From assembly GCF_028737195.1 (NCBI RefSeq), contig NZ_JAQZAJ010000003.1, positions 434,001 to 498,000 on the forward strand: 64,000 nucleotides of DNA. The letters are read 5' to 3'. Below the pieces are notes generated by a model. It was given only the letters and a program-made list of their open reading frames with translations, did not search any database and was not told the origin of the DNA. Position numbers and translations under genes: made by a program. Within the stretch, counting starts at the first letter, position 1; each line of letters starts with the position of its first letter. Shown here in pieces: positions 1 through 64,000 of this stretch. The stretch is from Pseudovibrio exalbescens. GTDB lineage: Bacteria > Pseudomonadota > Alphaproteobacteria > Rhizobiales > Stappiaceae.

Positions 1-187
1 ACTCATAGACGTAATCATCAATTTCCTGAGTGGTGACGCCCGGCTTTACCAAATCAGTCACACCATCAAGGCACGCAGCTGTGACTTGAGACGCGCGTCG
101 CATGCCTTCAAAGTCGTCGGGGCCATAGAGGCGGATCTGACCCGTGTTCTTCAAGGGCGCGGTGGCGGCATCAATATAAGAGACCAT
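1..187 (-). CDS. map: Type I methionine aminopeptidase, N-terminal part (runs off left edge)
   Basis: Reading the minus strand from the ATG at 187 gives about 62 residues that begin MVSYIDAATAPLKNTG and continue with a segment like EGMRRASQVTAACLDGV and then VKPGVTTQEID. The (R)RAxxxxAxxLxxxxxxVKPGVTTxEID pattern is the start of bacterial type I methionine aminopeptidase, which removes the initiator Met from nascent proteins in the cytosol. The metal-binding Asp/His/Glu residues lie further on and are outside the window, so completeness cannot be judged. It is divergent from the tRNA-Leu and yjjI genes to the right. Confidence 0.9.
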   Translation of the reverse strand, partial: MVSYIDAATAPLKNTGQIRLYGPDDFEGMRRASQVTAACLDGVTDLVKPGVTTQEIDDYVYE

Positions 188-590
188 GTATTCCAATTTC
201 CTTTGTCGGGCCGCGCCACCAGATCTTGAAGCTTGAGCGGAGACTTCGATGCATCACTGTAGTCAGCGGCGACAACGCGATACAAGCCCCGGTTCTCCGT
301 AGAAGAGCTCCCCGACAACTGATGGGTACTCGGCGATGCGGCTTATCTTTCCCATTCTATATAGCGCGGCTTGCTTCAGTTTTCTGCGAAAAATGAGGGG
401 AACCTGTGCTTTTGTGGAGGAATGATTGGATGCGGGGATAGCATGCCCGCGCGCGTCTGTGAAGATCAGGTTCCCTTGAGGCTCTTGGCGCCTTGCGTGT
501 ACGTGCGCGGCCTTTGTTGAGCTTGCGCATTGGAAAAAGCATAGCGCCTCTTGCACTTCCAATGCCGCACAGCTATCCAGAGGATAACAA
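188..590. other. Non-coding region between map and tRNA-Leu
   Basis: No open frame here shows family features or a convincing ribosome binding site. The stretch must hold the map promoter (minus strand) and the tRNA-Leu promoter (plus strand), but I cannot pick either with confidence. I see no repeat or strong hairpin. Confidence 0.5.
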
Positions 591-675
591 GCGGTCGTGG
601 TGGAATTGGTATACACAGCAGACTTAAAATCTGCCGCCGTTAGGCTTGCGGGTTCGAGTCCCGCCGTCCGCACCA
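591..675 (+). tRNA. tRNA-Leu (anticodon UAA)
   Basis: An 85-nt sequence starting GCGGTCG and ending with an encoded CCA (673-675). It has a leucine-type D arm (GGTGGAATTGG), an anticodon stem GCAGA/TCTGC enclosing loop CTTAAAA with anticodon TAA, a long variable arm and the T-loop GGTTCGAGTCC. The acceptor stem pairs except for one U-U opposition at its fifth position. The long variable arm and the anticodon identify tRNA-Leu(UAA). Confidence 0.95.
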
Positions 676-722
676 AATCCTTCCTTGAAATGTGATATTT
701 TTCCTGTGCGTGAAGTGATCTT

Positions 723-736
723 TTGCGCCAGTTCAA
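723..736 (+). promoter_or_regulatory. Weak FNR-like half-matched box upstream of yjjI
   Basis: The 14-mer TTGCGCCAGTTCAA matches the FNR/FixK-type consensus TTGAT-N4-ATCAA at 7 of the 10 defined positions. It lies about 58 bp before the yjjI start. Oxygen-sensitive control would suit a glycyl-radical enzyme, but the match is poor and could be chance. Confidence 0.2.
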
Positions 737-793
737 TTTTTACATGCCGTTCCTCGGGTAAGTTGCTGGCAAAGACCATTGAGGAACTGCCAC

Positions 794-2320
794 ATGCAAG
801 AGCTGCAAGCGCGCTTCAAGACAATCACTGAAGACCCATCCCTGTCATTCTCTCAAAAAGCCCGAGCCCTTTCGCTGGAGGCGGAAAACTCGTTGGCCTA
901 TCCCGAGCTGGATGAGGATACAGCCCGCGCGTTGGAGGAACGCGTGATCTGCGACATGTACGAGGGGCATGCGCCGTTCAAGCCGCGCTACGTGATGCCG
1001 GACTACTCGGTCGTCCTCAAGAAGGGCAGTGAGTTTCTTGAACTTGAGCCCGCGCAAACGCTTGATGAGGCCATCAACTCCTTGATGATTGCCTATCACC
1101 ACGTGCCTTCTGTTACCAACATGCCGGTGTTCTTGGGGCATTTGGATGACTTGTTGCTGCCTTATTGCGACGGTGTGAGCGAAGAGGCGCTTTACAGCAA
1201 GATCAAACTGTTCTGGCGCTATCTGGACCGTGTGCTGCCAGATGCCTTCATGCACGCCAACATTGGGCCTTCTGACAACCAGGTGGCGCGTGCCATTTTG
1301 AAGGTGGATTCAGAACTCAAGCAAGTTGCGCCGAACCTGACTTTCATTTGGGATCCTGAAGTCAGCAGTGACGAGATCTTCCAGATGGCTTGCGACAGCA
1401 TTATTGAGTGCTCGAAGCCGCACATTGCCAACCATCCGGTGCACCAACCGATCTTTGATTCCGCAGGCTATGGCATTGCCAGTTGCTACAACGCGCTGCC
1501 CTTGTGCGGCGGCGCGTCCACGCTGACGCGCATCAACCTTTATGAAGTAGCCAAGCGCTCTGTCAGCGTTGAAGATTTTTTCCAAAACGTGTTGCCGCGT
1601 TATGTGGATCTGAACTTTCGCCTCACTCAGGTCCGCGTCAATCATCTCTTTGAAAAATCCCGCTTCTTTGAAAGCTTCCTTGTCAAGGAAGGCTGGATAG
1701 CCAAAGACCGGTTTACTGCCATGTTTGGTATCTTTGCCATGGCAGAAGCGGTCAATGAGCTTCAGGAAAAGGCGGGCGTTGCCGGACGATATGGTCATGA
1801 TGATGCTGCAAACTCCCTCGGGCATCGCATTTCGGCTGCATTGGCGGAAGCTGTCGCAAGCCGGGAGATGGAATATGTATGGCGCGGCCGTGCGATGCTG
1901 CACTCCCAAGCAGGCCTGAGTGATGATGGTGGATGTACACCGGGTGTACGCATTCCTTATGGTTCCGAGCCGGACCCTGTCACTCACATTCAGGCGCTAG
2001 CGGGCCACCATGGCTACTACACCTCTGGTGTCAGCGAAATTCTGACGTTGGATGAGACCATTCGCAACAATCGGGAGGCTTTGAGCCAGTTGGTGAAAGG
2101 CGCATTCTCGCTGGGGTTCCGCGAGTTCTCTGCCAACATCTCCAGCAATGATCTGGTGCGGGTGACAGGCTACATGGTGCGTTTGTCAGACATCCAGAAG
2201 TTCAAGGAAAGCGGCGGCTCTCGCATCAACACCACGGTTCTTGGCGCAGAGGCCTCTGTTACCGGTGCCATTCTGGACCGAGCCCCAAGGGTGATCGCCC
2301 ATGAATTTACCAGAGGCTAA
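794..2320 (+). CDS. yjjI: YjjI-family glycyl radical enzyme
   Basis: A 508-residue protein of the YjjI family, close to the usual ~516 residues. Visible features are a Cys-containing loop LPLCGGAS (Cys238, the likely thiyl radical residue) and the C-terminal glycyl-radical motif RVTGYMV (Gly459). Glycyl radical enzymes work without oxygen and use a protein radical to start difficult C-C, C-O or C-N chemistry; the substrate of YjjI is not known to me. I chose the ATG at 794 because GAGGAA sits 7 nt upstream; an in-frame TTG at 779 would bury that site. The next gene, yjjW, encodes the matching activase and overlaps by 20 bp, so the two are probably co-translated. Confidence 0.9.
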   Translation: MQELQARFKTITEDPSLSFSQKARALSLEAENSLAYPELDEDTARALEERVICDMYEGHAPFKPRYVMPDYSVVLKKGSEFLELEPAQTLDEAINSLMIAYHHVPSVTNMPVFLGHLDDLLLPYCDGVSEEALYSKIKLFWRYLDRVLPDAFMHANIGPSDNQVARAILKVDSELKQVAPNLTFIWDPEVSSDEIFQMACDSIIECSKPHIANHPVHQPIFDSAGYGIASCYNALPLCGGASTLTRINLYEVAKRSVSVEDFFQNVLPRYVDLNFRLTQVRVNHLFEKSRFFESFLVKEGWIAKDRFTAMFGIFAMAEAVNELQEKAGVAGRYGHDDAANSLGHRISAALAEAVASREMEYVWRGRAMLHSQAGLSDDGGCTPGVRIPYGSEPDPVTHIQALAGHHGYYTSGVSEILTLDETIRNNREALSQLVKGAFSLGFREFSANISSNDLVRVTGYMVRLSDIQKFKESGGSRINTTVLGAEASVTGAILDRAPRVIAHEFTRG

Positions 2321-3167
2321 GGTCAGCAAGATCCTGAACTTCTCCTGCGTGGACGGGCCGGGGAACCGGCTTGTCCTGTTCCTGCAGGGCTGCAACTTCG
2401 CCTGCCTGAATTGTCACAACCCCCACACCATGGCCCTGTGCAACCATTGCGGTGACTGTGTTCCTGCCTGTCCAACCGGCGCCCTCAGCATGATCGGGGG
2501 CAGGGTTGTTCATGATCCGACCCGATGTGATGAGTGTGATCAGTGTTTGGAGGTCTGCCCAATCAACTCAAATCCCAAGGTCTTTCAAGTAACCATTGGT
2601 GAGGTTTTGGAGCTGGTCCAACGGAACAAACCATTCTTGAATGGCATCACGGTTTCAGGGGGGGAGGCAACCACACAGCTGAAGTTCATCACTGCGCTGT
2701 TTGGGGTGATGAAGCAAAGCGTCAGCCTTCGCGATCTGACCTGCTTCATTGATAGTAACGGATATTTGCCGGAGTTCGCGTGGCGGTCGGTGCTGCCATA
2801 CACGGACGGGGTCATGTTGGATATCAAAAGCTTTGATTGTGACCTGCACTGTAAACTGACCGGACGCACCAACGAACGTGTCTTGGCCTCGGCCCGCTTC
2901 TTACATGCGGAAGGCAAACTGCACGAACTGCGCTATCTGCTCATTCCCGGAATGACAGACGTGCCTGCTGAGATTGATCGTTTGCTGGACTTTGTTTTGG
3001 ACTTGTCTCCAGGCCTGAACCTGCGCCTCAATGCCTTTCAGCATCATGGGGTGCGAGGTGAAGCGCAGGACTGGCCCGCCGCAGAAAAAGACCGCGTTGA
3101 AGAAATCGCCAGCCAGTTGCGCCGGGGTGGTCTGTCCAACGTGACCACACCTGCTGTTTACATCTGA
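2301..3167 (+). CDS. yjjW: YjjW-family glycyl radical enzyme activase (radical SAM)
   Basis: 288 residues, the usual size for YjjW. Near the N-terminus is the radical SAM cluster motif CNFACLNC (CX3CX2C) in the context GCNFACLNCHNP. It is followed by a ferredoxin-like insert with two 4Fe-4S motifs, CNHCGDCVPACP and CDECDQCLEVCP. Members use S-adenosylmethionine and reduced Fe-S clusters to abstract hydrogen from the glycine of their partner, here Gly459 of YjjI. The start overlaps the end of yjjI, and the stop overlaps the convergent ATPase gene by 10 bp, so there is no space for a terminator between the two convergent genes. Confidence 0.92.
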   Translation: MNLPEAKVSKILNFSCVDGPGNRLVLFLQGCNFACLNCHNPHTMALCNHCGDCVPACPTGALSMIGGRVVHDPTRCDECDQCLEVCPINSNPKVFQVTIGEVLELVQRNKPFLNGITVSGGEATTQLKFITALFGVMKQSVSLRDLTCFIDSNGYLPEFAWRSVLPYTDGVMLDIKSFDCDLHCKLTGRTNERVLASARFLHAEGKLHELRYLLIPGMTDVPAEIDRLLDFVLDLSPGLNLRLNAFQHHGVRGEAQDWPAAEKDRVEEIASQLRRGGLSNVTTPAVYI

Positions 3168-5857
3168 TCAGCCTTTAACAAACGCCGCCGCAGGTGCTTT
3201 TCCGTCTCAACCAAAACAAACAGCGCAATGCCAATGCTAAGGACCAGCAGGCAGTCACCAAGTGACATGGCACGGGTGTCAAAAATGCCCTGCAGAGCGG
3301 GAACATAGGTAATGGCGATCTGAGCGGAGACGGTTATGGTCACGGTGATCCACACGATCGGCGTGGCAACTAGGGCGCTCAGATCAAGTGAAACACTGTA
3401 AAACCGCCTGATAAAAAACAGATGGAATATCTCCATGATCACAAGCGTGTTCATTGAGAGGGTGCGGGCAAGTTCAACCGGATAGCCGCTTGAAATGGCA
3501 TAGGCATAGATGCCGAAGACGCCGGCAATGAACAGCATGGCGACGAAAACAATGTGCCAGATAAGCCCAGAGGTCAGAAGGGGCTCACTGCGCGGGCGCG
3601 GTGGCCGTTTCATCGTGTGCGTCTCTGTGGGCTCAAACGCCAGGGCCAGCCCTAAGGTGGCCGCTGTGATCATGTTGATCCAAAGGATTTGAACCGGTGT
3701 TACAGGAAGTGCTAGCCCCAAGAGAAGGGCCACGATGATGGTCATGGCTTCCCCCGCGTTGGTTGGCAGGGTCCAGCTTATGACTTTCTTGATGTTGTCG
3801 TATACCGTTCGGCCCTGGCGGACTGCGGCAACGATGGTCGCGAAGTTATCATCTGCAAGAACGATTTCGGCCGCCTCTTTGGCCGCTTCACTGCCCTTTT
3901 GGCCCATGGCCACACCGGCATCGGCCCGCTTCAAGGCTGGGGCATCGTTGACGCCATCACCAGTCATGGCCACCGTCATGCCAAGGGATTGCAGAGCCAT
4001 GACCAAGCGGAGTTTATGCTCTGGGCTTGTGCGCGCAAAGACATCGCAGTCCTGCACGCGTGCTTTCAGATCGGCATCGTTGATCTTGTCGAGGTCAGCG
4101 CCGGTCAGCACCAAGTCGCTGCTGGTCAAACCTATTTGCCTGCCAATGGCTACGGCTGTCTTGGCGTGGTCGCCGGTGATCATCTTCAGGCGTATGCCGG
4201 CTGAGTGACACTCGGAGATGGCTTGGAGGGCTTCAGGACGCGGCGGGTCGATCAATCCGACAAGGCCAACAAACGTAAGTGTTCCGTTGAGTTCATTCTC
4301 GTCGAGAGGCTCGCCTTCCTTGTGTTCCTCCCTGATCGCAAAAGCGAGGACGCGCTGCCCTTTTGCTGCGATCCGCTCAACCTCATTGAGCCAGTAAGCG
4401 GTATTGAGCGGCTCCTCATGCCCCGCCTCTGAAAGCTGAGCAAAAGAGAGAGCGAGCAGCTTTTCGGGAGCGCCCTTCACAAAAATCCGCAGGCCTTCGG
4501 CCATGGAACGATTGAGAGAAGCCATGTATCGATGTTCCGCATCGAAGGGTATTACGCCGGTACGAGGCCATTCGTGCTGCTCATGTGATGGCCTTATTTC
4601 CAGTTTTTCTGCAAAAGTGAGCAGAGCTCCTTCCATGGGGTCGCCAACCACAGCCCAGCCAGCTCCATCGCGATGTAGGGAGGCGTCGTTGCAAAGAGCC
4701 ACGGTTCTTGCTAGCGCCTGAAGACACAGGGACGGCGCAGGCAAAGCCATTCCATCTTCCTTGAGGACGGCCCCAACAGGGGTATAGCCATCACCTTCGA
4801 CCATGTACGCTTGGTGACTTGTGACGGCGCTTGCCACCATCATCTCGTTGCGTGTCAGGGTTCCGGTCTTGTCGGTGCAGATGACTGAGACAGAACCAAG
4901 TGTCTCAATGGCAGGTAAGCGGCGGACAATCGCGTTTTTCTCTGCCATGGCTTTCACGCCAACGGCCAGAGTAATTGTGAGAACGGCTGGCAGTCCCTCA
5001 GGTATTGCGGCAACGGACAACCCTACCACCGCCATAAACACCTCTTTGAAGCCAAGTGAGGTGAAAAGCGCGCCATAGCCCAGAAGCAGAAGGGCTATGA
5101 GCAAGATCAGGAACGTGAGCCACTTTGCGAAAGCGGCCATATGCTGGAGCAAGGGCGTCGTCAGCTGTTCTACATTGGAGAGCAACCCGCTTATGCGGCC
5201 AATTTCTGTAGCTGCGCCGGTGGCAACCACGACGCCGGTGGCTTGCCCCTTTGTGATGAGGGTGCCAGAAAAAACGAGGGATGAGCGGTCACCCAGAGAG
5301 GCTTCCGCGTCCGCTGGGGCTGTGCTTTTCTCCGTTGGCAATGACTCTCCGGTCAGGATGGCTTCCTGCACCTGCAAGCGTGTGGCGGAGGTCAAGCGAA
5401 GGTCAGCGGGAACACGGTCGCCCGCCTCTAGCAAAACAATGTCGCCGGGCACCAATCGGTCGGCGGGAATGCTCTTTCGTTGTTCATCCCGGATCACATT
5501 TGCGCTTGGAGCCAGCATCTGGCGGATCGCATCCATGGCCCGTTCTGCATTGCCTTCCTGAATGAAGCCAATGATCGCATTGATGATCACAACGGCGAGG
5601 ATCACGCTGGTATCAATGACGTGTCCCAACAGCGCCGTTATGCAAGCAGAGCCAAGCAGGACGTAAATGAGAACATTGTGAAATTGACCGAGGAATCGTT
5701 TCAGTGCGCTGGGGCCAGCGTTCTCCGGCAGCTTGTTCGGCCCATGTTCTTGCAGGCGCTTTTCCACCTGCAGTTGGGTGAGGCCTTTTTCAGTCGCACT
5801 CAGAGCCTGAAGAGTGTCACTAATCGATAGGGCGTGCCAGCGAGGTGCTTCGGTCAT
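3158..5857 (-). CDS. P-type cation-transporting ATPase, Ca2+-ATPase-like (P2)
   Basis: 899 residues with the full P-type ATPase layout: N-terminal cation ATPase domain, actuator with LTGES, the phosphorylation motif DKTGT (Asp329), the hinge [15 protein letters not shown], and about ten membrane segments. The fourth membrane helix carries PEGLP, the ion-site motif of SERCA/PacL-type Ca2+ pumps, and the length fits that group. It probably exports Ca2+ (or Mn2+) from the cytoplasm using ATP; the exact ion cannot be fixed from sequence. It is convergent with yjjW (10-bp overlap) and 160 bp downstream of the DUF3360 gene on the same strand, separated from it by a terminator. Confidence 0.9.
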
Positions 5858-5965
5858 GTCAAAAAACCACCGCTTTTCCTTGTGGGCCTGAATGGCTACA
5901 ACTCGCGGTCAGAATACGCCGCGGTAGAAAGGTGGCAAGAGGGCAAAAAGCAGCGTTTTTGCTCC

Positions 5966-5997
5966 AAAAAAAAGCCCCACCATTTGGCGGGGCTTTT
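5966..5997 (-). terminator. Rho-independent terminator of the DUF3360 gene
   Basis: On the minus strand the sequence forms a stem AAAAGCCCC/GGGGC with a further inner CC/GG pairing around a short loop, followed by eight Ts (the As at 5966-5973). It lies 21 bp after the stop of the DUF3360 gene. Confidence 0.8.
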
Positions 5998-6017
5998 CGA
6001 TCGTTCTGTGAGTGACC

Positions 6018-7538
6018 TCAGAGCAGTGCAGGAATGCCTGGCAGCATGCCGACAGCAGCCATTGCCAGAGTACAGATGATTACAGCTGCACCTGGAATGA
6101 TGATGCGGTCAGCAACGGTCAAGCGCGCTGCACGATCCTTGTCACCAATCAGGCCATTGTTGTCGAGCAACATGGTCAGCGCCCAAGCAAGCACTGGGTT
6201 GGTCACAAATGCTGCGAAGATACAAATACCCGCTGCGTTGGTGTCGTTGTTGTCGCGAACCATCTGAAGGCCAGCTTCAAGAAGTGGGAGGAACACGCCA
6301 ACCAGCAGAGCACAAGACATCACAGGCTGCCATACAGCAACATCCATTGGGTAGCCCAGGGTTGCCACGATGATGCAGAGCGCGCCGAGCAGGATTGCGC
6401 CTGCAGGGATTGGACGCTTCGCAATTGCGGCCGGGATCATGTAGGTGCCCCAGGAAGAAGTGATGTTACCACCGCCGAAGAACGTACCTGTGAACTGGCG
6501 CAAAGAGCAGCAAGTCATGGTGTCGTCCACATCCATCAGGACGCGGTCGGTGTTCTTTGGATAGTTCAGCTCCTGGAAGATGCGGTGACCAAGGAAGTCA
6601 GGTGACCACATGGCAACAGCCAGGATTGCAAATGGAAGAGATGCAATGAAGTGGCTGAGGTTTGGAAGACCAAGCTGCCAGCCGGTCTCCGTAGAGCCCC
6701 ACCAGTACCAAGGGTTCATGTTTGGCAGGCCCGGAGCCGTGGTGAACTGAAGGTCAACACCTGCGCCCAGTGCCAGCGCTACAGCAACAGCGGCGATTGA
6801 ACACGCAGGAATGGCCAGCCAACGCTTACCAATCTTGGCGAGGAACGCATAAAGGATGATGTTCAGCGCAAGAATGGCCAGAGCAACATAGCCAAGGCTG
6901 TAGTCAAGGCCATGTGCAGCCTGAAGGCCGCTTGCCCAGGTGAACAGCGATGTGATCTGTCCCTTGGCGCCCATGAAGCCCAAGTAAACAAGCAAACCGC
7001 CCGCGACACCCTGACTTGTCAGGTTCACAAGGCGAGAACCGCCCTTGAAGTAACTCAGCAGCACACCGAACGCACAGAGCAAAATGGCCAACGCCAGTGG
7101 GTGAGCACCTGCAAGCGCGATCACGCCGATGAGCGGGATCATTGGGCCGTGGTTGCCCGCAAGGTTTGCCCGTGGGTTCAGAAAACCTGAACCAATGATA
7201 CAAAACAGCAGAGCAGGGATCAGCATTTCGATGCGGACCACTTCAATGATCCACTCGGCACCAAGGTTCACGTGATCCCACCTCTCGGTGAGGCCCGTTG
7301 CCCAGGCAGTCATCACAGCCGAGTACATCACGGAGATGCCAATGGTGCCTGCGATTGCTGGTACAAAGTCTTCCAGCTCAAAGCGGAAGTCGCGGTATGG
7401 CAGGTTCAAAGCCCAGCGACGGGGCTTCATAATCTGCAGTTCATGATCCAAATATTCAGTCCGGGTGGCAAACTCGCTGGAAGGGCGATGTAGCTCACCA
7501 TAAGACTTTTCTTGGTCTTCTTTTGTCTGCTGAAGCAT
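6018..7538 (-). CDS. DUF3360-family membrane permease
   Basis: 506 residues with a soluble N-terminus that includes SYGELHRPSSEFATRTEYLDH, then about twelve hydrophobic segments. It resembles the DUF3360 proteins of Vibrio and related marine bacteria, which sit near the uracil/xanthine/sulfate permease superfamily; the substrate is not established to my knowledge. I chose the ATG at 7538 because GGAG lies 11 nt upstream; an in-frame start at 7601 adds 21 residues without family character. It stands alone, ends at a terminator and has a long non-coding region upstream. The family name comes from recalled sequence pattern only. Confidence 0.7.
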   Translation of the reverse strand: MLQQTKEDQEKSYGELHRPSSEFATRTEYLDHELQIMKPRRWALNLPYRDFRFELEDFVPAIAGTIGISVMYSAVMTAWATGLTERWDHVNLGAEWIIEVVRIEMLIPALLFCIIGSGFLNPRANLAGNHGPMIPLIGVIALAGAHPLALAILLCAFGVLLSYFKGGSRLVNLTSQGVAGGLLVYLGFMGAKGQITSLFTWASGLQAAHGLDYSLGYVALAILALNIILYAFLAKIGKRWLAIPACSIAAVAVALALGAGVDLQFTTAPGLPNMNPWYWWGSTETGWQLGLPNLSHFIASLPFAILAVAMWSPDFLGHRIFQELNYPKNTDRVLMDVDDTMTCCSLRQFTGTFFGGGNITSSWGTYMIPAAIAKRPIPAGAILLGALCIIVATLGYPMDVAVWQPVMSCALLVGVFLPLLEAGLQMVRDNNDTNAAGICIFAAFVTNPVLAWALTMLLDNNGLIGDKDRAARLTVADRIIIPGAAVIICTLAMAAVGMLPGIPALL

Positions 7539-8389
7539 ATCAGCACAGTCTCCATTGTAGCCGAAATGTTTCAGGGCGCATGTGCGTGACCTGAAAGTCA
7601 ATCTGAGGAGAGCTGGAAGTAATGGAAGGTACTCCGCTCAGACTATTAAATTTCGCCGCTTTTTTAGCTAGAGCTGAGACTTCGAGCAATAAGTATAAAA
7701 TTTACAAAACTGCACGTATTTAGACGTATAACTTGCTTGGAGGAATATCAGATCACCTAGCGTTGGCCTTGAGCGACCGCAGGGCATTCGACTTTTGACC
7801 TAAATCCTAGACAGGCTAAGTGGCCCGTTTCTGCGGCTCCAATAATCGGTAATCAAGAATCCAGTGGTTTTAAGGTGGCTTAATGGTCGCAGATGCATCG
7901 TATTTTTGAACTGTTTTAAGTATAAAAATAACCTAGGAATACTCACTAGGGCACATATGCGTATAAACCCGGTGTGACACCATGCCGTAAGTCATTTGTC
8001 TAATATTTGTGCCGGGAAGCTGTCTTGGATAGCTGTGGTTATCTCATCAACAGGGTGGTGAAGCGCACGAGTCGGTTAGGTGACGTAGGTGACTCAAGGC
8101 GATCAGCGTGCGTTCCATACGCCGGAACTTTCAACGTATGCGCAATTACGTTGCGAGCAAGGCAGGCTTGCTCGCGGCACGTGCTTTCGCGGGTCCGCGT
8201 CCCATGCATGGCCCATGCTCAATAAAAGATCTGGTTTTGAGGGGGAGTATCTGGCATTGGTCACGGGAAAATGCTCTTCGATTGGAGCGGGGCGGGGCAT
8301 TCGTATCCCGACGATCGCTGAGCGCTTCTAATTCCAACAGTATAATGCGCGCTGCTTTTTGCCGCGCCGCCTAGTGTTTGAGTGTTACC
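7539..8389. other. Long non-coding region (about 850 bp) upstream of trkH
   Basis: No open frame here has a plausible ribosome binding site with family-like content. It separates the divergent DUF3360 and trkH genes, so it must hold both promoters. A near-repeat built on AAGTATAAAA occurs near 7690 and again near 7918. Two hairpins lie close together at 8116-8175 (listed separately). Confidence 0.5.
8116..8175 (+). other. Pair of hairpins in the trkH upstream region
   Basis: The first is CATACG/CGTATG (8116-8121 with 8135-8140). The second is a perfect 9-bp stem GCGAGCAAG/CTTGCTCGC (8153-8161 with 8167-8175) with a 5-nt loop. No T-run follows, so they are not obvious terminators. They could be part of a structured trkH leader or of an unrelated small transcript. 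Confidence 0.35.
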
Positions 8390-9832
8390 GTGATCCCACT
8401 TCGTCCGGTTTTGAACATACTCGGCTATCTCTATGTTGGTTTGGCATTGGTCATGCTGGTGCCGGCCATAGTAGACGTGGCCGCGCGAAACCCTGATTGG
8501 CAGGCCTTCGTCATGTCGAGCCTGATCGTCGGCATGATTGGTGTTTTGCTCGTTGCAGCGCTAGGCGGGTCATTGAATGACCGGCTTGATGTGCGGCAGG
8601 TGTTTTTGCTGACGACACTAGCCTGGGTCACCATTCCTGCATTTGGCGCTTTGCCGTTTCTTGGCCTCGGAATTGGCTACGTTGATGCTGCGTTTGAGAC
8701 CATTTCCGGTTTCACCACGACAGGCTCTACGGTTCTGACTGGACTTGATACGCTTCCGCCTGGACTGCTGCTGTGGCGCTCATTGTCTCATTGGTTTGGC
8801 GGCGTTGGCATTATTGTCATGGCCATCGTGTTGATGCCGCTTCTGCGGATTGGAGGGATGCAGCTTTTTCGTGCTGAAAGCTCTGACAGAAGTGAAAAAG
8901 TAGTCAGTCGGGCCAGCGATTTGGTGCGTTGGATCGGCGGTGTGTATGTAGCGCTTACGCTGCTATGCGCGGTGCTTTATCGTATCTCTGGGATGTCGGC
9001 CTTTGATGCGATCAACCACGCCATGTCGACCCTGTCTTCTGGCGGCTTTTCCACCCACGATGAATCCTTCGCCTATTTTGACAATAACTCCACCCTTCTG
9101 GTCTGCATCATTTTCATGCTGGCATCCGGCCTGCCATTTGTAATGATGATCAAGAGTTTGCGGCAGGGATCGTGGGCGCTGTTCGAAGACCCGCAGGTGC
9201 GCGTTTTCCTTGGAACAGTCTTTCTATCCAGTGCCGGTATCTGCCTTTATCTTGGTATCGATAAGCATGTTGCGTTCACAGAGGCGTTTATCAGCTCGCT
9301 GTTTGTCGTGACTTCCATCATCACAACAACAGGCTTTGGCTTGGGGGACTATATTGCGTGGGGGCCTCCGATGGTGGGCCTGATCCTGACCTTCACCTTT
9401 TTTGGCGCGTGTACAGGGTCCACCTCCGGCGGTATCAAAATGCTGCGGTTCATCGTCTTCTTTGGTACCGTTCGTGCGTACATGAAAAAGCTAATTCGGC
9501 CGGATCGAGTTGTCGTGGTGCGCTATGGAGATACAAAAATCACGCCGGATCTGTCGTTCTCGGTTCTGGCGTTCCTGGTGGTCTATATGGCTACAGTCGG
9601 GGTGATCACGGTGATCCTTACGGCAATGGGGCTGGACTTGGTGACTTCCTTCAGCTCTGCGGCAACGGCGGTTAGCAATGTTGGTCCTGGACTTGGCGAA
9701 GTTGTTGGTCCTGTTGGCAATTTTGCATCTGTGCCGGACAACGCAAAGATCGTGCTCTCCGTTGCGATGCTGCTGGGGCGCCTCGAACTCTTTACGGTTC
9801 TCGTTCTTTTTGACCCCGAGTTCTGGCGGTAA
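8390..9832 (+). CDS. trkH: TrkH-family potassium uptake channel subunit (first of two)
   Basis: 480 residues with the four-fold M1-P-M2 architecture of TrkH/KtrB K+ translocators. The four pore loops carry the filter glycines: TTTGSTVL, LSSGGFSTHD, TTTGFGLGDY and SNVGPGLGE; the family stretch GACTGSTSGGIK lies between the third and fourth loops. It would form the K+-conducting dimer in the inner membrane, normally gated by TrkA, which is not in this window. The GTG at 8390 was chosen because it aligns exactly with the GTG start of the paralogue at 10013 (MIPLRPVL against MISIRPVL); a TTG 12 bp upstream is the alternative. Shine-Dalgarno support is weak for both copies. Confidence 0.93.
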   Translation: MIPLRPVLNILGYLYVGLALVMLVPAIVDVAARNPDWQAFVMSSLIVGMIGVLLVAALGGSLNDRLDVRQVFLLTTLAWVTIPAFGALPFLGLGIGYVDAAFETISGFTTTGSTVLTGLDTLPPGLLLWRSLSHWFGGVGIIVMAIVLMPLLRIGGMQLFRAESSDRSEKVVSRASDLVRWIGGVYVALTLLCAVLYRISGMSAFDAINHAMSTLSSGGFSTHDESFAYFDNNSTLLVCIIFMLASGLPFVMMIKSLRQGSWALFEDPQVRVFLGTVFLSSAGICLYLGIDKHVAFTEAFISSLFVVTSIITTTGFGLGDYIAWGPPMVGLILTFTFFGACTGSTSGGIKMLRFIVFFGTVRAYMKKLIRPDRVVVVRYGDTKITPDLSFSVLAFLVVYMATVGVITVILTAMGLDLVTSFSSAATAVSNVGPGLGEVVGPVGNFASVPDNAKIVLSVAMLLGRLELFTVLVLFDPEFWR

Positions 9833-10012
9833 GGCTCTTCGATCAGTGGCCTCAGCGTTCTGTTTTTGGGGCACCGGTTCCTGTGGAGATCAGAAGCTTC
9901 CTTAAGCACGAAGACCGTAAAGGCTTGCAGCTTAGCCGTTAGTCAGCCTATTTTGCCAAGTCCTAGGGGAATTCCATAGAAACAGCGCCGGTCGCTGATC
10001 AGAGTTTAGGCC

Positions 10013-11458
10013 GTGATTTCAATTCGACCTGTCTTAAGCGTTCTGGGCCATCTTTATGTTGGCCTTGCGTCCGCCATGCTGATCCCAGCGATCGTTGATG
10101 TTGCTGCGCGTAACGCTGACTGGCAAGCCTTTGTCATGTCCGCGCTTATTGTCGGCTTGGTCGGCTTGCTGCTCGTCGTGGCCATGGGCAATGCGTTGGA
10201 AGAAGGGCTCGACACGCGGCAGACTTTCATCCTCACCACCTTGGCTTGGGTTACCATTCCGGCATTCGGCGCGATCCCGTTTCTCTGGCTTGGCATTGCC
10301 TATGTGGATGCAGCTTTCGAGGCGGTTTCAGGCTTCACCACTACCGGTTCTACGGTGTTGTCGGGGCTGGATGGCTTGCCTCCCGGCCTTTTGGTCTGGC
10401 GGTCCTTGATGCAGTGGATGGGCGGCGTTGGTATCGTCGTTATGGCAATCGTGCTTCTGCCGTTCCTGCGCATTGGTGGTATGCAGCTGTTCCAGACCGA
10501 GAGCTCTGACCAAAGCGAGAAGATCGTTGGCCGTTCGGTGGAGTTGATCCGCTATATCGGCCTGACCTATTTGTTCCTCACCTGCTTGTGCATCATTCTT
10601 TACTGGGCTTCTGGTATGACCATGTTTGATGCGTTCAACCATTCGCTGACCACAGTCTCCACTGGCGGCTTTTCGACCCATGACGCCTCATTTGGTTATT
10701 TTGAGAACCCAATGACCGGATGGATCGCAGTGTTTTTCATGATTGTGGGCTCGCTTCCGTTCGTGTTGGTGATTCAGGCGTTTCGCGGCAAACCGATGCT
10801 GTTGTGGCGCGATCCTCAGGTGCGGGCCTTCCTTTATTTTCTTCTTTTCATCGCGCTGGCGCTTACCATTTATCTGGGGGTGAGCGGGACAGTTGCCTTC
10901 AGTGATGCGCTTCTTCAGGCAACCTTCAATGTGGTTTCCGTTGTCACGGGGACGGGGTATGCCATGGGTGATTACACCGCTTGGGGTGCGCCAGTCATAG
11001 GCCTTGCGTTGTTGCTGAAATTCGTTGGCGGTTGTACGGGGTCTACTACCGGCGGCATCAAGGTGTTCCGCTTCTTGGTCTTTTTTGGCACTGTGAAGGC
11101 ACATATGCGCCGCATGGTGCGCCCAAACCGGGTCATTTCCGAAAGCTATGGCAACACCCGCCTGACACCGGAGCTCACTTTCTCGGTTTTGGCTTTCCTT
11201 GTCGTGTATCTTGGGACAGTCGGATTGCTGACCTTGATCCTCTCCACGTTCCATCTGGATCTTGTGACTGCCGTTTCTGCTGCGGCAACGAGCGTGGGTA
11301 ACGTTGGGCCAGGGCTTGGTCCGGTCATTGGCCCTTCTGGGACGTTTGGCCCGCTTCCTGACGCTGTGAAGTGGATTCTGAGCGCAGCCATGCTGCTGGG
11401 GCGCCTTGAGCTGTTTACAGTTCTGATCCTTCTGGACCCGGATTTCTGGTCCAAGTAA
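10013..11458 (+). CDS. trkH: TrkH-family potassium uptake channel subunit (second of two)
   Basis: 481 residues, clearly paralogous to the gene 180 bp upstream along the whole length. Pore loops are TTTGSTVL, VSTGGFSTHD, VTGTGYAMGDY and GNVGPGLGP. The third loop differs from copy one (VTGTGYAM in place of TTTGFGLG), which falls at a selectivity-filter position and may alter ion preference or affinity. It starts at GTG like its neighbour. sfsA begins 25 bp after the stop, so those two may be co-transcribed. The tandem arrangement shows gene duplication, but the divergence shows the duplication is old. Confidence 0.93.
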   Translation: MISIRPVLSVLGHLYVGLASAMLIPAIVDVAARNADWQAFVMSALIVGLVGLLLVVAMGNALEEGLDTRQTFILTTLAWVTIPAFGAIPFLWLGIAYVDAAFEAVSGFTTTGSTVLSGLDGLPPGLLVWRSLMQWMGGVGIVVMAIVLLPFLRIGGMQLFQTESSDQSEKIVGRSVELIRYIGLTYLFLTCLCIILYWASGMTMFDAFNHSLTTVSTGGFSTHDASFGYFENPMTGWIAVFFMIVGSLPFVLVIQAFRGKPMLLWRDPQVRAFLYFLLFIALALTIYLGVSGTVAFSDALLQATFNVVSVVTGTGYAMGDYTAWGAPVIGLALLLKFVGGCTGSTTGGIKVFRFLVFFGTVKAHMRRMVRPNRVISESYGNTRLTPELTFSVLAFLVVYLGTVGLLTLILSTFHLDLVTAVSAAATSVGNVGPGLGPVIGPSGTFGPLPDAVKWILSAAMLLGRLELFTVLILLDPDFWSK

Positions 11459-11483
11459 CAATCAATCGATTTGGAGCTCTTCC

Positions 11484-12185
11484 ATGAAGTTCGAGGTTCC
11501 GCTCGTAACCGGGCGCCTGATCAAGCGCTACAAGCGTTTTCTCTCAGACATCCAGTTGGATGGCACTGGTGAGGTCGTGACGGCTCATTGCGCTAACTCG
11601 GGCTCCATGATGGGTTTGACCAGAGAAGGCATTCGGGTATGGCTGACACCTTCGGACAACCCGAAGCGAAAGCTGAAGTTCTCTTGGGAGCTTCTGGAAA
11701 TCGATGGTGCCATGGTCGGTATCAATACTTCCCGGCCCAATGGTCTGGTTGAAGAAGCAATCAAAGCGGGCATCATCCCAGCGCTCTCCGGCTTTGACAC
11801 CCTGCGCCGGGAAGTGAAATACGGCAAGAACTCCCGGATCGATATACTGCTCGAAGGTGAGGGGGGCAAGAAGACGTACGTTGAGGTAAAGAACGTGACC
11901 CTTTCTCGGGAAAAGGGACTTGCTGAGTTTCCAGACGCAGTTACCGCACGTGGCGCAAAACACCTCGATGAACTTTGTGAAATGGTGGCTGAAGGCCATC
12001 GCTCAGCCATGGTGTTCCTCATTCAGCGCGATGATTGTCGCCGGGTCTCGATTGCCTCTGACATCGATCCCAAGTACGCCGAAGTTTTCGAGCGTGCGCG
12101 TGCGGCAGGCGTAGAACTCTATGCGCTGACTTGTGCTCTGTCTGAGGATGAGATCAAGGTCACCGGTCTTGCTGAAGTCGTGTGA
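11484..12185 (+). CDS. sfsA: SfsA family DNA-binding/nuclease-like protein
   Basis: 233 residues, the normal length for SfsA. Recognisable parts are the N-terminal GRLIKRYKRFLSDI and HCANSGSM (typical HxxNpGsm), the nuclease-like RIDILL and EVKNVTL, and FPDAVTARGAKHLDEL. SfsA was named for stimulating maltose fermentation genes in E. coli; structures show an OB-like plus restriction-nuclease-like fold, and its exact role is unsettled. GGAG lies 9 nt before the ATG. It follows trkH by 25 bp. In many alphaproteobacteria sfsA is next to map, whereas here the two are 11 kb apart and point away from each other. Confidence 0.95.
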   Translation: MKFEVPLVTGRLIKRYKRFLSDIQLDGTGEVVTAHCANSGSMMGLTREGIRVWLTPSDNPKRKLKFSWELLEIDGAMVGINTSRPNGLVEEAIKAGIIPALSGFDTLRREVKYGKNSRIDILLEGEGGKKTYVEVKNVTLSREKGLAEFPDAVTARGAKHLDELCEMVAEGHRSAMVFLIQRDDCRRVSIASDIDPKYAEVFERARAAGVELYALTCALSEDEIKVTGLAEVV

Positions 12186-12216
12186 ACACACCGTCTGCTT
12201 TCAAGTCACTTGTCTT

Positions 12217-12296
12217 TTGACGGGGCGCAGCTAATTGACGGGCATGTTGTGGTCAGCCTTTTGTTTCAAGAACAGCAAAAGGCGCTACCCCGTCAA
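12217..12296 (+). other. Structured leader upstream of the beta-trefoil gene
   Basis: An outer perfect 9-bp inverted repeat TTGACGGGG (12217-12225) / CCCCGTCAA (12288-12296) encloses an inner perfect 8-bp hairpin GCCTTTTG (12256-12263) / CAAAAGGC (12276-12283). TTGACGGG also occurs again in direct orientation at 12235-12242. The element ends 19 bp before the ATG of the next gene and has no T-run, so it looks like a 5' leader structure or a multi-site operator rather than a terminator. Confidence 0.45.
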
Positions 12297-12315
12297 TCGC
12301 TAGGGAAGACGCCCC

Positions 12316-12867
12316 ATGAAGAAGATTTTGAGCTTTTGCCTATTGTTTGCGAGCACACAGAGCTTCGCCGAAACACCCCAGTATCTCCAGCTGATTGACA
12401 AGCTTGATCGGCCAAACGATGGCTACTGCATTGATGTGGTTGGCAGTGGGGAGCACGTTCGCTTCGACATGCCGTTGACGGCTCACAACTGTAAAGGGCC
12501 TCAGGTCTATCACGATGAGGTTGTTGAGTTTCGGGAGGATGGGACGCTTTACTTTCCGACCTATGGTGGTTGCGTCACGGTGATGGGCAACAATGGCACG
12601 GCGCTTTCCGGCAATGCCTTGATGCTCAAGGTGTGCGACGCGCGCGAACCTTTTCTGATTGCCAAGCCGTTTCAGCATTTCGAGTTCAACGACCAGCAGC
12701 AAGTGCAGCTCAAGAATACAAACCTGTGCATGGTCGCAGGCGATGACTCCCACACCACATTTTCGCCTGACCACAAGTGGCGCAGCCTTTACATGGAGTT
12801 TTGCGATGTTGCGGATACATCCTTGTCACGCTGGCACATCATCGAGGCGGGTGGCATGAGGCCGTGA
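12316..12867 (+). CDS. Secreted protein with ricin-like beta-trefoil features
   Basis: 183 residues. An N-terminal signal peptide (KK followed by a hydrophobic run, cut likely after SFA) is followed by about 160 residues rich in Cys and aromatic residues: GYCIDVV, HNCKGPQ, LKVCDA, NLCMVAGD and MEFCDVAD, ending LSRWHII. Repeats of the CLDV/LxxC kind and a terminal WxI are typical of ricin-type lectin folds, which bind sugars, but I see no enzymatic domain. AGGGAAG precedes the ATG by 8 nt. It is monocistronic, with a terminator 28 bp after the stop, and sits behind a structured leader. Lectin function is an inference. Confidence 0.7.
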   Translation: MKKILSFCLLFASTQSFAETPQYLQLIDKLDRPNDGYCIDVVGSGEHVRFDMPLTAHNCKGPQVYHDEVVEFREDGTLYFPTYGGCVTVMGNNGTALSGNALMLKVCDAREPFLIAKPFQHFEFNDQQQVQLKNTNLCMVAGDDSHTTFSPDHKWRSLYMEFCDVADTSLSRWHIIEAGGMRP

Positions 12868-12895
12868 CGTTTCCAGCCAGGGTTCATTGCAAAAG

Positions 12896-12924
12896 AAAAA
12901 AGGCGCCGCTATGGACGCCTTTTT
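12896..12924. terminator. Bidirectional terminator between convergent genes
   Basis: Stem AAAAAGGCG/CGCCTTTTT (12896-12904 with 12916-12924) with an 11-nt loop lies between the ends of the beta-trefoil gene and gpt. The A/T runs on both flanks allow termination on both strands. Confidence 0.85.
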
Positions 12925-12945
12925 GAAGACCCTTGTCGCAGGTTG

Positions 12946-13443
12946 TTAGCCTGCGGTGTCTTTTGAGATTGGCGGCTGGAACTGCCAACCCATATCCCAT
13001 GGGAAGTAAACCCAAGTGTCCTGAGAGAGCTCTGTCACGATGGTATCTGCCATCTTTCGGCCTTCAGGCTTGGCGTAAACGGTAGCGAGGTGGGCCTTTG
13101 GCAGCATCTCGCGGACAACCCGTGCGGTTTTGCCGGTGTCAACCAGATCGTCAATGATCAGCACGCCTTCGCCATCGTTGCCGATGACCTTTGGATCGAT
13201 TGCTTTGATTACCTTCAGATCGCCCTGATCGTCGTAATCGTGGTAGGAGGCGATGCAAACGGTCTCGATGGTCCGGACCCCCAGTTCACGCGCGATGATA
13301 CCTGCTGGTACAAGGCCGCCACGGGTGATGCAGACGATTGCTTTGAAATCGCCTTTGTCAGCCAGGCGCCACGCCAGAGCACGACAATCGCGGTGAAACT
13401 GGTCCCACGATACAGGGAAGGCCTTAGGTTGAGTGCTGTCCAT
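12946..13443 (-). CDS. gpt: Xanthine(-guanine) phosphoribosyltransferase
   Basis: 165 residues, of the size of the alphaproteobacterial Gpt proteins. The PRPP-binding motif is [14 protein letters not shown], preceded by [17 protein letters not shown], and the C-terminal WVYFPWD is characteristic of XGPRT. It converts xanthine or guanine plus PRPP to XMP or GMP in purine salvage, in the cytosol or at the inner membrane face. The start lies 10 bp after the stop of the CinA-like gene on the same strand, so the two form an operon. Confidence 0.95.
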
Positions 13444-13453
13444 TTCTTATCTC

Positions 13454-14203
13454 TCAGATCGACTTGCCTAATGCTGCCGCGACCAGAGCCTCGACAGCTG
13501 ATGTGGCATCACGAAGTACATCAAGACTGCGGGACCTGACAACAATTTGTGTGGTGAAAACGCCATCTTTTGCCTTCGGATAGGACCCAATTGAGGATTT
13601 CGGGTGGTTTTCCTGAACAATGGCGAGCTTTTCTGCAATTCTGCTCTCGGGCAAAGGCACATCAATTGATTGCGAGTGCATCTTATCCCCGCCTTCGAGA
13701 GTCGGTGCGATGGCGTCAAGCATGGTTTGCATGATGTAAGGCACGCCTGCCATAACGTGAACATTGCCCATACGGAAGCCGGGAGCGGCTGAGGCGCTGT
13801 TTTCAATCAGATCGGCCCCTTCTGGAATGCGTGCCATGCGCTGACGAGCTGGCGTGAACTCACCGGGAGGGTAGTGGGCTTCCAGGATCGCCATCGCCCG
13901 CGGATCCTTATCAATAGGCACCCCAAAGGCAGCTGCGATCGCATCGGCCGTGATGTCGTCGTGGGTTGGTCCAATGCCGCCTGAAGTGAACACATAGGTG
14001 TATCTGGCTCGAAGGGTGTTCACCGCTTCAACGATCATTTCCTGCTTGTCTGGAACGATGCGCACTTCGGACAAGTCAATGCCGATCTCTGTCAGAAAAT
14101 CAGCCAGGTAGCCAATGTTCTTGTCCTTGGTTCGCCCCGAAAGGATTTCATCCCCCACAACGACAAAGCCGGCAGTGACCGGCTTCTTTTCTTGTTCGCT
14201 CAT
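13454..14203 (-). CDS. CinA-type competence/damage-inducible protein A, molybdopterin-binding-like domain
   Basis: 249 residues with a single MoaB/Mog-like domain: VGDEILSGRTKDKNIGYLAD near the start, then TSGGIGPTHDDITADAIAAAFG. It lacks the C-terminal nicotinamide-nucleotide amidase domain of full-length CinA, and this short form is common in alphaproteobacteria. The fold binds molybdopterin or nucleotide-like ligands and has been linked to ADP-ribose pyrophosphatase activity in CinA; the function of the short form is not settled. It is the first gene of a probable operon with gpt. Confidence 0.88.
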   Translation of the reverse strand: MSEQEKKPVTAGFVVVGDEILSGRTKDKNIGYLADFLTEIGIDLSEVRIVPDKQEMIVEAVNTLRARYTYVFTSGGIGPTHDDITADAIAAAFGVPIDKDPRAMAILEAHYPPGEFTPARQRMARIPEGADLIENSASAAPGFRMGNVHVMAGVPYIMQTMLDAIAPTLEGGDKMHSQSIDVPLPESRIAEKLAIVQENHPKSSIGSYPKAKDGVFTTQIVVRSRSLDVLRDATSAVEALVAAALGKSI

Positions 14204-14250
14204 ATGATCCGCCTAATGAAGGTTTGGGCTGGTGGCCCGAGATTCCCTAG

Positions 14251-15444
14251 TTAGTTTAGCGCATCATCTTCCGGCTTCCAGCCGTATATCCAGTCAAACT
14301 TTGCCAGCAAGCTTTCAGGAGAGCTGGTTTTCAGTACCATGTCGCGTGCAAAACAACCCGGCATAGGCAAGTGGTAGATGCGTTCGTTGTTTATTGCTTG
14401 TCGAACAACGCGCGCGACTCGCGGTTTGCGCGCTTTCTCATAGGCTGCAAACGCTTCGGAGGTCGTTCCAAGCTTTTCGATAGCCGACGAGAGTATGTAG
14501 GCATCCTCAATGCCCATTGCTGCCCCCTGAGCCATGAAAGGCAGCATGGCGTGGGCTGCATCGCCGATCAGAGCGATTTGGCCTTTGTGCCATGGGCCGT
14601 CAGGGCGCAGGCCGCACAATGCCCAACGTGTCCAGTTTTCGCTGAGCTCAAGGATTTGCCGCGGCTCGTCTTGCCAGTCTTCAAAGGCCTTGCGAAGCTC
14701 AAGCGTGGAGGCCGTGTAAGCCCAGTGCTCCTCGTGCCAGTCCTCACGGCGGATGGCAACGATGTTGAGCATACTGCCATTGTGGACAGGGTAGTGCACC
14801 AGATGGCTCTTGTTACCCATCCAGAGGCCCGTCGTGTTGCGCATATGCTCCGGAACGCCTTCGATCGGCACGGTGGTTCGGTATGCTACGCGACCACTGA
14901 ACTCTGCGGATGGCAGGTTCAGGGCGTTTTTGCGGATCTTCGACCACACGCCGTCAGCTGCGATCAAACAGGCATATCTTGTCTCAAGATGCCTTCCGCA
15001 AAGGCCACCTTCCAGGGAAACGCCGTCTTCGTGTTGAACGGCATTCTGGATGCGACATCCCAAATGCAGAGTTATGTTCGGTTCTGCCCGAATGGCCTCT
15101 TTGAGAACATTTTGAAGATCAGCCCGATGAATTACCAGATAAGGCAGGCCGTACTTTTCCTCAGCATGCGTGCCCAGAGGAATTCTTGTCAGCTTGCTGC
15201 CAGCGCGCCCATTCGCCATCTCGATGCTGAGGGGTGCGGTGGCAACAGCCTTCAATGCTGGGAGCAAGCCCAGGGGCTCAAGGCAGCGCAATGCATTTGC
15301 GGAAAGCTGGAGGCCTGCGCCCACCTCAGAAAGTTCTGCAGCGGCCTCCAACAGATGGACTTCATGTCCCTTTTTTGCCAGATGCAGGGCTGTACTCATT
15401 CCTGCAACGCCAGCACCGCTTATTGCGATGGGCATGGTACTCAT
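14251..15444 (-). CDS. FAD-dependent monooxygenase (class A, salicylate-hydroxylase-like)
   Basis: 397 residues. The N-terminal dinucleotide fold is ISGAGVAGMSTALHLAKKGHEV, a DG motif appears at IAADGVWSKIR, and the flavin-ribityl motif is IALIGDAAHAMLPFMAQGAAMGIEDA. This arrangement defines single-component NAD(P)H-dependent aromatic hydroxylases such as salicylate 1-monooxygenase and the UbiH group. The substrate cannot be read from the sequence. It lies 39 bp downstream of the zinc-finger gene on the same strand. No ring-cleavage genes are nearby, so a role in a catabolic pathway is unsupported. Confidence 0.9.
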   Translation of the reverse strand: MSTMPIAISGAGVAGMSTALHLAKKGHEVHLLEAAAELSEVGAGLQLSANALRCLEPLGLLPALKAVATAPLSIEMANGRAGSKLTRIPLGTHAEEKYGLPYLVIHRADLQNVLKEAIRAEPNITLHLGCRIQNAVQHEDGVSLEGGLCGRHLETRYACLIAADGVWSKIRKNALNLPSAEFSGRVAYRTTVPIEGVPEHMRNTTGLWMGNKSHLVHYPVHNGSMLNIVAIRREDWHEEHWAYTASTLELRKAFEDWQDEPRQILELSENWTRWALCGLRPDGPWHKGQIALIGDAAHAMLPFMAQGAAMGIEDAYILSSAIEKLGTTSEAFAAYEKARKPRVARVVRQAINNERIYHLPMPGCFARDMVLKTSSPESLLAKFDWIYGWKPEDDALN

Positions 15445-15483
15445 ATGCTATCGTCCCGATTGTCGTATCTCTGAGATCACCGC

Positions 15484-15729
15484 TCAGGCGGCATCCGGTG
15501 TCCACATACAATCGGCAGGCTTTGCACCATCTGTGTCAAGTTCTGGATTGTGCTTATAGAGCGTTGAGCAATAAGGGCAGACAATCTCATTGTCGCTGCC
15601 CATATCCAGAAAAACGTGTGGGTGGTCGAAAGGAGGCTTGGCCCCGATGCACATGAACTCGCGCGCTCCGATTTCGATTGAATCGTGCCCTTCTGTGTTC
15701 TGGAAGTGGGGAACAAATTTATCGGCCAT
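15484..15729 (-). CDS. Small zinc-finger protein (zf-CHCC, NDUFS6-like)
   Basis: 81 residues. IEIGAREFMCIGAKPPFDHPHVFLDMG followed by EIVCPYCSTLYKH gives the Cys-His-Cys-Cys zinc ligands of the zf-CHCC family. Related domains occur in the complex I accessory subunit NDUFS6. It is the upstream gene of a likely two-gene unit with the FAD monooxygenase. A longer open frame that overlaps this locus in another phase (15477-15920) has no family signature. Confidence 0.9.
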   Translation of the reverse strand: MADKFVPHFQNTEGHDSIEIGAREFMCIGAKPPFDHPHVFLDMGSDNEIVCPYCSTLYKHNPELDTDGAKPADCMWTPDAA

Positions 15730-15999
15730 TGCTGGAAAGACTCCCGTAATTTCTCAGGTTGGCGCGAGAATAGTCGCGTAAAATCAAAAAGAACAGGCCC
15801 ACTAAGCTTATCCCTAAGTGTTTTTATGTGTGAGCCTTTGAGGTGGGTGTAAGTGGGCAGCGACCTTGCTTGCCAAGCGCTGGCGGGTGCACTCTTGGTG
15901 AATTGGTCAAATGCCGACAATCTCAGCGCTTTTCTTTATGAAATAGTCCCTATATCTTGCCGTCAGATTAGAGCTCACTAATGTATACGTCGAGATAAA

Positions 16000-16752
16000 A
16001 TGCCGCAGTTTTCAAGAAATGGTGCAAACTTCGCCTATCTGGATGAGGGCGAAGGAGATCCCATCCTTCTCATCCATGGATTCGCCTCAAACAAGAACGT
16101 GAACTGGGTTTATCCCGGCTGGGTTGATTTGCTGGTCAAGGATGGTCGCCGCGTTATTGCCATCGATAATCGAGGGCACGGTGAAAGCCACAAGTACCAT
16201 GCGCCGGAGGATTACGGCGCGCCAATCATGGCAGATGATGCCCTTGCTCTGCTCGATCACCTGAAAATTGAGAAGGCAGATTTCATGGGTTACTCCATGG
16301 GAACACGCATCTCTGCCTTTTGTGCGCTTAAACAGCCCGAGCGTATCCGCTCACTCGTGTTTGGGGGGATGGGTTATGGCGTCATCACTGGCGTGGGCAA
16401 CCCTGAGCCCATCGTCGAAGCGCTCCTTGCAGACAGGATTTCGGACGTAAGCGACCGCACAGGGCGGGCTTTCCGCGCCTTTGCCGAGCAAACCGGGTCT
16501 GATCGTGTCGCTCTTGCTGCCTGCATGAAATCGACCCGCAAACCGATCTTGGCGGAAGAAATCGCGACCATCACAGCTCCGACCCTGATTGCAGTTGGCA
16601 CTAAAGACGAAGTTGCAGGAGACCCCCATGCCTTGGCAGCATTGATGCCTAAGGCCTCTGTGCTCGACATTCCGAACAGGGATCACATGGTTGCAGTGGG
16701 CGACAAGGTTTTCAAGCAGGGTGTCCTTGAATTTTTGGAGCAATTTTTATGA
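16000..16752 (+). CDS. Alpha/beta hydrolase
   Basis: 250 residues. The oxyanion region is LLIHGFASNKNVNW, the nucleophile elbow is GYSMG, the acid residue lies in VGTKDEVAGDP and the catalytic His in NRDHMVAVGD. The family includes esterases, lipases and C-C hydrolases; substrate unknown. The gene overlaps the next hydrolase by 4 bp (ATGA), so the two are translationally coupled. It is divergent from the zinc-finger/monooxygenase pair across a 270-bp promoter region. Confidence 0.9.
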   Translation: MPQFSRNGANFAYLDEGEGDPILLIHGFASNKNVNWVYPGWVDLLVKDGRRVIAIDNRGHGESHKYHAPEDYGAPIMADDALALLDHLKIEKADFMGYSMGTRISAFCALKQPERIRSLVFGGMGYGVITGVGNPEPIVEALLADRISDVSDRTGRAFRAFAEQTGSDRVALAACMKSTRKPILAEEIATITAPTLIAVGTKDEVAGDPHALAALMPKASVLDIPNRDHMVAVGDKVFKQGVLEFLEQFL

Positions 16753-17624
16753 TCAAGCAGGTGCGCGTGTTTATCGGTGCGGACGAAAACAAGCTGACGG
16801 CGGATGCCTATGGTTCCGAGGGGACCCCGGTCCTGCTGCTTCATGGGGGCGGGCAAACCCGCCACTCTTGGGGTGGAACAGCTGAGAAAATCGTCGAAGC
16901 CGGCATGCGCGCCTATTGTCTTGACATGCGTGGGCACAGCGACAGCGAATGGGTTGAGGACAAGTACAGCTTTCAAGACTTTGGCCGTGATGTTGTCAGT
17001 GTTGCCGAACAAATCAAAAAGGAAACGGGCATTTCCCCAATTGCCATTGGGGCTTCTCTTGGTGGGTTGGCCTCTATCATCGCGGAGGGGGCTCATGCGC
17101 CGGGCTCCCTGTCAGGCTTGATCCTTGTAGATGTGACACCGCGCCTAGATAAGGGCGGGGTGGATAAGGTCGTTTCGTTCATGGCGAAGAACGCCAGTGA
17201 CGGCTTTGCCAGCGTGGAGGAGGCGGCGGCCGTGATCGCAGAGTATCTGCCTCACCGACCCAAGCCCAAATCCTTGAATGGACTTGCGAAGAATCTGCGT
17301 CTCAAATCTGACGGTCGGTTTTATTGGCATTGGGACCCGCGTTTCATTGAACAGAGCAATCGGGATGCCCGCCATGCAGAAGCCACGCAGAAGGCCTTGA
17401 TTGATGCTGCAAAGCAGCTTCAGCTGCCAGTGCTTCTTGTCCGCGGCTCAACCTCCGAGCTGGTCAATCAGGACCACGTCGACGAGTTCATCGAAATGGT
17501 GCCTCACGCACAATTTACTGAGGTCAAGGCGGCGGGGCACATGGTCGCGGGTGACAAGAACGACATTTTTACCGCCTCGATCATGCCATTTTTGTCCAGC
17601 GTTCGCATGGAGTTGGATACTTAA
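16749..17624 (+). CDS. Alpha/beta hydrolase
   Basis: 291 residues. LLLHGGGQTRHSWGG is the oxyanion region, GASLGG the nucleophile elbow, LVRGSTSELV the acid-turn region and AAGHMVAGD the catalytic His region. It is only distantly related to its upstream neighbour, with which it overlaps by 4 bp. The pair of unlike hydrolases in one transcript suggests two steps on related esters or epoxides, but the substrate is not visible. Confidence 0.9.
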   Translation: MIKQVRVFIGADENKLTADAYGSEGTPVLLLHGGGQTRHSWGGTAEKIVEAGMRAYCLDMRGHSDSEWVEDKYSFQDFGRDVVSVAEQIKKETGISPIAIGASLGGLASIIAEGAHAPGSLSGLILVDVTPRLDKGGVDKVVSFMAKNASDGFASVEEAAAVIAEYLPHRPKPKSLNGLAKNLRLKSDGRFYWHWDPRFIEQSNRDARHAEATQKALIDAAKQLQLPVLLVRGSTSELVNQDHVDEFIEMVPHAQFTEVKAAGHMVAGDKNDIFTASIMPFLSSVRMELDT

Positions 17625-17770
17625 CTGCAAATTGAGCCGGCTCTCTGGAAATTTATCGGGACTTGAAATAGAGGTTGTTTCAGCACATCCCTATTGAGTG
17701 GCGTTGGTTTGGCAGCTTCTGTTTTCATGCTAAAACTTTCGCCGTGTATGTGGCGTGAAAGGACCGATTG

Positions 17771-18619
17771 ATGTCGCAGGCATCCAAAAATCCTGAGCAA
17801 TCGCTGGCCATCCATGATCCGGTTTGGGCAGCCGTTCGCAAGGAAGCGGAGGAAATGGCGGCGTCGGAGCCTGCACTGGCCTCCTTCGTTTACGAAACCA
17901 TTTTGCATCACAGCACCCTTGAAGACGCAATTGTTCATCGTCTTGCGGACCGTCTGGGCCATGTTGTGGTTTCCTCCTCCCTAATTCGACAGACCTATCT
18001 GGAGGCGCTTGAGGACGAGCCCGTTCTCGCAGAGATCTTCAGGGTCGATATATCGGCGGTGTTTGATCGTGATCCAGCCTGCTGTCGATACCTTGAGCCG
18101 CTGTTGTACTTTAAAGGCTTTCACGCGCTGCAGACCCATCGTCTGGCTCACTGGTTGTGGCAAAAGGGGCGACGTGATTTTGCGTTCTATCTTCAAAGCC
18201 GCTGCTCGGAAGTGTTTCAGGTGGACATTCACCCGGCTGTGCCGATGGGGCGCGGTATCTTCCTTGATCATGGCACCGGGATTGTGATCGGCGGCACCGC
18301 TGTGGTGGATGATGATGTTTCCATCCTGCAAGGTGTTACACTTGGCGGAACAGGAAAAGAGAAGGGTGACCGGCATCCGAAGATCCGTCAGGGAGTTCTT
18401 CTTGGCGCAGGGGCGAAGGTCCTAGGCAACATCGAGATCGGCCATTGCTCGCGGGTTGCCTCCGGCTCCGTTGTGCTGAAACAAGTCGAACCGGGTACGA
18501 CTGTTGCTGGCGTTCCGGCAAAAGTTGTGGGTGAGGCTGGATGCTCGCAGCCAAGCCGGCTGATGGATCAAATGCTTGGCGAAGGTCAAGAAAAACCTTC
18601 GAAAAACAAACAAGGATAA
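17771..18619 (+). CDS. cysE: Serine O-acetyltransferase
   Basis: 282 residues: an N-terminal helical SATase domain (DPVWAAVRKEAEEMAASEPAL to RDPACCRYLEPLLYFKGFHALQTHRLAHWLW), then a left-handed beta-helix of hexapeptide repeats (PAVPMGRGIFLDHGTG, VVDDDVSILQGVTLGGTG) and the terminal GVPAKVVG. It acetylates serine with acetyl-CoA, the first step of cysteine synthesis. The ATG at 17771 follows AAAGGA by 7 nt; an in-frame TTG directly before it is unlikely. DUF3126 follows, an association common in alphaproteobacteria. Confidence 0.96.
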   Translation: MSQASKNPEQSLAIHDPVWAAVRKEAEEMAASEPALASFVYETILHHSTLEDAIVHRLADRLGHVVVSSSLIRQTYLEALEDEPVLAEIFRVDISAVFDRDPACCRYLEPLLYFKGFHALQTHRLAHWLWQKGRRDFAFYLQSRCSEVFQVDIHPAVPMGRGIFLDHGTGIVIGGTAVVDDDVSILQGVTLGGTGKEKGDRHPKIRQGVLLGAGAKVLGNIEIGHCSRVASGSVVLKQVEPGTTVAGVPAKVVGEAGCSQPSRLMDQMLGEGQEKPSKNKQG

Positions 18620-18702
18620 TCGCTGTTTCGGGGGTTGGCACCAGCGCGGATTTGTATAGGTTCACCACGAGACACCAATAAGAAATCTACAGGAGTAGGC
18701 CC

Positions 18703-18918
18703 TTGAAGCCCGATGAAATCCGCAAAGTGGAAGCTTATCTGCGCAAGGCTTTCAAATCGCCAAGTCTTGCCGTCAAGGCGCGCCCGCGTAAGGACGACTC
18801 TGCTGAGGTCTATATGGAAGACGAGTTCCTCGGCATCATTTTCCGAGATGAGGAAGATGGCGAGCTGAGCTGGAACTTCCAGATGGCGATCTTGGAGATC
18901 GACGTCGAAGACATGTGA
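18703..18918 (+). CDS. DUF3126 family protein
   Basis: 71 residues, acidic, with KPDEIRKVEAYLRKAFKSP at the start and VYMEDEFLGIIFRDEEDGELSWNFQMAILEIDVED at the end. The family is small, restricted mostly to alphaproteobacteria and of unknown function. The start is TTG: AGGAG lies 7 nt upstream and no ATG is available. It follows cysE by 83 bp and ends at a terminator, so a shared transcript is likely. Confidence 0.92.
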   Translation: MKPDEIRKVEAYLRKAFKSPSLAVKARPRKDDSAEVYMEDEFLGIIFRDEEDGELSWNFQMAILEIDVEDM

Positions 18919-18944
18919 TCTTCTCGCTGATTATGCGACGATTA

Positions 18945-18967
18945 GGGGGCCTTATGGCCCCTTTTTT
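18945..18967 (+). terminator. Rho-independent terminator after cysE-DUF3126
   Basis: Stem GGGGCC/GGCCCC with a TTAT loop followed directly by six Ts, 27 bp after the DUF3126 stop. Confidence 0.88.
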
Positions 18968-19138
18968 GTTGCCTGTTCCCACTGTCCCGAAGTGGGATGA
19001 GGGTGCTGGTGAACTTCTGCCGTATCAAAATGGGACTGCGGGCAAGCCCATATATTTCAATGATATAGCGTCAAGATTGTAGCTGCTATGCTGGCACATC
19101 CCTTGCTTTACTTCTTGTTAAGCTTTGGAGGGAAGTCA

Positions 19139-19453
19139 GTGTTTGATAATTTGTTTGTTGCCGTTGTTATTGCTCTTTCAGGTTTTGTAACGGCCGGTAT
19201 CGTTGGAAGTTTCTATCAGCTCGTTAGTGGCGAAGCGCCGAAGTTCATGATGACCATGGACAACGCGGTGAAAGCAGTGGGTTCGGTTCTTCTCATCTTG
19301 ATGGCTGGCCCCTTTATCCTCATGCGCAATGGCCTGCGGCTCTACTGGATAGAGCGGCGCCCAGTCGGGTGGCTTATGGCTTCAGCTGTGCTCTCTTTCA
19401 TGTGGAGTGTCCTGTCGGGATTGTTCGTGCTGACCATTGCCTTTGCGATTTGA
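19139..19453 (+). CDS. Small hypothetical inner-membrane protein
   Basis: 104 residues with three hydrophobic segments: [38 protein letters not shown] and [24 protein letters not shown]. The loop between the second and third carries [16 protein letters not shown] chose GTG at 19139 because GGAGGGA lies 5 nt upstream; an ATG at 19088 adds 17 residues but lacks a site. No function is recognised. The carbonic anhydrase gene starts 52 bp downstream and may share its transcript. Confidence 0.7.
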
Positions 19454-19505
19454 CTGCATCCCATTTCCCGTTGAAGATACACAAAGATTTACGGGAGGAG
19501 GGGGC

Positions 19506-20039
19506 ATGCCACTTTACAGACTTGATGGAAAACAACCGGTGTTGCCAAGTTCTGGCGAGTATTGGGTTGCACCAGATGCTGCGGTCATTGGGAACGTCCA
19601 GTTGGACCATGAGGCAAGCGTCTGGTTCGGGGCGGTGCTGCGCGGCGACAATGAGCTGATCCGCGTTGGGCAGCGTTCAAATGTTCAGGATGGCGCCGTA
19701 CTTCACACGGATCCGGGATACCATTTGACAATAGGTGAGAACTGCACGATCGGCCATAAGGCTATTTTGCATGGGTGTGCCATCGGCGACCGATCGCTGG
19801 TGGGAATGGGCGCTACTGTGCTGAATGGGGCGCAAATCGGCGAGAATTGCATCATCGGTGCTAACGCGTTGGTGCCAGAAGGTAAGGTCATTCCTGACAG
19901 ATCTCTTGTCGTGGGTATGCCTGGAAAGGTAATCAAAGTCTTGAGCGAGGAGCAGGTGGCGGGTTTGCAACGCTCTGCCGACGTCTACGTTCAAAACTGG
20001 CGCCGGTTCCGGAACGGGTTGGAGTTGGCCGGTCAGTAG
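19506..20039 (+). CDS. Gamma-carbonic anhydrase family protein (hexapeptide repeat)
   Basis: 177 residues from the ATG at 19506, which follows a strong GGGAGGAGG; the longer frame from 19437 is an overextension. Left-handed beta-helix repeats run through the protein ([64 protein letters not shown]) and contain the zinc-ligand histidines [11 protein letters not shown]. This is the YrdA/PaaY-type gamma-class carbonic anhydrase group; catalytic activity varies within it and is not certain here. Confidence 0.9.
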
Positions 20040-20059
20040 CCTTTTAGGACGACCTGCGT

Positions 20060-20091
20060 AAAAAACAAAGGGCCCCAAGCGGGGTCCTTTG
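20060..20091 (-). terminator. Terminator of the BTLCP gene, possibly bidirectional
   Basis: An 11-bp stem CAAAGGGCCCC/GGGGTCCTTTG (one G-T pair) with loop AAGC. On the minus strand it is followed by six Ts (As at 20060-20065). It lies between the convergent carbonic anhydrase and BTLCP genes and the stem could also serve the plus strand. Confidence 0.82.
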
Positions 20092-20114
20092 CTGTTCTTA
20101 TAGAGGTTGGGGAC

Positions 20115-20738
20115 TTATTCGGAAATACTTGCCACAGTAGAGACGCGGCGGTCAGAAATTGCGGCCCATTTAGCCGGGTGACGGCTCGACTGGCGTTTCA
20201 CAAAACGATAAGGCGTTGAGTACCAAGGCAGGATCGCCTGCATCTGGTTATCCAGAATGAGGTCGCCTTGATCCGTGCGCACGCTGAGCACTGCGTGGCC
20301 TTCATTCTTGGTGTCTTTCACAACGGTGATTAGCAGAGCGCTCTTTGGCCAACCGTTTTCCATCAAGATGCGGCGCTTTTCCAGCACATACTCTTCGCAG
20401 TCGCCCGCGCCATCGGTCGGATAGGTCCAGAACTCGGAGACACCAAACTGAGCTTGGTCTGTTGTGGGGCGTACGGCTTTGTTCACCTTCATGTTTATCT
20501 GGACAAGCTCTTCCCAGCGTTCACCGTCGAGTTTGACAACGACGGGCATGCCGTCAGGGCCGGAGCATTCACCGGGGCGCATGTCGCAAAATTCCATGTG
20601 TCCGGAAGGGGCATTGGTTTCACCCAGGATAGGCATGAACCGGCCGAGCGCAGGTGCAGCTTCAGCACTTGCTCCGCCCATCGCGATAGCCAACAGGCCT
20701 GCACCGCAAACGGATTTTATTTTCTTATGGAAAGCCAT
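20115..20738 (-). CDS. Secreted transglutaminase-like cysteine peptidase (BTLCP)
   Basis: 207 residues with a signal peptide (HKKIKSVCGAGLLAIAMGGASAEA). The Cys-His-Asp triad is readable as GAGDCEEYVLEKRRIL, EGHAVLSVRTDQGDLILDN. This matches the bacterial transglutaminase-like cysteine proteinases (pfam06035), periplasmic proteins of alpha- and gammaproteobacteria; LapG, the biofilm adhesin protease controlled by c-di-GMP, belongs to the same broad group. No LapD-type partner is seen nearby, although a PilZ gene follows upstream on the same strand. The ATG at 20738 has GGAG 9 nt upstream. Confidence 0.9.
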   Translation of the reverse strand: MAFHKKIKSVCGAGLLAIAMGGASAEAAPALGRFMPILGETNAPSGHMEFCDMRPGECSGPDGMPVVVKLDGERWEELVQINMKVNKAVRPTTDQAQFGVSEFWTYPTDGAGDCEEYVLEKRRILMENGWPKSALLITVVKDTKNEGHAVLSVRTDQGDLILDNQMQAILPWYSTPYRFVKRQSSRHPAKWAAISDRRVSTVASISE

Positions 20739-21138
20739 TGATATGTGCTCCGCTTTTCTCACGGAACACACTGGTCGAGGAGCTTTTATAGCCTTTAAAA
20801 CGCTCTCGTCGAGATTGACTCAAATCAGAATAAATATCGATGTAATTTATATTTAAATCAGACTCAAATTTAATTCAAAAATAAATAAAATTGCTATTAA
20901 AATAACTATCTGATTTAATTGATATAATTATTTCGGAGTTTATGGTAAACGCCAAATCAAGCTTAATATAAGGCTAAGCTGCCATTGTTGACTGGTTAAC
21001 CTTGCTGGTGACTTTACCAAATCAAAGAAATTGGTTTAACGCTCACCCGTGAATGTCTTAAAGTCTGGATTGTGTTGGGTCAGTTGGCCCTAACCTAGGA
21101 TAGGGTGCGATTCCGGCCTGTCTTTGGCCCAAACTGAC
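20739..21138. other. Non-coding, strongly AT-rich upstream region of the BTLCP gene
   Basis: About 400 bp with no gene. The part 20815-20945 is much richer in A and T than the rest of the window, with A- and T-runs. It contains a 9-bp inverted repeat TTAAATCAG (20853-20861) / CTGATTTAA (20910-20918) and a twice-used GACTCAAAT. It probably holds a regulated or bent promoter for the minus-strand BTLCP gene. Confidence 0.55.
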
Positions 21139-21768
21139 TCAATCTGGTGCGATGTGATGCTCCAGAAGTTTCTGATTCTGGATCGACGCGAATTCCACTG
21201 CAATACCATCTTCCAGATGTCGTACTACACGGGCTCTCATTTTCCCTAGAGCAATCTCCAAGCCGATAGCAGGGCGGACGTCAGTTTTCAAAGCGGCGCC
21301 TGAAAGGGAGACGTCGATAATTCGGCACTCATATGTCCGTTCATCCGCCAAAACGATTTTGGTAAGCTTGTTCTTGGGAATGAAGCGCTCGTGACGACGG
21401 TCTTCCGGCAGGTTGAGAGCATCACGATTGGCGAGCCAGGTGAGGACGTTCGCCAACTTGTCGCGTTTGCGCGGGGTGGCGTTGAATTCAATGGCAAAAC
21501 CGCCATCAATGTGGCGGCTGATCTTGCCTTCAACCCGGCCGATATGGTCAAGGTAAGCGACGACCCGCTCACCTAGCGTTCCGGATACAGGAGCGATAAT
21601 TGCAGCACCACCTGGAGACATGTTCTCCACCTGGCACGGGTATTCGCGGCGATCTTCAAGCATGAAGCGCCCGAGAATGTCGACATTAACACGAGCAAAA
21701 CGCCGACGATCTGGGTTGTTCGCGGCGATTTTGCTCAAGATTTTAGATGCCGATCTATCTGACCCCAT
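21139..21768 (-). CDS. Tandem PilZ-domain protein
   Basis: 209 residues with two PilZ-like halves. The first has RRRFARV and, about 25 residues on, ENMSPGGAAI (NxSxxG). The second has RRHERF and IIDVSLSGAAL (DxSxxG). Arg-rich plus D/NxSxxG are the two parts of the c-di-GMP binding site, so both halves may bind the second messenger. It probably acts as a cytosolic effector; the output partner is not visible. A PAS_5 gene lies 93 bp upstream on the same strand. Confidence 0.87.
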   Translation of the reverse strand: MGSDRSASKILSKIAANNPDRRRFARVNVDILGRFMLEDRREYPCQVENMSPGGAAIIAPVSGTLGERVVAYLDHIGRVEGKISRHIDGGFAIEFNATPRKRDKLANVLTWLANRDALNLPEDRRHERFIPKNKLTKIVLADERTYECRIIDVSLSGAALKTDVRPAIGLEIALGKMRARVVRHLEDGIAVEFASIQNQKLLEHHIAPD

Positions 21769-21861
21769 CAGAGCCTCTGCATTCCGATTTATGGTTAAGC
21801 AAATTAAACTTAATGGAAACCTAGGACCACACGGTTAACAGAATATAATTTCCCACCAATT

Positions 21862-22557
21862 TTATAGGGCATGCTTCCCGCCGTCGATAACACGCAGGTG
21901 TTTTACGCGTCGTGCGTGGCCAAAGGTGCCCGCGTAAGCAGCATCGGCAGCAGGGCGCTCAACTTGAGGCGTTGTGTCCATGGTAACACCAGGCCGTGAG
22001 CGATTGCGGCTGAAGGATTTGAAATGGTGCACTTCAACTGGCACGTCCCGAAGATCCAGATCATCGTCGGGCCAGATCAGGCGGAGCGATGTGACACTCT
22101 GATTTGTGATGGGCGTGGAGCCTAGCCAGATCGGGCGTTGCATGGGGACTGCACAGCCCAGAACACGGGTGCACCCTTCACCGCGCACATGCACTGGAAG
22201 CAGAAGCATTTCCATATCCAGCTTGTAGCCTTTAGCGGCTTCACACTGGATGCCGATCACTGCGGCTGCGCGATCCTTGATGATGGTGGACAGGACGGCA
22301 GCAATTGCTTCGCGGTCCTTGTTCGACCAGCCATTGAGAAAATCTCGGCCCTTGAGTTCCTTGCAGAATGCGGAGCACAGGCGGGTTCCGGCAAGGCGAA
22401 ACTTGTAGGAAAGGGGTGATTTTACTTCCAAAATGAAGGTGTCACCAAGAACAGATTTTATTGCAGCAGGGTGGATGTCGCCGCGCTCTGGTGCTGGGCG
22501 ATTGTCGCGGATCCCGTCCCAGTATTGATAGAGCGTCCGTGTCGCGCCATGTTTCAT
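21862..22557 (-). CDS. PAS domain protein (PAS_5 family)
   Basis: 231 residues from the ATG at 22557, which has GAGG upstream inside the longer TTG-started frame. The opening LYQYWDGIRDNRPAPERGDIHPAAIKSVLGDTFILE and SYKFRLAGTRLCSAFCKELKGRDF are the conserved start of the alphaproteobacterial PAS_5 family. There is no output domain; the C-terminal 70 residues look disordered and basic. These proteins often occur near PilZ genes, as here, but their function is not established. Confidence 0.88.
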   Translation of the reverse strand: MKHGATRTLYQYWDGIRDNRPAPERGDIHPAAIKSVLGDTFILEVKSPLSYKFRLAGTRLCSAFCKELKGRDFLNGWSNKDREAIAAVLSTIIKDRAAAVIGIQCEAAKGYKLDMEMLLLPVHVRGEGCTRVLGCAVPMQRPIWLGSTPITNQSVTSLRLIWPDDDLDLRDVPVEVHHFKSFSRNRSRPGVTMDTTPQVERPAADAAYAGTFGHARRVKHLRVIDGGKHAL

Positions 22558-23030
22558 TTGTCTGCGTCCCCTCAAATGGCATTTTAACTACCGAATTAAG
22601 CAATCGCCGGATAGTGTCCTGTTTATAGACAAAATTAACTATCCGTCGGACTTCGCCACTTACTAAGCAGGGGGCGTGCCAACCTGATGATTTTCCGGGG
22701 TATTTTCATCCTGAAGGACAAAATTTCTAAGTCTTTTTGCCGCGTTCCGCTTTGGTTTTGTGTCAACTGGTTAGTATTTGGTGGTTAACAAATACAGGCT
22801 AAAACTGGCCTGACGCTTGCGGAATTCGCCTGTGTTCCTGTGATTTCTTACAGTGCGTTTCCGCTGTAAGGTTGAAGTCGTCCGCGCGAATACAGCCATG
22901 ACGAGATTGTGCCGAGCTGACGGTGGGGGTGAGTTTTCTCCATTAGTTGCCAGCTGCATTACGGAAAATAAACTTGCGCTGCAAAGCGCACTACCATACC
23001 TCGAATGGCACGACATGACTGAGAGGCCCC
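22558..23030. other. Non-coding region between PAS and rhomboid genes
   Basis: About 470 bp without a gene, divergent promoters expected. Two inverted repeats are visible: GTATTTG/CAAATAC (22774-22795) and CTTACAG/CTGTAAG (22847-22870). Neither has a T-run; both may be operator-like. Confidence 0.45.
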
Positions 23031-23798
23031 ATGGAAGATCCTGATGTGTCCCAAAATGAAACCGCTGCTCCATCCGAGCCTGTTTTCAATCTACCCGGTT
23101 TGATTGTTGGACTGGCGGCGCTGCTGATCGGCATTCATGCCCTGCGCATCTGGGTGCTAGACCCGCAGACTGATCTTCTCGGCCTTTTCATGTTTGCTTT
23201 CTGGCCGGTGCGCTATCTGCCCGAGGTTGCATCGTCAGCGCAGTGGCCTGGTGGTTTTTTCAGCGGTATCTATAGCTTTGTGACCTATGCGTTCCTGCAT
23301 GGCAGCTGGACCCATGTCATTTTCAATGTGCTTTGGATGGCCATATTCGGCACGGCTCTTGCCAGACGGTTTGGTACGGGACGTTTTCTGCTGTTCTCGG
23401 TTCTCACCGCCATTGCCGGGGCTGGTGCGCACCTGATCACCCACTGGGGCGACCAGGTTCCCGTTATTGGCGCTTCAGCAGCGATTTCAGCCTATATGGC
23501 AGGGGCGATCCGTTTTGTGTTTGATTTCGGTGGCCCGCTTGGGGTGGTTCGTGCGCCAGACAGCATCGCCTATAGGTTGCCTGCACGGCCTCTTGCGGAA
23601 GCTCTGCGAAACCCGCAGGTTCTGGGGTTCACCATTGCTTGGTTCGGCATCAATCTGCTTTTCGGCCTGTGGTCTACGCCATTGGCAGGTGAGGGCTCTT
23701 CTATTGCTTGGGAGGCTCATGTCGGTGGTTTTGTGGCGGGTTTGTTGCTGTTTCCTGTGTTTGATCCCGTCCCTCGGCACTTCACCCCAAGCACTTGA
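23031..23798 (+). CDS. Rhomboid family intramembrane serine protease
   Basis: 255 residues with six or more hydrophobic segments. The catalytic Ser is in GASAAISAY, where the usual family form is GxSG, and the His is in WEAHVGGFVAGLL. HGSWTHVIFNVLWM supplies the conserved HxxxN motif of the second helix. Rhomboids cleave substrates within the inner membrane; no substrate is indicated. The replacement of the usual small Gly after the Ser by Ala is mild and found in other rhomboids. Confidence 0.92.
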   Translation: MEDPDVSQNETAAPSEPVFNLPGLIVGLAALLIGIHALRIWVLDPQTDLLGLFMFAFWPVRYLPEVASSAQWPGGFFSGIYSFVTYAFLHGSWTHVIFNVLWMAIFGTALARRFGTGRFLLFSVLTAIAGAGAHLITHWGDQVPVIGASAAISAYMAGAIRFVFDFGGPLGVVRAPDSIAYRLPARPLAEALRNPQVLGFTIAWFGINLLFGLWSTPLAGEGSSIAWEAHVGGFVAGLLLFPVFDPVPRHFTPST

Positions 23799-23928
23799 TG
23801 GTCATGGCTCCTCGACGTTGTAGGGGCTATGCAAGAGGAATTCTTTTTGCCTAAGATACCCTTGCGTTATCACAGTGCCATTTTAGGCAGTGAGCACAGC
23901 GCGATGAACGGGCAAGAGGAGGAATGCC

Positions 23929-24360
23929 ATGACAGTTGCTGCTATACTCAATAGCAAGGGGCGCGAGGTTTTCACGGAAAGCGCAGACAAGACGCTTGCG
24001 GAAATCGCTGCAAGTTTGGGCGGTCGCCGTATCGGTGCGGTTGTCATTTGCAGAGAGCCCGGTGTAATCGCTGGCATTCTTTCCGAGCGTGATATCGTGT
24101 CGGCCATTGCCCTTCATGGTTCCGAGGCGTTGGAACGCCCGGTGACGGAGTACATGACCGAGACCGTTATCACGTGTTCGGAGAAAGATACCATCAACTC
24201 CGTGATGGGCAAGATGACCGCAGGCCGGTTCCGTCACGTTCCTGTTGTCGAGAACGGGAAGCTTTGCGGCCTGATCTCAATTGGTGATGTGGTCAAATAC
24301 CGGATCGCCGAGATCGAGCGCGAGGCAGAAGAGCTTCGAAGCTACATCCATACAGCTTGA
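23929..24360 (+). CDS. CBS-domain pair protein
   Basis: 143 residues made of two CBS domains: ADKTLAEIAASLGGRRIGAVVI...VIAGILSERDIVSAIA and EKDTINSVMGKMTAGRFRHVPVVENGKLCGLISIGDVVKYRI. CBS pairs bind adenosine nucleotides and act as energy sensors. Stand-alone forms such as this regulate unknown partners. A clear AGGAGG site precedes the ATG. It is convergent with the patatin gene. Confidence 0.93.
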   Translation: MTVAAILNSKGREVFTESADKTLAEIAASLGGRRIGAVVICREPGVIAGILSERDIVSAIALHGSEALERPVTEYMTETVITCSEKDTINSVMGKMTAGRFRHVPVVENGKLCGLISIGDVVKYRIAEIEREAEELRSYIHTA

Positions 24361-24368
24361 GCTGACCT

Positions 24369-24403
24369 TGGCGCGCCGCTTCATCGCTTGAGGCGCCGCG
24401 CCA
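24369..24403. terminator. GC-rich hairpin between convergent genes, possible terminator
   Basis: TGGCGCG (24369-24375) pairs with CGCGCCA (24397-24403), with further inner pairing CGC/GCG. It lies between the stops of the CBS and patatin genes. There is no T-run, so it may only protect transcript ends. Confidence 0.4.
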
Positions 24404-24416
24404 CTGGTGCTGGGCG

Positions 24417-25487
24417 CTAGACGTGAGTTCTTGGAATATGGTCCAGGCAGGACTGGGTTTCATCCAGCGCTTTCAGTCCAGCTTCATAGCCCACCTTGAT
24501 GGCTTCATCAGCACGGTGAAAGTCAAACAATCCCAAATGGCCCAGTCGAAGGCTCATGACCACATCTGGCGGGTCGCCTGCCAATCGGGAGCGACCGATG
24601 CGATCCTGAATGATGTTGTAGCTGTCCATCATCACACCGGAAATGCCAGGGAGTCCGTTTGATCTGCCATTTAAGAAGTGGCGGCGCAAAATACGGCTGG
24701 CCGTTTTGCCCATGGTCTTGCCCATGGCGTCCTTCATCTGCTGCTCAACCTCGGGCAGCGCGTCAGGAGGGGCTGGGGGCAGGTCATGGATCACAGTTGA
24801 GCCGCGGCCAAAAGTGTCTGAGTTCAGGTTTACAGCCACAACGACCCGTGCACCAAGTGCCCGGCAGACAGAGACGGGAATCGGGTTCACCAAGGCTCCG
24901 TCCACCAACCAGCGCCCGCCCAGTGTCACAGGTTCGAAGACGCCGGGGAGCGCATAGGAACAGCGAAGGGCGTGGGCGAGGGAGCCTGACTTGATCCAGA
25001 TTTCATGCCCCGTACCAAGCTCTGTCGCAACGGCCGCAAACGGGCGGCTCAGGTCCTCGACCAGCATGTCACCAACATGGGATTCAAGCCGAGCACGCAA
25101 GCGCTGACCGCCTATGAGCCCCGACCCGCCAATTGACAGATCCATGAGTCCGAAGACCCGCCGACGGCTCAATGAACGAGCGAATTCTTCCAGTTCATCC
25201 AGCTTGCCGGCGAGATAACAGCCGCCGACAACCGCGCCGATGGACGTGCCGCATATGAGGTCTGGTGAAATGCCATTCTCAACAAAGGCGCGGATCACGC
25301 CAATATGGGACCAGCCGCGAGCTGCACCGCCGCCAAGAGCAAAACCGAGTTTTGGTCGCTCTGGCTTGGTTTGCGGCGAACTGCTTTCCTGCTTGTCTTG
25401 CAACTCGATGTCGCCTTCGAGCAGGCCTTCTGTACGTTCTTCAGGGCCGTCCTTCTTGGAAGGCCAGCGGGGAAAGTTTGCTAACAC
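24417..25487 (-). CDS. Patatin-like phospholipase (RssA/NTE type)
   Basis: 356 residues. After a polar N-terminal tail of about 45 residues the catalytic domain shows the oxyanion motif GGGAARGWSHIGV, the nucleophile GTSIGAVVG (GxSxG), and the Asp of LVDGALVNPIPV (DGA). This is a cytosolic or membrane-associated acyl hydrolase of the NTE group. It is the last of three genes on the minus strand after folE and hisI, 83 bp after hisI. Confidence 0.92.
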   Translation of the reverse strand: MLANFPRWPSKKDGPEERTEGLLEGDIELQDKQESSSPQTKPERPKLGFALGGGAARGWSHIGVIRAFVENGISPDLICGTSIGAVVGGCYLAGKLDELEEFARSLSRRRVFGLMDLSIGGSGLIGGQRLRARLESHVGDMLVEDLSRPFAAVATELGTGHEIWIKSGSLAHALRCSYALPGVFEPVTLGGRWLVDGALVNPIPVSVCRALGARVVVAVNLNSDTFGRGSTVIHDLPPAPPDALPEVEQQMKDAMGKTMGKTASRILRRHFLNGRSNGLPGISGVMMDSYNIIQDRIGRSRLAGDPPDVVMSLRLGHLGLFDFHRADEAIKVGYEAGLKALDETQSCLDHIPRTHV

Positions 25488-25570
25488 TCAATCTCTCCGT
25501 TCTTGCTAGCTGGCGTTTGTTTCACAAGGCCAGGGCATAGATACACTTGAGTGAACTCAACTTTCGTCGA

Positions 25571-26044
25571 CTATTTCTTACCGTAGACCTCATCAGGGTC
25601 ATAAACACGGTCCGCTTCAGCAAAAAACAGACGTGGATTGCCATCTTCGTCTGTCTTGATGGTGCGATAGAAGCAAGAACGATAGCCGACGTGGCAGGTT
25701 GCGCCGTTCCCGGCGACTCGAACCCGAAGCCAGATAGCATCTTGGTCGCAATCGGTACGGATTTCGACCACTTCCTGCACTTGGCCGGAAGTTCCCCCCT
25801 TTTTCCAATATTCTTGGCGGGATCTGCTCCAGTACCAGGCATGCCCGGTTTCGATTGTGCGCTCCAGCGCTCCGGCATTCATATAGCCGACCATCAGCAG
25901 CTCACCCGTGTCGAAATGGGTTACAGCTGCAGGGATCAAGCCATCCTTATCGAACTTGGGCGCAAGAATGTGCCCATGTTCCATGGCTTCTTTCGAGAGG
26001 TCGCTGGAGGGCACAAAACCGCTCATGTCTTTGGTCTCAGACAT
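25571..26044 (-). CDS. hisI: Phosphoribosyl-AMP cyclohydrolase
   Basis: 157 residues. Recognisable segments are [43 protein letters not shown], and the zinc/magnesium site [14 protein letters not shown] plus [14 protein letters not shown]. It catalyses the third step of histidine synthesis, opening the adenine ring of PR-AMP. The E domain (PR-ATP pyrophosphohydrolase) is absent, as expected for the single-domain form. It lies 40 bp after folE. Confidence 0.96.
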
Positions 26045-26084
26045 TTGATTGGGACTTTCGGGGATTGGTGATTTTCCGTCGGAG

Positions 26085-26714
26085 TTAAGAGCCCGCGCGC
26101 AGCAGAGTCATAAATCGTACCTGCTCAGCTGGGTCTTCCTTGAAGATGCCTGTGAACTGGTTCGTGATTGTGCTCACGCCAGATTTCTGGATGCCGCGCA
26201 TGGCCATGCACTGATGTTCAGCTTCAAGCATGACGGCGATACCGCGTGGTGCAAGATGCTGCTCAATGGCGCCGACAATTTCAGCGGTGAGGTTCTCCTG
26301 CGTCTGCAGGCGGCGGGCGTAGATCTCCACGACGCGCGCCAGCTTTGACAGGCCGATAACACGGTCGGAAGGGTAATAGGCAATGTGCGCCTTGCCCTTG
26401 AAGGGCAGGACGTGATGCTCGCAGAAAGAGTAGAAGTCGATGTCGCGGAGCAATACGATGTCGTTGTAGCCGCCAACCTCTTCAAAGGTGCGCTCCAGGT
26501 GCTCCTTTGGATCTTCGCGATAGCCTGCGAAAAGGTCATCAAACGCTTTGACCATGCGCTTGGGAGTTTCGATCAGGCCTTCGCGATCCGGATCGTCACC
26601 TGCCCATTCCAATAGTACGCGTGCTGCTTTTTCAGCTTCTTCGCGGGTTGGGCGGCGCTTTTTGTTTAGCTGCTCTTGGTCTTCGCTCTCAACCGTTCTC
26701 AGCACAGCATCCAT
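26085..26714 (-). CDS. folE: GTP cyclohydrolase I
   Basis: 209 residues, normal length. [20 protein letters not shown] contains the zinc ligands Cys and His, [26 protein letters not shown] the tunnel-fold core, and HQCMAMRGI the third ligand Cys. It makes dihydroneopterin triphosphate from GTP, the first step of folate and of queuosine-type synthesis. First gene of a likely minus-strand unit with hisI and patatin, divergent from the IscU-like gene. Confidence 0.97.
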
Positions 26715-26983
26715 ATGTGTTCTCCAACTTTACCCGGCGAACGTTTATTGTCCGGAAGGTCCCTGTTACTCAAATCATCAGGCCACACCACGTATTCGTG
26801 CAACCCTCAATTCTTACGTCCCACGTTGCTGCTAGGATTAGTGCCACGTGTTTTGTATTTGCCAATTCACTCATCCGCCTAAGAAAAGCGGCTATGGTCA
26901 GGGCTCTAAAACTACTCGGCACAGGGGCCTATATAGGTTAGATATCTGATAGATGAAAGACGCAGTGCCAGCAAGAGGCCCAG

Positions 26984-27427
26984 ATGCTTAACGACATATA
27001 CAATCAGAAGATCCTTGAGTTCGCCGGCAATGTGCCCCATCTCGGCCGCCTTGAGCACCCTCAGGGATCTGCGAAGGCGCACTCGCGACTATGTGGGTCG
27101 ACTGTATCAGTAGATGTTCGTATGGAAAAGGATCGGGTTGTCGCCTTTGCGCAGGACGTCAAGGCTTGCGCTCTTGGGCAGGCCTCTGCCTCAATATTGG
27201 GTCGTCATGTCATCGGAGCCTCCAAAGGTGAGTTGGTTCAGGCTCGCGATCAGTTGAGAGCCATGTTGAAAGAAAATGGTCCGCCGCCAACCAACCGGTT
27301 CTCGGAACTGGAGTTTCTGTCGCCGGTGAAGGATTACAAGGCCCGTCATGCCTCCACGATGCTTGCCTTCAATGCTGTTGTCGAGGCGATCGAAAACGCC
27401 GAAGCCGATGCGGGCGTGGACGATTGA
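26984..27427 (+). CDS. Iron-sulfur cluster assembly scaffold-like protein (IscU/NifU_N family)
   Basis: 147 residues. The start DIYNQKILEFAGN and the two Cys contexts SRLCGSTVSVDV and VKACALGQASASIL match the IscU fold. The third ligand Cys of classical IscU is missing: the place reads YKARHASTMLAFNAV. This variant is common in alphaproteobacteria, so it need not be an inactive relic, but cluster assembly on it is unproved. It is joined to yidD by a 3-bp gap. Confidence 0.88.
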   Translation: MLNDIYNQKILEFAGNVPHLGRLEHPQGSAKAHSRLCGSTVSVDVRMEKDRVVAFAQDVKACALGQASASILGRHVIGASKGELVQARDQLRAMLKENGPPPTNRFSELEFLSPVKDYKARHASTMLAFNAVVEAIENAEADAGVDD

Positions 27428-27430
27428 ACC

Positions 27431-27817
27431 ATGTGCATGTCTTGCGGTCCTCAATCTCCGAAAACACAGGAAGACCAGAAAGATCACGCTAAAGTGACAG
27501 AGAGGAAAGGGCCGGGCGTCTTTATCGCCATCGGCTTGATCCGCTTCTATCAGTACACGTTCTCCATGATCTTGGGCCGTGGCTGCCGATATGCCCCTTC
27601 CTGTTCCAGCTACACTGAGACTGCCATCCGCCGTTTCGGTTTTTGGGCCGGGGGGTGGATGGGGCTGTCTCGGATTACCCGTTGCAATCCACTCGGTGGT
27701 AGCGGCTATGACCCCGTGCCAGATTTGCTGCCTTCTGCCGGGCGTTGGTATGCGCCGTGGCGCTATGGTCTTTGGACCAGCGATCATATCGACCCTGCAA
27801 CGCGTCTGGACGGGTAA
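27431..27817 (+). CDS. yidD: Membrane protein insertion efficiency factor YidD
   Basis: 128 residues. The core GLIRFYQYTFSMILGRGCRYAPSCSSYTETAIRRFGFWAGGWMGLSRITRCNPLGGSGYDPVP is the YidD signature (CRYxPSCSxY and RCxPxxxGGxDPVP). The family helps YidC insert proteins into the inner membrane. It has Cys-rich and polar extensions at the N-terminus (MCMSCGPQ) that are longer than in E. coli. It is the second gene of an operon with the scaffold gene. Confidence 0.95.
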   Translation: MCMSCGPQSPKTQEDQKDHAKVTERKGPGVFIAIGLIRFYQYTFSMILGRGCRYAPSCSSYTETAIRRFGFWAGGWMGLSRITRCNPLGGSGYDPVPDLLPSAGRWYAPWRYGLWTSDHIDPATRLDG

Positions 27818-27824
27818 CGGTTCC

Positions 27825-28271
27825 TTACTGGCACCCTTGACGTCCTTCGGTGGGCGTCACCCCACTGAGCACCTCGAAGGTTCCCTCAACTGTCACGTTT
27901 CGGTCCGCTTCGGCGTTGATGATCACGCCATAGACTTTTCCCTGACTGAAATCGAGCGTCCAGACATAGCCAAGCTGTTGGCTCTCAGGTGATCCCCTCC
28001 AGGTTAACTGGGCGATATCGGGTGAAATCTGCGTCATTGTATAACTGGCTACCCCGTGCGTCGGGGCAGAAATCTCAGTTACATCGTTCCAGACCAGTTT
28101 GTCTGTTTCGCAAAAGAACGTTTCAAAACGTTTTTCTATTGCCTCGCCATCAGCCTTGGCTTCCTGCCAGGCATGGGTCAGCGTCTTTCCGAGGAGGTCT
28201 TGAGCCTGTGATGCGGCGGTAAACGCGAGCAGTGCGGAGAGGCTAAGAACGAAATACGACGTGGCTGTCAT
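27825..28271 (-). CDS. Hypothetical secreted protein
   Basis: 148 residues with a signal peptide (TATSYFVLSLSALLAFTAASQA). The mature part begins QDLLGKTLTHAWQEAKADGEAIEKRFETFFCETDKLVW and continues with beta-strand-like segments ending in TPTEGRQGCQ; two Cys could form a disulfide. I do not recognise the family. It is convergent with yidD at a distance of 8 bp. Confidence 0.75.
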   Translation of the reverse strand: MTATSYFVLSLSALLAFTAASQAQDLLGKTLTHAWQEAKADGEAIEKRFETFFCETDKLVWNDVTEISAPTHGVASYTMTQISPDIAQLTWRGSPESQQLGYVWTLDFSQGKVYGVIINAEADRNVTVEGTFEVLSGVTPTEGRQGCQ

Positions 28272-28541
28272 TGTTATCTCTTGTTTGGCCGTGTCGGATG
28301 GGTTTGGCGCTCACCTAGCGGAAGCTTGCCTATTTCATTTATCGGGGGGCTGTAGGTCTAGCAATCAGTGGTTGTTTGATGTGCTTCAGTTAACCAGAAG
28401 CTACTTATGGTCATGGTCTGCAGGTCAGGGTTTAGCCGGATCGCATGTGAATAACCTGCTGTTTGCTAGGCATAAAAACGGTATGAGCCGAGTTTTCCAA
28501 GGCTATGACGGCTAATTAGTGGACAGTTTTCAAAAGTGGCG
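28272..28541. other. Non-coding region before the tRNA-Tyr promoter
   Basis: Together with the tRNA promoter this makes a gap of about 335 bp between the secreted-protein gene and tRNA-Tyr. No open frame of note and no strong repeat; it must carry the promoter of the minus-strand gene. Confidence 0.5.
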
Positions 28542-28570
28542 TTGACAATCAGCGCACGAATTCGCATAAG
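28542..28570 (+). promoter_or_regulatory. Sigma-70 promoter of tRNA-Tyr
   Basis: Perfect -35 element TTGACA (28542-28547), a 17-bp spacer and -10 element CATAAG (28565-28570), 37 bp before the mature tRNA start. Confidence 0.75.
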
Positions 28571-28607
28571 GCCACCCACACGACGCGGTCGACACCGACA
28601 ACGCGAC

Positions 28608-28692
28608 GGAGGAGTGCCCGAGTGGCTAAAGGGGGCGGACTGTAAATCCGCTGGCTATGCCTACGTTGGTTCGAATCCAACCTCCTCCACCA
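28608..28692 (+). tRNA. tRNA-Tyr (anticodon GUA)
   Basis: Acceptor stem GGAGGAG/CTCCTCC, D arm CCGAGTGGC, anticodon stem GCGGA/TCCGC around loop CTGTAAA (anticodon GTA), a long variable arm, T-loop GGTTCGAATCC and encoded CCA. The long variable arm plus GTA identify bacterial tRNA-Tyr. Confidence 0.96.
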
Positions 28693-28732
28693 CCTTCCCT
28701 CAAATCTGAGAGTAGCTAGAAAGGTGGACACG

Positions 28733-29155
28733 ATGACATCCGTTCCCTCCGATCTTCCAAGCTTTTCTTTTGGCGATACACCAGAGCTTGCTGATGAACT
28801 TCTGAAGCTTGTTCTCATTGGTCAGAAAACGGCGACCTGTGGTGACTTGCAGTATTACGAGAGCGAAGGTCTGCCTATTCCAAAAGCTGGAGAGCAGTAT
28901 CTGGTGCTAGATGGTGCAGGGCAACCGGGCTGCGTGATCGAGCTGATCGACGTGTCCATCCGCCGTTTTGATGAGATCGATGAGGTCTGGGCCGTACTTG
29001 AGGGCGAAGGCGACTTAAGCCTTGAGCATTGGCAAGTGGGGCACAAGCGCTATTTCGAGCGTCTTGGTGTCTACGCTCCGGACATGAAGTTGGTCTGTGA
29101 GTACTTCCGGCTCGTGAAAATCTTCAAGAAATCCGGCCAGGATACCGTCAACTAA
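28733..29155 (+). CDS. ASCH domain protein
   Basis: 140 residues. GQKTATCGDLQYYESEGLPIPKAGEQYLVLDGAGQPGCVIEL and VWAVLEGEGDLSLEHWQVGHKRYF match the ASCH fold, a PUA-like beta-barrel thought to bind RNA or modified nucleosides (some members are N4-acetylcytidine amidohydrolases). The ATG at 28733 is preferred over a GTG at 28724 because GAAAGG is well spaced from the former only. It follows tRNA-Tyr by 40 bp and may be read through from its promoter. Confidence 0.88.
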   Translation: MTSVPSDLPSFSFGDTPELADELLKLVLIGQKTATCGDLQYYESEGLPIPKAGEQYLVLDGAGQPGCVIELIDVSIRRFDEIDEVWAVLEGEGDLSLEHWQVGHKRYFERLGVYAPDMKLVCEYFRLVKIFKKSGQDTVN

Positions 29156-29169
29156 GTTAGATTGGTTGT

Positions 29170-30507
29170 TCAGCCTGCAGCGTTGCTGGTTCGATGGGCG
29201 GCACTCGCTGCTTTCTTCGCCCGACCGGGCCATGTTCGTGTGAGGGTCTGGCAGAGATCCTCAGCCACCATGTGCCAGTTACGCAATGCCTCTCTTTTCG
29301 GGACTTTCTTCCGGAAGCTGCTTGGCGCTTCTATGAATTTCTTGAGGCAGGTTACCAAGGACTCCGTTCTGTAAGGGTCGAAGTAGGTAACGAACTTGCC
29401 GCCGACTTCGGGAATCGAAGTGGTGTTAGAGGCGAGCACTGGGGTGCCCATCCAAAGAGCTTCTCCAACTGGCATGCCAAATCCTTCAAACAGGCTGGGG
29501 TAGATCAGCGCCTCTGCTTTGCGATAGAGCTCTGCCAGTGTTTGCTGATCCGGGCTTGGTACCACAAAGATGTAGCGCGCCATGGTCTCCAGCTCGTGGT
29601 CGTCGATCATGCGCTCCAGTTCTTTCGGATCAATGTTTCCTGCCAAAACCAACATAGGCAACTCAATCGGCATACCTCTTCGTGCCAAGGTCTCGTAGGC
29701 CTTGAAAACGGTTAGGGCATTCTTGCGGTGTTTGATATCGCCAACGAGCAGGAAGTAGTGGTTCGGCAGCTCTCTGAGGCGCGGGGTCTCCAGTTGAGGA
29801 AAGCGCAGCTCGTGGGCGAGGGCCACTGTTTGCAGCAGTCGTGGAAACGGCAGTCCTTGCTCGATCAGGAACTGTGTGATGTCATCTCGGGTGAACTCTG
29901 AGTTGGTGAGAATGTGAGGCTTTCGGAGAAGGACTTGGGTCAGGTCTTGCTGCCATTTGCCTGATCCAGCTGTGACGTGCCCCATTTTGACCCGAACGGG
30001 GATGAGGTCATGGATGTAGCAATAGGTTAGGTCCAGAAGGTCGTGCGCCTCGGCAAAACGGCAAAGCCGAAGCTGGGTGTCAATCCCGCCCATGTTCAGT
30101 ATGGGTGCCATGGTGCCGGTAACAGGTTCCAAAAGGGCCTCACCGTTCAGTTTTCCTGTCGCGCGGGCGATAAGCAGCTGAGTTGCATGCTTAGTGCTGT
30201 GAAACGCGCGGCGAAAAGGGCGAGACTGGTACTTTTCCAGCCATGGTTCTGGCAATGAAAGTCCCAGGCAATCGCTTGTCCAATAAGGGAAGGGCTCTTG
30301 ATGGTCGAAGAACTTGAGAGGGTCCACATAATGGTAGGTCTGCGTTGCTTCGTGGAAGCAGATGAAATCAACTGGGGTGTGGCCTTGGAACAGAGCTTGT
30401 GCCACTTCGAGGACGGTGCGTTGAATGCCAGTTGGTTGAGGTGTTGATTTTCGAGTGCCCTTTAGTTCTGTCAGGTCGAACAGCAGTTCTCCGCTTCCCT
30501 GTGGCAT
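29170..30507 (-). CDS. Glycosyltransferase family 4 protein
   Basis: 445 residues. LFDLTELKGTRKSTPQPTGIQRTVLEVA opens the N-terminal Rossmann half. The C-terminal half has PNHYFLLVGDIKHRKNALTVFKAYE and the donor-binding E-x7-E region YPSLFEGFGMPVGEALWMGTPVLASNTTSIPEVGG. This is a GT-B retaining glycosyltransferase, probably for a surface polysaccharide. No other polysaccharide genes are nearby. It is convergent with the ASCH gene. Confidence 0.9.
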   Translation of the reverse strand: MPQGSGELLFDLTELKGTRKSTPQPTGIQRTVLEVAQALFQGHTPVDFICFHEATQTYHYVDPLKFFDHQEPFPYWTSDCLGLSLPEPWLEKYQSRPFRRAFHSTKHATQLLIARATGKLNGEALLEPVTGTMAPILNMGGIDTQLRLCRFAEAHDLLDLTYCYIHDLIPVRVKMGHVTAGSGKWQQDLTQVLLRKPHILTNSEFTRDDITQFLIEQGLPFPRLLQTVALAHELRFPQLETPRLRELPNHYFLLVGDIKHRKNALTVFKAYETLARRGMPIELPMLVLAGNIDPKELERMIDDHELETMARYIFVVPSPDQQTLAELYRKAEALIYPSLFEGFGMPVGEALWMGTPVLASNTTSIPEVGGKFVTYFDPYRTESLVTCLKKFIEAPSSFRKKVPKREALRNWHMVAEDLCQTLTRTWPGRAKKAASAAHRTSNAAG

Positions 30508-30703
30508 ACAAACACCCCTTTGAACCTACCCTTTACGCTAAGGTTAGTGTGGTGGTGTTTTTTTGCTTCGACAATCTCCTGAATTTGTTGAGCTTGACCC
30601 ATGATTACTGGACCAGCTCCCAAAAATTCTGTAAGGAACCCGGGCAAAGTAACCCCCAAACCGCTTACCTGCCTTGTCTGCAGGAGTGAGCTGGAGAGAC
30701 GAT

Positions 30704-32647
30704 ATGATTGAGCTGACCTTCCCTGACAACTCGGTGCGCGCGTACGAAGCTGGTACAACCGGCCTGGAAGTTGCTGGAAGCATTTCAAAGTCGTTGCAGA
30801 AGAAAGCCATGGCAATGGCGATTGACGGCAACCTGCGCGACCTTTCTGATCCTATTGATGACAATGCCCAAATCGAGATCATCACCCGTGATGACCCGCG
30901 TGCGCTTGAGCTGATCCGGCACGACTGTGCTCACGTTATGGCTGAAGCGGTACAGGAGCTGTGGCCAGGCACTCAGGTGACTATTGGTCCGGTGATCGAG
31001 AACGGCTTTTACTACGATTTCAAGCGCGACACGCCGTTTACGCCGGAAGATCTGCCGGTCATCGAAAAAAAGATGCGTCAGATCATTGAGCGCAACGCAA
31101 AGTTCACCAAGGAAATCTGGAGCCGTGAAGAAGCGAAAGAGTATTTTGCTGAGCAGGGTGAGGCCTACAAGGTCGAGCTCGTTGATGCGATTCCTGAAGG
31201 TGAAACCGTCAAGATCTACAAGCAGGGCGAATGGCTTGACCTTTGCCGCGGTCCGCACCTTGTAAGCACCAATCAAGTTGGGTCTGCCTTCAAGCTCATG
31301 AAGGTCGCTGGCGCTTATTGGCGTGGTGATTCCAACAACGAGATGCTTACCCGCATTTACGGTACTGCCTGGTCCAACGAGAAGGACCTCAAGGCTTACC
31401 TTCACATGCTTGAGGAAGCGGAAAAGCGCGATCACCGCAAGCTCGGCCGCGAGATGGACCTGTTCCACTTTCAGGAAGAGGGGCCGGGCGTTGTATTCTG
31501 GCACCACAAGGGCTGGCAGCTTTTCCGTAATCTGACCGATTACATGCGCCGACGTCTTGAAGATGACTATCAAGAGGTGAACGCTCCGCAGATTCTGGAC
31601 AAGGGTCTCTGGGAAACCTCTGGGCACTGGGAATGGTACCGGGAGAACATGTTCTCCACCGAGACCGAAGACAATCGCGTCTTTGCCATCAAGCCAATGA
31701 ACTGCCCGGGCCACGTGCAGATCTTCAAGCACGGCCTTAAGTCCTACCGCGATCTTCCTTTGCGTATGGCAGAATTCGGCGCTGTTTCGCGCTATGAACC
31801 ATCCGGTGCGCTGCACGGTTTGATGCGTGTTCGCGCATTCACCCAGGATGATGCGCACGTATTCTGCACGGAAGACCAGCTTGCCGCGGAATGCCACAAG
31901 ATCAACGACTTGATCCTGTCTGTTTACAAAGACTTTGGCTTTGAAGAGATTGTGGTGAAGCTTTCAACGCGTCCTGAAAAGCGTGTTGGTAGTGACGAGG
32001 TCTGGGATCACGCTGAAGCGGTCATGAGTGAAGTGCTCAAAGAGATTGAGGCAAACTCTGGTGGCCGCATCAAGACCGGCATTCTGGAAGGCGAGGGCGC
32101 GTTTTATGGCCCTAAGTTCGAGTACACCTTGAGAGATGCCATTGGCCGTGAATGGCAGTGTGGTACCACTCAGGTGGACTTCAACTTGCCAGAGCGCTTT
32201 GGCGCGTTCTACGTGGACAAGGATGGCGAAAAGAAGCAGCCCGTGATGGTGCACCGCGCTGTCTGTGGTTCTTTGGAGCGTTTCCTTGGCATCTTGATCG
32301 AGAACTATGCAGGTCACTTCCCGCTTTGGCTCGCGCCGCAGCAGTTTGTAGTGGCTGCTATCACCTCTGATGCGGATGAGTATGCGGCAGAAGTTCATGC
32401 AGCCATGAAGGCGGCTGGCCTTCGCGGTGAGCTTGATCTTCGCAACGAGAAGATTAACTACAAGGTGCGTGAACACTCCTTGGCGAAAGTTCCAGTGATC
32501 ATTGCTGTTGGGAAGCGTGAGGCAGAAGAGAAGACGGTGAGCATCCGTCGTCTTGGCTCCCGCGACCAAAAAATGATGGGACTGGAAGAGGCGATCGAAA
32601 GCCTGAAGGATGAGGCGATTGCGCCGGATCTGAAGGCAGGCGCCTAA
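30704..32647 (+). CDS. thrS: Threonyl-tRNA synthetase
   Basis: 647 residues from the ATG at 30704 (GGAG 9 nt upstream), with TGS domain ([15 protein letters not shown]), editing domain ([32 protein letters not shown] and DLCRGPHL), class II catalytic core ([63 protein letters not shown]) and anticodon-binding domain. It charges tRNA-Thr. The in-frame start at 30674 would add ten residues without support. Confidence 0.97.
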
Positions 32648-32803
32648 ACTTTTTGCCGATGACACTCAGGGTTGGTGATAAAAAATGTTGCCAACCCTGT
32701 TCTTTTCGCTTGCTGTCGCCAGAGTTTCACGATTGTTTGCTTAGGTGGCGACCTATTTATTGTTCGTTACCTAGGCTATGCCCGTGTACTGGGGAGGTCA
32801 CAT

Positions 32804-33637
32804 TTGGAATACGCAGAATTCAGCTACGCTAACGCCGACCATCCAAGGCTGAAGCGCTGGATCATTCGAGGTGTTGAGGGGCTATCTGGACGGAAGAAGC
32901 TTCTGCGTCTCTATGAAATTTGGAGGGATCAGATTGTTGGTAGTACGCCTTATCAATGGGGCGGACTGCTTAATCTGATAAATGTGTCTCTTTCGGTAAG
33001 CGGCTCTACGTGGCCTCCGAAGCAAATGCCTGATGGTCCGTTGGTCGTTATTGCCAACCATCCGTTTGGCATTGGTGACGGGTTGGCTATGCTTGCGCTC
33101 TGCGAGCAGCTTGATCGCCCTTACCGCATTCTCATCAACAACGAGCTTTTGAAGGTTCCGGAGATCCGCCCTTATTCGCTTCCTGTTGATTTTGAGGAAA
33201 CTGCCGAAGCGCTGCGCAATAACATGCGCACCCGTCAGGAGGCGCTACGTCTGCTGAAAGAGGGCGTCACAATCATCGTGTTCCCCGGAGGCGGGGTTGC
33301 GACAGCCAAGAAGCCATTTGGACGGGCCGAAGAGCTGCCTTGGAAGACCTTTACCGCAAAGCTTATCCGCTCTGCGCAAGCAACGGTTCTGCCGGTCTTC
33401 TTTGAGGGGCAAAACTCTCCACTGTTCCATATGGCAAGCCGCCTGTCTCTGACGCTGCGCCTTTCTTTGCTCATCCGCGAGTTTCGCCGGATTGTGGGCT
33501 CACGTATTTCCGTTCGAGTTGGGGAGGCAATTCCCTTTGAAGAGCTGAGTACGTTTGGCAATCAGAAGGAAGTGATCGACCATCTGCATGAGCGTGTTCA
33601 TGCGCTTGCGCCGCCAGAGCTGCGCCGCTCTGCTTAG
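32804..33637 (+). CDS. Lysophospholipid acyltransferase-family protein
   Basis: 277 residues from a TTG at 32804, chosen because GGGGAGG lies 6 nt upstream and because the protein then begins at the conserved EYAEFSYANADHPRLKRWIIRGVEGLSG. The acyltransferase block IVIANHPFGIGDGLAML holds the catalytic His and Asp, followed by NNELLKVPEI and IVFPGGGVATAKKPFG. It probably transfers acyl chains to a lysolipid or ornithine-lipid precursor at the inner membrane. A 44-residue upstream extension of the frame has no family resemblance. Confidence 0.85.
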   Translation: MEYAEFSYANADHPRLKRWIIRGVEGLSGRKKLLRLYEIWRDQIVGSTPYQWGGLLNLINVSLSVSGSTWPPKQMPDGPLVVIANHPFGIGDGLAMLALCEQLDRPYRILINNELLKVPEIRPYSLPVDFEETAEALRNNMRTRQEALRLLKEGVTIIVFPGGGVATAKKPFGRAEELPWKTFTAKLIRSAQATVLPVFFEGQNSPLFHMASRLSLTLRLSLLIREFRRIVGSRISVRVGEAIPFEELSTFGNQKEVIDHLHERVHALAPPELRRSA

Positions 33638-33670
33638 GCAGAGTTTGGTCTGATCTCGGATCTTAAAAGC

Positions 33671-33699
33671 AAAAAGCTCAGCCTAGCGCTGAGCTTTTT
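33671..33699. terminator. Bidirectional terminator
   Basis: A perfect 12-bp stem AAAAAGCTCAGC/GCTGAGCTTTTT with loop CTAGC. It lies after the acyltransferase gene and overlaps the stop codon of the convergent secreted-protein gene. Confidence 0.88.
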
Positions 33700-34807
33700 C
33701 TGTATCAATCTCGATTTCCACGTCCCTGAAACCACTCTTGACTTCAAAGGTGTCCCGGTAGGTCACCGCGCCATTTCGGGCAAGCACTTCATAGGTGCCT
33801 TCGGCGAGGGTGAGGTCGAGAAAGGCTCCGTTTCCTGAGGCCACGGTGTCACCGCCTGGTGTTAGAACGGTCCAAGCGGTGTTTGCCAGAGAGATCTTGT
33901 TCTTCCCGCTGACAAGCTTGAGCGTCACTTCTCCTGCGCGGTGGTGCAGTGTGGCTTCGGTCAGCTTCCCTGCCTGCACGTGCAAATCAGCGCGTACGAC
34001 GGCGTTCAAGTCTCCATAGCGACTGACCACGTGGTAGGTGCCTGCGCCGATGGCCACCAGCTCTCCCGGCTTCACATCGCCAGCGATCAGGTTACGGTTG
34101 CCCAAGGCATCGTAGGTCATGTCGTAGATGTCGAAGCGCACGGTTTCATCGTTCAGTGGCTGGTCGCCCGACAGAGCCGCATCCAGACGGATACCGCCTG
34201 CGTTCAAAACGATTGTGCCGGTTGTAACGCCATTCGTCAGCTCATGCCGGGTCGTGGCTGTCACCTTGCCAAAGCTTGTGTGCACCAGATAGACACCTGG
34301 GTCCAAGCGAACCTCTGCGTCGCTATCCTTGATCACGGCTGCTTGCTCGTAGGTGCCATCTTCACGGGGATTGGCATTAAAGATACGCCAAACCAGACCC
34401 TTGGTAAGGTTGGGGGTGTCTTCCGTCAGTTTTGCAACGAGATAAAGGGTTGCTTGATCGACCTCAGCGCTGCTTTGCCCTTCAAAGGCAAAGCTCGGGG
34501 CATATGTGAGGTTTCCTGCTCCGAGCGTTGGTGCAAGAGACTGGCCCTGATAGCCGCTGAGGGGATCATAGCTGATGGGAGGTGCGCCCGTTGGTCCTGC
34601 CGCACCGCCGCGTGGGTTCATGTCGAGAACTTCTGGCGCGAACGGCAGATCCGGCTTGGCGGTCGGAACGACCGGCTGTGCCTGTGTCGCTGAAGAAACG
34701 CCCGCTTGAAGAAACGCAGCAGTGACACAAGCCACTGTGATGCGCGAAAGGGTTCTGCAAGCAGATGTTTTTATTCTAAGCACCACGTTTTGCGCTCTCT
34801 GATACAC
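33683..34807 (-). CDS. Hypothetical exported protein with repeated beta domains
   Basis: 374 residues with a long signal sequence (TLSRITVACVTAAFLQAGVSSATQA). After a Pro/Gly-rich linker there are about three repeats of a 90-residue beta domain, each with a pattern like DPGVYLVHTSFGKVT, GAGTYHVVSRYGDLN and AEGTYEVLARNGAVT, which resembles carboxypeptidase-regulatory or PEGA-type modules. The function is unknown; a cell-envelope role is likely. The start is a GTG at 34807, and two nearer GTG codons (residues 8 and 9) are also possible. Its stop codon lies inside the terminator stem. Confidence 0.8.
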   Translation of the reverse strand: MYQRAQNVVLRIKTSACRTLSRITVACVTAAFLQAGVSSATQAQPVVPTAKPDLPFAPEVLDMNPRGGAAGPTGAPPISYDPLSGYQGQSLAPTLGAGNLTYAPSFAFEGQSSAEVDQATLYLVAKLTEDTPNLTKGLVWRIFNANPREDGTYEQAAVIKDSDAEVRLDPGVYLVHTSFGKVTATTRHELTNGVTTGTIVLNAGGIRLDAALSGDQPLNDETVRFDIYDMTYDALGNRNLIAGDVKPGELVAIGAGTYHVVSRYGDLNAVVRADLHVQAGKLTEATLHHRAGEVTLKLVSGKNKISLANTAWTVLTPGGDTVASGNGAFLDLTLAEGTYEVLARNGAVTYRDTFEVKSGFRDVEIEIDTEKAQR

Positions 34808-35054
34808 GTTATTTTGAGTGTTACCTCAACGCGACACCCGACAAAAAACATGCCGCGAGGGTGAACTCGAAACTAGCCTGTCACATTTAGATTTGAAAGC
34901 GATTTGTAAAGGTTTACTTGAAGTTTTTACAGAAATGCTCAAATACGGCAAAATTGTGCCCAATCTATGCCCGTTGCCCTTGGGATTGATGGGTACATGT
35001 TTCCAGACTATGAGTTTTGTCAAATTATAGATTTGTTCTGCAAAAGCGAGAATC

Positions 35055-35645
35055 ATGACACGGTCATACGATCAATACTCTGCTGTCACGCAATTCATGC
35101 TGACACGACGTTCCCAGCTTGCTGCAACACTTGTTGAGCCCGGTCCTTCTCCCGAAGATCTTGATGTAATTCTTCAGATTGCGGCACGTGTACCTGATCA
35201 TCGCAAGCAATGCCCTTGGCGATTTGTTGTTTATCAGGGGGAAGCACGTCGTGTTGTTGGAGAGCGGCTTGCCGCAATTGCGGAGGAGAAAGAGGGCCCG
35301 CTTGGGCCTAATCACAAAAAGATGGAGCTGGAGCGATTCACCCGTGCGCCTCTCGTGGTAGGCGTCATCGCTTCTTTCAAGCCTGAGAGTAAAGTGCCTA
35401 AGCTGGAGCAGACTTTGTCAGTCGGTGCATCCTGCATGAATCTGGTGATCGCCGCAAATAGCATGGGTTTTGCGGCTCAGTGGATTACTGAGTGGTACGC
35501 CTTTGATCCGGAAGCTGCTGCGATGCTGGGAGCGAATGAGGGCGAACAATTTGCAGGCTTCATTCATATCGGTACATCCAGTGTCGCGCCCAAGGAGCGT
35601 GATCGCCCGGATGTGGCGTCTCTTACCACCCATTGGAATGGCTAG
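35055..35645 (+). CDS. Nitroreductase family protein
   Basis: 196 residues. The flavin-binding features are LTRRSQLAATLVEPGPSPEDLDVILQIAARVPDHRKQCPWRF at the start, the central SVGASCMNLVIAANSMGFAAQWIT, and FAGFIHIGT near the end. It resembles the YdjA-type subgroup (minimal FMN nitroreductases). It probably reduces quinones or nitro compounds with NAD(P)H. The flavin reductase gene starts 9 bp later, so they form an operon. Confidence 0.92.
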   Translation: MTRSYDQYSAVTQFMLTRRSQLAATLVEPGPSPEDLDVILQIAARVPDHRKQCPWRFVVYQGEARRVVGERLAAIAEEKEGPLGPNHKKMELERFTRAPLVVGVIASFKPESKVPKLEQTLSVGASCMNLVIAANSMGFAAQWITEWYAFDPEAAAMLGANEGEQFAGFIHIGTSSVAPKERDRPDVASLTTHWNG

Positions 35646-35653
35646 GATCTTCC

Positions 35654-36250
35654 ATGTTCTACAAAACTGATGCTCACCATGGTCTGCCGCACAATCCGTT
35701 CAAGGCACTGGTCGCACCGCGCCCGATTGGTTGGGTTTCCACCCGTTCCGCCTCCGGTGTATCCAATCTGGCGCCCTACAGTTTTTTCAATGCCATTGGG
35801 GATACGCCGCCGATGGTGATGATTTCGTCCTCCGGCTACAAGGATACCGTCCGGAACGTGGAGGAGACGGGCGAGTTTGTCTGCAATTTGGCGACCATGG
35901 ATCTGGCGGAGCAGATGAACACATCTTCCAAGATGGTTGAGGCGGATGTGAATGAGTTTGAGCTCTCAGGGCTTTCTGAGGTGGCGAGTAATATTGTCTC
36001 TGCACCGCGTTTGGGAGAGGCGAAAGCGTCGCTTGAGTGCAAACGGCTGTCAGTTCAAAGACTCGTGGACCTTGAAGGCAAAGAAACCAACTCCTGGTTG
36101 ATCCTTGGGCAGGTTGTTGGGGTGCATATTTCCGATGACGCTCTGGTAGATGGTCTGGTTGATATGGCGCGTCTTCGTCCGTTGGCGCGCTTGGGCTACA
36201 TGGACTACGCTGTCATCAACGAAGTGTTCCAGATTGAGCGTCCGCGCTGA
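35654..36250 (+). CDS. Flavin reductase family protein
   Basis: 198 residues from the ATG at 35654. HNPFKALVAPRPIGWVSTRSASGVSNLAPYSFFNAIGDTPPMVMISSSGYKDTVRNVEETGEFVCNLA is the flavin reductase-like split-barrel that binds FMN. The group includes reductases and enzymes of unknown role. It directly follows the nitroreductase gene and may supply or share reduced flavin. Confidence 0.92.
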   Translation: MFYKTDAHHGLPHNPFKALVAPRPIGWVSTRSASGVSNLAPYSFFNAIGDTPPMVMISSSGYKDTVRNVEETGEFVCNLATMDLAEQMNTSSKMVEADVNEFELSGLSEVASNIVSAPRLGEAKASLECKRLSVQRLVDLEGKETNSWLILGQVVGVHISDDALVDGLVDMARLRPLARLGYMDYAVINEVFQIERPR

Positions 36251-36795
36251 TGGTCAGTCACTGGATATGAAAGCGGCGGAGATGGAAGGTTCATCTCCGC
36301 CGTATTAGCCCGACAGCAATGGTTGCCCATCGCTGGGGAATGTCGGGAATTTTTGAGCCGTAGACTACGTTGCTCATAGTTTTAGGATTTAGCACTTTTC
36401 CGCGCTCCGTTAAACGGTTTTGGACAGGCACAACGGCATGCCGGCATGTGTCCAATGTGACACACCGGTCTCTCAGGCCCTTATGCAGCGACGGTCAATC
36501 TTGTTTCAAATAAGGCAAATGCTAGGGTTTTTGTGTGTTGTGGATCACATTTTGGATGGTAATTCTGCAACACTAGCTTTTGGTCGCGACAAATTTGTAG
36601 ATAGCCTCAGCTGTGAATAAGGCGCACTGGTGCCGAATCGGTTGGTAACCCTTAGCTGCCTCATGTCCGCAAGGTCGTTGTCCTGTTGTTTCAAAGCGAA
36701 ACAGTGTCGAAATGCCGGGCTAAGGAAAAACCTCGCGTTTGGCTTCCGGCACGAAGTGCAGTGATGTCGGATCTGAGCTGTCTGGCTGAGTTTTG
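36251..36795. other. Non-coding region between convergent genes
   Basis: About 545 bp with no credible gene. A perfect 11-bp hairpin CGGCGGAGATG/CATCTCCGCCG with a 7-nt loop lies at 36274-36302, 23 bp after the flavin reductase stop; it has no T-run but is probably the 3' end of that transcript. Nothing else is recognisable. Confidence 0.5.
36274..36302 (+). terminator. Strong hairpin after the flavin reductase gene
   Basis: Perfect 11-bp GC-rich stem (36274-36284 with 36292-36302), loop GAAGGTT. The lack of a T-run makes it an atypical terminator or a transcript-stabilising hairpin. Confidence 0.5.
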
Positions 36796-37473
36796 TTAGG
36801 CGAAAACCGTTGCTATGGTTTCCAGCTGAGCGTAGGAGGCGGCGGCTTTGCCGTCGAAACCCATTTCCTTTGCCGCTTGTGCATGCAACTGGAGGGCGTC
36901 TGCCGTTGCGTCTCGTTCTGGTGTGTCATAGCAAGGGACACCAAGTGCCTTTCCGCCCATCAGCGTCATTGTCTGAGTAGCGACAAGGGCGGGACTGTAG
37001 GTGCCTGCATCGGCGTGGCGGCCGATTGCCCCCAGAGCAGATGCTGCTTTGGCCGCGTCCCAAAGAACGCCTGCGAGGCGGGAGGTAAAGAGCCCAGCGT
37101 TGCAAAGACTGTATGCAGCCACGGGTACATCGCCGATTTCAATAAAAACTTTCAGCGATCCCTCTGGAAGAGAGTGGTCCGCCTCATGAACGGACAGGAG
37201 TGCATCCAGTGCCGTTAGTTCTTCAAGAGCACTGGTGAGTGGAAAGCAAACCCCAGAGAGTTCAAGGTCTTTGTGCGCTTGCAGTGTGCTGTGAACGAGT
37301 TCTTCGGTTATCGTTTCCAGCTTGAGGAAGTAGTCGAGCCCGACTTTTGGTGCCTCTTTTGGTATGATGGGTGTTGCAGTCTGAGCCTTAAGGATTACGG
37401 ATGTTGGGATGTTTGCCTTGGATACTTCAAGGCTACTTAACTCCGAAAGTTCTGAGACTAGCAAAAGAGGCAT
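36796..37473 (-). CDS. Divergent CitE/HpcH-HpaI aldolase-like protein, shortened N-terminus
   Basis: 225 residues, shorter than the usual ~290 of CitE-like lyases. The body fits the C-terminal two thirds of that family: GVCFPLTSALEELTALDALLSVHEA (normally PKVESaedl), LKVFIEIGDVPVAAYSLCNAG (the IET strand), PALVATQTMTLMGGKALGVPCYDT and KEMGFDGKAAASYAQ (normally GFdGk-IHPsQ). The first strand and the usual GaeD metal-binding motif are missing or changed (LWDAAKA). No good ribosome binding site precedes the ATG. It may be a degenerate or repurposed CitE; the assignment is tentative. Confidence 0.6.
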   Translation of the reverse strand: MPLLLVSELSELSSLEVSKANIPTSVILKAQTATPIIPKEAPKVGLDYFLKLETITEELVHSTLQAHKDLELSGVCFPLTSALEELTALDALLSVHEADHSLPEGSLKVFIEIGDVPVAAYSLCNAGLFTSRLAGVLWDAAKAASALGAIGRHADAGTYSPALVATQTMTLMGGKALGVPCYDTPERDATADALQLHAQAAKEMGFDGKAAASYAQLETIATVFA

Positions 37474-37611
37474 GGTTCGGCTTTGAGTTACATGACGTAT
37501 ACGACCACATCCTAAAGTACTCGGGGATGAATACGCTAGGAAAATTAAAAATTAACTATTTATTAACCATTATTAAGCATTTCTTACTAACGGTTAAGAA
37601 GGGGTTTGGCC

Positions 37612-38592
37612 ATGAAGGTCGCTGGGGATGCCTCCATATCAGCACGGATAGAGCGCGCCTTCGAAAGCGCGTCGCATGCAACTGGTACGCCATTTGGCTA
37701 CCTGGTTCAAGCTGCTGCCAAAGAGTCATCCATGGACCCGCAGGCCAAGGCGCAAACGTCTTCAGCTACGGGGCTTTTCCAATTCATTGAAAGTACTTGG
37801 CTTGAAACGCTTAAAAAGAGCGGTGATGAGCTGGGTCTGGAGGACTACGCGCGCCACATCGAGGTCACCTCCGATGGCGACTACGTTGTTGAGAATCCCC
37901 ATTTGCGTGAGCAGCTCCTTGATCTTCGCAAGGATCCCGAGGTCTCCGCGTTGGTTGCCGGTGCCTTTACTCAAGCAAACCGTGAGGTGTTGACCTCCAA
38001 GCTGAACCGGACGCCGTCAACTGGTGAGTTGTATGTGGCACACTTTTTAGGTGCCAGCGGTGGGGCGAGACTGATTTCGGCAGCCGAACAAACCCCGGAA
38101 GTTGACGCTTCGGCGTTGTTCCCGCAGCAAGCGCGGGCGAACAAGGCGATTTTCTATGAGCGCAATGGTGAGGCGCGCAGCGTCGCCCAAGTCTATGACC
38201 GTCTGGTCAACCAGTTTGCGCAAACGGAAATGACGATAGCAGCCAAACAGGTAATGCAGGTCGATGAAACTGCGGTTGGAGGTCTGCCTCCGGTGCCAAA
38301 GGAAAAGGCTGACCAGCAGGCAGAGCCTGATGTCATTCAAAGCAGAATTCTGACCGCTTGGGCAACAAGCGGCCGTCATCCTGGCGCGCCTTTCGAGGCG
38401 CTCTTTAGAGCTACAGATGAAACCAAGCAGGCTGAGGCGGTGTCGGCAAGCATCTCATCAGCTTTTGCAGCCCAAGAAGATAATGCGGCGGACCTGGGCG
38501 CGGCGGGCGTGCCGCGTCCTCGACCTGCGGGGACGCCCTTGGATCTTACTGGCTTCCTGAACTATGGGGCCATCAAGCCAAACAAGGCCTAA
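37612..38592 (+). CDS. Lytic transglycosylase (SLT) domain protein
   Basis: 326 residues. The SLT-type motif FGYLVQAAAKESSMDPQAKAQTSSATGLFQFIESTW contains the catalytic Glu in KESS. AHFLGASGGARLI follows, as in other alphaproteobacterial members. There is no classical signal peptide at the ATG at 37612, which has AAGGGG upstream; an alternative start would not add one. It may act on peptidoglycan after export by another route. The C-terminal 120 residues look disordered. Confidence 0.88.
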   Translation: MKVAGDASISARIERAFESASHATGTPFGYLVQAAAKESSMDPQAKAQTSSATGLFQFIESTWLETLKKSGDELGLEDYARHIEVTSDGDYVVENPHLREQLLDLRKDPEVSALVAGAFTQANREVLTSKLNRTPSTGELYVAHFLGASGGARLISAAEQTPEVDASALFPQQARANKAIFYERNGEARSVAQVYDRLVNQFAQTEMTIAAKQVMQVDETAVGGLPPVPKEKADQQAEPDVIQSRILTAWATSGRHPGAPFEALFRATDETKQAEAVSASISSAFAAQEDNAADLGAAGVPRPRPAGTPLDLTGFLNYGAIKPNKA

Positions 38593-38701
38593 GCAAGTGC
38601 GCCTATGTCCCTGAACCACAATATGTTTATGGTGAACCAAACATTAATAAATATGCTTAATGCTATGTCGTTGAGTATTAGTGTTAGTGGTCTGGCGTTC
38701 C

Positions 38702-39838
38702 ATGATTGTATCGAGTTTTCTTACCTGGGTTCAAACGGCTCCGGCTGGGAGTAGGGCGCAAGCAGTGTCCGCCTTGGCAAAGGCCTATCTGTTTTCTGAG
38801 ATGGACGCTGAGGAGAGGGACTCTGCCGAGGCAGCGTTGACCTTTATGCTGGATGATCCTGACGTGAGTGTGAGGGTGGCTTTGGCTGAGGTTCTTGGGC
38901 CTGCGGAAGGGGCGCCGCCGCATATCATTTCAACACTGTTGTGCGATGAAGAAACGGTTGCCTTGCCTGTTCTTGAAGCCTCTTCATCAATCTCTGAGGG
39001 CGAGCTGGTCGATCTGGTCGCGACCTCCAGCGCGGCGCGTGTCTGCGCGATAGCGCGGCGGCAACCTGTTTCCATCGGTCTTGCAGCTGCCATCTGCGAG
39101 GTTGCGCCATTTGAGGCCATCTTGGAGCTTCTGGGCAACAAGCGCGCTGTGTTGCGTGACCGCATGTTCCAACGGATCATCGATCGGTTTGGCGGCGAGC
39201 GCAGCATTCAGGATGCATTGTTGGCGCGAGAGGACTTGTCTTTGCCGCTTCGGCACATGCTGATCCGCCGCTATACAGAAGAGCTTCGCGATCATCCGTT
39301 GGTGAGCAATGGTGTTCATTCCCAGTCTCCTCAACGGCTTGTGGCGGATGCGCAGGACCGTGCAACCGTTGCGCTTGCCTACGATGCAGCGCAGGAAGAG
39401 CAGTCAGCACTGATCGAGCATCTTATTTCCAGTCACCAAATGACGAGCCTGTTGCTGTTGCGTGCGGTATGCACAGGCGCACTTGTGTTCTTCGAGCGGG
39501 CAGTTGTGCGTTTGTCCGGTGTCAACGAGCGCCACGTCAGCAGTGTCCTGAAGTCTCCCAAGAGTTCCACAGTTTCCGCGCTTCTCGCAAAGTGTGGCTT
39601 GCCAAAGCGTACCCATCCGGTGTTCGTCGCAGCGTTGGAGGCTTGGGCCTTGGCGGATACGCTCAACATGGACCGTTGGGGCAAGGCGCGTCTGGTCGTT
39701 ACCGAGCTTTTAGATGAGCAGGATTCATTGGAACTTGAAGAGCTGGGAGATCTGCAGGATCTTTTGGTGCGCTTGAGTTATGAGGCGTCGCGTGAGAGTG
39801 CGCGTGAGCGGGTCTCATCCATGCTTTCAGCGGCTTAA
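38702..39838 (+). CDS. DUF2336 family protein
   Basis: 378 residues, all-helical, with HEAT-like content at the N-terminus (DDPDVSVRVALAEVLGPAEGAPPHIISTLLCDEETVALPVLEAS). DUF2336 occurs in alphaproteobacteria and has no known function. I start at the ATG at 38702; a GTG at 38681 is in frame but neither has a clear ribosome binding site. It follows the lytic transglycosylase gene by 109 bp. Confidence 0.85.
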   Translation: MIVSSFLTWVQTAPAGSRAQAVSALAKAYLFSEMDAEERDSAEAALTFMLDDPDVSVRVALAEVLGPAEGAPPHIISTLLCDEETVALPVLEASSSISEGELVDLVATSSAARVCAIARRQPVSIGLAAAICEVAPFEAILELLGNKRAVLRDRMFQRIIDRFGGERSIQDALLAREDLSLPLRHMLIRRYTEELRDHPLVSNGVHSQSPQRLVADAQDRATVALAYDAAQEEQSALIEHLISSHQMTSLLLLRAVCTGALVFFERAVVRLSGVNERHVSSVLKSPKSSTVSALLAKCGLPKRTHPVFVAALEAWALADTLNMDRWGKARLVVTELLDEQDSLELEELGDLQDLLVRLSYEASRESARERVSSMLSAA

Positions 39839-39863
39839 AGAATTCATAATTCAATAGGTTGGC

Positions 39864-39883
39864 GGCGTCACACAGGTGGCGCC
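39864..39883. terminator. Hairpin between convergent DUF2336 and Hpt genes
   Basis: GGCGTCA/TGGCGCC (one G-T pair) with loop CACAGG lies between two convergent stops. It has only a short T-run, so it is a modest terminator candidate. Confidence 0.4.
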
Positions 39884-39898
39884 GTTTGCATTTCGGGG

Positions 39899-40444
39899 TC
39901 AGGTGTTGAAGTCGTCTGGGGTGTCTGCGTTGTGATCGCGGCCCAGGATTTTGGCGGTGGCCTGTGCCAAACTCTCAACCAAAATGCGTGCGGTGATGTT
40001 GGAAGCGTCTCTTGCGTCTTCGCGCAGCATGGCTGCAATGGCGGCAATGTGCTGTGTGATAAGTTCTTCTGGAACCTGGATTTCACCGCTCTGCATTGCT
40101 GAGATCAGCTCAGTCAGCGATCCTGCTACTTCTCCGACCAGCGGAAAGCCCAATGTCTCGGCCTGTCCCTTGATGTCGTGCGCTGTGCGAAACAGTTCCT
40201 CATAGGCTTCCTTGGAGCGGTTGCCATTCGTGACTGTTGCCCACGCCGACCGCAGATCTCTTGCCTCGTTGTCCATCCAGCTGGAGAATTCTTCGGAGAG
40301 TTCGGCAACCGCGTCTTCTGCGGCCTTCACGGGATCGAACTGGGCTGCTTCAGCAGCTGTGAGCTTGCGCACCTTTTTTGACAAATCCAAAGGTGCGCGA
40401 AACACTTCCGCGTCCTTTTCGGCTGGTGAATTCTTGTCAATCAT
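39899..40444 (-). CDS. Hpt domain protein (histidine phosphotransfer)
   Basis: 181 residues, helical. FRTAHDIKGQAETLGFPLVG is the Hpt motif, with the phosphorylated His in AHDIKG. The N-terminal half is acidic and probably flexible. It would relay phosphate between response regulators; no kinase or receiver gene is present in this window. The stand-alone form is common in alphaproteobacteria. Confidence 0.85.
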   Translation of the reverse strand: MIDKNSPAEKDAEVFRAPLDLSKKVRKLTAAEAAQFDPVKAAEDAVAELSEEFSSWMDNEARDLRSAWATVTNGNRSKEAYEELFRTAHDIKGQAETLGFPLVGEVAGSLTELISAMQSGEIQVPEELITQHIAAIAAMLREDARDASNITARILVESLAQATAKILGRDHNADTPDDFNT

Positions 40445-40545
40445 TGCGCGCCACCCTGTGTTTTGATCCAGAAGATCAAGCCGCCTGCATTATGGAGTGC
40501 CGATTCCATGCAGGCAATGCCTCCAGCCGTTAAATATGTGCAGAA

Positions 40546-40562
40546 TGCGCAACAGTTGCGCA
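40546..40562. repeat. Perfect 17-bp palindrome between nadK and the Hpt gene
   Basis: TGCGCAACAGTTGCGCA, with a further TTGCGC copy just after it (40568-40573), lies in the 143 bp between nadK and the Hpt gene. On the minus strand it can fold as GCGCAACA/TGTTGCGC. It may be an operator or an end-of-transcript hairpin. Confidence 0.45.
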
Positions 40563-40587
40563 GCGTGTTGCGCTGCAATTTGAGAGG

Positions 40588-41364
40588 TCAGTACTTGAAC
40601 ATTTCGGCCAGAATGCGCTCGTCCCAGCCGTGGTCATGATCAAACATGATGACACATTGAGAGCTGGTGTCTTCGTAGACCAGTACCTTGATGACATTAC
40701 GGAATTCGAGATGGTCAGCCGAGGTGCTTACCGGGCGCTTGTCGGCCTCCAGCACCTCAATCTCCACCCTGGCGTGGTTGGGCAGAAGAGCGCCGCGCCA
40801 CCTGCGAGGGCGGAAAGGGCTGATGGGCGTCAGGGCCAGCAGAGAGGAGCCAATGGGCAGGATCGGGCCGTGTGCCGACAGGTTGTAGGCCGTGCTGCCT
40901 GCAGGGGTTGCCACCATGATGCCATCACAAATCAGCTCATCCATGCGCACTTTGCCGTCAATGGTGATGCGCAGCTTGGCAGCTTGATGGCGCTGACGCA
41001 GAAATGAAGCCTCATTCAGGGCGTGCGCCTTGAAGAACTCGCCGTTCTTGTCGGTAGCTTCAACGATCAAAGGATGGATGCGCGTGTCCTGGGCCGTATT
41101 CAGGCGTTCCAGCAGCCCGTGAGGGCGGTAGTCGTTCATCAAGAAGCCGACCGAACCGCAGTTCATGCCGTAAAGGGGGATGCCGGTGTTCATGTATTGA
41201 TGCAGGCATTGAAGCATCATGCCGTCGCCGCCCAGCGCAACGATCACATCGGCTTGGTCAGCTGGTACAGCGCCATACATAGTCTCCAGCTCAGCCTTTG
41301 AAGCGTCTGCTTCCGGCGTGCCGCTTGAGACAAAATGCAGTCGCTGAATGGATGTTTGATTCAA
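40588..41364 (-). CDS. nadK: NAD kinase
   Basis: 258 residues, typical for alphaproteobacterial NAD kinases. VIVALGGDGMMLQCLHQ carries the GGDG motif; NEASFLRQ and CDGIMVATPAGSTAYNLSAHGPILP are the NAD-binding and conserved blocks. It makes NADP from NAD and ATP. Immediately upstream (107 bp) on the same strand is the 37-codon membrane peptide gene. Confidence 0.95.
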   Translation of the reverse strand: MNQTSIQRLHFVSSGTPEADASKAELETMYGAVPADQADVIVALGGDGMMLQCLHQYMNTGIPLYGMNCGSVGFLMNDYRPHGLLERLNTAQDTRIHPLIVEATDKNGEFFKAHALNEASFLRQRHQAAKLRITIDGKVRMDELICDGIMVATPAGSTAYNLSAHGPILPIGSSLLALTPISPFRPRRWRGALLPNHARVEIEVLEADKRPVSTSADHLEFRNVIKVLVYEDTSSQCVIMFDHDHGWDERILAEMFKY

Positions 41365-41471
41365 TGTCCCGTACCTCCGCCGGAATTGCCTAGCATGATG
41401 GAAGTAAAATTAAAATCCGGCGAAGGGTGTTATTTTCTATGTGGTTGCCTTGCGTGAAGTCTCGTCACGAC

Positions 41472-41585
41472 TTACTGGCTCGCAAAGACCATCAAGATCA
41501 ACGTGGTCCAAAGAGCGCCGCTCATGGCCAACCCAGTGAAGTAAGGTGCTAAAGACTGCTTTTGTGCTTTGCTGCTATAGGCCAT
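41472..41585 (-). CDS. Small single-pass membrane peptide
   Basis: 37 residues: a basic N-terminus (SSKAQKQS) followed by one hydrophobic segment, FTGLAMSGALWTTLILMVFASQ. The ATG at 41585 is preceded by AAGGAGG with ideal spacing, which is the best evidence that this is a real gene; the longer frame from 41705 is an overextension. I do not recognise the family. Single-pass peptides of this kind are often subunits of respiratory or transport complexes, but no partner is nearby. Confidence 0.6.
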   Translation of the reverse strand: MAYSSKAQKQSLAPYFTGLAMSGALWTTLILMVFASQ

Positions 41586-42370
41586 GACTGCCTCCTTCCA
41601 ATGTTTCGTGAGTTGAGTATGCCGTTTTGAAGAATTGGGTCTGTGACAAGCGACACAGAACTGTAACTTGTCTAAGCTGGCGTATTTGAGGCCAAGCCTT
41701 GGCATTTGCTTGTCTCGTTCCGTTCATGAACACCTATGGTGAAAAACTCTCTAGTGACGCAAAGGCAACACGGGCCCGCTTTTTGCTTTGGGGGGCTTTT
41801 CACGTTCGTCAAATCGATTATGATTAACACTGCAAAGGCGAATAGTATTCGCTAGGACGGCAGGAAATATATTCTATATATTTCTTCCTAATTCATTTTA
41901 TTATACTGTTTTATTGCAGCTTGGGGGCAGGCTGTATATGGGGTGATCTGTGCGGCGGCAGGTCACCCTTTTTGCTTGTTAGGTAGGTGTGTGTTGATTG
42001 CTTGGTATTGGTGGGATTGGTCGGGAAGCTGGCTTGTTAAGACTTAAGGGTATGGATCCCGCTTTCGGGAATACTTGTCTGAATTCCGTTTCAAGATCGC
42101 AGAAGTGCCGGTATTACGCATGATAGGCCTTCAGCATTGTAAAGCTAATTCAATCATTGTTTGATGCTTTGGCTGAGGGGGATAAGTCGCGGATGTTGAG
42201 GCCTGGGACTTCCGGTAAACACTGCGTGCACCCAGCGTGAACAGTTCAGGTCCACACGAAGGATTTCCCTTCATGCCGGCGTCAAGCCGGTGCTTGAGCC
42301 TTGACGCGAACGGGCATAACTCGGTTCCGGCTGTGCGTCACCTTGGTGCGCGAGTGTGCCGAACTTCCGC
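41586..42370. other. Long intergenic region with palindromes and a plus-strand terminator
   Basis: About 785 bp without a credible protein gene. It contains GCGAATAGTATTCGC, a perfect 15-bp palindrome (41838-41852), an AT-rich inverted repeat GAAATATA/TATATTTC nearby (41864-41885), and a strong plus-strand terminator (41941-41973) with no plus-strand gene before it. The remainder, 42000-42370, shows nothing I can name. Confidence 0.5.
41831..41973 (+). ncRNA. Candidate small RNA
   Basis: A possible -10 element TATGAT (41819-41824) is followed by a palindrome hairpin (41838-41852), an AU-rich hairpin (41863-41888) and a terminator with stem GGGTGATCTG/CAGGTCACCC and five Ts (41941-41973). The -35 region is poor. 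There is no coding frame on the plus strand upstream, so the terminator has no obvious other purpose. This is inferred from signals only. Confidence 0.35.
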
Positions 42371-43507
42371 TTAAAGTATTGTGGGAACGTAGAGTTCTCC
42401 GCCCGCGCAGGGGCGAGAGACGCCCGTTGTCTGTGGGAAGGAAAGGGGAAGACCCAGCGCGGAACGAATGGCGAGAAACGCAAAGCACTCCGCTTCAATG
42501 GCGTCGCCGCGCCAGCCAAAGGCTTCGACTGGCTTTGCGTCGATTTGCGTTCGTTTGAATAATTCGCGCATAAACGTCGGGTTTTTGCGTCCGCCGCCGC
42601 AAACAGCAAGTACCTTGGGGCGGTGAGGCAGGTGAGCGACGGCTTTGGCAACTGCCGATGCTGAAAACGCTGTCAGAAGCGCTGCGCCATCTTCCAAGGA
42701 GAGGCCACTGGCAAGATCTTTCGTAAAGCTGAAACGATCCAGTGACTTGGGTGGCTTCTGATCGAACCATGGATTGGCGAGTGCTGCTACAAGGCGGGCC
42801 TCATCAACCGTCCCCTTGGCGGCGAGCTGGCCGTCCTTGTCAAAAAAGTTATTCCCGTGCTGCTTTACCCAGTCATTAATGGGAGCGTTGGCAGGGCCTG
42901 TGTCAAACGCCATTAGGGTGTCTGACCCATCCCACCAAGTGAGGTTGCCAACGCCGCCGAGATTAAGGAGCACAACATCCTTGGGATCATAACGTCCGGC
43001 AAGCTGGCCGATAAGCGCCTTGTGGTAGGCCGGTGCAAGCGGGGCACCCTGGCCTCCAGCTGCAACATCTGCACTGCGCAGATCATAAACTACCGGGATG
43101 CCGAGCAGGTTTGCCATCAATGGGCCGTCGCCAAGTTGACGGGTGGCGCCAGCCATGCCTTGTGCGGCTGGTCGGTGCAGCACGGTTTGCCCGTGAAAGC
43201 CGATCACGCCGATCTGGCTACGGGGTATTTTGTGGTCGTGAAGAAAATTGGCGACCGCAACAGACTGGGCGCGGGTCAGCTCCCGTTCCGCTTTGGCAAA
43301 GATGGCGGGTTCTGGACCGTTAAACTGCCAGGTTCGTGCTGCCTCCATGGCGTCGGTGAGCAGTTCAAGCAGTCCGTCAGGGTACGGGGAGAGCGTATAT
43401 GCACCAAACTGGGTAACGGCGGTGCCGTCACTCTCAATCATGGCAATGTCAATGTTGCCGTCCAGCACAGTGCCGGTCATCAGTCCAATAGCCCAAACGG
43501 GATTCAT
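42371..43507 (-). CDS. anmK: Anhydro-N-acetylmuramic acid kinase
   Basis: 378 residues. [23 protein letters not shown] near the start is the ATP-binding and signature region (usually GLMSGTSLDGID); [34 protein letters not shown] and [11 protein letters not shown] follow. It phosphorylates 1,6-anhydroMurNAc to MurNAc-6-phosphate in peptidoglycan recycling. All core blocks are present. It is divergent from the MFS gene. Confidence 0.95.
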
Positions 43508-43729
43508 GAATGCAGCTTCGCCCCTGATTTCATCTCTGCAGTTCTCAATTAGTCTAATAAGTGTGAATGGCGACTTCTAGCAAGGAGAAACCCCAAGCTT
43601 TCTGGAAAAATGCAAGAGTTAATTCTGTCGCGTGCAATGGATTGATTTGAGAGGTGGGGCTCCGTTAAGGTCACCTTTGGTCCGATTGGGTCGGGCCGCG
43701 CCAGCCTTCGCATCTGGAGGAGACCATTC

Positions 43730-44980
43730 GTGTTCAGTATCGCTCGCCTTGCCTTGCTCATGGTTGTTTTCATTGATGTGATGGGGCAGGGGCTGATTTT
43801 CCCCATCCTGACGACTTTGCTTTTACGCGAGGACTCCGCTTTCCTTATGGAGGGGAATGACCTGCTGGGCCGCGAGGCCACTTTTGGTGTGGTTCTGGGT
43901 GTGTTTTATCTCTTCTGGTTCTTTGGTGCTGCCTACATTTCCAAGCTGTCAGACTACATCGGGCGGAAGAACGGGATCCTCATTTGTCTAACCGGTGCGT
44001 TGGTCGGCTATGTGTTGACGGTGCTGGCAATTTATCTGAACAGCCTCATCCTGTTGATCGTTGGGCGGGCGGTTGCTGGCTTTACGGCGGGCAATCAGCC
44101 CATCGCGCAAGCCTCCCTGATCGATCAGAGCCGTAGCCCGCAGGAAAAGAGCCTCAATCTCGGTTTGATCACCGCGTTCGTGGCACTTGGTCTGGTGGTG
44201 GGGCCGCTTCTTGCGGGCGGGTTGAGTGACAGTCAGCTGTTGGGGTCTTACGCCTCCTTGCAGCTACCGTTCATGGCGGCCATCGTCCTTGTGCTGATTA
44301 ATATTTTCCTGATTTATCAGGGTTTTGAAGAAACCAACAAACGCCGAAAGAAGATTGACTTTGGCCCGAGCGAGGTGTTTCTCGTTCTGTGGCGGGTGCG
44401 CGGGCGGCCTACCATCGTCAAGCTTTGTCTGGTGTTCTTCTTCGTGGAGATGGGCCTCAACGCCTTTTACATTTACCTGAACAACTTTCAGGTGGAACGG
44501 TTTGGGTTCTCGACCCAGCAGACCAGCCTGACGCTGGTGGTCTTTGGTCTGGTCATGGCATTTTCCAGCATAGTGTTGGTCCGGACCATGACACAGTTTT
44601 ACCAGCGTCTTCCCATCGTGAAGGTGTGTACCGGCATCATGGCGGTGTTCGTGTTGACCTATGCTGCCAACAGCTTGCCGCTGCTGTCCTACATACTGCT
44701 CGTTCCTGTGGTCGCTGCTTTTGGGTTGGCCTACCCAATCATGCTGTCGCTGTTTTCTGCCAGCGCGCGCGATGATGAGCAGGGCTGGGTCATGGGGGTG
44801 ACCATGGCGCTGTTCACGCTTGGTGCTGGGATCATTTCACTTGGTGGCGGGTTCTTGATGGCGCTTGATGTGAAAAGCGTTTTCTTTGTTGGCGTGCTCA
44901 GCTTCATCATTGCGCTGGTGTTGCAGTTTGGTTTGTGGCGCGAGCCAGATGTTGAGGCGCTTGATCCTCCGATCGGGTGA
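43730..44980 (+). CDS. MFS transporter (TetA/TCR-like)
   Basis: 416 residues with twelve hydrophobic segments. ARLALLMVVFIDVMGQGLIFPILTTLL starts it, and the motif between helices two and three is GAAYISKLSDYIGRKNGILICLTGALVG (the MFS GxLsDryGRr motif). It is of the 12-helix drug:H+ antiporter type, but the substrate is unknown. It precedes the HxlR operon by 148 bp and may be independent of it. Confidence 0.9.
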   Translation: MFSIARLALLMVVFIDVMGQGLIFPILTTLLLREDSAFLMEGNDLLGREATFGVVLGVFYLFWFFGAAYISKLSDYIGRKNGILICLTGALVGYVLTVLAIYLNSLILLIVGRAVAGFTAGNQPIAQASLIDQSRSPQEKSLNLGLITAFVALGLVVGPLLAGGLSDSQLLGSYASLQLPFMAAIVLVLINIFLIYQGFEETNKRRKKIDFGPSEVFLVLWRVRGRPTIVKLCLVFFFVEMGLNAFYIYLNNFQVERFGFSTQQTSLTLVVFGLVMAFSSIVLVRTMTQFYQRLPIVKVCTGIMAVFVLTYAANSLPLLSYILLVPVVAAFGLAYPIMLSLFSASARDDEQGWVMGVTMALFTLGAGIISLGGGFLMALDVKSVFFVGVLSFIIALVLQFGLWREPDVEALDPPIG

Positions 44981-45095
44981 CGAAAAGGGAAGGTCTCGCT
45001 CAGGCTTGACGCTCAAGTTGGCGCTGAGAAATTAAGGCGTCAAAGCAATCGTTGCACCAAAGGTAGAGGTTGCGGGTGGCTCTGGATTGGATTTT

Positions 45096-45112
45096 ACTTC
45101 GCTTAACGAAGT
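45096..45112. promoter_or_regulatory. Inverted repeat, putative HxlR operator
   Basis: ACTTCG-CTTAA-CGAAGT lies 16 bp before the HxlR start codon, and the flanks extend the symmetry (TTTT on the left, AAA on the right). The position over the probable promoter suggests autoregulation by the HxlR protein. Confidence 0.5.
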
Positions 45113-45128
45113 GAAATGAGGGGCCGAC

Positions 45129-45635
45129 ATGGCAGGCACACGCACCAGCTTTGCAGGTATGGACTGCGCAATCGCTCAGGCGATTGAGCTGATTGGCGAT
45201 GCCTGGACTCTATTGATTTTACGAGCACTTTTCCAAGGACTGAAGCGCTTTGACGACTTTCAGGGTAACCTTGGCATTTCCACCAGCGTGTTGACGGATC
45301 GGCTGCACCGGCTGGTGGAGGCCGACATCATTCGAAAGGAAAAGGACCGAGAGGACGCCCGCTCTTCCGTGTATCTCCTGACCGACAAGGGTATGGATTT
45401 TTATCCCGTTTTGATTGCGCTAAACCAGTGGGGAGAGCGTTGGGAAGGCAAGCCAACAGGACTGCGGTTGGACCTGATCGAACGCGAAACGGGCAAGCCT
45501 GTGCGAGAGGTGCAGGTTCTGTCCCAGGACTACAAGGTTTTGACAGCGCGCGATGTTGAGGCGCGTCCGGGACCCGGCGTGGGGGCGGTCTTTGCGGATG
45601 CGCTGAACCGCGTGCGACGCCGCAAGGCGACTTGA
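45129..45635 (+). CDS. HxlR-type winged-helix transcriptional regulator
   Basis: 168 residues. MDCAIAQAIELIGDAWTLLILRALFQGLKRFDDFQGNLGISTSVLTDRLHRLVEADIIRKE is the HxlR winged helix; the N-terminal Cys (CAIAQ) is conserved in redox- or electrophile-sensing members. The 60-residue tail after the DNA-binding domain is longer than in the smallest family members. It heads an operon with the alcohol dehydrogenase, thioesterase, dehalogenase and monooxygenase genes and probably controls it. Confidence 0.92.
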   Translation: MAGTRTSFAGMDCAIAQAIELIGDAWTLLILRALFQGLKRFDDFQGNLGISTSVLTDRLHRLVEADIIRKEKDREDARSSVYLLTDKGMDFYPVLIALNQWGERWEGKPTGLRLDLIERETGKPVREVQVLSQDYKVLTARDVEARPGPGVGAVFADALNRVRRRKAT

Positions 45636-45666
45636 GCCAAGTAGGCCTAGAGCACAGGAGGGTCTC

Positions 45667-46818
45667 ATGGGATTTCAATTCGAAACGGTTCCGCTCATCG
45701 TGAATGAAAATGGTGCGGCTGGTCGCTTGTCCGAGCTGATCAAGACACGGTTCAGCTGCAAGCGCGTGGCAATCATCACTGATGCGGGGGTGGTAGAGAC
45801 CGGCCTTGTGAAGTCCGTCGTGAGCGCGCTGACCAAAGGTGGCTTCAATCCTATTGTCTTTGATGGTGTTGAGCCTGACCCTTCTGAACAGATCGTGCTG
45901 GAAGCCGCCAGCTTTGCCAAAGCCAATGATGCAGACTGCATTGTTGGGCTCGGCGGTGGCAGTTCCATGGATACGGCCAAGATGGTGGCGGTGTTGTGCT
46001 GCAGCTTGCAGCCGCTTCATGCGCTTTATGGCATTGGCAAGGTGGAGGGAAAGCGCCTGCAACTCATTCAGGTGCCGACCACGGCGGGAACGGGGTCTGA
46101 AGTGACGCCGATTGCTATTTTGACCCGCGAGGACCACAGCAAGATGGGCATTGTATCGCCGCAGCTCTATGCGGATGTGGCGGTGCTGGACCCGGAGCTG
46201 ACGACCAAATTGCCTGCGGAAGTGACTGCGGCTACGGGCATCGATGCCATGGTGCATGCCATAGAGGCCTATACGTCCTTGCATCAGAAGAACCCGATTT
46301 CCGATGCGTTGGCGCGTGAAGCGCTGCGGCAGCTTTGGACGCATATCCGTGCTGCATACATGGATGGCGGTGACATTCCGGCTCGCTCCGGCATGTTGCT
46401 GGGCGCGATGATGGCGGGCCAGGCGTTTGCCAACAGCCCGGTGGCGGCTGTGCATGCGCTCGCCTATCCCATTGGCGGGCAGTTCCATGTGCCGCATGGG
46501 CTCTCCAATGCGCTGATCCTGCCGCACGTGCTGCGGTTCAACCTGCCTGAGGCCAAGCATCATTATGCGGAGTTGGCGGAAGTCATTCTGCCGAACATCT
46601 CCGGTAGTGTGGATGAAAAGGCGGCGGGCTTCATCCGCGCCCTTGAGAACCTATGTTTTGAGCTGGGTATTCCGGATCATCTAGCCCAGGTGGGCATTGA
46701 AGCCAACGACCTGCCCAAGCTGGCGAAAGCCGCCATGGACCAGACCCGGCTTTTGGTGAACAACCCGCGCCGCGTGTCCTATGACGATGCGCTTTCCATT
46801 TACAGGGAGGCGCTATGA
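45667..46818 (+). CDS. Iron-containing alcohol dehydrogenase
   Basis: 383 residues of the group III (Fe-type) dehydrogenases. The NAD-binding GLGGGSSMDTAKMVA, then VPTTAGTGSEVTPIA, the metal-site DAMVHAIEAYTS and the His-rich VHALAYPIGGQFHVPHGLSNA are all visible. It oxidises alcohols or reduces aldehydes. It overlaps the thioesterase gene by 4 bp. In this operon it could oxidise the alcohol released by the dehalogenase. Confidence 0.94.
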   Translation: MGFQFETVPLIVNENGAAGRLSELIKTRFSCKRVAIITDAGVVETGLVKSVVSALTKGGFNPIVFDGVEPDPSEQIVLEAASFAKANDADCIVGLGGGSSMDTAKMVAVLCCSLQPLHALYGIGKVEGKRLQLIQVPTTAGTGSEVTPIAILTREDHSKMGIVSPQLYADVAVLDPELTTKLPAEVTAATGIDAMVHAIEAYTSLHQKNPISDALAREALRQLWTHIRAAYMDGGDIPARSGMLLGAMMAGQAFANSPVAAVHALAYPIGGQFHVPHGLSNALILPHVLRFNLPEAKHHYAELAEVILPNISGSVDEKAAGFIRALENLCFELGIPDHLAQVGIEANDLPKLAKAAMDQTRLLVNNPRRVSYDDALSIYREAL

Positions 46819-47270
46819 CCCGGCCCCAGCCGTATACCCGGTCCGGCTTTCTGAGCTTTCACGATGTGCAGACGCGTTGGATGGACAACGATGTCTACGG
46901 GCATGTGAACAACGTCGTCTACTACGCTTATTTCGACAGCTGCGTGAACGGCTACCTGATCGAGAAGGGGCTGCTGGACTTTGAAAGAGGGGAAACAGTT
47001 GGGCTGGTGGTTCATTCCTCGTGTTCGTATTTCGCGCCGCTTTCTTTTCCGCAAAAAGCGGTAGCAGGGCTGCGGGTGCTGAAGATCGGGCGCAGCAGCG
47101 TTGAGTATGAGATCGCGATTTTCATTGAGGGCGAAGAGGGGGCCTGCGCGCAGGGGACATTCACGCATGTGTATGTGGACCGCATGACCCGCAGGCCGGT
47201 GCCGCTCTCGGAGAAGATGCGGGCGGCGCTCAGGCCGCTCGTAACGGAGGAGGGCGCGACACCCGCCTGA
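46815..47270 (+). CDS. Acyl-CoA thioesterase (4HBT hotdog family)
   Basis: 151 residues. VQTRWMDNDVYGHVNNVVYYAYFDSCVNGYL is the 4-hydroxybenzoyl-CoA thioesterase signature, with the active Asp in WMDNDVYGHVNN. It hydrolyses an acyl-CoA thioester, substrate unknown. It overlaps the dehydrogenase gene by 4 bp and ends 33 bp before the dehalogenase gene. Confidence 0.92.
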   Translation: MTRPQPYTRSGFLSFHDVQTRWMDNDVYGHVNNVVYYAYFDSCVNGYLIEKGLLDFERGETVGLVVHSSCSYFAPLSFPQKAVAGLRVLKIGRSSVEYEIAIFIEGEEGACAQGTFTHVYVDRMTRRPVPLSEKMRAALRPLVTEEGATPA

Positions 47271-47303
47271 ATGACCCGGCAGCGCCGGGGAGGAGGAACC
47301 AGA

Positions 47304-48185
47304 ATGACAAGCTGGCAAGACCAGAAACGCCATGTAGAGGTGCTTGGCGAACGGATGAGCTATGTGGAACGGGGGGAAGGACGGCCCATCCTGTTTTTGC
47401 ATGGCAATCCGACTTCATCCTACCTGTGGCGCACTGTGATGCCGCAATTGGAAGGGCGCGGCCGCTGCATCGCGCCGGATCTGATCGGTATGGGTGACAG
47501 CGCCAAGCTGCCAAACCCGGGGCCGGAGACCTATCGCTTCCATGTGCATGCCATGTATCTGGATGGCTTTATCGACGCGGTAATCGGCACACAGGAGAAG
47601 GTGGTGCTGGTGGCGCATGACTGGGGCACAGCGCTGGGCTTCGACTGGGCCCATCGCAACCCGGAGCGCGTGGAAGCCATTGCCTATATGGAAGGGTTCG
47701 CCCGGCCGGTGGCCAGCTGGGAGGAGTGGAACAAGGACGCAACGCCGGTGTTTCAGGGGTTCCGGTCGGAGGCGGGTGAAGGGATGGTTCTGGACAAGAA
47801 CCTCTTCATCGAGCGGGTGTTGCCGGGCTCCATCGTCCGCACGCTGAGTGATCAGGAGATCGAGGAGTACCGCCGTCCGTTCAAGGAACGCGAAGACCGG
47901 TGGCCCACCTTGACGTGGCCGCGGGAGATCCCTGTGGCGGGAGAACCGGCGGACGTGCATGAGCGCTTGACGGCGGTGAGTAACTGGATGGCGGACAACG
48001 AGGTGCCCAAGCTGTTCGTCAACGCCGAGCCGGGCGCCATCATGATCGGGAAGCTCAGAGATTTTTGCCGAAGCTGGATCAACCAGCACGAAGTTACTGT
48101 GCCGGGCATTCATTTCATTCAAGAGGACTCCGGTCCGCAGATCGGACAGGCCATTGCCCAGTGGCTGCGTGATCTAGACAGTTAA
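47304..48185 (+). CDS. Haloalkane dehalogenase (LinB/DhaA-like, subfamily II)
   Basis: 293 residues, nearly the same length as LinB. The LinB-like blocks are HGNPTSSYLWR (halide-holding Asn35), AHDWGTALGFDWA (nucleophile Asp106 and halide-holding Trp107), YMEG (acid Glu130) and GIHFIQEDS (base His270). This is the full HLD-II catalytic pentad, so the protein should hydrolyse a carbon-halogen bond to an alcohol and halide. The ATG at 47304 has a strong GGGGAGGAGG upstream. The gene lies in an HxlR-headed operon; substrate unknown. Confidence 0.93.
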   Translation: MTSWQDQKRHVEVLGERMSYVERGEGRPILFLHGNPTSSYLWRTVMPQLEGRGRCIAPDLIGMGDSAKLPNPGPETYRFHVHAMYLDGFIDAVIGTQEKVVLVAHDWGTALGFDWAHRNPERVEAIAYMEGFARPVASWEEWNKDATPVFQGFRSEAGEGMVLDKNLFIERVLPGSIVRTLSDQEIEEYRRPFKEREDRWPTLTWPREIPVAGEPADVHERLTAVSNWMADNEVPKLFVNAEPGAIMIGKLRDFCRSWINQHEVTVPGIHFIQEDSGPQIGQAIAQWLRDLDS

Positions 48186-48198
48186 GAGAGGATTTCCC

Positions 48199-49173
48199 AT
48201 GGCATTGCCAAGCGTATTGAAAGACCGTCTGCGCCTGCCGCTGGTTGCAGCACCCATGTTTATCGTTTCCAATCCTGACCTCGTTATTGCTCAGTGCAAG
48301 GCCGGCATTGTGGGCTCTTTTCCGGCGCTCAATGCGCGCCCGAAAGAGGCGCTGGAAGAATGGCTGAAGCGGATCACGGAGGAACTGGCTGCATACGATG
48401 AAGCGAACCCGGATGCGCCTTCGGCTCCTTTTGCGGTGAACCAGATCGTCCACCGGTCCAATGACCGTCTGGAGCATGATCTTGAGGTCTGCGTGAAGTA
48501 CAAGGTGCCCATCGTCATTACCTCTCTTGGGGCACGTGAAGATGTGATCGAAGCGGTACACAGCTACGGCGGCATTGTGCTGCACGATGTCATTCACAAT
48601 GGTTTTGCCAAGAAAGCCATTTCCAAAGGGGCAGATGGCCTGATCGCTGTGGCGGCAGGCGCTGGTGGCCACGCTGGCAGCGTTTCGCCATTTGCGCTCA
48701 TTCAGGAAATTCGCGAGTGGTTTGACGGCCCTCTGCTGCTTTCCGGTTCCATCAGCACGGGCAAGGGCATTTTGGCAGCCAAGGCCATGGGGGCTGACCT
48801 GGCGTATATGGGCTCTGCCTTCATTGCCACCAAGGAAGCCAATGCGGTTGATGGCTACAAGCACATGATCGTGGAGTCTTCTTCCGACGATATTGTGTAT
48901 TCCAGCTACTTCACCGGCATTCCGGGGAACTATCTCAAGCCGTCCATTCGCGCGGCCGGCATGGACCCGGATGCGCTGGAGCACGGATCGCCAGAACAGA
49001 TGAACTTTGCTGCCGCCTCCAAAAAGGAAGGCGTCTCGGCAAAGGCGTGGAAGGAAATCTGGGGCGCGGGCCAAGGTGTTGGCGGCGTAAAGAGCATTCA
49101 GTCTACAGGCGACTACGTTGCGCAGCTGCGCGAGGAATACGAAGCTGCCAAGCAGGCATTGCTTGCTGACTGA
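48199..49173 (+). CDS. Nitronate monooxygenase family protein (2-nitropropane dioxygenase-like)
   Basis: 324 residues. LRLPLVAAPMFIVSNPDLVIAQCKAGIVGSFPALNAR starts the TIM barrel; LHDVIHNGFAKKAISKGADGLIAVAAGAGGHAGS holds the catalytic-type His and glycine-rich FMN loop (GGHAG), and MGADLAYMGSAFIAT completes the phosphate site. It oxidises alkyl nitronates or acts on unrelated flavin substrates. It is the last gene of the HxlR operon and is followed by a terminator. Confidence 0.93.
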   Translation: MALPSVLKDRLRLPLVAAPMFIVSNPDLVIAQCKAGIVGSFPALNARPKEALEEWLKRITEELAAYDEANPDAPSAPFAVNQIVHRSNDRLEHDLEVCVKYKVPIVITSLGAREDVIEAVHSYGGIVLHDVIHNGFAKKAISKGADGLIAVAAGAGGHAGSVSPFALIQEIREWFDGPLLLSGSISTGKGILAAKAMGADLAYMGSAFIATKEANAVDGYKHMIVESSSDDIVYSSYFTGIPGNYLKPSIRAAGMDPDALEHGSPEQMNFAAASKKEGVSAKAWKEIWGAGQGVGGVKSIQSTGDYVAQLREEYEAAKQALLAD

Positions 49174-49204
49174 GCCCTGACAATTCCTCAGGAATAACAT
49201 GAGT

Positions 49205-49233
49205 TGGGCCCCCGTTCGGGGCCCATTTCTTTT
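49205..49233 (+). terminator. Terminator of the HxlR/dehalogenase operon
   Basis: Stem TGGGCCCC/GGGGCCCA with loop CGTTC and a T-rich tail, 31 bp after the monooxygenase stop. The rest of the 309-bp gap up to 49482 must hold the promoter of the transporter gene; I see no other feature there. Confidence 0.82.
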
Positions 49234-49482
49234 GTGCGGGGTGCTTTTTCATCGTTTCATGCGGTATTTTGCGTATAAAGTTGAGTTTATCTAAGGGGAC
49301 TCTTTTGGAAAGTGCTGGGTCCGTGCATTTTCTTTTAGGCCTCAAAGACGCTATAAGCCTTCGGATTCATTTCGTCGTGTGGTGCCTTTTTAGGCAGAGA
49401 TTGCCAAGTGTCGTAGCTTTGCGCAGTTTTATTGCAACAACCTCCGGCGTCCAATTTGGGCTCGTATAAACGGTAAAATAAG

Positions 49483-50013
49483 ATGCAACGAGAGCATTGG
49501 GGAAGTCGGTTTGGCTTCATCATGGCGGCAGCAGGATCTGCCGTGGGACTGGGAAACATCTGGAAGTTTCCATACCTGGCCGGATCAGAGGGTGGGGGCG
49601 CCTTCCTGATCATTTATCTTGCAATGGTTGCTACCATTGGCCTTTCTGCCATGATCGCTGAAATCGCCATAGGCCGTTACGCTCAGTTGGACCCAATCGG
49701 GGCTTTCAAGAAGACTGGCGGCGGGCCCTGGGTGATTTTTGGAATACTGGCAATCCTGACGCCCTTCCTCATCCTGTCTTTCTATTCGGTTGTTGGTGGC
49801 TGGACCATCGCCTACATCGTGAAGAGCTTTGCCCTGATGTTTGGGGGCGGCTCCGGTGTTGGTCATGAGGACCAGTTCAATCAGCTGGTGTCCTCGCCTG
49901 TTGAACCGATCATCTACCATGCTCTGTTCATGGGGTTGAGCATGGTGATCGTGCTCAAGGGCGTGACGGATGGCATTGAAAAGGCCTCCAAGATCCTGAT
50001 GCCATTGGTGTGA
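49483..50013 (+). pseudogene. NSS (SNF) Na+-dependent transporter, N-terminal fragment
   Basis: 176 residues covering roughly the first five membrane helices of an NSS transporter. FIMAAAGSAVGLGNIWKFPYLAGSEGGGAFLIIYL is the first-helix signature with the Na+ and substrate site residues. The frame stops after GIEKASKILMPLV, far short of the usual ~450 residues. The next frame is a second NSS copy that starts in its second helix, so the reading continues in a paralogue after a one-base frame change. It is probably a remnant of a deletion between two tandem transporter genes, or an assembly error. Confidence 0.8.
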
Positions 50014-51182
50014 GCGTTATGATGGCGGAAATCGCCATTGGCCGTGCTGCCAAGCTGAACCCTGTCGGTGCTTTCCGCGTCGTGGCAGGTCGGAGCTGGA
50101 TGCCGGTTGGTCTGCTCGGTGTGATCACAGCCTTTGCTATTCTCTCGTTCTATTCTGTGGTTGGTGGCTGGACCATCGCCTATCTTGTAAAGACGTTCAC
50201 TGGCGAAATCAGCAGTGGTTCCGCAGCAATCCTTGGTGGCCAGTTCGAGGCGCTGGTGGGTTCTGTCGTTGAGCCGCTCGTTTATCACGGCATCTTCATG
50301 GTGATGACCGTTGTGATCGTGCTTTTGGGCGTCACATCAGGCATTGAGAAGTCCGTAAAGGCCTTGATGCCGCTCTTGTTCATCTTGCTGATTATTCTTG
50401 TGATCCGCAGTGTGACGCTGCCGGGCGGCATGGAAGGTATCATTTTCTTCCTGAAGCCTGATTTCTCGCAGATTAGCATGGACATGATCCAAGCCGCGCT
50501 CGGTCAGGCTTTCTTCTCTCTTTCATTGGGCATGGGTGCCATGATCACCTATGGCTCCTACTTGTCTCCTGAGACAAACATCCGCAGCTCGTCTGTTTGG
50601 GTTGTTTCTCTGGACTTTATGGTGGCCTTCCTTGCAGGTCTTCTGGTGTTGCCAGCAGTGTTTGCCTTCGGCATGGATCCTGGTGCGGGGCCCGGCCTGA
50701 CCTTCATCACCTTGCCTGCGATCTTTGGCGAAATGCCATTTGGATTGCTGTTTCAGGCGGTGTTCTTTGCCATGCTGCTGATTGCGGCGCTGACCTCTTC
50801 AATCTCTCTTCTGGCAATTCCGGTTGCGTACTTCTCTGAGAGCTTTGGCATGGGCCGCAAGGCAGCTTCCACCGTGGTTGGCCTTGTCATCTTTGCCATC
50901 GGCATTCCATGTTCCCTTTCTCTGGGCGTGTGGGGCGACATTCTGTTCTTTGGCATGCCGTTCTTTGACTTCCTGTCGTTCCTGGTTGACAAGTTCTTCC
51001 TGCCAATCGGTGGCATTCTGACGGCAATCTGTGCGGGTTGGTTTGCGTATGGCAAGGTGTCTCGTGAACTGGAAAATCAGGGCGAACTGCCATTTTCCTA
51101 TCTGCAGATCTGGAAGTGGATTGTTCGCATCGTGGCGCCAATCGCTATTGTCTGGGTCATGGTTATTGGCTTCATAGGCTAA
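50010..51182 (+). pseudogene. NSS (SNF) Na+-dependent transporter, fragment lacking the first helix
   Basis: 390 residues starting at a GTG that overlaps the previous stop (GTGA). It begins within the second helix (VMMAEIAIGRAAKLNPVGAF, equivalent to AMIAEIAIGRYAQLDPIGAF in the preceding fragment) and runs through to the normal C-terminus. The first helix, which carries the Na+ and substrate site, is missing, so it is unlikely to transport alone. Translational coupling could make both parts, but whether they assemble is unknown. Confidence 0.8.
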
Positions 51183-51204
51183 CAATCGGCGCAGCCGTGA
51201 AATG

Positions 51205-51244
51205 AAAAAGCCCCCGCAGGTCCGGCGATCTGCGGGGGCTTTTT
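51205..51244 (+). terminator. Terminator of the NSS transporter region
   Basis: A 15-bp stem AAAAAGCCCCCGCAG/CTGCGGGGGCTTTTT with a 10-nt loop, ending in a T-run. It lies between the transporter and the convergent Rrf2 gene and can serve both. Confidence 0.9.
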
Positions 51245-51272
51245 GTGTTTGGTGGCAGAGCTGCGGTGCTTG

Positions 51273-51728
51273 CTAGGCGCTGAGAGCCAGCGGTCCGCCT
51301 GCCAACATTGGCGCGTAGGCTTCGCGGTCGCTTGCCACATCATTCAAGGTTACGCTGTCCAGTTCGCGCATGAAGGCCTTGAGCGCATAGGCAAGGGCCG
51401 ACCGAACCCGGCAAACTGGCAGAAAGGGGCAGGTAGCTTTGTCAGAGCAGCCCATGCAGTCTGTCAAAGCGAAGTTGGGCTCGACAGCACGAATAAGCTC
51501 GCCAAGCGTGACGATGGCAGGATCGCAGGCAAGATGAAAGCCACCGATACGGCCTCGCCGGGACTTGATGAAGCCATGGGCGGAGAGCGCCTGCACGGTT
51601 TTTGTAATCTGCGGTTTTGGCGAGCTACAGACCTGCGAGAATCTCTCTATGGTCCAGTGATGGTCGGGGTTTGAAACCACTACTGCCATGATGCGGGTGG
51701 CGATGTCGGTCATGCCGGTCAATTTCAT
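51273..51728 (-). CDS. Rrf2-family regulator, NsrR-like
   Basis: 151 residues. The winged helix is TDIATRIMAVVVSNPDHHWTIERFSQVCSSPKPQITKTVQALSAHGFIKSRRGRIGGF; the Fe-S region is TDCMGCSDKATCPFLPVCRVRSALAYALKAFMREL with Cys91, Cys94, Cys100 and Cys106. The CxxxP-CxL arrangement and TLNDV tail resemble NsrR, the nitric-oxide-sensing repressor, although NsrR itself uses three Cys. It may respond to NO or redox stress. A perfect FNR-type box lies 121 bp upstream. Confidence 0.85.
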   Translation of the reverse strand: MKLTGMTDIATRIMAVVVSNPDHHWTIERFSQVCSSPKPQITKTVQALSAHGFIKSRRGRIGGFHLACDPAIVTLGELIRAVEPNFALTDCMGCSDKATCPFLPVCRVRSALAYALKAFMRELDSVTLNDVASDREAYAPMLAGGPLALSA

Positions 51729-52058
51729 GAATTGTCCCCTCAGGTGCGTATCAGCGCCTGCTCATGCACGAAACTGCCCATCCGTAACAGCAGAAGCCAA
51801 GCTTGATTGTTCCCAGATTTAAGGTGAGGGGAAGAGCAGGCGTTGGCATTGATACACATCAAGGGATAAAACGTCGCGGGGTACAGGCGTTTTACTGTCA
51901 TTGAAATGTAACAGTAAATAATTTCTCAGTGATAACCCCTAGGGAGCTGTGGGGTAAGAGCTTAGAACACTTAAAATGCGTAATATTACAACTTGAAGGA
52001 TATGTCGGAATAGTGTTCGGAAGCATGAAGTGCATGAGGGTGGTGCATTTGAAAATAG
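51729..52058. other. Divergent promoter region between NsrR-like and chemoreceptor genes
   Basis: 330 bp that carry the FNR-type box listed at 51849 and moderate AT-rich sequence up to the chemoreceptor start. Possible -10 elements lie on both sides of the box (TTAAAT on the minus strand near 51820; TTTACT on the plus strand near 51891), so either gene or both could be its target. Confidence 0.5.
51849..51862. promoter_or_regulatory. Perfect FNR/FixK/Dnr-type box
   Basis: TTGATACACATCAA matches the consensus TTGAT-N4-ATCAA at all ten defined positions. Symmetric boxes of this kind bind FNR-family regulators of low oxygen or NO. It lies 121 bp from the NsrR-like start and 197 bp from the chemoreceptor start. 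Confidence 0.75.
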
Positions 52059-53414
52059 ATGATTGGGCGATCTATGCAGGCCGAAATTTCAAAACGACTT
52101 AAGTTTCACCGGATCACAGAGGATGATCTAAAGACGTTAGCTGAAGGGGAACCGTATATCCGGAAGGTTTTGCCGAAGGTTCTTGATCTTTTCTATGCGC
52201 ATGTGCAAAATTTTCCTGAGACCGCACAATTTTTCAAATCGAAGGCGCATATCGACCATGCCAAGTCCAAACAGGCGGAGCACTGGTCGTTTCTGGCAAA
52301 GGCCAAGTTGACGGACGACTATGTTGCGTCCGTGAGGCGAATTGGCGAGGCCCACAATAAGCTGGGCATGTCGCCCCGCTATTACATTGGCGCTTACAAT
52401 TATCTGTCCGGGGCGATCTGCTCTGAACTGGAAGCTGAGATTCGCGGCGGCGTGCTTGCCGCTCGGTCTGGCAGTTTCTTGCGTCGGTTGCAGCAGGCGG
52501 TGATCAAGGTCACGTTCCTTGATATGGATATCGCGCTGGAGGTCTATGAGGACGCCAAGACACGGGACCGGCAGAATTTCATTGAAGGCATTGCCTCTCG
52601 CTTTGAAGAGAGTGTTGGCACCGTTGCGGGCTCCTTGAGCGCTGCTGCCGGTGGGTTGAAGGCGACCTCTGACACCTTGCAGAAGGCTGCCAGCGAAACG
52701 GCTGAAATCAGTAGCACTGTGGAGGAGGCAGCTGGTTCCACGAGCGTGAACGTGGAGAGTGTTAGCCATTCCACGGGTGAGTTGGCGCAGGCGATTGCCG
52801 AGATCGCGCAGCAGGTCAACCGTGCGGCAACGACCGCGGATCAGGCGGTGACAGCCTCGGAGAAGGCCATTGCACGGGTTGGTGCGTTGACGGTGGCGGC
52901 GGATGAGATTGGCAACATCATTGAGCTGATCAATAAAATCTCATCTCAGACCCATTTGCTGGCGCTGAACGCGACCATTGAAGCCGCGCGGGCCGGGGAG
53001 GCGGGTAAAGGCTTTTCCGTTGTGGCCCATGAGGTCAAGTCGCTTGCCGAGCAGACAGCGAACGCGACGGTTCAAATCAGCTCTCAGATTGCGGAGATCC
53101 AAGAGGCAACGCGCCATTCTCGCGAAAGCATGGAGGAGATCTCCACGACGATTTCCGAGATGGACGCCATATCGGCGGCGATCTCAGGCGCGGTTGAGCA
53201 GCAGGGCGCGGCAACCTCTGTCATTTCCGAGAGCATATCGCTGGCGGCGGAGGGCACTTCACGGGTTTCCTCTGGGATCACCAGTGTGAGCGCAGCAGCA
53301 GGTGAGACCGGCACGACAGCTGGAAACGTGCTGGAATCGGCCAATCAGCTTTCTGAGTATGCTCGGGATCTGGAGGCCAGCATGGCGGATTTCCTCGGGC
53401 ACCTGCGTGCCTGA
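52059..53414 (+). CDS. Globin-coupled methyl-accepting chemotaxis protein (HemAT-type)
   Basis: 451 residues. The N-terminal ~170 residues are a protoglobin domain with [43 protein letters not shown]; the proximal heme His is His99. The C-terminal half is an MCP signalling domain with the hairpin tip [48 protein letters not shown]. There is no membrane segment, so this is a soluble aerotaxis-type O2 (or NO) sensor that signals to CheA/CheW. Starts at 52059 and 52074 are both possible. Confidence 0.94.
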
Positions 53415-53464
53415 GGCGGATGGAATGCTGCTTTGAATGTGCCTAGGGTGCTGGGAGCTGCGCC

Positions 53465-54448
53465 CTAGCCGTTCTCAAGCAGGAAGTCTGCGGTTTCATG
53501 GTCTGTGATCAAATCCGTCACATAGCCACCGCGCAGGCCTGCAAGGACCGCTTGATGGTTCTTCGGGCCCCCGCCGATCATGATGCGGCTTGGAATTTGT
53601 CGGAGCTGAGCGAGGTTGATGCCAAGGATCCGCTGGTCCAGTTCTGTGATAACCGGTTGTCCCTGTGCATCCAGAAACCGTCCGCAGATGACAGCGGTTG
53701 CGCCCAGCTGCTTGTAGGTCTCCATATCCTGTTCCGAGATGATGCCGGCCCGTACCGCCGAATTATTGGGTGAGCAGTGGCCAACCACAAAGACTGCGCG
53801 GCTGCACCGTTCCAGAACGGCAAAATGAGAGCGCACGATGGGCTCGGCCTGAAGTTCCGTGGCGAGGCGGGCGCTGGAGACGATCGCCGGGACATTGAGG
53901 TTCATGCCGGTGCCCTCAAACCTGTTGGCGATAAGTGAGGAGCCCTCGTCGGCGGCAAAACTGTATTGGGCATACATGGAGCCGATCATTTGCAGCACGC
54001 TGACATTCTTTAGCGGCTTGCGGGGCATGGCCTGACTCAGCTCGTGAATGGTGCGGCCCCAGGCGATTCCAATGGTGTCGTTATCCTTCGTAACATGGCT
54101 GAGATACATGGCGCCTGCACGGGCAAGCCGGATGCGAACATGGGTTTGGCCGTCACCTGCCGGGGCGACCAGTACATTATCCAGACCGAACTTGGTCTTG
54201 AGCTTTGATGAGATGGTCGCCTGAGTATAGCGGTCCTGATCCAGTGTGATCTGAACGTACCCAAGTTCGCGGGCTTGCTGCAGGTACTTGACGACGCTGG
54301 CGCGGGAAACGCCCAGAACCTCTGCGATATCGGTCTGGTTCAGGCCCTCCTGATAGTAGAGCCATGCTGAATGCAAGATGGGGTCCTTGTTGAACCAAAT
54401 CGCACTGCTTTTTTCTTTTCTGGTCACGCCCGCTGCCTCGTAGCCCAA
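53465..54448 (-). CDS. SorC-family sugar-binding transcriptional regulator
   Basis: 327 residues. HSAWLYYQEGLNQTDIAEVLGVSRASVVKYLQQARELGYV is the N-terminal helix-turn-helix; the rest is the SorC effector domain with DTIGIAWGRTIHELSQ and IMIGGGPKNHQAVLAGLRGGYVTDLITD. SorC-type regulators bind phosphosugars. The gene is divergent from the mutarotase-aldolase pair and is the natural controller of the whole 54.5-64 kb cluster. Confidence 0.93.
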   Translation of the reverse strand: MGYEAAGVTRKEKSSAIWFNKDPILHSAWLYYQEGLNQTDIAEVLGVSRASVVKYLQQARELGYVQITLDQDRYTQATISSKLKTKFGLDNVLVAPAGDGQTHVRIRLARAGAMYLSHVTKDNDTIGIAWGRTIHELSQAMPRKPLKNVSVLQMIGSMYAQYSFAADEGSSLIANRFEGTGMNLNVPAIVSSARLATELQAEPIVRSHFAVLERCSRAVFVVGHCSPNNSAVRAGIISEQDMETYKQLGATAVICGRFLDAQGQPVITELDQRILGINLAQLRQIPSRIMIGGGPKNHQAVLAGLRGGYVTDLITDHETADFLLENG

Positions 54449-54554
54449 TCGATCAAGTTGCCGCCCTTACCATAAGTTTCGCGTTAATTGCTACTCCCAA
54501 TCATTCCGAGGAAACGGGAGACTTGCCAGAGACATATTACAAATGGTATTTAGT

Positions 54555-54570
54555 AATGACAAATGTAAAA
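54555..54570. promoter_or_regulatory. Shared 16-bp motif, putative SorC operator (site 1)
   Basis: AATGACAAATGTAAAA lies 10 bp before the FucU-like gene. It matches the complement of the motif at 55980-55995 in 15 of 16 positions. TTACAAATG at 54527-54535 gives a second half-site about 25 bp upstream. Sharing between the promoters of two adjacent transcription units supports one common regulator. Confidence 0.6.
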
Positions 54571-54579
54571 GGTGGGCTC

Positions 54580-55014
54580 ATGTTAAAATCGATAGATCCG
54601 CTGCTGTCTGCTGATCTGCTATATGCTCTGGCGTCCATGGGGCATGGCGATACGCTGGCGATTGTTGATGCAAATTTTGCAGCTGCATCACGGGCTAACG
54701 GCCATCTGATCACTATGCCGGGCACGACGGCCAGTGATGTTCTGGCGGCCATCCTCACGCTGTTTCCTGTCGACGGGTTCGATGATTGCCCCATCAAGCT
54801 GATGGCGCAAGCCGACGATGCGGAGCTGCCTGAAGCGGCGCAGGATTTCCTCAAGGTGTTGGATGCCAGTGAGGAGAAGGGCCACAAGTGGGAAGCGATC
54901 GATCGGTTCGCCTTTTACGACCTAGCAGAAAAAACAAGTCTTATTGTTGCGACCACGGATCTGCGCCCTTATGGCTGCCTGATCCTGCAGAAGGGAGTGG
55001 TGTTCGATGGTTAG
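54580..55014 (+). CDS. RbsD/FucU-family sugar mutarotase
   Basis: 144 residues from the ATG at 54580 (AAAGGTGGG upstream; the longer frame from 54523 is an overextension). The FucU-like blocks are LSADLLYALASMGHGDTLAIVDANFAA with the catalytic His in MGHGD, PIKLMAQADDAELP and RFAFYDLAEKTSLIVATTDLRPYGCLILQKGV (Tyr in FAFYD). Family members interconvert sugar anomers (L-fucose, ribose). Here it could prepare an imported ribose analogue for the kinase. It overlaps the aldolase gene by 8 bp. Confidence 0.92.
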   Translation: MLKSIDPLLSADLLYALASMGHGDTLAIVDANFAAASRANGHLITMPGTTASDVLAAILTLFPVDGFDDCPIKLMAQADDAELPEAAQDFLKVLDASEEKGHKWEAIDRFAFYDLAEKTSLIVATTDLRPYGCLILQKGVVFDG

Positions 55015-55831
55015 TCATGATGCCTGGCTGCAGTCTGACCTGGTGAAGGAACTGAAGGTGCTTGCCTATGCGCTTTGGGACAAAGGGTGGGGCGAGCGCA
55101 ATGCGGGCAACATAAGTGTCCGCTTGAACCCGCAGCAGATGGCCGAATGGGGTGTTGCCGAGATGGCGTCCACCCAGTGGTATGATCTTCCAAAGCCGGT
55201 GCCTGCTCTTGCCGGGCAGCACATGCTGATGACCGCCAGCGGCGCGTTCATGCGGCATGTGAAAGAAAATCCTGAGCAAGATCTGGGTCTTGTGCGCTTT
55301 AGTGAAGATGGTTCGCAGTTTACACCCATCGCTGGCTACGCTGGCGGGGGGCGGCCTTCAAGCGAAATGATCACCCACCTTCTGGTGCATGCAGAGCGCC
55401 AGGACAAGGGGCAATCGGTGATCGTTCACACCCATGCAGACTGGCTGCTATTGATGAGCCATCTTCACGATCAATCCAGTGAGGCGTTTACAAAGACGCT
55501 GTGGCGGATGTGCTCTGAAAGTCTGATGTTCTTTCCCGATGGCGTTGGTGTTGTGCCGTGGATGTTGCCGGGCTCTCTCGCCATTGGTGAGGCGTCAGGA
55601 GAATTGGCCCAGACGCACCGCTTGATCCTCTGGGCTTACCATGGGGTTCTGGCAGCGGGTGATTCACTTGATGATGCGTTCGGCTTGATCGAGACCGCCG
55701 AGAAGGCCGCGATGATTTACTGTCAGGGCAAGATGGCCGGAATGGACCTGCCGGGAATCAGTGATGCGCAGATTGTCTCTCTTGGAAAGCATCTGGGCGT
55801 GACGCCGATCTACGAGCTGAATGGGCAATAG
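55007..55831 (+). CDS. Class II aldolase, rhamnulose-1-phosphate aldolase-like
   Basis: 274 residues, exactly the length of E. coli RhaD, with matching blocks: LWDKGWGERNAGNISVRL, VIVHTHADWLLLMSHL (zinc His residues HTH), MFFPDGVGVVPWMLPGSLAIGEA, WAYHGVLAAGDSLDDAFGLIETAEKAA and GKHLGVTPIYE. Members cleave a ketose-1-phosphate to DHAP and an aldehyde. Next to mtnK and mtnA the likely substrate is a 5-substituted ribulose-1-phosphate, giving DHAP plus methylthioacetaldehyde or acetaldehyde. True rhamnulose-1-phosphate use is less likely because rhamnose kinase and isomerase are absent. A terminator follows. Confidence 0.92.
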   Translation: MVSHDAWLQSDLVKELKVLAYALWDKGWGERNAGNISVRLNPQQMAEWGVAEMASTQWYDLPKPVPALAGQHMLMTASGAFMRHVKENPEQDLGLVRFSEDGSQFTPIAGYAGGGRPSSEMITHLLVHAERQDKGQSVIVHTHADWLLLMSHLHDQSSEAFTKTLWRMCSESLMFFPDGVGVVPWMLPGSLAIGEASGELAQTHRLILWAYHGVLAAGDSLDDAFGLIETAEKAAMIYCQGKMAGMDLPGISDAQIVSLGKHLGVTPIYELNGQ

Positions 55832-55871
55832 AACACTGTTTGATCGGTCATATTTTTATATGACGGCTAAG

Positions 55872-55894
55872 GGGCAGGGAAACCTGCCCTTTTT
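55872..55894 (+). terminator. Terminator between the aldolase and ABC-transporter units
   Basis: Stem GGGCAGG/CCTGCCC with a GAAA loop and five Ts. A weaker inverted repeat GTCATAT/ATATGAC lies just before it (55847-55864). The terminator separates the mutarotase-aldolase unit from the transporter unit. Confidence 0.92.
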
Positions 55895-55979
55895 GCATTC
55901 TGATGCGCCTATCGCGCGGTTTGCCGAGTGGCTCATGCGTTGCGCTATTATGTAATTTCCCTCATCAATTCGAGATATA

Positions 55980-55995
55980 TTTTACACTTGTCATT
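55980..55995. promoter_or_regulatory. Shared 16-bp motif, putative SorC operator (site 2)
   Basis: TTTTACACTTGTCATT; its complement AATGACAAGTGTAAAA matches site 1 in 15 of 16 positions. It lies 47 bp before the ABC ATPase start, in the promoter region. A further half-like ACTTGTC follows at 56023-56029 (within ATGTAACTTGTCC). Confidence 0.6.
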
Positions 55996-56042
55996 TGTAT
56001 AAAACATATGTAACTTGTCCCTACTGCTTTTGGGAGGAGGCG

Positions 56043-57596
56043 ATGGGGATACAATCCGACAGCATAGAAATCTCCGGTATCAAGAAGAGCTTTGGTACCA
56101 ACACCGTGCTGCACGACATCAGTCTGACCGTGAGTGGTGGCGAGGTTCTCGCTCTCATGGGGGCCAATGGTGCAGGCAAGTCGACGCTGGTTAAAATCCT
56201 TTCAGGTGTTTACCAGGCCGATGGGGGTTCCATCAGCGTCAATGGCCAGACCAGCATCATCGACACACCACAGCAAGCACGAGAAAGCGGCATCGTAACC
56301 GTTCACCAGATCATCAATGACGGTGTTGTTCAGGATCTTACGATTGCCGAAAACCTTATTCTTGATCAGCTTTGCGATGGTCGGTTCCCGGCCTTCGTGA
56401 ACAAGGGAAAGCTCCATGAACGCGCTGCGGAAGTGGCCAAGACAATTGGTCTTGATCTGCCGCTGGACACCAAGGTTGCGGAGCTGAGCCAAGCGGACAA
56501 GCAGCTCGTGGCCATTGCCCGCGCGCTGAGTGTCAAGCCGCGGCTGCTCATTCTTGATGAGCCAACCTCCAGTCTTTCCGAACGAGAAGCTCTGCGCCTG
56601 TTTGATGCGGTGGAGCAAATGCGCGATCAAGGCGTGGCGATCATCTACATCTCACACAGAATGTCGGACATTCGCCGTTTGGCCGACCGCATTGCTGCGT
56701 TGAGAGAAGGGCGCATTGTGGGGCTGTTCGAGAAGCCTCTGGATTACGATGGCGCGGTTCACTCCATGCTGGGGCACGCCGTTGGTGAAGTCATGCACGA
56801 CTACCAAAGCGGGGAGGCCTCGCGTGTTGTGTTCCGTCAGGTTCAGCTGGCTGAAGGGTCCAAGCCGTTTGATCTCGACCTGAAAACGGGTCAGATCGTG
56901 GCGCTGACCGGTCTTTTGTCTTCCGGTTGTGCCAGCGTGGTTGAAAGCCTGTTTGGGATGCACGAGTTCGCCAGCGGAACGGTGATGCTGGATGGTGCTG
57001 AGTGGCGGGCAGCGTCCCCCAATCAAGCCATCAAGGACGGCGTTTACATGGTTCAGGAAGATCGCGGCAATAACGCCATCATTCCGGACTTCTCGATTGA
57101 GAACAACACAAGCCTGCCTTTTCTTAAGAGCTTCTCCTGGCTGAGTTTCATCAACCGGGATCGGGAGAAGGCGCGGGTGAAAGAGGTGATTGACCTGACC
57201 AAGGTCAAATACACCGACCCCACCGCAGAGATGTCGACGCTATCCGGTGGCAACCAGCAGAAGGTCATGGTGGCCCGGTGGATGCTCGAGGAGTGCCGGG
57301 TGTTGCTGCTCAATGAGCCATTCCAGGGCGTAGACATTTCCTCGCGTCGACAGATCGGGAAGTTGCTGCGCGAAACCGCCAAGGACCGGGTGACCATCGC
57401 GGTTTGTACAGACGTTGAGGAAGCACTTGAAATCGCTGACCGGATCATCGTTTTCAACCACAACAATCTGGTTGGCGATCACCGTATCGATCAGATCGAT
57501 ATGCCCACCTTGATCAAGCAGATCGCAGCGGCACCAGATGCGGACTTTACTGCGCTCAGCTCTTCAAAAACTCAAGAAACTGACATTCACGCCTGA
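56043..57596 (+). CDS. Sugar ABC transporter, double ATP-binding subunit (RbsA/MglA type)
   Basis: 517 residues from the ATG at 56043 (GGGAGGAGG upstream). The first nucleotide-binding half has GANGAGKST and LLILDEPTSS; its signature is atypical, LSQADKQ. The second half has a degenerate Walker A (GLLSSGCAS), but a proper LSGGNQQK and LLLNEPFQGVD; this asymmetry is normal for ribose/galactose-type importers. It powers the import of the cluster's sugar with the permease and binding protein that follow. Confidence 0.94.
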   Translation: MGIQSDSIEISGIKKSFGTNTVLHDISLTVSGGEVLALMGANGAGKSTLVKILSGVYQADGGSISVNGQTSIIDTPQQARESGIVTVHQIINDGVVQDLTIAENLILDQLCDGRFPAFVNKGKLHERAAEVAKTIGLDLPLDTKVAELSQADKQLVAIARALSVKPRLLILDEPTSSLSEREALRLFDAVEQMRDQGVAIIYISHRMSDIRRLADRIAALREGRIVGLFEKPLDYDGAVHSMLGHAVGEVMHDYQSGEASRVVFRQVQLAEGSKPFDLDLKTGQIVALTGLLSSGCASVVESLFGMHEFASGTVMLDGAEWRAASPNQAIKDGVYMVQEDRGNNAIIPDFSIENNTSLPFLKSFSWLSFINRDREKARVKEVIDLTKVKYTDPTAEMSTLSGGNQQKVMVARWMLEECRVLLLNEPFQGVDISSRRQIGKLLRETAKDRVTIAVCTDVEEALEIADRIIVFNHNNLVGDHRIDQIDMPTLIKQIAAAPDADFTALSSSKTQETDIHA

Positions 57597-57609
57597 TCGG
57601 GAGGATCAG

Positions 57610-58593
57610 ATGACTAACTTTCGGGATCACGCCATCAAGTATGGCCTCCTCGTCCTTTTGGCGACGATGATTGTGTTCTTCTCGATCGCTCAGCCAGCGT
57701 TCCTGAGCATGATCAACGTGTTCATCATTTTGCAGTCCGTGTCGATCGTGGCCATTTTGGCTCTTGGGGTGACGGCGACGCTGGCGGTAAACGGGTTTGA
57801 CCTTTCCATTGGCTCTACGGCGGCCTTTTCCATGATGATGGCGTCCTATGTGATGATCGTCTTTGATGGGGGCACCACGGCGGCCATTCTCACCGCGCTG
57901 GGTGTGGGCGTGCTTGTGGGGCTCGTGAACGGCTTCATGACGGTGCAAATGCGCGTTCCGGATCTTCTGGCAACGCTGGGCATGATGTTCCTTCTGCTTG
58001 GCTTGCAGCTCATTCCAACGCAGGGCCGTTCCATTGCAGCCGGCATGAGCCTTTCGGGCGGGGAAACCGCACCGGGCAAGTTCACCGAAGCCTTCCTGTT
58101 CCTTGGCCGCGCTCGCTTGTTTGACATTATTCCGGTGCCTGTTGTGATCATGCTGGTGCTGGCGGTCATTACCTATCTGTTCCTCGAGCGCACCCGCCAT
58201 GGCCGGGTCATGTACGCCATCGGTTCCAACGAGCGTGCAGCGCATCTGGCAGGGGCTCGGGTCAAATTCTACCGGTACGTGGCCTATGTCATGTCTGGTG
58301 TCTACGCTTCCATCGGCGGCATTCTGCTTGCGGCTCGCATTGGTCGCGGCGACGTGAGTTCTGGCAACTCACTGCTGATGGATGGTGTTGCTGCAGCGCT
58401 TATTGGCTTTGCAGTTCTCGGGGCCGCACGCCCCAATGCGCAAGGTTCTGCCATCGGTGCGCTTCTGGTCGGTGTTCTTCTGAACGGTCTGACCATGATG
58501 AACACGCCTTACTACACGCAGGATTTCATCAAGGGTCTGGTGCTTGTTGCTGCCCTGATGTTCACCTTCGGCCTTTCCAAAAAGCGCGGGTAA
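57610..58593 (+). CDS. Sugar ABC transporter permease (RbsC type)
   Basis: 327 residues from the ATG at 57610 (GGGAGGATC upstream), with eight to ten hydrophobic segments. The conserved cytoplasmic loop is ERTRHGRVMYAIGSNERAAHLAGARVKFYRYVAYVMSG, and NGFDLSIGSTAAFSMM, GLVNGFMTVQMRVPDLLATLGMMF are typical of the RbsC family. A single permease gene is present, so the channel is a homodimer. It follows the ATPase gene by 13 bp. Confidence 0.94.
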   Translation: MTNFRDHAIKYGLLVLLATMIVFFSIAQPAFLSMINVFIILQSVSIVAILALGVTATLAVNGFDLSIGSTAAFSMMMASYVMIVFDGGTTAAILTALGVGVLVGLVNGFMTVQMRVPDLLATLGMMFLLLGLQLIPTQGRSIAAGMSLSGGETAPGKFTEAFLFLGRARLFDIIPVPVVIMLVLAVITYLFLERTRHGRVMYAIGSNERAAHLAGARVKFYRYVAYVMSGVYASIGGILLAARIGRGDVSSGNSLLMDGVAAALIGFAVLGAARPNAQGSAIGALLVGVLLNGLTMMNTPYYTQDFIKGLVLVAALMFTFGLSKKRG

Positions 58594-58616
58594 TTTCGTC
58601 ATAACTGGGAGAAATA

Positions 58617-59654
58617 ATGATGAAATCTACATTAAAAAAACTTGGCCTTGCAGTTGCCTCCATCGCTTTGATGGCAACGACGGGAGCACAAGCAGAGGAA
58701 GTGAAGTCCCCATTTGAAGGTAAGGGCATGAAGATTGCGCATGTTCGTTACCTGTCGCAGGGTGATTTCCCGGAGCTTTATCTGTCAGGTGTTCGGGCGC
58801 AGGCCGAAGCCCTTGGTCTTGAGCTGGATGTTTATGATGCCCGTCAGGATGCCGCCATCCAGCGCAGCCAGCTGGAACAGGCCATCATGAAGGGGTATGA
58901 CGGCATCATCCTCCAGCATGGGTTTACCGACTCCTTGAAGGATCTGGCGGATATGGCCGTTCAGAACGGCATCAAGGTGGTGGCGTTCGATGTGAATGCG
59001 GACAACCCAGAAATTCCTCAGATCAATCAGGACGATCACCTGATCGCGCGCATGTCCCTGGAGCAGGCCATCAAAGACAACGGCAACGCCTGGAAGGCAG
59101 CCTACGTCTACGTGCCGGGCATTCCGCCACTTGATCGCCGTGATGAGGTGTTCACCGAGCTGAAGGAAAAGTTCCCAGGCATTGAAGAGGTGGCGCGTTT
59201 TGGCACCCTGAACAACCCGATCCCGAACCAGATTGCCGACCAGGCCGCTGCTGTTTTCCGCGCGAACCCAGACATCACGGTTGCATTTTCGCCGTATGAT
59301 GAGTTTGCCAAGGGCATCAAGATTGCCGTGGATGAAGCGGGTCTTTCCAGCAGCGTGAAGATCTATTCTGCTGACATTTCCAACTCGGACATTCAGGCCA
59401 TGCGTGAGCCGGGCAGTGCGTGGGTTGCAACCACTGCGACCAACCCAGCCATCATGGGGCAAGTGAGCGTTCGCGCGCTGGCGTACCTGATGAACGGTGA
59501 AAACCCGGGCAGCCAGGTGACCGTGCCACCTGTCCTGATCACTCAGGAAATGCTGAACGCGCTGGACATCAAAAACATGAATGATCTGGTCGCCAAAGTC
59601 GCCAGCTTCTCCACGTCCGATACGCTGACACCCGATTGGATGCCGCTCCCATAG
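58617..59654 (+). CDS. Periplasmic sugar-binding protein of the ABC transporter
   Basis: 345 residues with a signal peptide (LKKLGLAVASIALMATTGAQA). The body is a cluster B, ribose-type binding protein: KIAHVRYLSQGDFPELYLSGVRAQAEALGLELDVYDARQDAAIQRSQLEQAIMKGYDGIILQHG. It delivers the substrate to the transporter. ATG codons at 58617 and 58620 are both possible. A perfect hairpin follows the stop (59677-59701). Confidence 0.94.
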   Translation: MMKSTLKKLGLAVASIALMATTGAQAEEVKSPFEGKGMKIAHVRYLSQGDFPELYLSGVRAQAEALGLELDVYDARQDAAIQRSQLEQAIMKGYDGIILQHGFTDSLKDLADMAVQNGIKVVAFDVNADNPEIPQINQDDHLIARMSLEQAIKDNGNAWKAAYVYVPGIPPLDRRDEVFTELKEKFPGIEEVARFGTLNNPIPNQIADQAAAVFRANPDITVAFSPYDEFAKGIKIAVDEAGLSSSVKIYSADISNSDIQAMREPGSAWVATTATNPAIMGQVSVRALAYLMNGENPGSQVTVPPVLITQEMLNALDIKNMNDLVAKVASFSTSDTLTPDWMPLP

Positions 59655-59676
59655 GACGCAGGCGATGCTGCGCACG

Positions 59677-59701
59677 GGTGGAGGCGGTTTCTGCCTCCAC
59701 C
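59677..59701 (+). other. Intercistronic hairpin after the binding-protein gene
   Basis: A perfect 9-bp stem GGTGGAGGC/GCCTCCACC with loop GGTTTCT, no T-run. Such hairpins after binding-protein genes often protect the upstream message and lower expression of the downstream genes, which suits a binding protein needed in excess over kinase and isomerase. The functional role is inferred. Confidence 0.6.
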
Positions 59702-59738
59702 TCCTACCGATCACGCGACTGCTAGACATAGGTGCAAA

Positions 59739-61004
59739 ATGAGCGTTGAAGCGCCACTAGGCTACAAGATCCAAACTGTTGAGACCCTTCCGCATTATCT
59801 GATTTCCAAGTTGCCGCCGGCCCTCAATTTGGGCGGGGCACCAGAAACCTGGGAGGTGAAGGAAGTTGGCGATGGCAACCTCAATCTGGTTTTCATCGTG
59901 TCCGGTTCCATGAAAACAATCGTGGTCAAGCAGGCTGTGCCATATGTGCGCGCCGCTGGCGAAAGCTGGCCACTGCCGCTGACCCGCGCGTTTTTTGAGT
60001 TCAATGGCCTCGTTGAGGAGCGCCGCTATGCGGGCGACACGGTGCCAGAGGCGTACTTCTATGATGAACAGATGGCGCTGTTCGCCATGGAATACATCAC
60101 GCCACACGTGATCCTGCGCAAGGAGCTGATCGCTGGCAAGAAGTTCCCGAAACTCGCCAAGCATATCGGTGAGTTCCTGGCTCAGACGCTGTTTAACACC
60201 TCTGATCTGGGCCTTGAATCGGCGCAGAAGAAAGAGCTCGTGCAGCGCTTTTGCGTGAACACCGACCTTTGCCGGATTACAGAAGATCTGATCTTTACCG
60301 AGCCGTTCTTTGATGCACCACGCAACAACTGGACAAGTCCTCAGTTGGATGATGCGATCAAGGCCCTTTGGTCTGATCAAGAGGTCATTCAGGTGGCCAT
60401 GAAGTACAAGCTCAAGTTCATGAGTGAGGCGCAAGCGCTGCTTCATGGTGACCTGCATTCCGGCTCCATCATGGTGACGGAAGACGAGACCAAGGTCATT
60501 GACCCTGAGTTCGGTTTCTATGGTCCAATGGCCTTTGATATTGGCAACTACATTGGCAACCTGTTCTTTGCCTTTTATGCGCAGCCGGGCCACCGCGCGA
60601 GCGCTGGCGAGGTGGAAGACTACCAGAGCTGGTTGCTTGAGCAGATTGTCGAGACTTGGGGCGTGTTTGAGCAAACGTTCCGCACGCTGTGGACCAACAA
60701 GCAGAAGGGTGAAGCTTACCCGCGCAGCATCTATCAGGATGGCATCAATGGAGATGCATTCCTGAAAGCGGCGCAGGATGACTTTTTCCGTACGCTCTTT
60801 ATCGATACGCTGGTGAATGCGGGTCTGGAAATGCACCGCCGCATCATTGGTTTCGCCGGGGTTGCCGACTTCAAGGAGATTGAAGACGCTGACCTGCGTG
60901 CTTCACTTGAAACACGGGCGCTGAAACTGGCGCGCCAGCTTATGGTTGCTCCTGAGAGTTTCTCAGGGTTTGCAGATGTTAATGCCTACGCAAAGCAGTG
61001 CTGA
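59739..61004 (+). CDS. mtnK: S-methyl-5-thioribose kinase
   Basis: 421 residues, close to the usual ~400-420. It has the aminoglycoside-phosphotransferase-like kinase fold: EVGDGNLNLVFIV and IVVKQAVPYVR (nucleotide loop and Lys), the catalytic loop LLHGDLHSGSIM (His236, Asp238) and the metal site DPEFGFYGPMAFDIGN (Asp255). It phosphorylates 5-methylthioribose at C1 using ATP; homologues also accept 5-deoxyribose. In this cluster the sugar is apparently imported instead of being produced from methylthioadenosine, because no nucleosidase gene is nearby. Confidence 0.94.
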   Translation: MSVEAPLGYKIQTVETLPHYLISKLPPALNLGGAPETWEVKEVGDGNLNLVFIVSGSMKTIVVKQAVPYVRAAGESWPLPLTRAFFEFNGLVEERRYAGDTVPEAYFYDEQMALFAMEYITPHVILRKELIAGKKFPKLAKHIGEFLAQTLFNTSDLGLESAQKKELVQRFCVNTDLCRITEDLIFTEPFFDAPRNNWTSPQLDDAIKALWSDQEVIQVAMKYKLKFMSEAQALLHGDLHSGSIMVTEDETKVIDPEFGFYGPMAFDIGNYIGNLFFAFYAQPGHRASAGEVEDYQSWLLEQIVETWGVFEQTFRTLWTNKQKGEAYPRSIYQDGINGDAFLKAAQDDFFRTLFIDTLVNAGLEMHRRIIGFAGVADFKEIEDADLRASLETRALKLARQLMVAPESFSGFADVNAYAKQC

Positions 61005-61016
61005 GGGAGAAACGAG

Positions 61017-62123
61017 ATGAAAATTGGCGATAAACACTACCGCTCGGTCTGGGTTGCAGAAGATGGGCGCACGGTTCAAATCCTGGATCAGACCAAGCTT
61101 CCATTCGAGCTGGAAATCATTGACCTGCACACGGTGACGGATGCAGCAACCTCGATCCGTGACATGTGGGTGCGCGGTGCGCCGCTGATTGGTGCGGTGG
61201 CTGCCTACGGCGTGGCGCTGGCCATGAAGAAGGACACCAGCGATGAAAACCTGCAGGCTGCCTATGACGAGCTGATCGTTACCCGTCCGACAGCGATCAA
61301 CCTGAAGTGGGCGCTGGATCGCATTTGTCCGGCCTTGAAGGAAGTGAACCCGGCTGAACGGTTGACTGCGGCCTACGCCCTTGCTGGCGAAATTGCTGAT
61401 GAAGACGTCCAGATCAACAACCAGATCGGCGAAAACGGGTTGAAGATCATTCGCGAAATTGCAGCGAAGAAGAAGCCGGGTGAGACGATAAACATCCTGA
61501 CCCACTGTAATGCGGGCTGGCTGGCAACTGTTGACTGGGGCACGGCGCTCTCTCCGATCTACAAGGCCCATGATGAAGGCATCAAGGTGCATGTTTGGGT
61601 GGATGAGACCCGCCCGCGTAACCAGGGTGGCCTGACCTCGTTTGAGCTGGGCAGCCACGGCGTGTCCCACACATTGATTGCGGATAATGCCGGTGGGCAC
61701 TTGATGCAGCACGGCGAAGTGGACCTTTGCATTGTGGGCACGGACCGTACCACGGCGCGCGGCGATGTGTGCAACAAGATCGGCACCTACCTGAAGGCAT
61801 TGGCTGCCAAGGCGAACGGCGTTCCGTTCTATGTGGCGCTGCCATCGCCAACCATCGACTGGACGGTTTGGGATGGGGTGAAGGAAATCCCCATCGAGCA
61901 GCGCGATGGCACGGAACAGTCCCACGTTTACGGCATTGGGCCGGATGGGACCCGCACATGGGTGGACACGGCGCCTAATGGAACAACTTGCGGCAACTAC
62001 GCTTTTGACGTGACGCCTGCGGAGTATGTGACCGGACTGATTACCGAGCGCGGCGTGTGTGAAGCTTCTCCTGAAGGGCTGAAGGCGCTGTTTCAGGAAA
62101 AAGACACGGTCGCCGCTGGCTAA
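61017..62123 (+). CDS. mtnA: S-methyl-5-thioribose-1-phosphate isomerase
   Basis: 368 residues. [33 protein letters not shown], the catalytic Cys in [16 protein letters not shown] (Cys164), [13 protein letters not shown] and the catalytic Asp in [20 protein letters not shown] (Asp243) give the complete MtnA signature. It converts 5-methylthioribose-1-phosphate (or the 5-deoxy analogue) to the ribulose form, the substrate of the class II aldolase at 55007. It follows mtnK by 12 bp. A terminal extension of the methionine salvage pathway (mtnB, mtnC, mtnD) is not present in the window. Confidence 0.95.
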
Positions 62124-62140
62124 ACACTAGGAACGAAACG

Positions 62141-63061
62141 ATGAAAAACCAGGAATCCGAAGTCGTTGCACTCGGAATAAGGCGGCGTGTGTTTGAACAC
62201 ACGATCCGGAACAACGGCGGTTATCTCTCGCAGGCGTGTTCGGCAGCTGACACTTTGGCTGTGCTTTACGAAGACGTTTTGAACCTTGGCCCGAGCATTG
62301 CTCCGGCCATTCCCGCCCCGTTTGGCGGTGTGCCTTCTCCAGACAACCCGAACTCCTTTACCGGGGCGGGGTATCACGGGGAATTTGCACCGCACTATGA
62401 CCGCTTCATCATCAGCCCGGCGCATTACGCGCTGGTGTTTTACGCCGCACTCATTGAAGTGGGCCGGATGGCACCTGAAGGGCTGAAGATGTTCAACAAG
62501 GATGGCTCCTCTGTTGAGATGATCGGCGCTGAGCACTCTCCGGGGATGGAAGTGACCAACGGTTCGCTCGCTCAGGGCCTGTCCATGGCATCCGGCATTG
62601 CGTTTGCCCGCAAGCGCCGCGGCGATGAGGGCCGGGTGTTCGTCTACATGTCTGATGGCGAGTTTGAAGAAGGCCAGACCTGGGAATGCTTTGCCAACAT
62701 GGCGCACCACAAGATCAACAACGTGACCTGTGTGGTGGACTTCAACGCCCAGCAGTGTGACGGTGCCATGAGCGCTGTAACCGAGATCGGTGATCTTGTG
62801 GCCAAGCTGAAGGCGTTTGGCGCGGATGCCGTGATGGTGGACGGGCACGACCATGAAGCTCTGCGTGAGGCCATGAACCGGCGCAGCGAAGACGGCCCGG
62901 TGGTTGTGATTGCCAAGACCTCTCCTTACGAGGGGATGGACTACCTGCAAAAGCGGTTCCCGCGGCTCCACTACGTGCGCTTTACCTCCGAGGACGAAAA
63001 GATCGAGCTCCGCGATGCCATTGCCGAGCAGCTTGGCGTCAATGTTGCCGAGATCGAATAG
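62141..63061 (+). CDS. Transketolase, N-terminal (TPP-binding) subunit
   Basis: 306 residues, the size of the split transketolase A subunit. The thiamine-diphosphate motif is YMSDGEFEEGQTWECFANMAHHKINNVTCVVDFN (GDG-like SDGE plus the terminal N), and GLSMASGIAFARKRRG, EHSPGMEVTNGSLAQG are typical transketolase blocks. With the next gene it should form a heteromeric enzyme that moves two-carbon ketol units. Split transketolases occur in sugar catabolism operons; its link to methylthioribose genes is not one I know to be described. Confidence 0.93.
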   Translation: MKNQESEVVALGIRRRVFEHTIRNNGGYLSQACSAADTLAVLYEDVLNLGPSIAPAIPAPFGGVPSPDNPNSFTGAGYHGEFAPHYDRFIISPAHYALVFYAALIEVGRMAPEGLKMFNKDGSSVEMIGAEHSPGMEVTNGSLAQGLSMASGIAFARKRRGDEGRVFVYMSDGEFEEGQTWECFANMAHHKINNVTCVVDFNAQQCDGAMSAVTEIGDLVAKLKAFGADAVMVDGHDHEALREAMNRRSEDGPVVVIAKTSPYEGMDYLQKRFPRLHYVRFTSEDEKIELRDAIAEQLGVNVAEIE

Positions 63062-63073
63062 GGACCGATAGAG

Positions 63074-64000
63074 ATGGAAATTGCAATCAAGCCCTATGTG
63101 AAGTCCTTTATCGACTTTGCCAGCCAGCGCCCTGAAGTGCTGTGCCTTTCTGCTGACCTGACCAGCTCGTGCGAGGTGGACAAGTTCCGCGACCAATACC
63201 CGGATCAGTTCGTTTCCTGCGGCATGGCCGAGCAGAACATGCTGTCCTTTGCGGGCGGCCTTGCCATGGAAGGTTACCGGCCATTCCTGCACACGTTCGC
63301 CGTGTTCCTGTATCGCCGGCCGCTGGACCAGCTGATCAACTCGGTTGCCTATTCCAACCGCAAGGTGCGGTTGATGGGCTTCCTGCCGGGCATCACCACG
63401 CCGGGGGGCATTACCCACCAGGCGATTGAAGATGTGGCGATCCTGCGGGCGATCCCCAACATGACCATTCTGGAAACCGGTGATGCCACGGAAGTGGAAA
63501 CCGTGCTGCCGGTGGCCGATGCGGTGGACGGCCCGGTTTATGTGCGCGTGTTGCGCGGGCAGGTGCCGCGCCTGTTCTCAACCCCGTTTGAGTTCAACAA
63601 GCTGCGCTGCCTTTCTGAAGGCAAGGACCTGCTCGTTGTGACCTCCGGCATCTGCACCGAGGAAGCCCTGCGCGCGACCGCTGTGCTCAAGGAAAAAGGC
63701 GTTGGCATTCGCCATCTGCATGCAAGCACCTTGAAGCCGTTCAACAAGGAAGCGCTGCTGGAGCACATAAGCGAAGTGGATGGCGGGGTGATCACCCTTG
63801 AAAACCACAGCATCGTCGGCGGCCTTGGCAGCATTGTTTCCGAGATCATGGCGGAAGAGGGCGTTGGCAAGAAGCTGATCCGTCTGGGCCTGAAAGACAC
63901 CTTTGCCCATGGGGCCTCCAAGGGGTACCTGATGGAAAAGTATGGTCTTGATGCCAAGGCGCTGGTGGCGGCGGTTGAAACCCTGAGCGGGCAGAAGACC
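63074..64000 (+). CDS. Transketolase, C-terminal subunit (cut by right edge)
   Basis: At least 309 residues from the ATG at 63074, open at the window end. VLCLSADLTSSCEVDKF, SCGMAEQNMLSFAGGLAMEGYRPFLHTFAVFLYRRPLDQLINSVAYSNRKVRLMG (the pyrimidine-binding half, with its catalytic Glu in AEQN) and the C-terminal LENHSIVGGLGSIVSEIM match the B subunit of split transketolases. It starts 12 bp after the A subunit gene. The stop lies beyond position 64000, so the length and any genes that follow in the operon are unknown. Confidence 0.93.
   Translation, partial: MEIAIKPYVKSFIDFASQRPEVLCLSADLTSSCEVDKFRDQYPDQFVSCGMAEQNMLSFAGGLAMEGYRPFLHTFAVFLYRRPLDQLINSVAYSNRKVRLMGFLPGITTPGGITHQAIEDVAILRAIPNMTILETGDATEVETVLPVADAVDGPVYVRVLRGQVPRLFSTPFEFNKLRCLSEGKDLLVVTSGICTEEALRATAVLKEKGVGIRHLHASTLKPFNKEALLEHISEVDGGVITLENHSIVGGLGSIVSEIMAEEGVGKKLIRLGLKDTFAHGASKGYLMEKYGLDAKALVAAVETLSGQKT

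Follow-up and report, generated by a model that had tools for sequence, protein, structure and literature searches.

A candidate 5-methylthioribose operon of Pseudovibrio exalbescens that ends in a split transketolase and a RuBisCO-like protein

Introduction

The RuBisCO-like proteins (RLPs) of Rhodospirillum rubrum and Rhodopseudomonas palustris convert methylthioribulose-1-phosphate to 1-methylthio-xylulose-5-phosphate in the MTA-isoprenoid shunt, and a cupin then yields methanethiol (PMC5893883). The DHAP shunt and the 5-deoxyribose salvage cluster consist of a kinase, an isomerase and a class II aldolase with an MtnR-like regulator (PMC6079011, PMC12632272, PMC10986504). Such kinase, isomerase and aldolase clusters have been published with sugar transporters, one of them with a fucose-mutarotase homologue (PMC6079011). 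In E. coli, YjhU, named MtnR, represses the DHAP shunt, the genes under its control are induced by 5-deoxyribose, and the same MtnK and MtnA accept both 5-methylthioribose (MTR) and 5-deoxyribose (PMC12632272).

Here, we describe a locus of Pseudovibrio exalbescens at the end of an analysed stretch of 64,000 nucleotides (the window). We consider it probable that this locus is an operon through which MTR, and probably also 5-deoxyribose, is used, and that the pathway has two exits, one through an aldolase and one through an RLP together with a split transketolase (TKa and TKb, jointly TKab). Of this reading, the sequence data show which genes are present and in what order, the families to which they belong, how they co-occur, their residues and what the binding protein matches.

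Results and Discussion

Gene content of the locus

ORF and profile searches revealed open frames for all genes at the positions in Table 1, and each matched its expected family. The genes from the FucU-type mutarotase to TKb lie on the same strand with short gaps or overlaps; the one larger gap, of about 210 bases, precedes the ABC ATPase gene. The SorC regulator gene is divergent from this row. The true start of the regulator may be a few codons further inside its frame. The longest frame of the FucU-type gene starts at 54523, while the PF05025 match begins at its residue 22, so that the family fits the ATG at 54580; its score on the FucU equivalog model was 87 against a cut-off of 141. The RLP gene starts 1 base after the TKb stop, just beyond the window end (TKb 13074-14075 and RLP 14077-15186 in the extended locus, L002). 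The gene content named in the original prediction, from the SorC regulator, mutarotase and RhaD-like aldolase through the ABC importer, MtnK and MtnA to the split transketolase, was thus confirmed by ORFs and family matches. It gave no role to the split transketolase, since the adjoining RLP lies outside the window.

Table 1. Genes of the locus, in window numbering
Feature	Position	Strand	Supporting match
SorC-family regulator, probable MtnR orthologue	53465..54448	-	PF04198 216.7 bits; 50.6% identity to YjhU
FucU/RbsD-type mutarotase	54580..55014	+	PF05025 117.4 bits (cut-off 25)
RhaD-like class II aldolase, DHAP + aldehyde branch	55007..55831	+	NF002963 275.3 bits; PDB 2v2a 3e-58
ABC importer ATPase, ribose/arabinose type	56043..57596	+	NF008442 381 bits (cut-off 689); two ABC_tran domains
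ABC importer permease	57538..58593	+	PF02653 131.7 bits
Periplasmic binding protein, probably for 5-methylthioribose	58617..59654	+	phmmer best match 4ry8 1.5e-56
MtnK, 5-methylthioribose kinase	59739..61004	+	TIGR01767 498.8 bits (cut-off 275)
MtnA, 5-methylthioribose-1-phosphate isomerase	61017..62123	+	TIGR00512 409.8 bits (cut-off 279)
TKa, ThDP-binding half of split transketolase-like enzyme	62141..63061	+	PF00456 63.9 bits
TKb, pyrimidine + C-terminal half	63074..64000 (cut by window end; real end 64075)	+	PF02779, PF02780; 6yaj 1.4e-63
RuBisCO-like protein (RLP)	64077-65186 (outside window)	+	3qfw 2.5e-82; PF00016 103.5 bits

Sugar uptake and the first enzymes

When we compared the binding protein with solved structures, the MTR-binding protein TLET_1677 of Thermotoga lettingae (4RY8, about 36% identity; 4ry8_A is titled '5-methylthioribose transporter solute binding protein') came first both by sequence (phmmer) and by fold (Foldseek rank 1, E 8.3e-31, queried with an AlphaFold model of pLDDT 90.5). 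This comparison covers sequence and fold as a whole, and indicates homology to a solved MTR-transporter protein, as expected for an MTR-binding ABC importer. An ordinary ribose importer was ruled out, because 4RY8 was well ahead of ribose-binding proteins as the best solved match. The SorC regulator aligned with E. coli K-12 YjhU over 320 aa, and by sequence it is a probable MtnR orthologue, as in the DHAP shunt. Based on these two matches, a 5-substituted ribose, namely MTR and probably 5-deoxyribose, is well supported as the substrate, in line with the predicted uptake and catabolism of such an exogenous sugar.

MtnK and MtnA both scored above the curated cut-offs, as expected for the kinase and isomerase of the DHAP shunt. 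The aldolase exceeded the NF002963 cut-off (170) yet scored 254.6 on TIGR02624 (cut-off 400.95), so that we call it RhaD-like and not a certified RhaD; by its NF002963 and 2v2a matches it is a class II aldolase, and it may act as the one of the DHAP shunt. Compared with the published DHAP-shunt clusters, some of which also contain a mutarotase and a transporter (PMC6079011), the operon has a RhaD-like aldolase, an ABC importer of MTR type and the additional TKa, TKb and RLP genes. Thus, the view that the whole combination was undescribed did not hold for the kinase, isomerase and aldolase with mutarotase and transporter; what is new is TKa-TKb-RLP. The lack of a nearby MTA nucleosidase had been taken to point to scavenging from outside the cell. 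However, this does not restrict the source, because an MTA phosphorylase is encoded elsewhere in the genome and MtnA is the sole match in a genome-wide profile search, so that cell-made MTA can enter through the same MtnA. MtnB (TIGR03328) and MtnD (PF03079) of canonical methionine salvage were without a match in the genome.

Transketolase halves accompany one clade of RLPs

We examined 99 RLP loci among the matches listed for a profile built from TK-linked RLPs; the choice of profile and the limited list both bias the share of TK loci upward. In the examined stretch around the RLP, TKa and/or TKb was found in 60 loci, a cupin in 23, both in none and neither in 16; locus L134 shifted from 'neither' to TK-linked after further search. 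In a tree from a quick version of the tree search, one branch (SH-aLRT 99) parted 74 RLPs, of which 60 are TK-linked and 14 have neither partner, from 25, of which 23 are cupin-linked and 2 have neither. TKb orthologues, defined by at least 54% identity, were found in 68/74 TK-side genomes, in 61 of them linked to the RLP and in 7 at another place, versus 0/25 on the cupin side. When we searched the whole genomes of the 14 TK-side loci without a nearby TK, TKb was found in 8 (linked in L134) and not found in 6; in these six, all MAGs of unstated completeness, the best match had 30-37% identity or there was none. Neither L002 nor any TK-linked locus had a cupin match within the examined stretches, a search that covers linked copies. 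MtnK, MtnA, SorC and SBP were each found in 0/25 cupin-clade loci within the examined stretch.

Among the RLPs of these loci, the two clades agree at the RuBisCO-type motif positions checked with one exception, an E for D in 20/74 TK-side RLPs. The RLP described here agrees with the cupin-linked RLPs at these positions, yet the tree places it in the other clade. By record titles, the TKa-TKb-RLP trio occurs in at least eight bacterial phyla, with many MAGs, and natural TKa-TKb fusions were found in two phyla. Across genomes, the transketolase halves therefore go with the RLP, and the swap between cupin and TK partners follows RLP phylogeny. The split transketolase does recur, with the RLP gene beyond the window as its companion. 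Compared with the MTA-isoprenoid shunt, the locus shares MtnA, RLP and methanethiol as the expected sulfur product (PMC5893883), while the RLP has no adjoining cupin but TKab in its place, and an importer, kinase and SorC regulator are attached.

These observations bear on the proposal that the DHAP shunt, the route of the original prediction, is the sole working one and that RLP and TKab serve isoprenoid synthesis or an unrelated metabolite. The RhaD-like aldolase within the operon agrees with it, and so does a bifunctional class II aldolase/SDR that clustering of composition-scored ORFs placed close to MtnA at up to 14 further loci, two of which were scanned; it has the same position in two plasmid records with annotation. 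The partner swap that tracks RLP phylogeny and the genome's own 1-deoxy-xylulose-5-phosphate synthase (DXS, 806.5 bits) argue against it. In addition, L093, L130 and L138 have TKa-TKb-RLP beside MtnK/MtnA without a match to the queried aldolases, although two of these are short stretches. We consider this proposal very unlikely.

Neighbouring genes at other loci that agree with the MTR reading include an MTA/MTI-phosphorylase-like protein (L084), a methionine-gamma-lyase-family enzyme (L093) and a BisC-family S/N-oxide reductase, recognised by a scan of L114 and by clustering in L122, L131 and L145. These sulfur-related neighbours come from a handful of loci, and their model scores mostly fall short of the curated cut-offs. 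A purine nucleoside phosphorylase lies near MtnA-TK-RLP in L052, L114 and L116, in the last beside a deaminase-family protein for which the 5'-deoxyadenosine deaminase model also gave a match, at a score under its cut-off.

Active-site residues of TKab

TKab residues are numbered after E. coli TktA. First, the transketolase ThDP/Mg residues and the catalytic Glu411 are retained: in the orthologue alignment, the equivalents of the metal-site D155 and N185 were found in 55/55, that of E411 in 57/58 (1 gap), and H473 and R520 in 58/58. Second, the substrate-site residues H26, H100 and D469 are not retained. In TKab, H26 and D469 are replaced by Y (54/55) and G (58/58), respectively, and H461 by F. 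H100, a donor-site residue of transketolase (PMC7661550), is M in 50/55 and L in 5/55, and TKa here has Y at position 26 and M at 100. Third, a His five residues from M100 is conserved in 55/55 within the motif [ML]IGA[ED]HSPG, and might replace H100 in space.

Transketolases with H100F or H100L, or with H100L, D469T and stabilising changes, accept pyruvate, a donor without that hydroxyl (PMC7661550, PMC10787763). DXS also has a hydrophobic residue in this place, a Phe (PMC7661550), which corresponds to F107 in our alignment. TKab differs from DXS in being encoded by two genes and in its low score on the DXS model (163.6 bits for TKb, cut-off 465.95), and since the genome has a full DXS, we ruled out TKab as a spare DXS. 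The best solved match for both halves was the transketolase of Carboxydothermus hydrogenoformans (6yaj, 6yak), likewise encoded by two genes, but ChTK retains His100 (PMC7661550). We withdrew the active-site signature as stand-alone proof of the substrate, because, of 15 less similar alphaproteobacterial matches whose locus includes a TKa half, 13 share Y26 and a hydrophobic residue 100; their gene clusters look unlike those described here. F461 and G469 occurred together only in the orthologue group (11/11) among 36 loci checked.

The replaced residues weigh on two alternatives in which TKab works as a transketolase. A simple sugar pathway would lead from ribose or nucleosides through ribose-1-phosphate to ribulose-1-phosphate, from which the RLP would form xylulose-5-phosphate, with TKab as an ordinary transketolase. 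Xylulose-5-phosphate is a normal transketolase donor, and the purine nucleoside phosphorylases described above fit such a route; we find it very improbable nonetheless, as H26, H100, H461 and D469 are all replaced, the genome has another transketolase-like frame (700 codons, contig 24, with weak DXS-model matches to both halves), and the regulator and binding protein indicate a 5-substituted ribose. Alternatively, TKab might add two carbons to free 5-substituted ribose as an acceptor, giving a 7-substituted sedoheptulose. A promiscuous Synechococcus transketolase indeed turns 5-deoxyribose into 7-deoxysedoheptulose, although there the enzyme is a general transketolase with the sugar as acceptor, and an RLP is not mentioned in the passages of that paper (PMC8102628). 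The change at the acceptor-site D469 would suit this role, but the changed His100 belongs to the donor site and TKab following one RLP clade would be left unexplained, so that we give it hardly any credence.

Proposed pathway

In the two-exit reading, the ABC importer would bring in MTR, and exchange between its anomers is probably the role of the FucU-type protein. MtnK would form MTR-1-phosphate and MtnA methylthioribulose-1-phosphate. At the first exit, the RhaD-like aldolase would give DHAP and an aldehyde, as in the known DHAP shunt. At the second, the RLP would shift the carbonyl to give 1-methylthio-xylulose-5-phosphate, and TKab, with a donor pocket lacking the hydroxyl-binding His, would cut its C2-C3 bond into glyceraldehyde-3-phosphate and a ThDP-bound two-carbon unit. 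This unit would most likely shed methanethiol and leave as an acetyl group. For MtnK, MtnA, the aldolase and the RLP isomerase, the reactions are known from other organisms; what we infer is that the RLP of this locus makes the stated product, that TKab uses it, and what becomes of the two-carbon unit. Methanethiol might be re-fixed by O-acetylhomoserine sulfhydrylase, which the genome encodes. Among the points against this reading, the aldolase of the same operon could render the RLP branch redundant, the conserved His near M100 might stand in for the lost one, TKb was not found in 6 TK-side genomes, and SBP56 methanethiol oxidase had no match in the genome.

We tentatively suggest, at somewhat less than even chance, that TKab represents a novel type of ThDP enzyme, acting as a phosphoketolase or lyase on methylthio-xylulose-5-phosphate. 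Much as phosphoketolase expels water, it would then expel methanethiol, and glyceraldehyde-3-phosphate and acetyl phosphate (or acetate) would be the other products. If 5-deoxyribose were the main substrate instead, the RLP would form 1-deoxy-xylulose-5-phosphate (DXP), and TKab would split it into glyceraldehyde-3-phosphate and an acetaldehyde-level unit, the DXS carboligation in reverse. The 5-deoxyribose induction of the MtnR-controlled genes and the action of MtnK/MtnA on both sugars (PMC12632272), the Phe of DXS at the His100 position (PMC7661550) and the deaminase-family protein of L116 are consistent with this. We judge it unlikely, however, as the solved structure that best matches the binding protein is that of an MTR-binding protein, other loci have sulfur-related neighbours, and the aldolase alone yields usable products from 5-deoxyribose, so that RLP and TKab would seem to be superfluous.

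Significance

Reactions that use S-adenosylmethionine leave MTA and 5'-deoxyadenosine as by-products. The way in which bacteria recycle or consume the sugar parts that remain determines if sulfur is retained, escapes as methanethiol or is diverted into by-products. The new part of the locus is TKa-TKb-RLP, a route that looks undescribed and recurs in many kinds of bacteria. Our analysis predicts a substrate for genes labelled by domain only in two annotated records. If TKab is the phosphoketolase or lyase suggested above, it would provide, together with the RLP, a third way out of methylthioribulose-1-phosphate, one that needs no oxygen and recovers all sugar carbons. With their recurring pairing, RLPs would gain a new metabolic partner in a transketolase of altered donor pocket, and a new ThDP reaction might be added.

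Operon content and substrate

The ten genes that the original prediction assigned to this system were all found as described, and open frames and profile scans gave the expected family matches. The gene for the second half of the split transketolase (TKb; the ThDP-binding half is TKa, and both together are TKab) extends beyond the window end, and the downstream sequence contains, by family match, a gene for a RuBisCO-like protein (RLP) that starts on the same strand 1 base after the TKb stop. Since RLP adjoins TKb and the next frames downstream, chosen by composition, are in the opposite orientation, the unit to account for comprises the SorC gene and fucU-rhaD-ABC (ATP-binding protein, permease, and periplasmic binding protein)-mtnK-mtnA-TKa-TKb-RLP. 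Elsewhere in the window, two adjoining frames, inspected by eye, each resemble a portion of a sodium:neurotransmitter-type symporter; a stretch repeated in both looks like the outcome of recombination between two tandem copies.

The closest solved relative of the periplasmic binding protein (SBP) by sequence is 4RY8 (1.5e-56), which is titled '5-methylthioribose transporter solute binding protein TLET_1677'. When the SBP structure was predicted from a 21-sequence alignment (pLDDT 90.5) and compared with the PDB using Foldseek, three 4RY8 chains occupied ranks 1-3 (E 8.3e-31 to 5.2e-30), followed by 5ULB (2.0e-26) and the remaining matches from 1.5e-18. The SorC regulator shows 50.6% identity over 320 aa with E. 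coli K-12 YjhU, which PMC12632272 calls MtnR and shows, using deletion and reporters, to be a repressor of the DHAP-shunt (kinase-isomerase-aldolase) genes induced by 5-deoxyribose. MtnK and MtnA both score above the model cut-offs. Based on the SBP, YjhU, and MtnK/MtnA matches, it is well supported that the operon imports a substrate of the 5-methylthioribose (MTR)/5-deoxyribose class, as predicted, whereas the DHAP shunt is already published and does not stand as the novelty.

Features of the window and of the compared loci (L-numbers)
Feature	Locus	Positions	Remark
Symporter-like frame	window	49483-50013	
Symporter-like frame	window	50010-51182	
RLP gene	window, extended numbering	64077-65186	
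PNP	L052, L114, L116		
Deaminase-family protein	L116		below model cut-offs
MTA/MTI phosphorylase	L084		MTI model 239 bits, cut-off 223
Uridine-phosphorylase-like protein	L145		below cut-off
BisC-family S/N-oxide reductase	L114	3556-5871	908.7 bits, cut-off 1017.55
BisC-family S/N-oxide reductase	L122	11123-13429	same cluster as L114 protein
BisC-family S/N-oxide reductase	L131		same cluster as L114 protein
BisC-family S/N-oxide reductase	L145	13025-15358	same cluster as L114 protein
Methionine-gamma-lyase-family enzyme	L093		below cut-offs
Homocysteine S-methyltransferase	L122		weak match

Co-occurrence of RLP and the split transketolase

Across genomes, TKa-TKb goes with RLP. Using a profile built from four transketolase-linked RLPs, we collected the best 80 of at least 119 relatives in the species-genome collection, and 19 further loci bring the total to 99 RLP loci. 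Of these 99, 60 loci contain TKa and/or TKb in the stretch, 23 contain a cupin (a PF07883 match at L140, the others assigned by similarity), 16 contain neither, and none contains both. At L119 and L124 the transketolase genes lie a few kilobases off and do not adjoin RLP. In an RLP tree built by a quick method with SH-aLRT support, a single branch (support 99) separates the 23 cupin-linked and 2 unassigned RLPs (cupin side) from the 60 transketolase-linked and 14 unassigned RLPs (TK side). When the genomes of these 14 were searched as a whole, 8 contained a TKb orthologue (57-72% identity); the copy at L134 is linked, so 7 are unlinked. The other 6, all MAGs of unstated completeness, gave no TKb match above 37%. 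TKb is thus present in 68 of the 74 TK-side genomes (linked copies at least 54% identical), and no orthologue was found in the 25 cupin-side genomes, 11 covered by whole-genome search and 14 by an alphaproteobacterial class search; the best matches were 37-39% in two of the 11 and at most 39%, or none, in the other 14. In 385 alphaproteobacterial genomes, TKb matches of at least 60% occurred only in G000, G430, and G288, the same three that carry a transketolase-linked RLP, and the next were at most 42%.

By record titles, the transketolase-linked loci span Pseudomonadota, Bacillota, Chloroflexota, Spirochaetota, Myxococcota, Actinomycetota, Deinococcota, and Elusimicrobiota; many are MAGs, and the isolates include Alicyclobacillus, Rhizobium, Hoeflea, and Paracoccus. 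Two genomes, those of L077 (Nitrospirota) and L103 (Spirochaetota), carry TKa-TKb as a single reading frame without a stop (702 and 664 aa), indicating that TKa and TKb are likely one enzyme.

Active site of TKab

We aligned 55 TKa and 58 TKb sequences with E. coli TktA, whose numbering is used here, and DXS. The equivalents of the metal-site residues Asp155 and Asn185 are kept in all 55 TKa, and H66 in 52. In TKb, H473 and R520 are kept in 58/58, and E411 and S385 each in 57/58 with one gap. Position 358 is Arg in 44 and Lys in 11. Several other positions are changed: H26 is Tyr in 54 of 55 TKa, H100 is Met in 50 and Leu in 5, and H461 and D469 are Phe and Gly, respectively, in every TKb. An invariant His lies close to position 100 in the motif [ML]IGA[ED]HSPG (55/55 TKa) and could replace H100.

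H66, H100, G114, and H473 are donor-site residues according to PMC7661550, which also describes Phe at H100 in DXS and increased pyruvate use by transketolase H100F or H100L. H100L was combined with D469T on a stabilised background, also for pyruvate use, in PMC10787763, where pyruvate is said to differ from the normal donor only by a missing hydroxyl. With H100 replaced here too, the TKab pocket fits a donor without the C1 hydroxyl, such as 1-methylthio- or 1-deoxy-xylulose-5-phosphate. A less similar alphaproteobacterial split transketolase group has Y26 and a hydrophobic residue at position 100 in 13 of the 15 members with a TKa half, so this pocket type is wider than the proposed pathway.

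A second group of alphaproteobacterial split transketolases (L217-L224), with Y26 and a hydrophobic residue at position 100, shows 35-42% identity to TKb. By eye from translations, several of its loci lie beside an SDR oxidoreductase, and some have a TRAP-type transporter or a LysR regulator.

Proposed pathway

In the MTA-isoprenoid shunt, RLP converts methylthioribulose-1-phosphate to 1-methylthio-xylulose-5-phosphate, from which a cupin then frees methanethiol (PMC5893883). By this known chemistry, the RLP product would be a C1-modified xylulose-5-phosphate, shaped like a transketolase donor. Because of this resemblance and because TKa-TKb goes with RLP, we propose that TKab cleaves the RLP product. 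It would split it into glyceraldehyde-3-phosphate and a ThDP-bound two-carbon unit, and a methylthio-bearing unit would shed methanethiol to give an acetyl group. Such a loss giving acetyl follows the phosphoketolase pattern. With 5-deoxyribose, where the two-carbon unit carries a plain methyl group, it would be released at the level of acetaldehyde. For 5-deoxyribose the aldolase exit would be suitable since both products are usable, and the RLP exit would suit MTR since the aldolase would yield methylthioacetaldehyde. In L093, L130, and L138 (the latter two short stretches), TKa-TKb-RLP occurs with MtnK-MtnA and there is no match to the queried aldolases.

The genome of the host is 99.96% complete at 4.39 Mb. 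It contains one MtnA match, its own DXS, an O-acetylhomoserine sulfhydrylase scoring over the cut-off, and an MTA phosphorylase over the cut-off elsewhere on the operon's contig. Profile searches of this genome gave no match for MtnB or ARD/MtnD, and SBP56 methanethiol oxidase had no match in it. ARD is missing in 40 of 41 RLP genomes searched, with one match in 33 TK-side genomes (L093) and none in 8 cupin-side genomes; since only 2 of 14 control genomes were over the cut-off, this absence lends weak support.

Neighbouring genes

Within the locus stretches, MtnA (37/74), MtnK (30/74), SorC (29/74), and SBP (26/74) occur on the TK side versus 0/25 each on the cupin side, as counted by matches to the window's own proteins among loci of which many are short and related. 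Next to MtnA, clustering places a bifunctional class II aldolase/SDR in as many as 14 other alphaproteobacterial loci, of which L108 and L113 were scanned, and two annotated plasmid records have it there as well. Five loci without an MtnK match carry a nucleoside phosphorylase (table). Such a pattern is expected if these routes share a 5-substituted ribose-1-phosphate as intermediate, though ordinary nucleosides as the source would also fit. The neighbours linked to sulfur (table) are the BisC-family reductases, the methionine-gamma-lyase-family enzyme, and the homocysteine S-methyltransferase match. The role of the BisC-family reductases, which are encoded near transketolase and RLP genes, may be to reduce the substrate's sulfoxide.

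In L120 (scanned) and L122 (clustered), TKa-TKb-RLP is accompanied by a PfkB kinase, a protein resembling class II aldolases/epimerases, and an ABC importer of another kind, and MtnK/MtnA matches are absent within their stretches; the route is perhaps for a different sugar, phosphorylated as a ketose. L134 with L201 (Bacillota) carries SorC, FucU, an ABC importer, MtnK, MtnA, and RLP, together with a PduL-type phosphotransacylase and a class II aldolase; TKa-TKb lies across the regulator from these genes. Upstream of the cupin-linked RLPs L129, L140, L143, and L147 lies a phosphoribulokinase-family kinase (PRK07429 at L140, 279.5 bits, cut-off 236; the others by similarity), which suggests another entry into the RLP-cupin route.

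Relation to known pathways

Clusters of kinase, isomerase, and class II aldolase are described in PMC6079011, with sugar transporters in some and a fucose-mutarotase homologue in one, and PMC5893883 covers the aldolase branch too. A promiscuous transketolase lengthens 5-deoxyribose by two carbons without RLP (PMC8102628). The word 'transketolase' is absent from the text of the review PMC6302742, and the relevant text of PMC7895386 concerns the Calvin cycle. Titles and abstract openings, with subscription journals mostly uncovered, gave no RLP-transketolase link of this type, and a paper on it may exist. The DHAP shunt part is already known, and the novelty is the combination of RLP with an altered split transketolase, in which TKab may add a new ThDP reaction.
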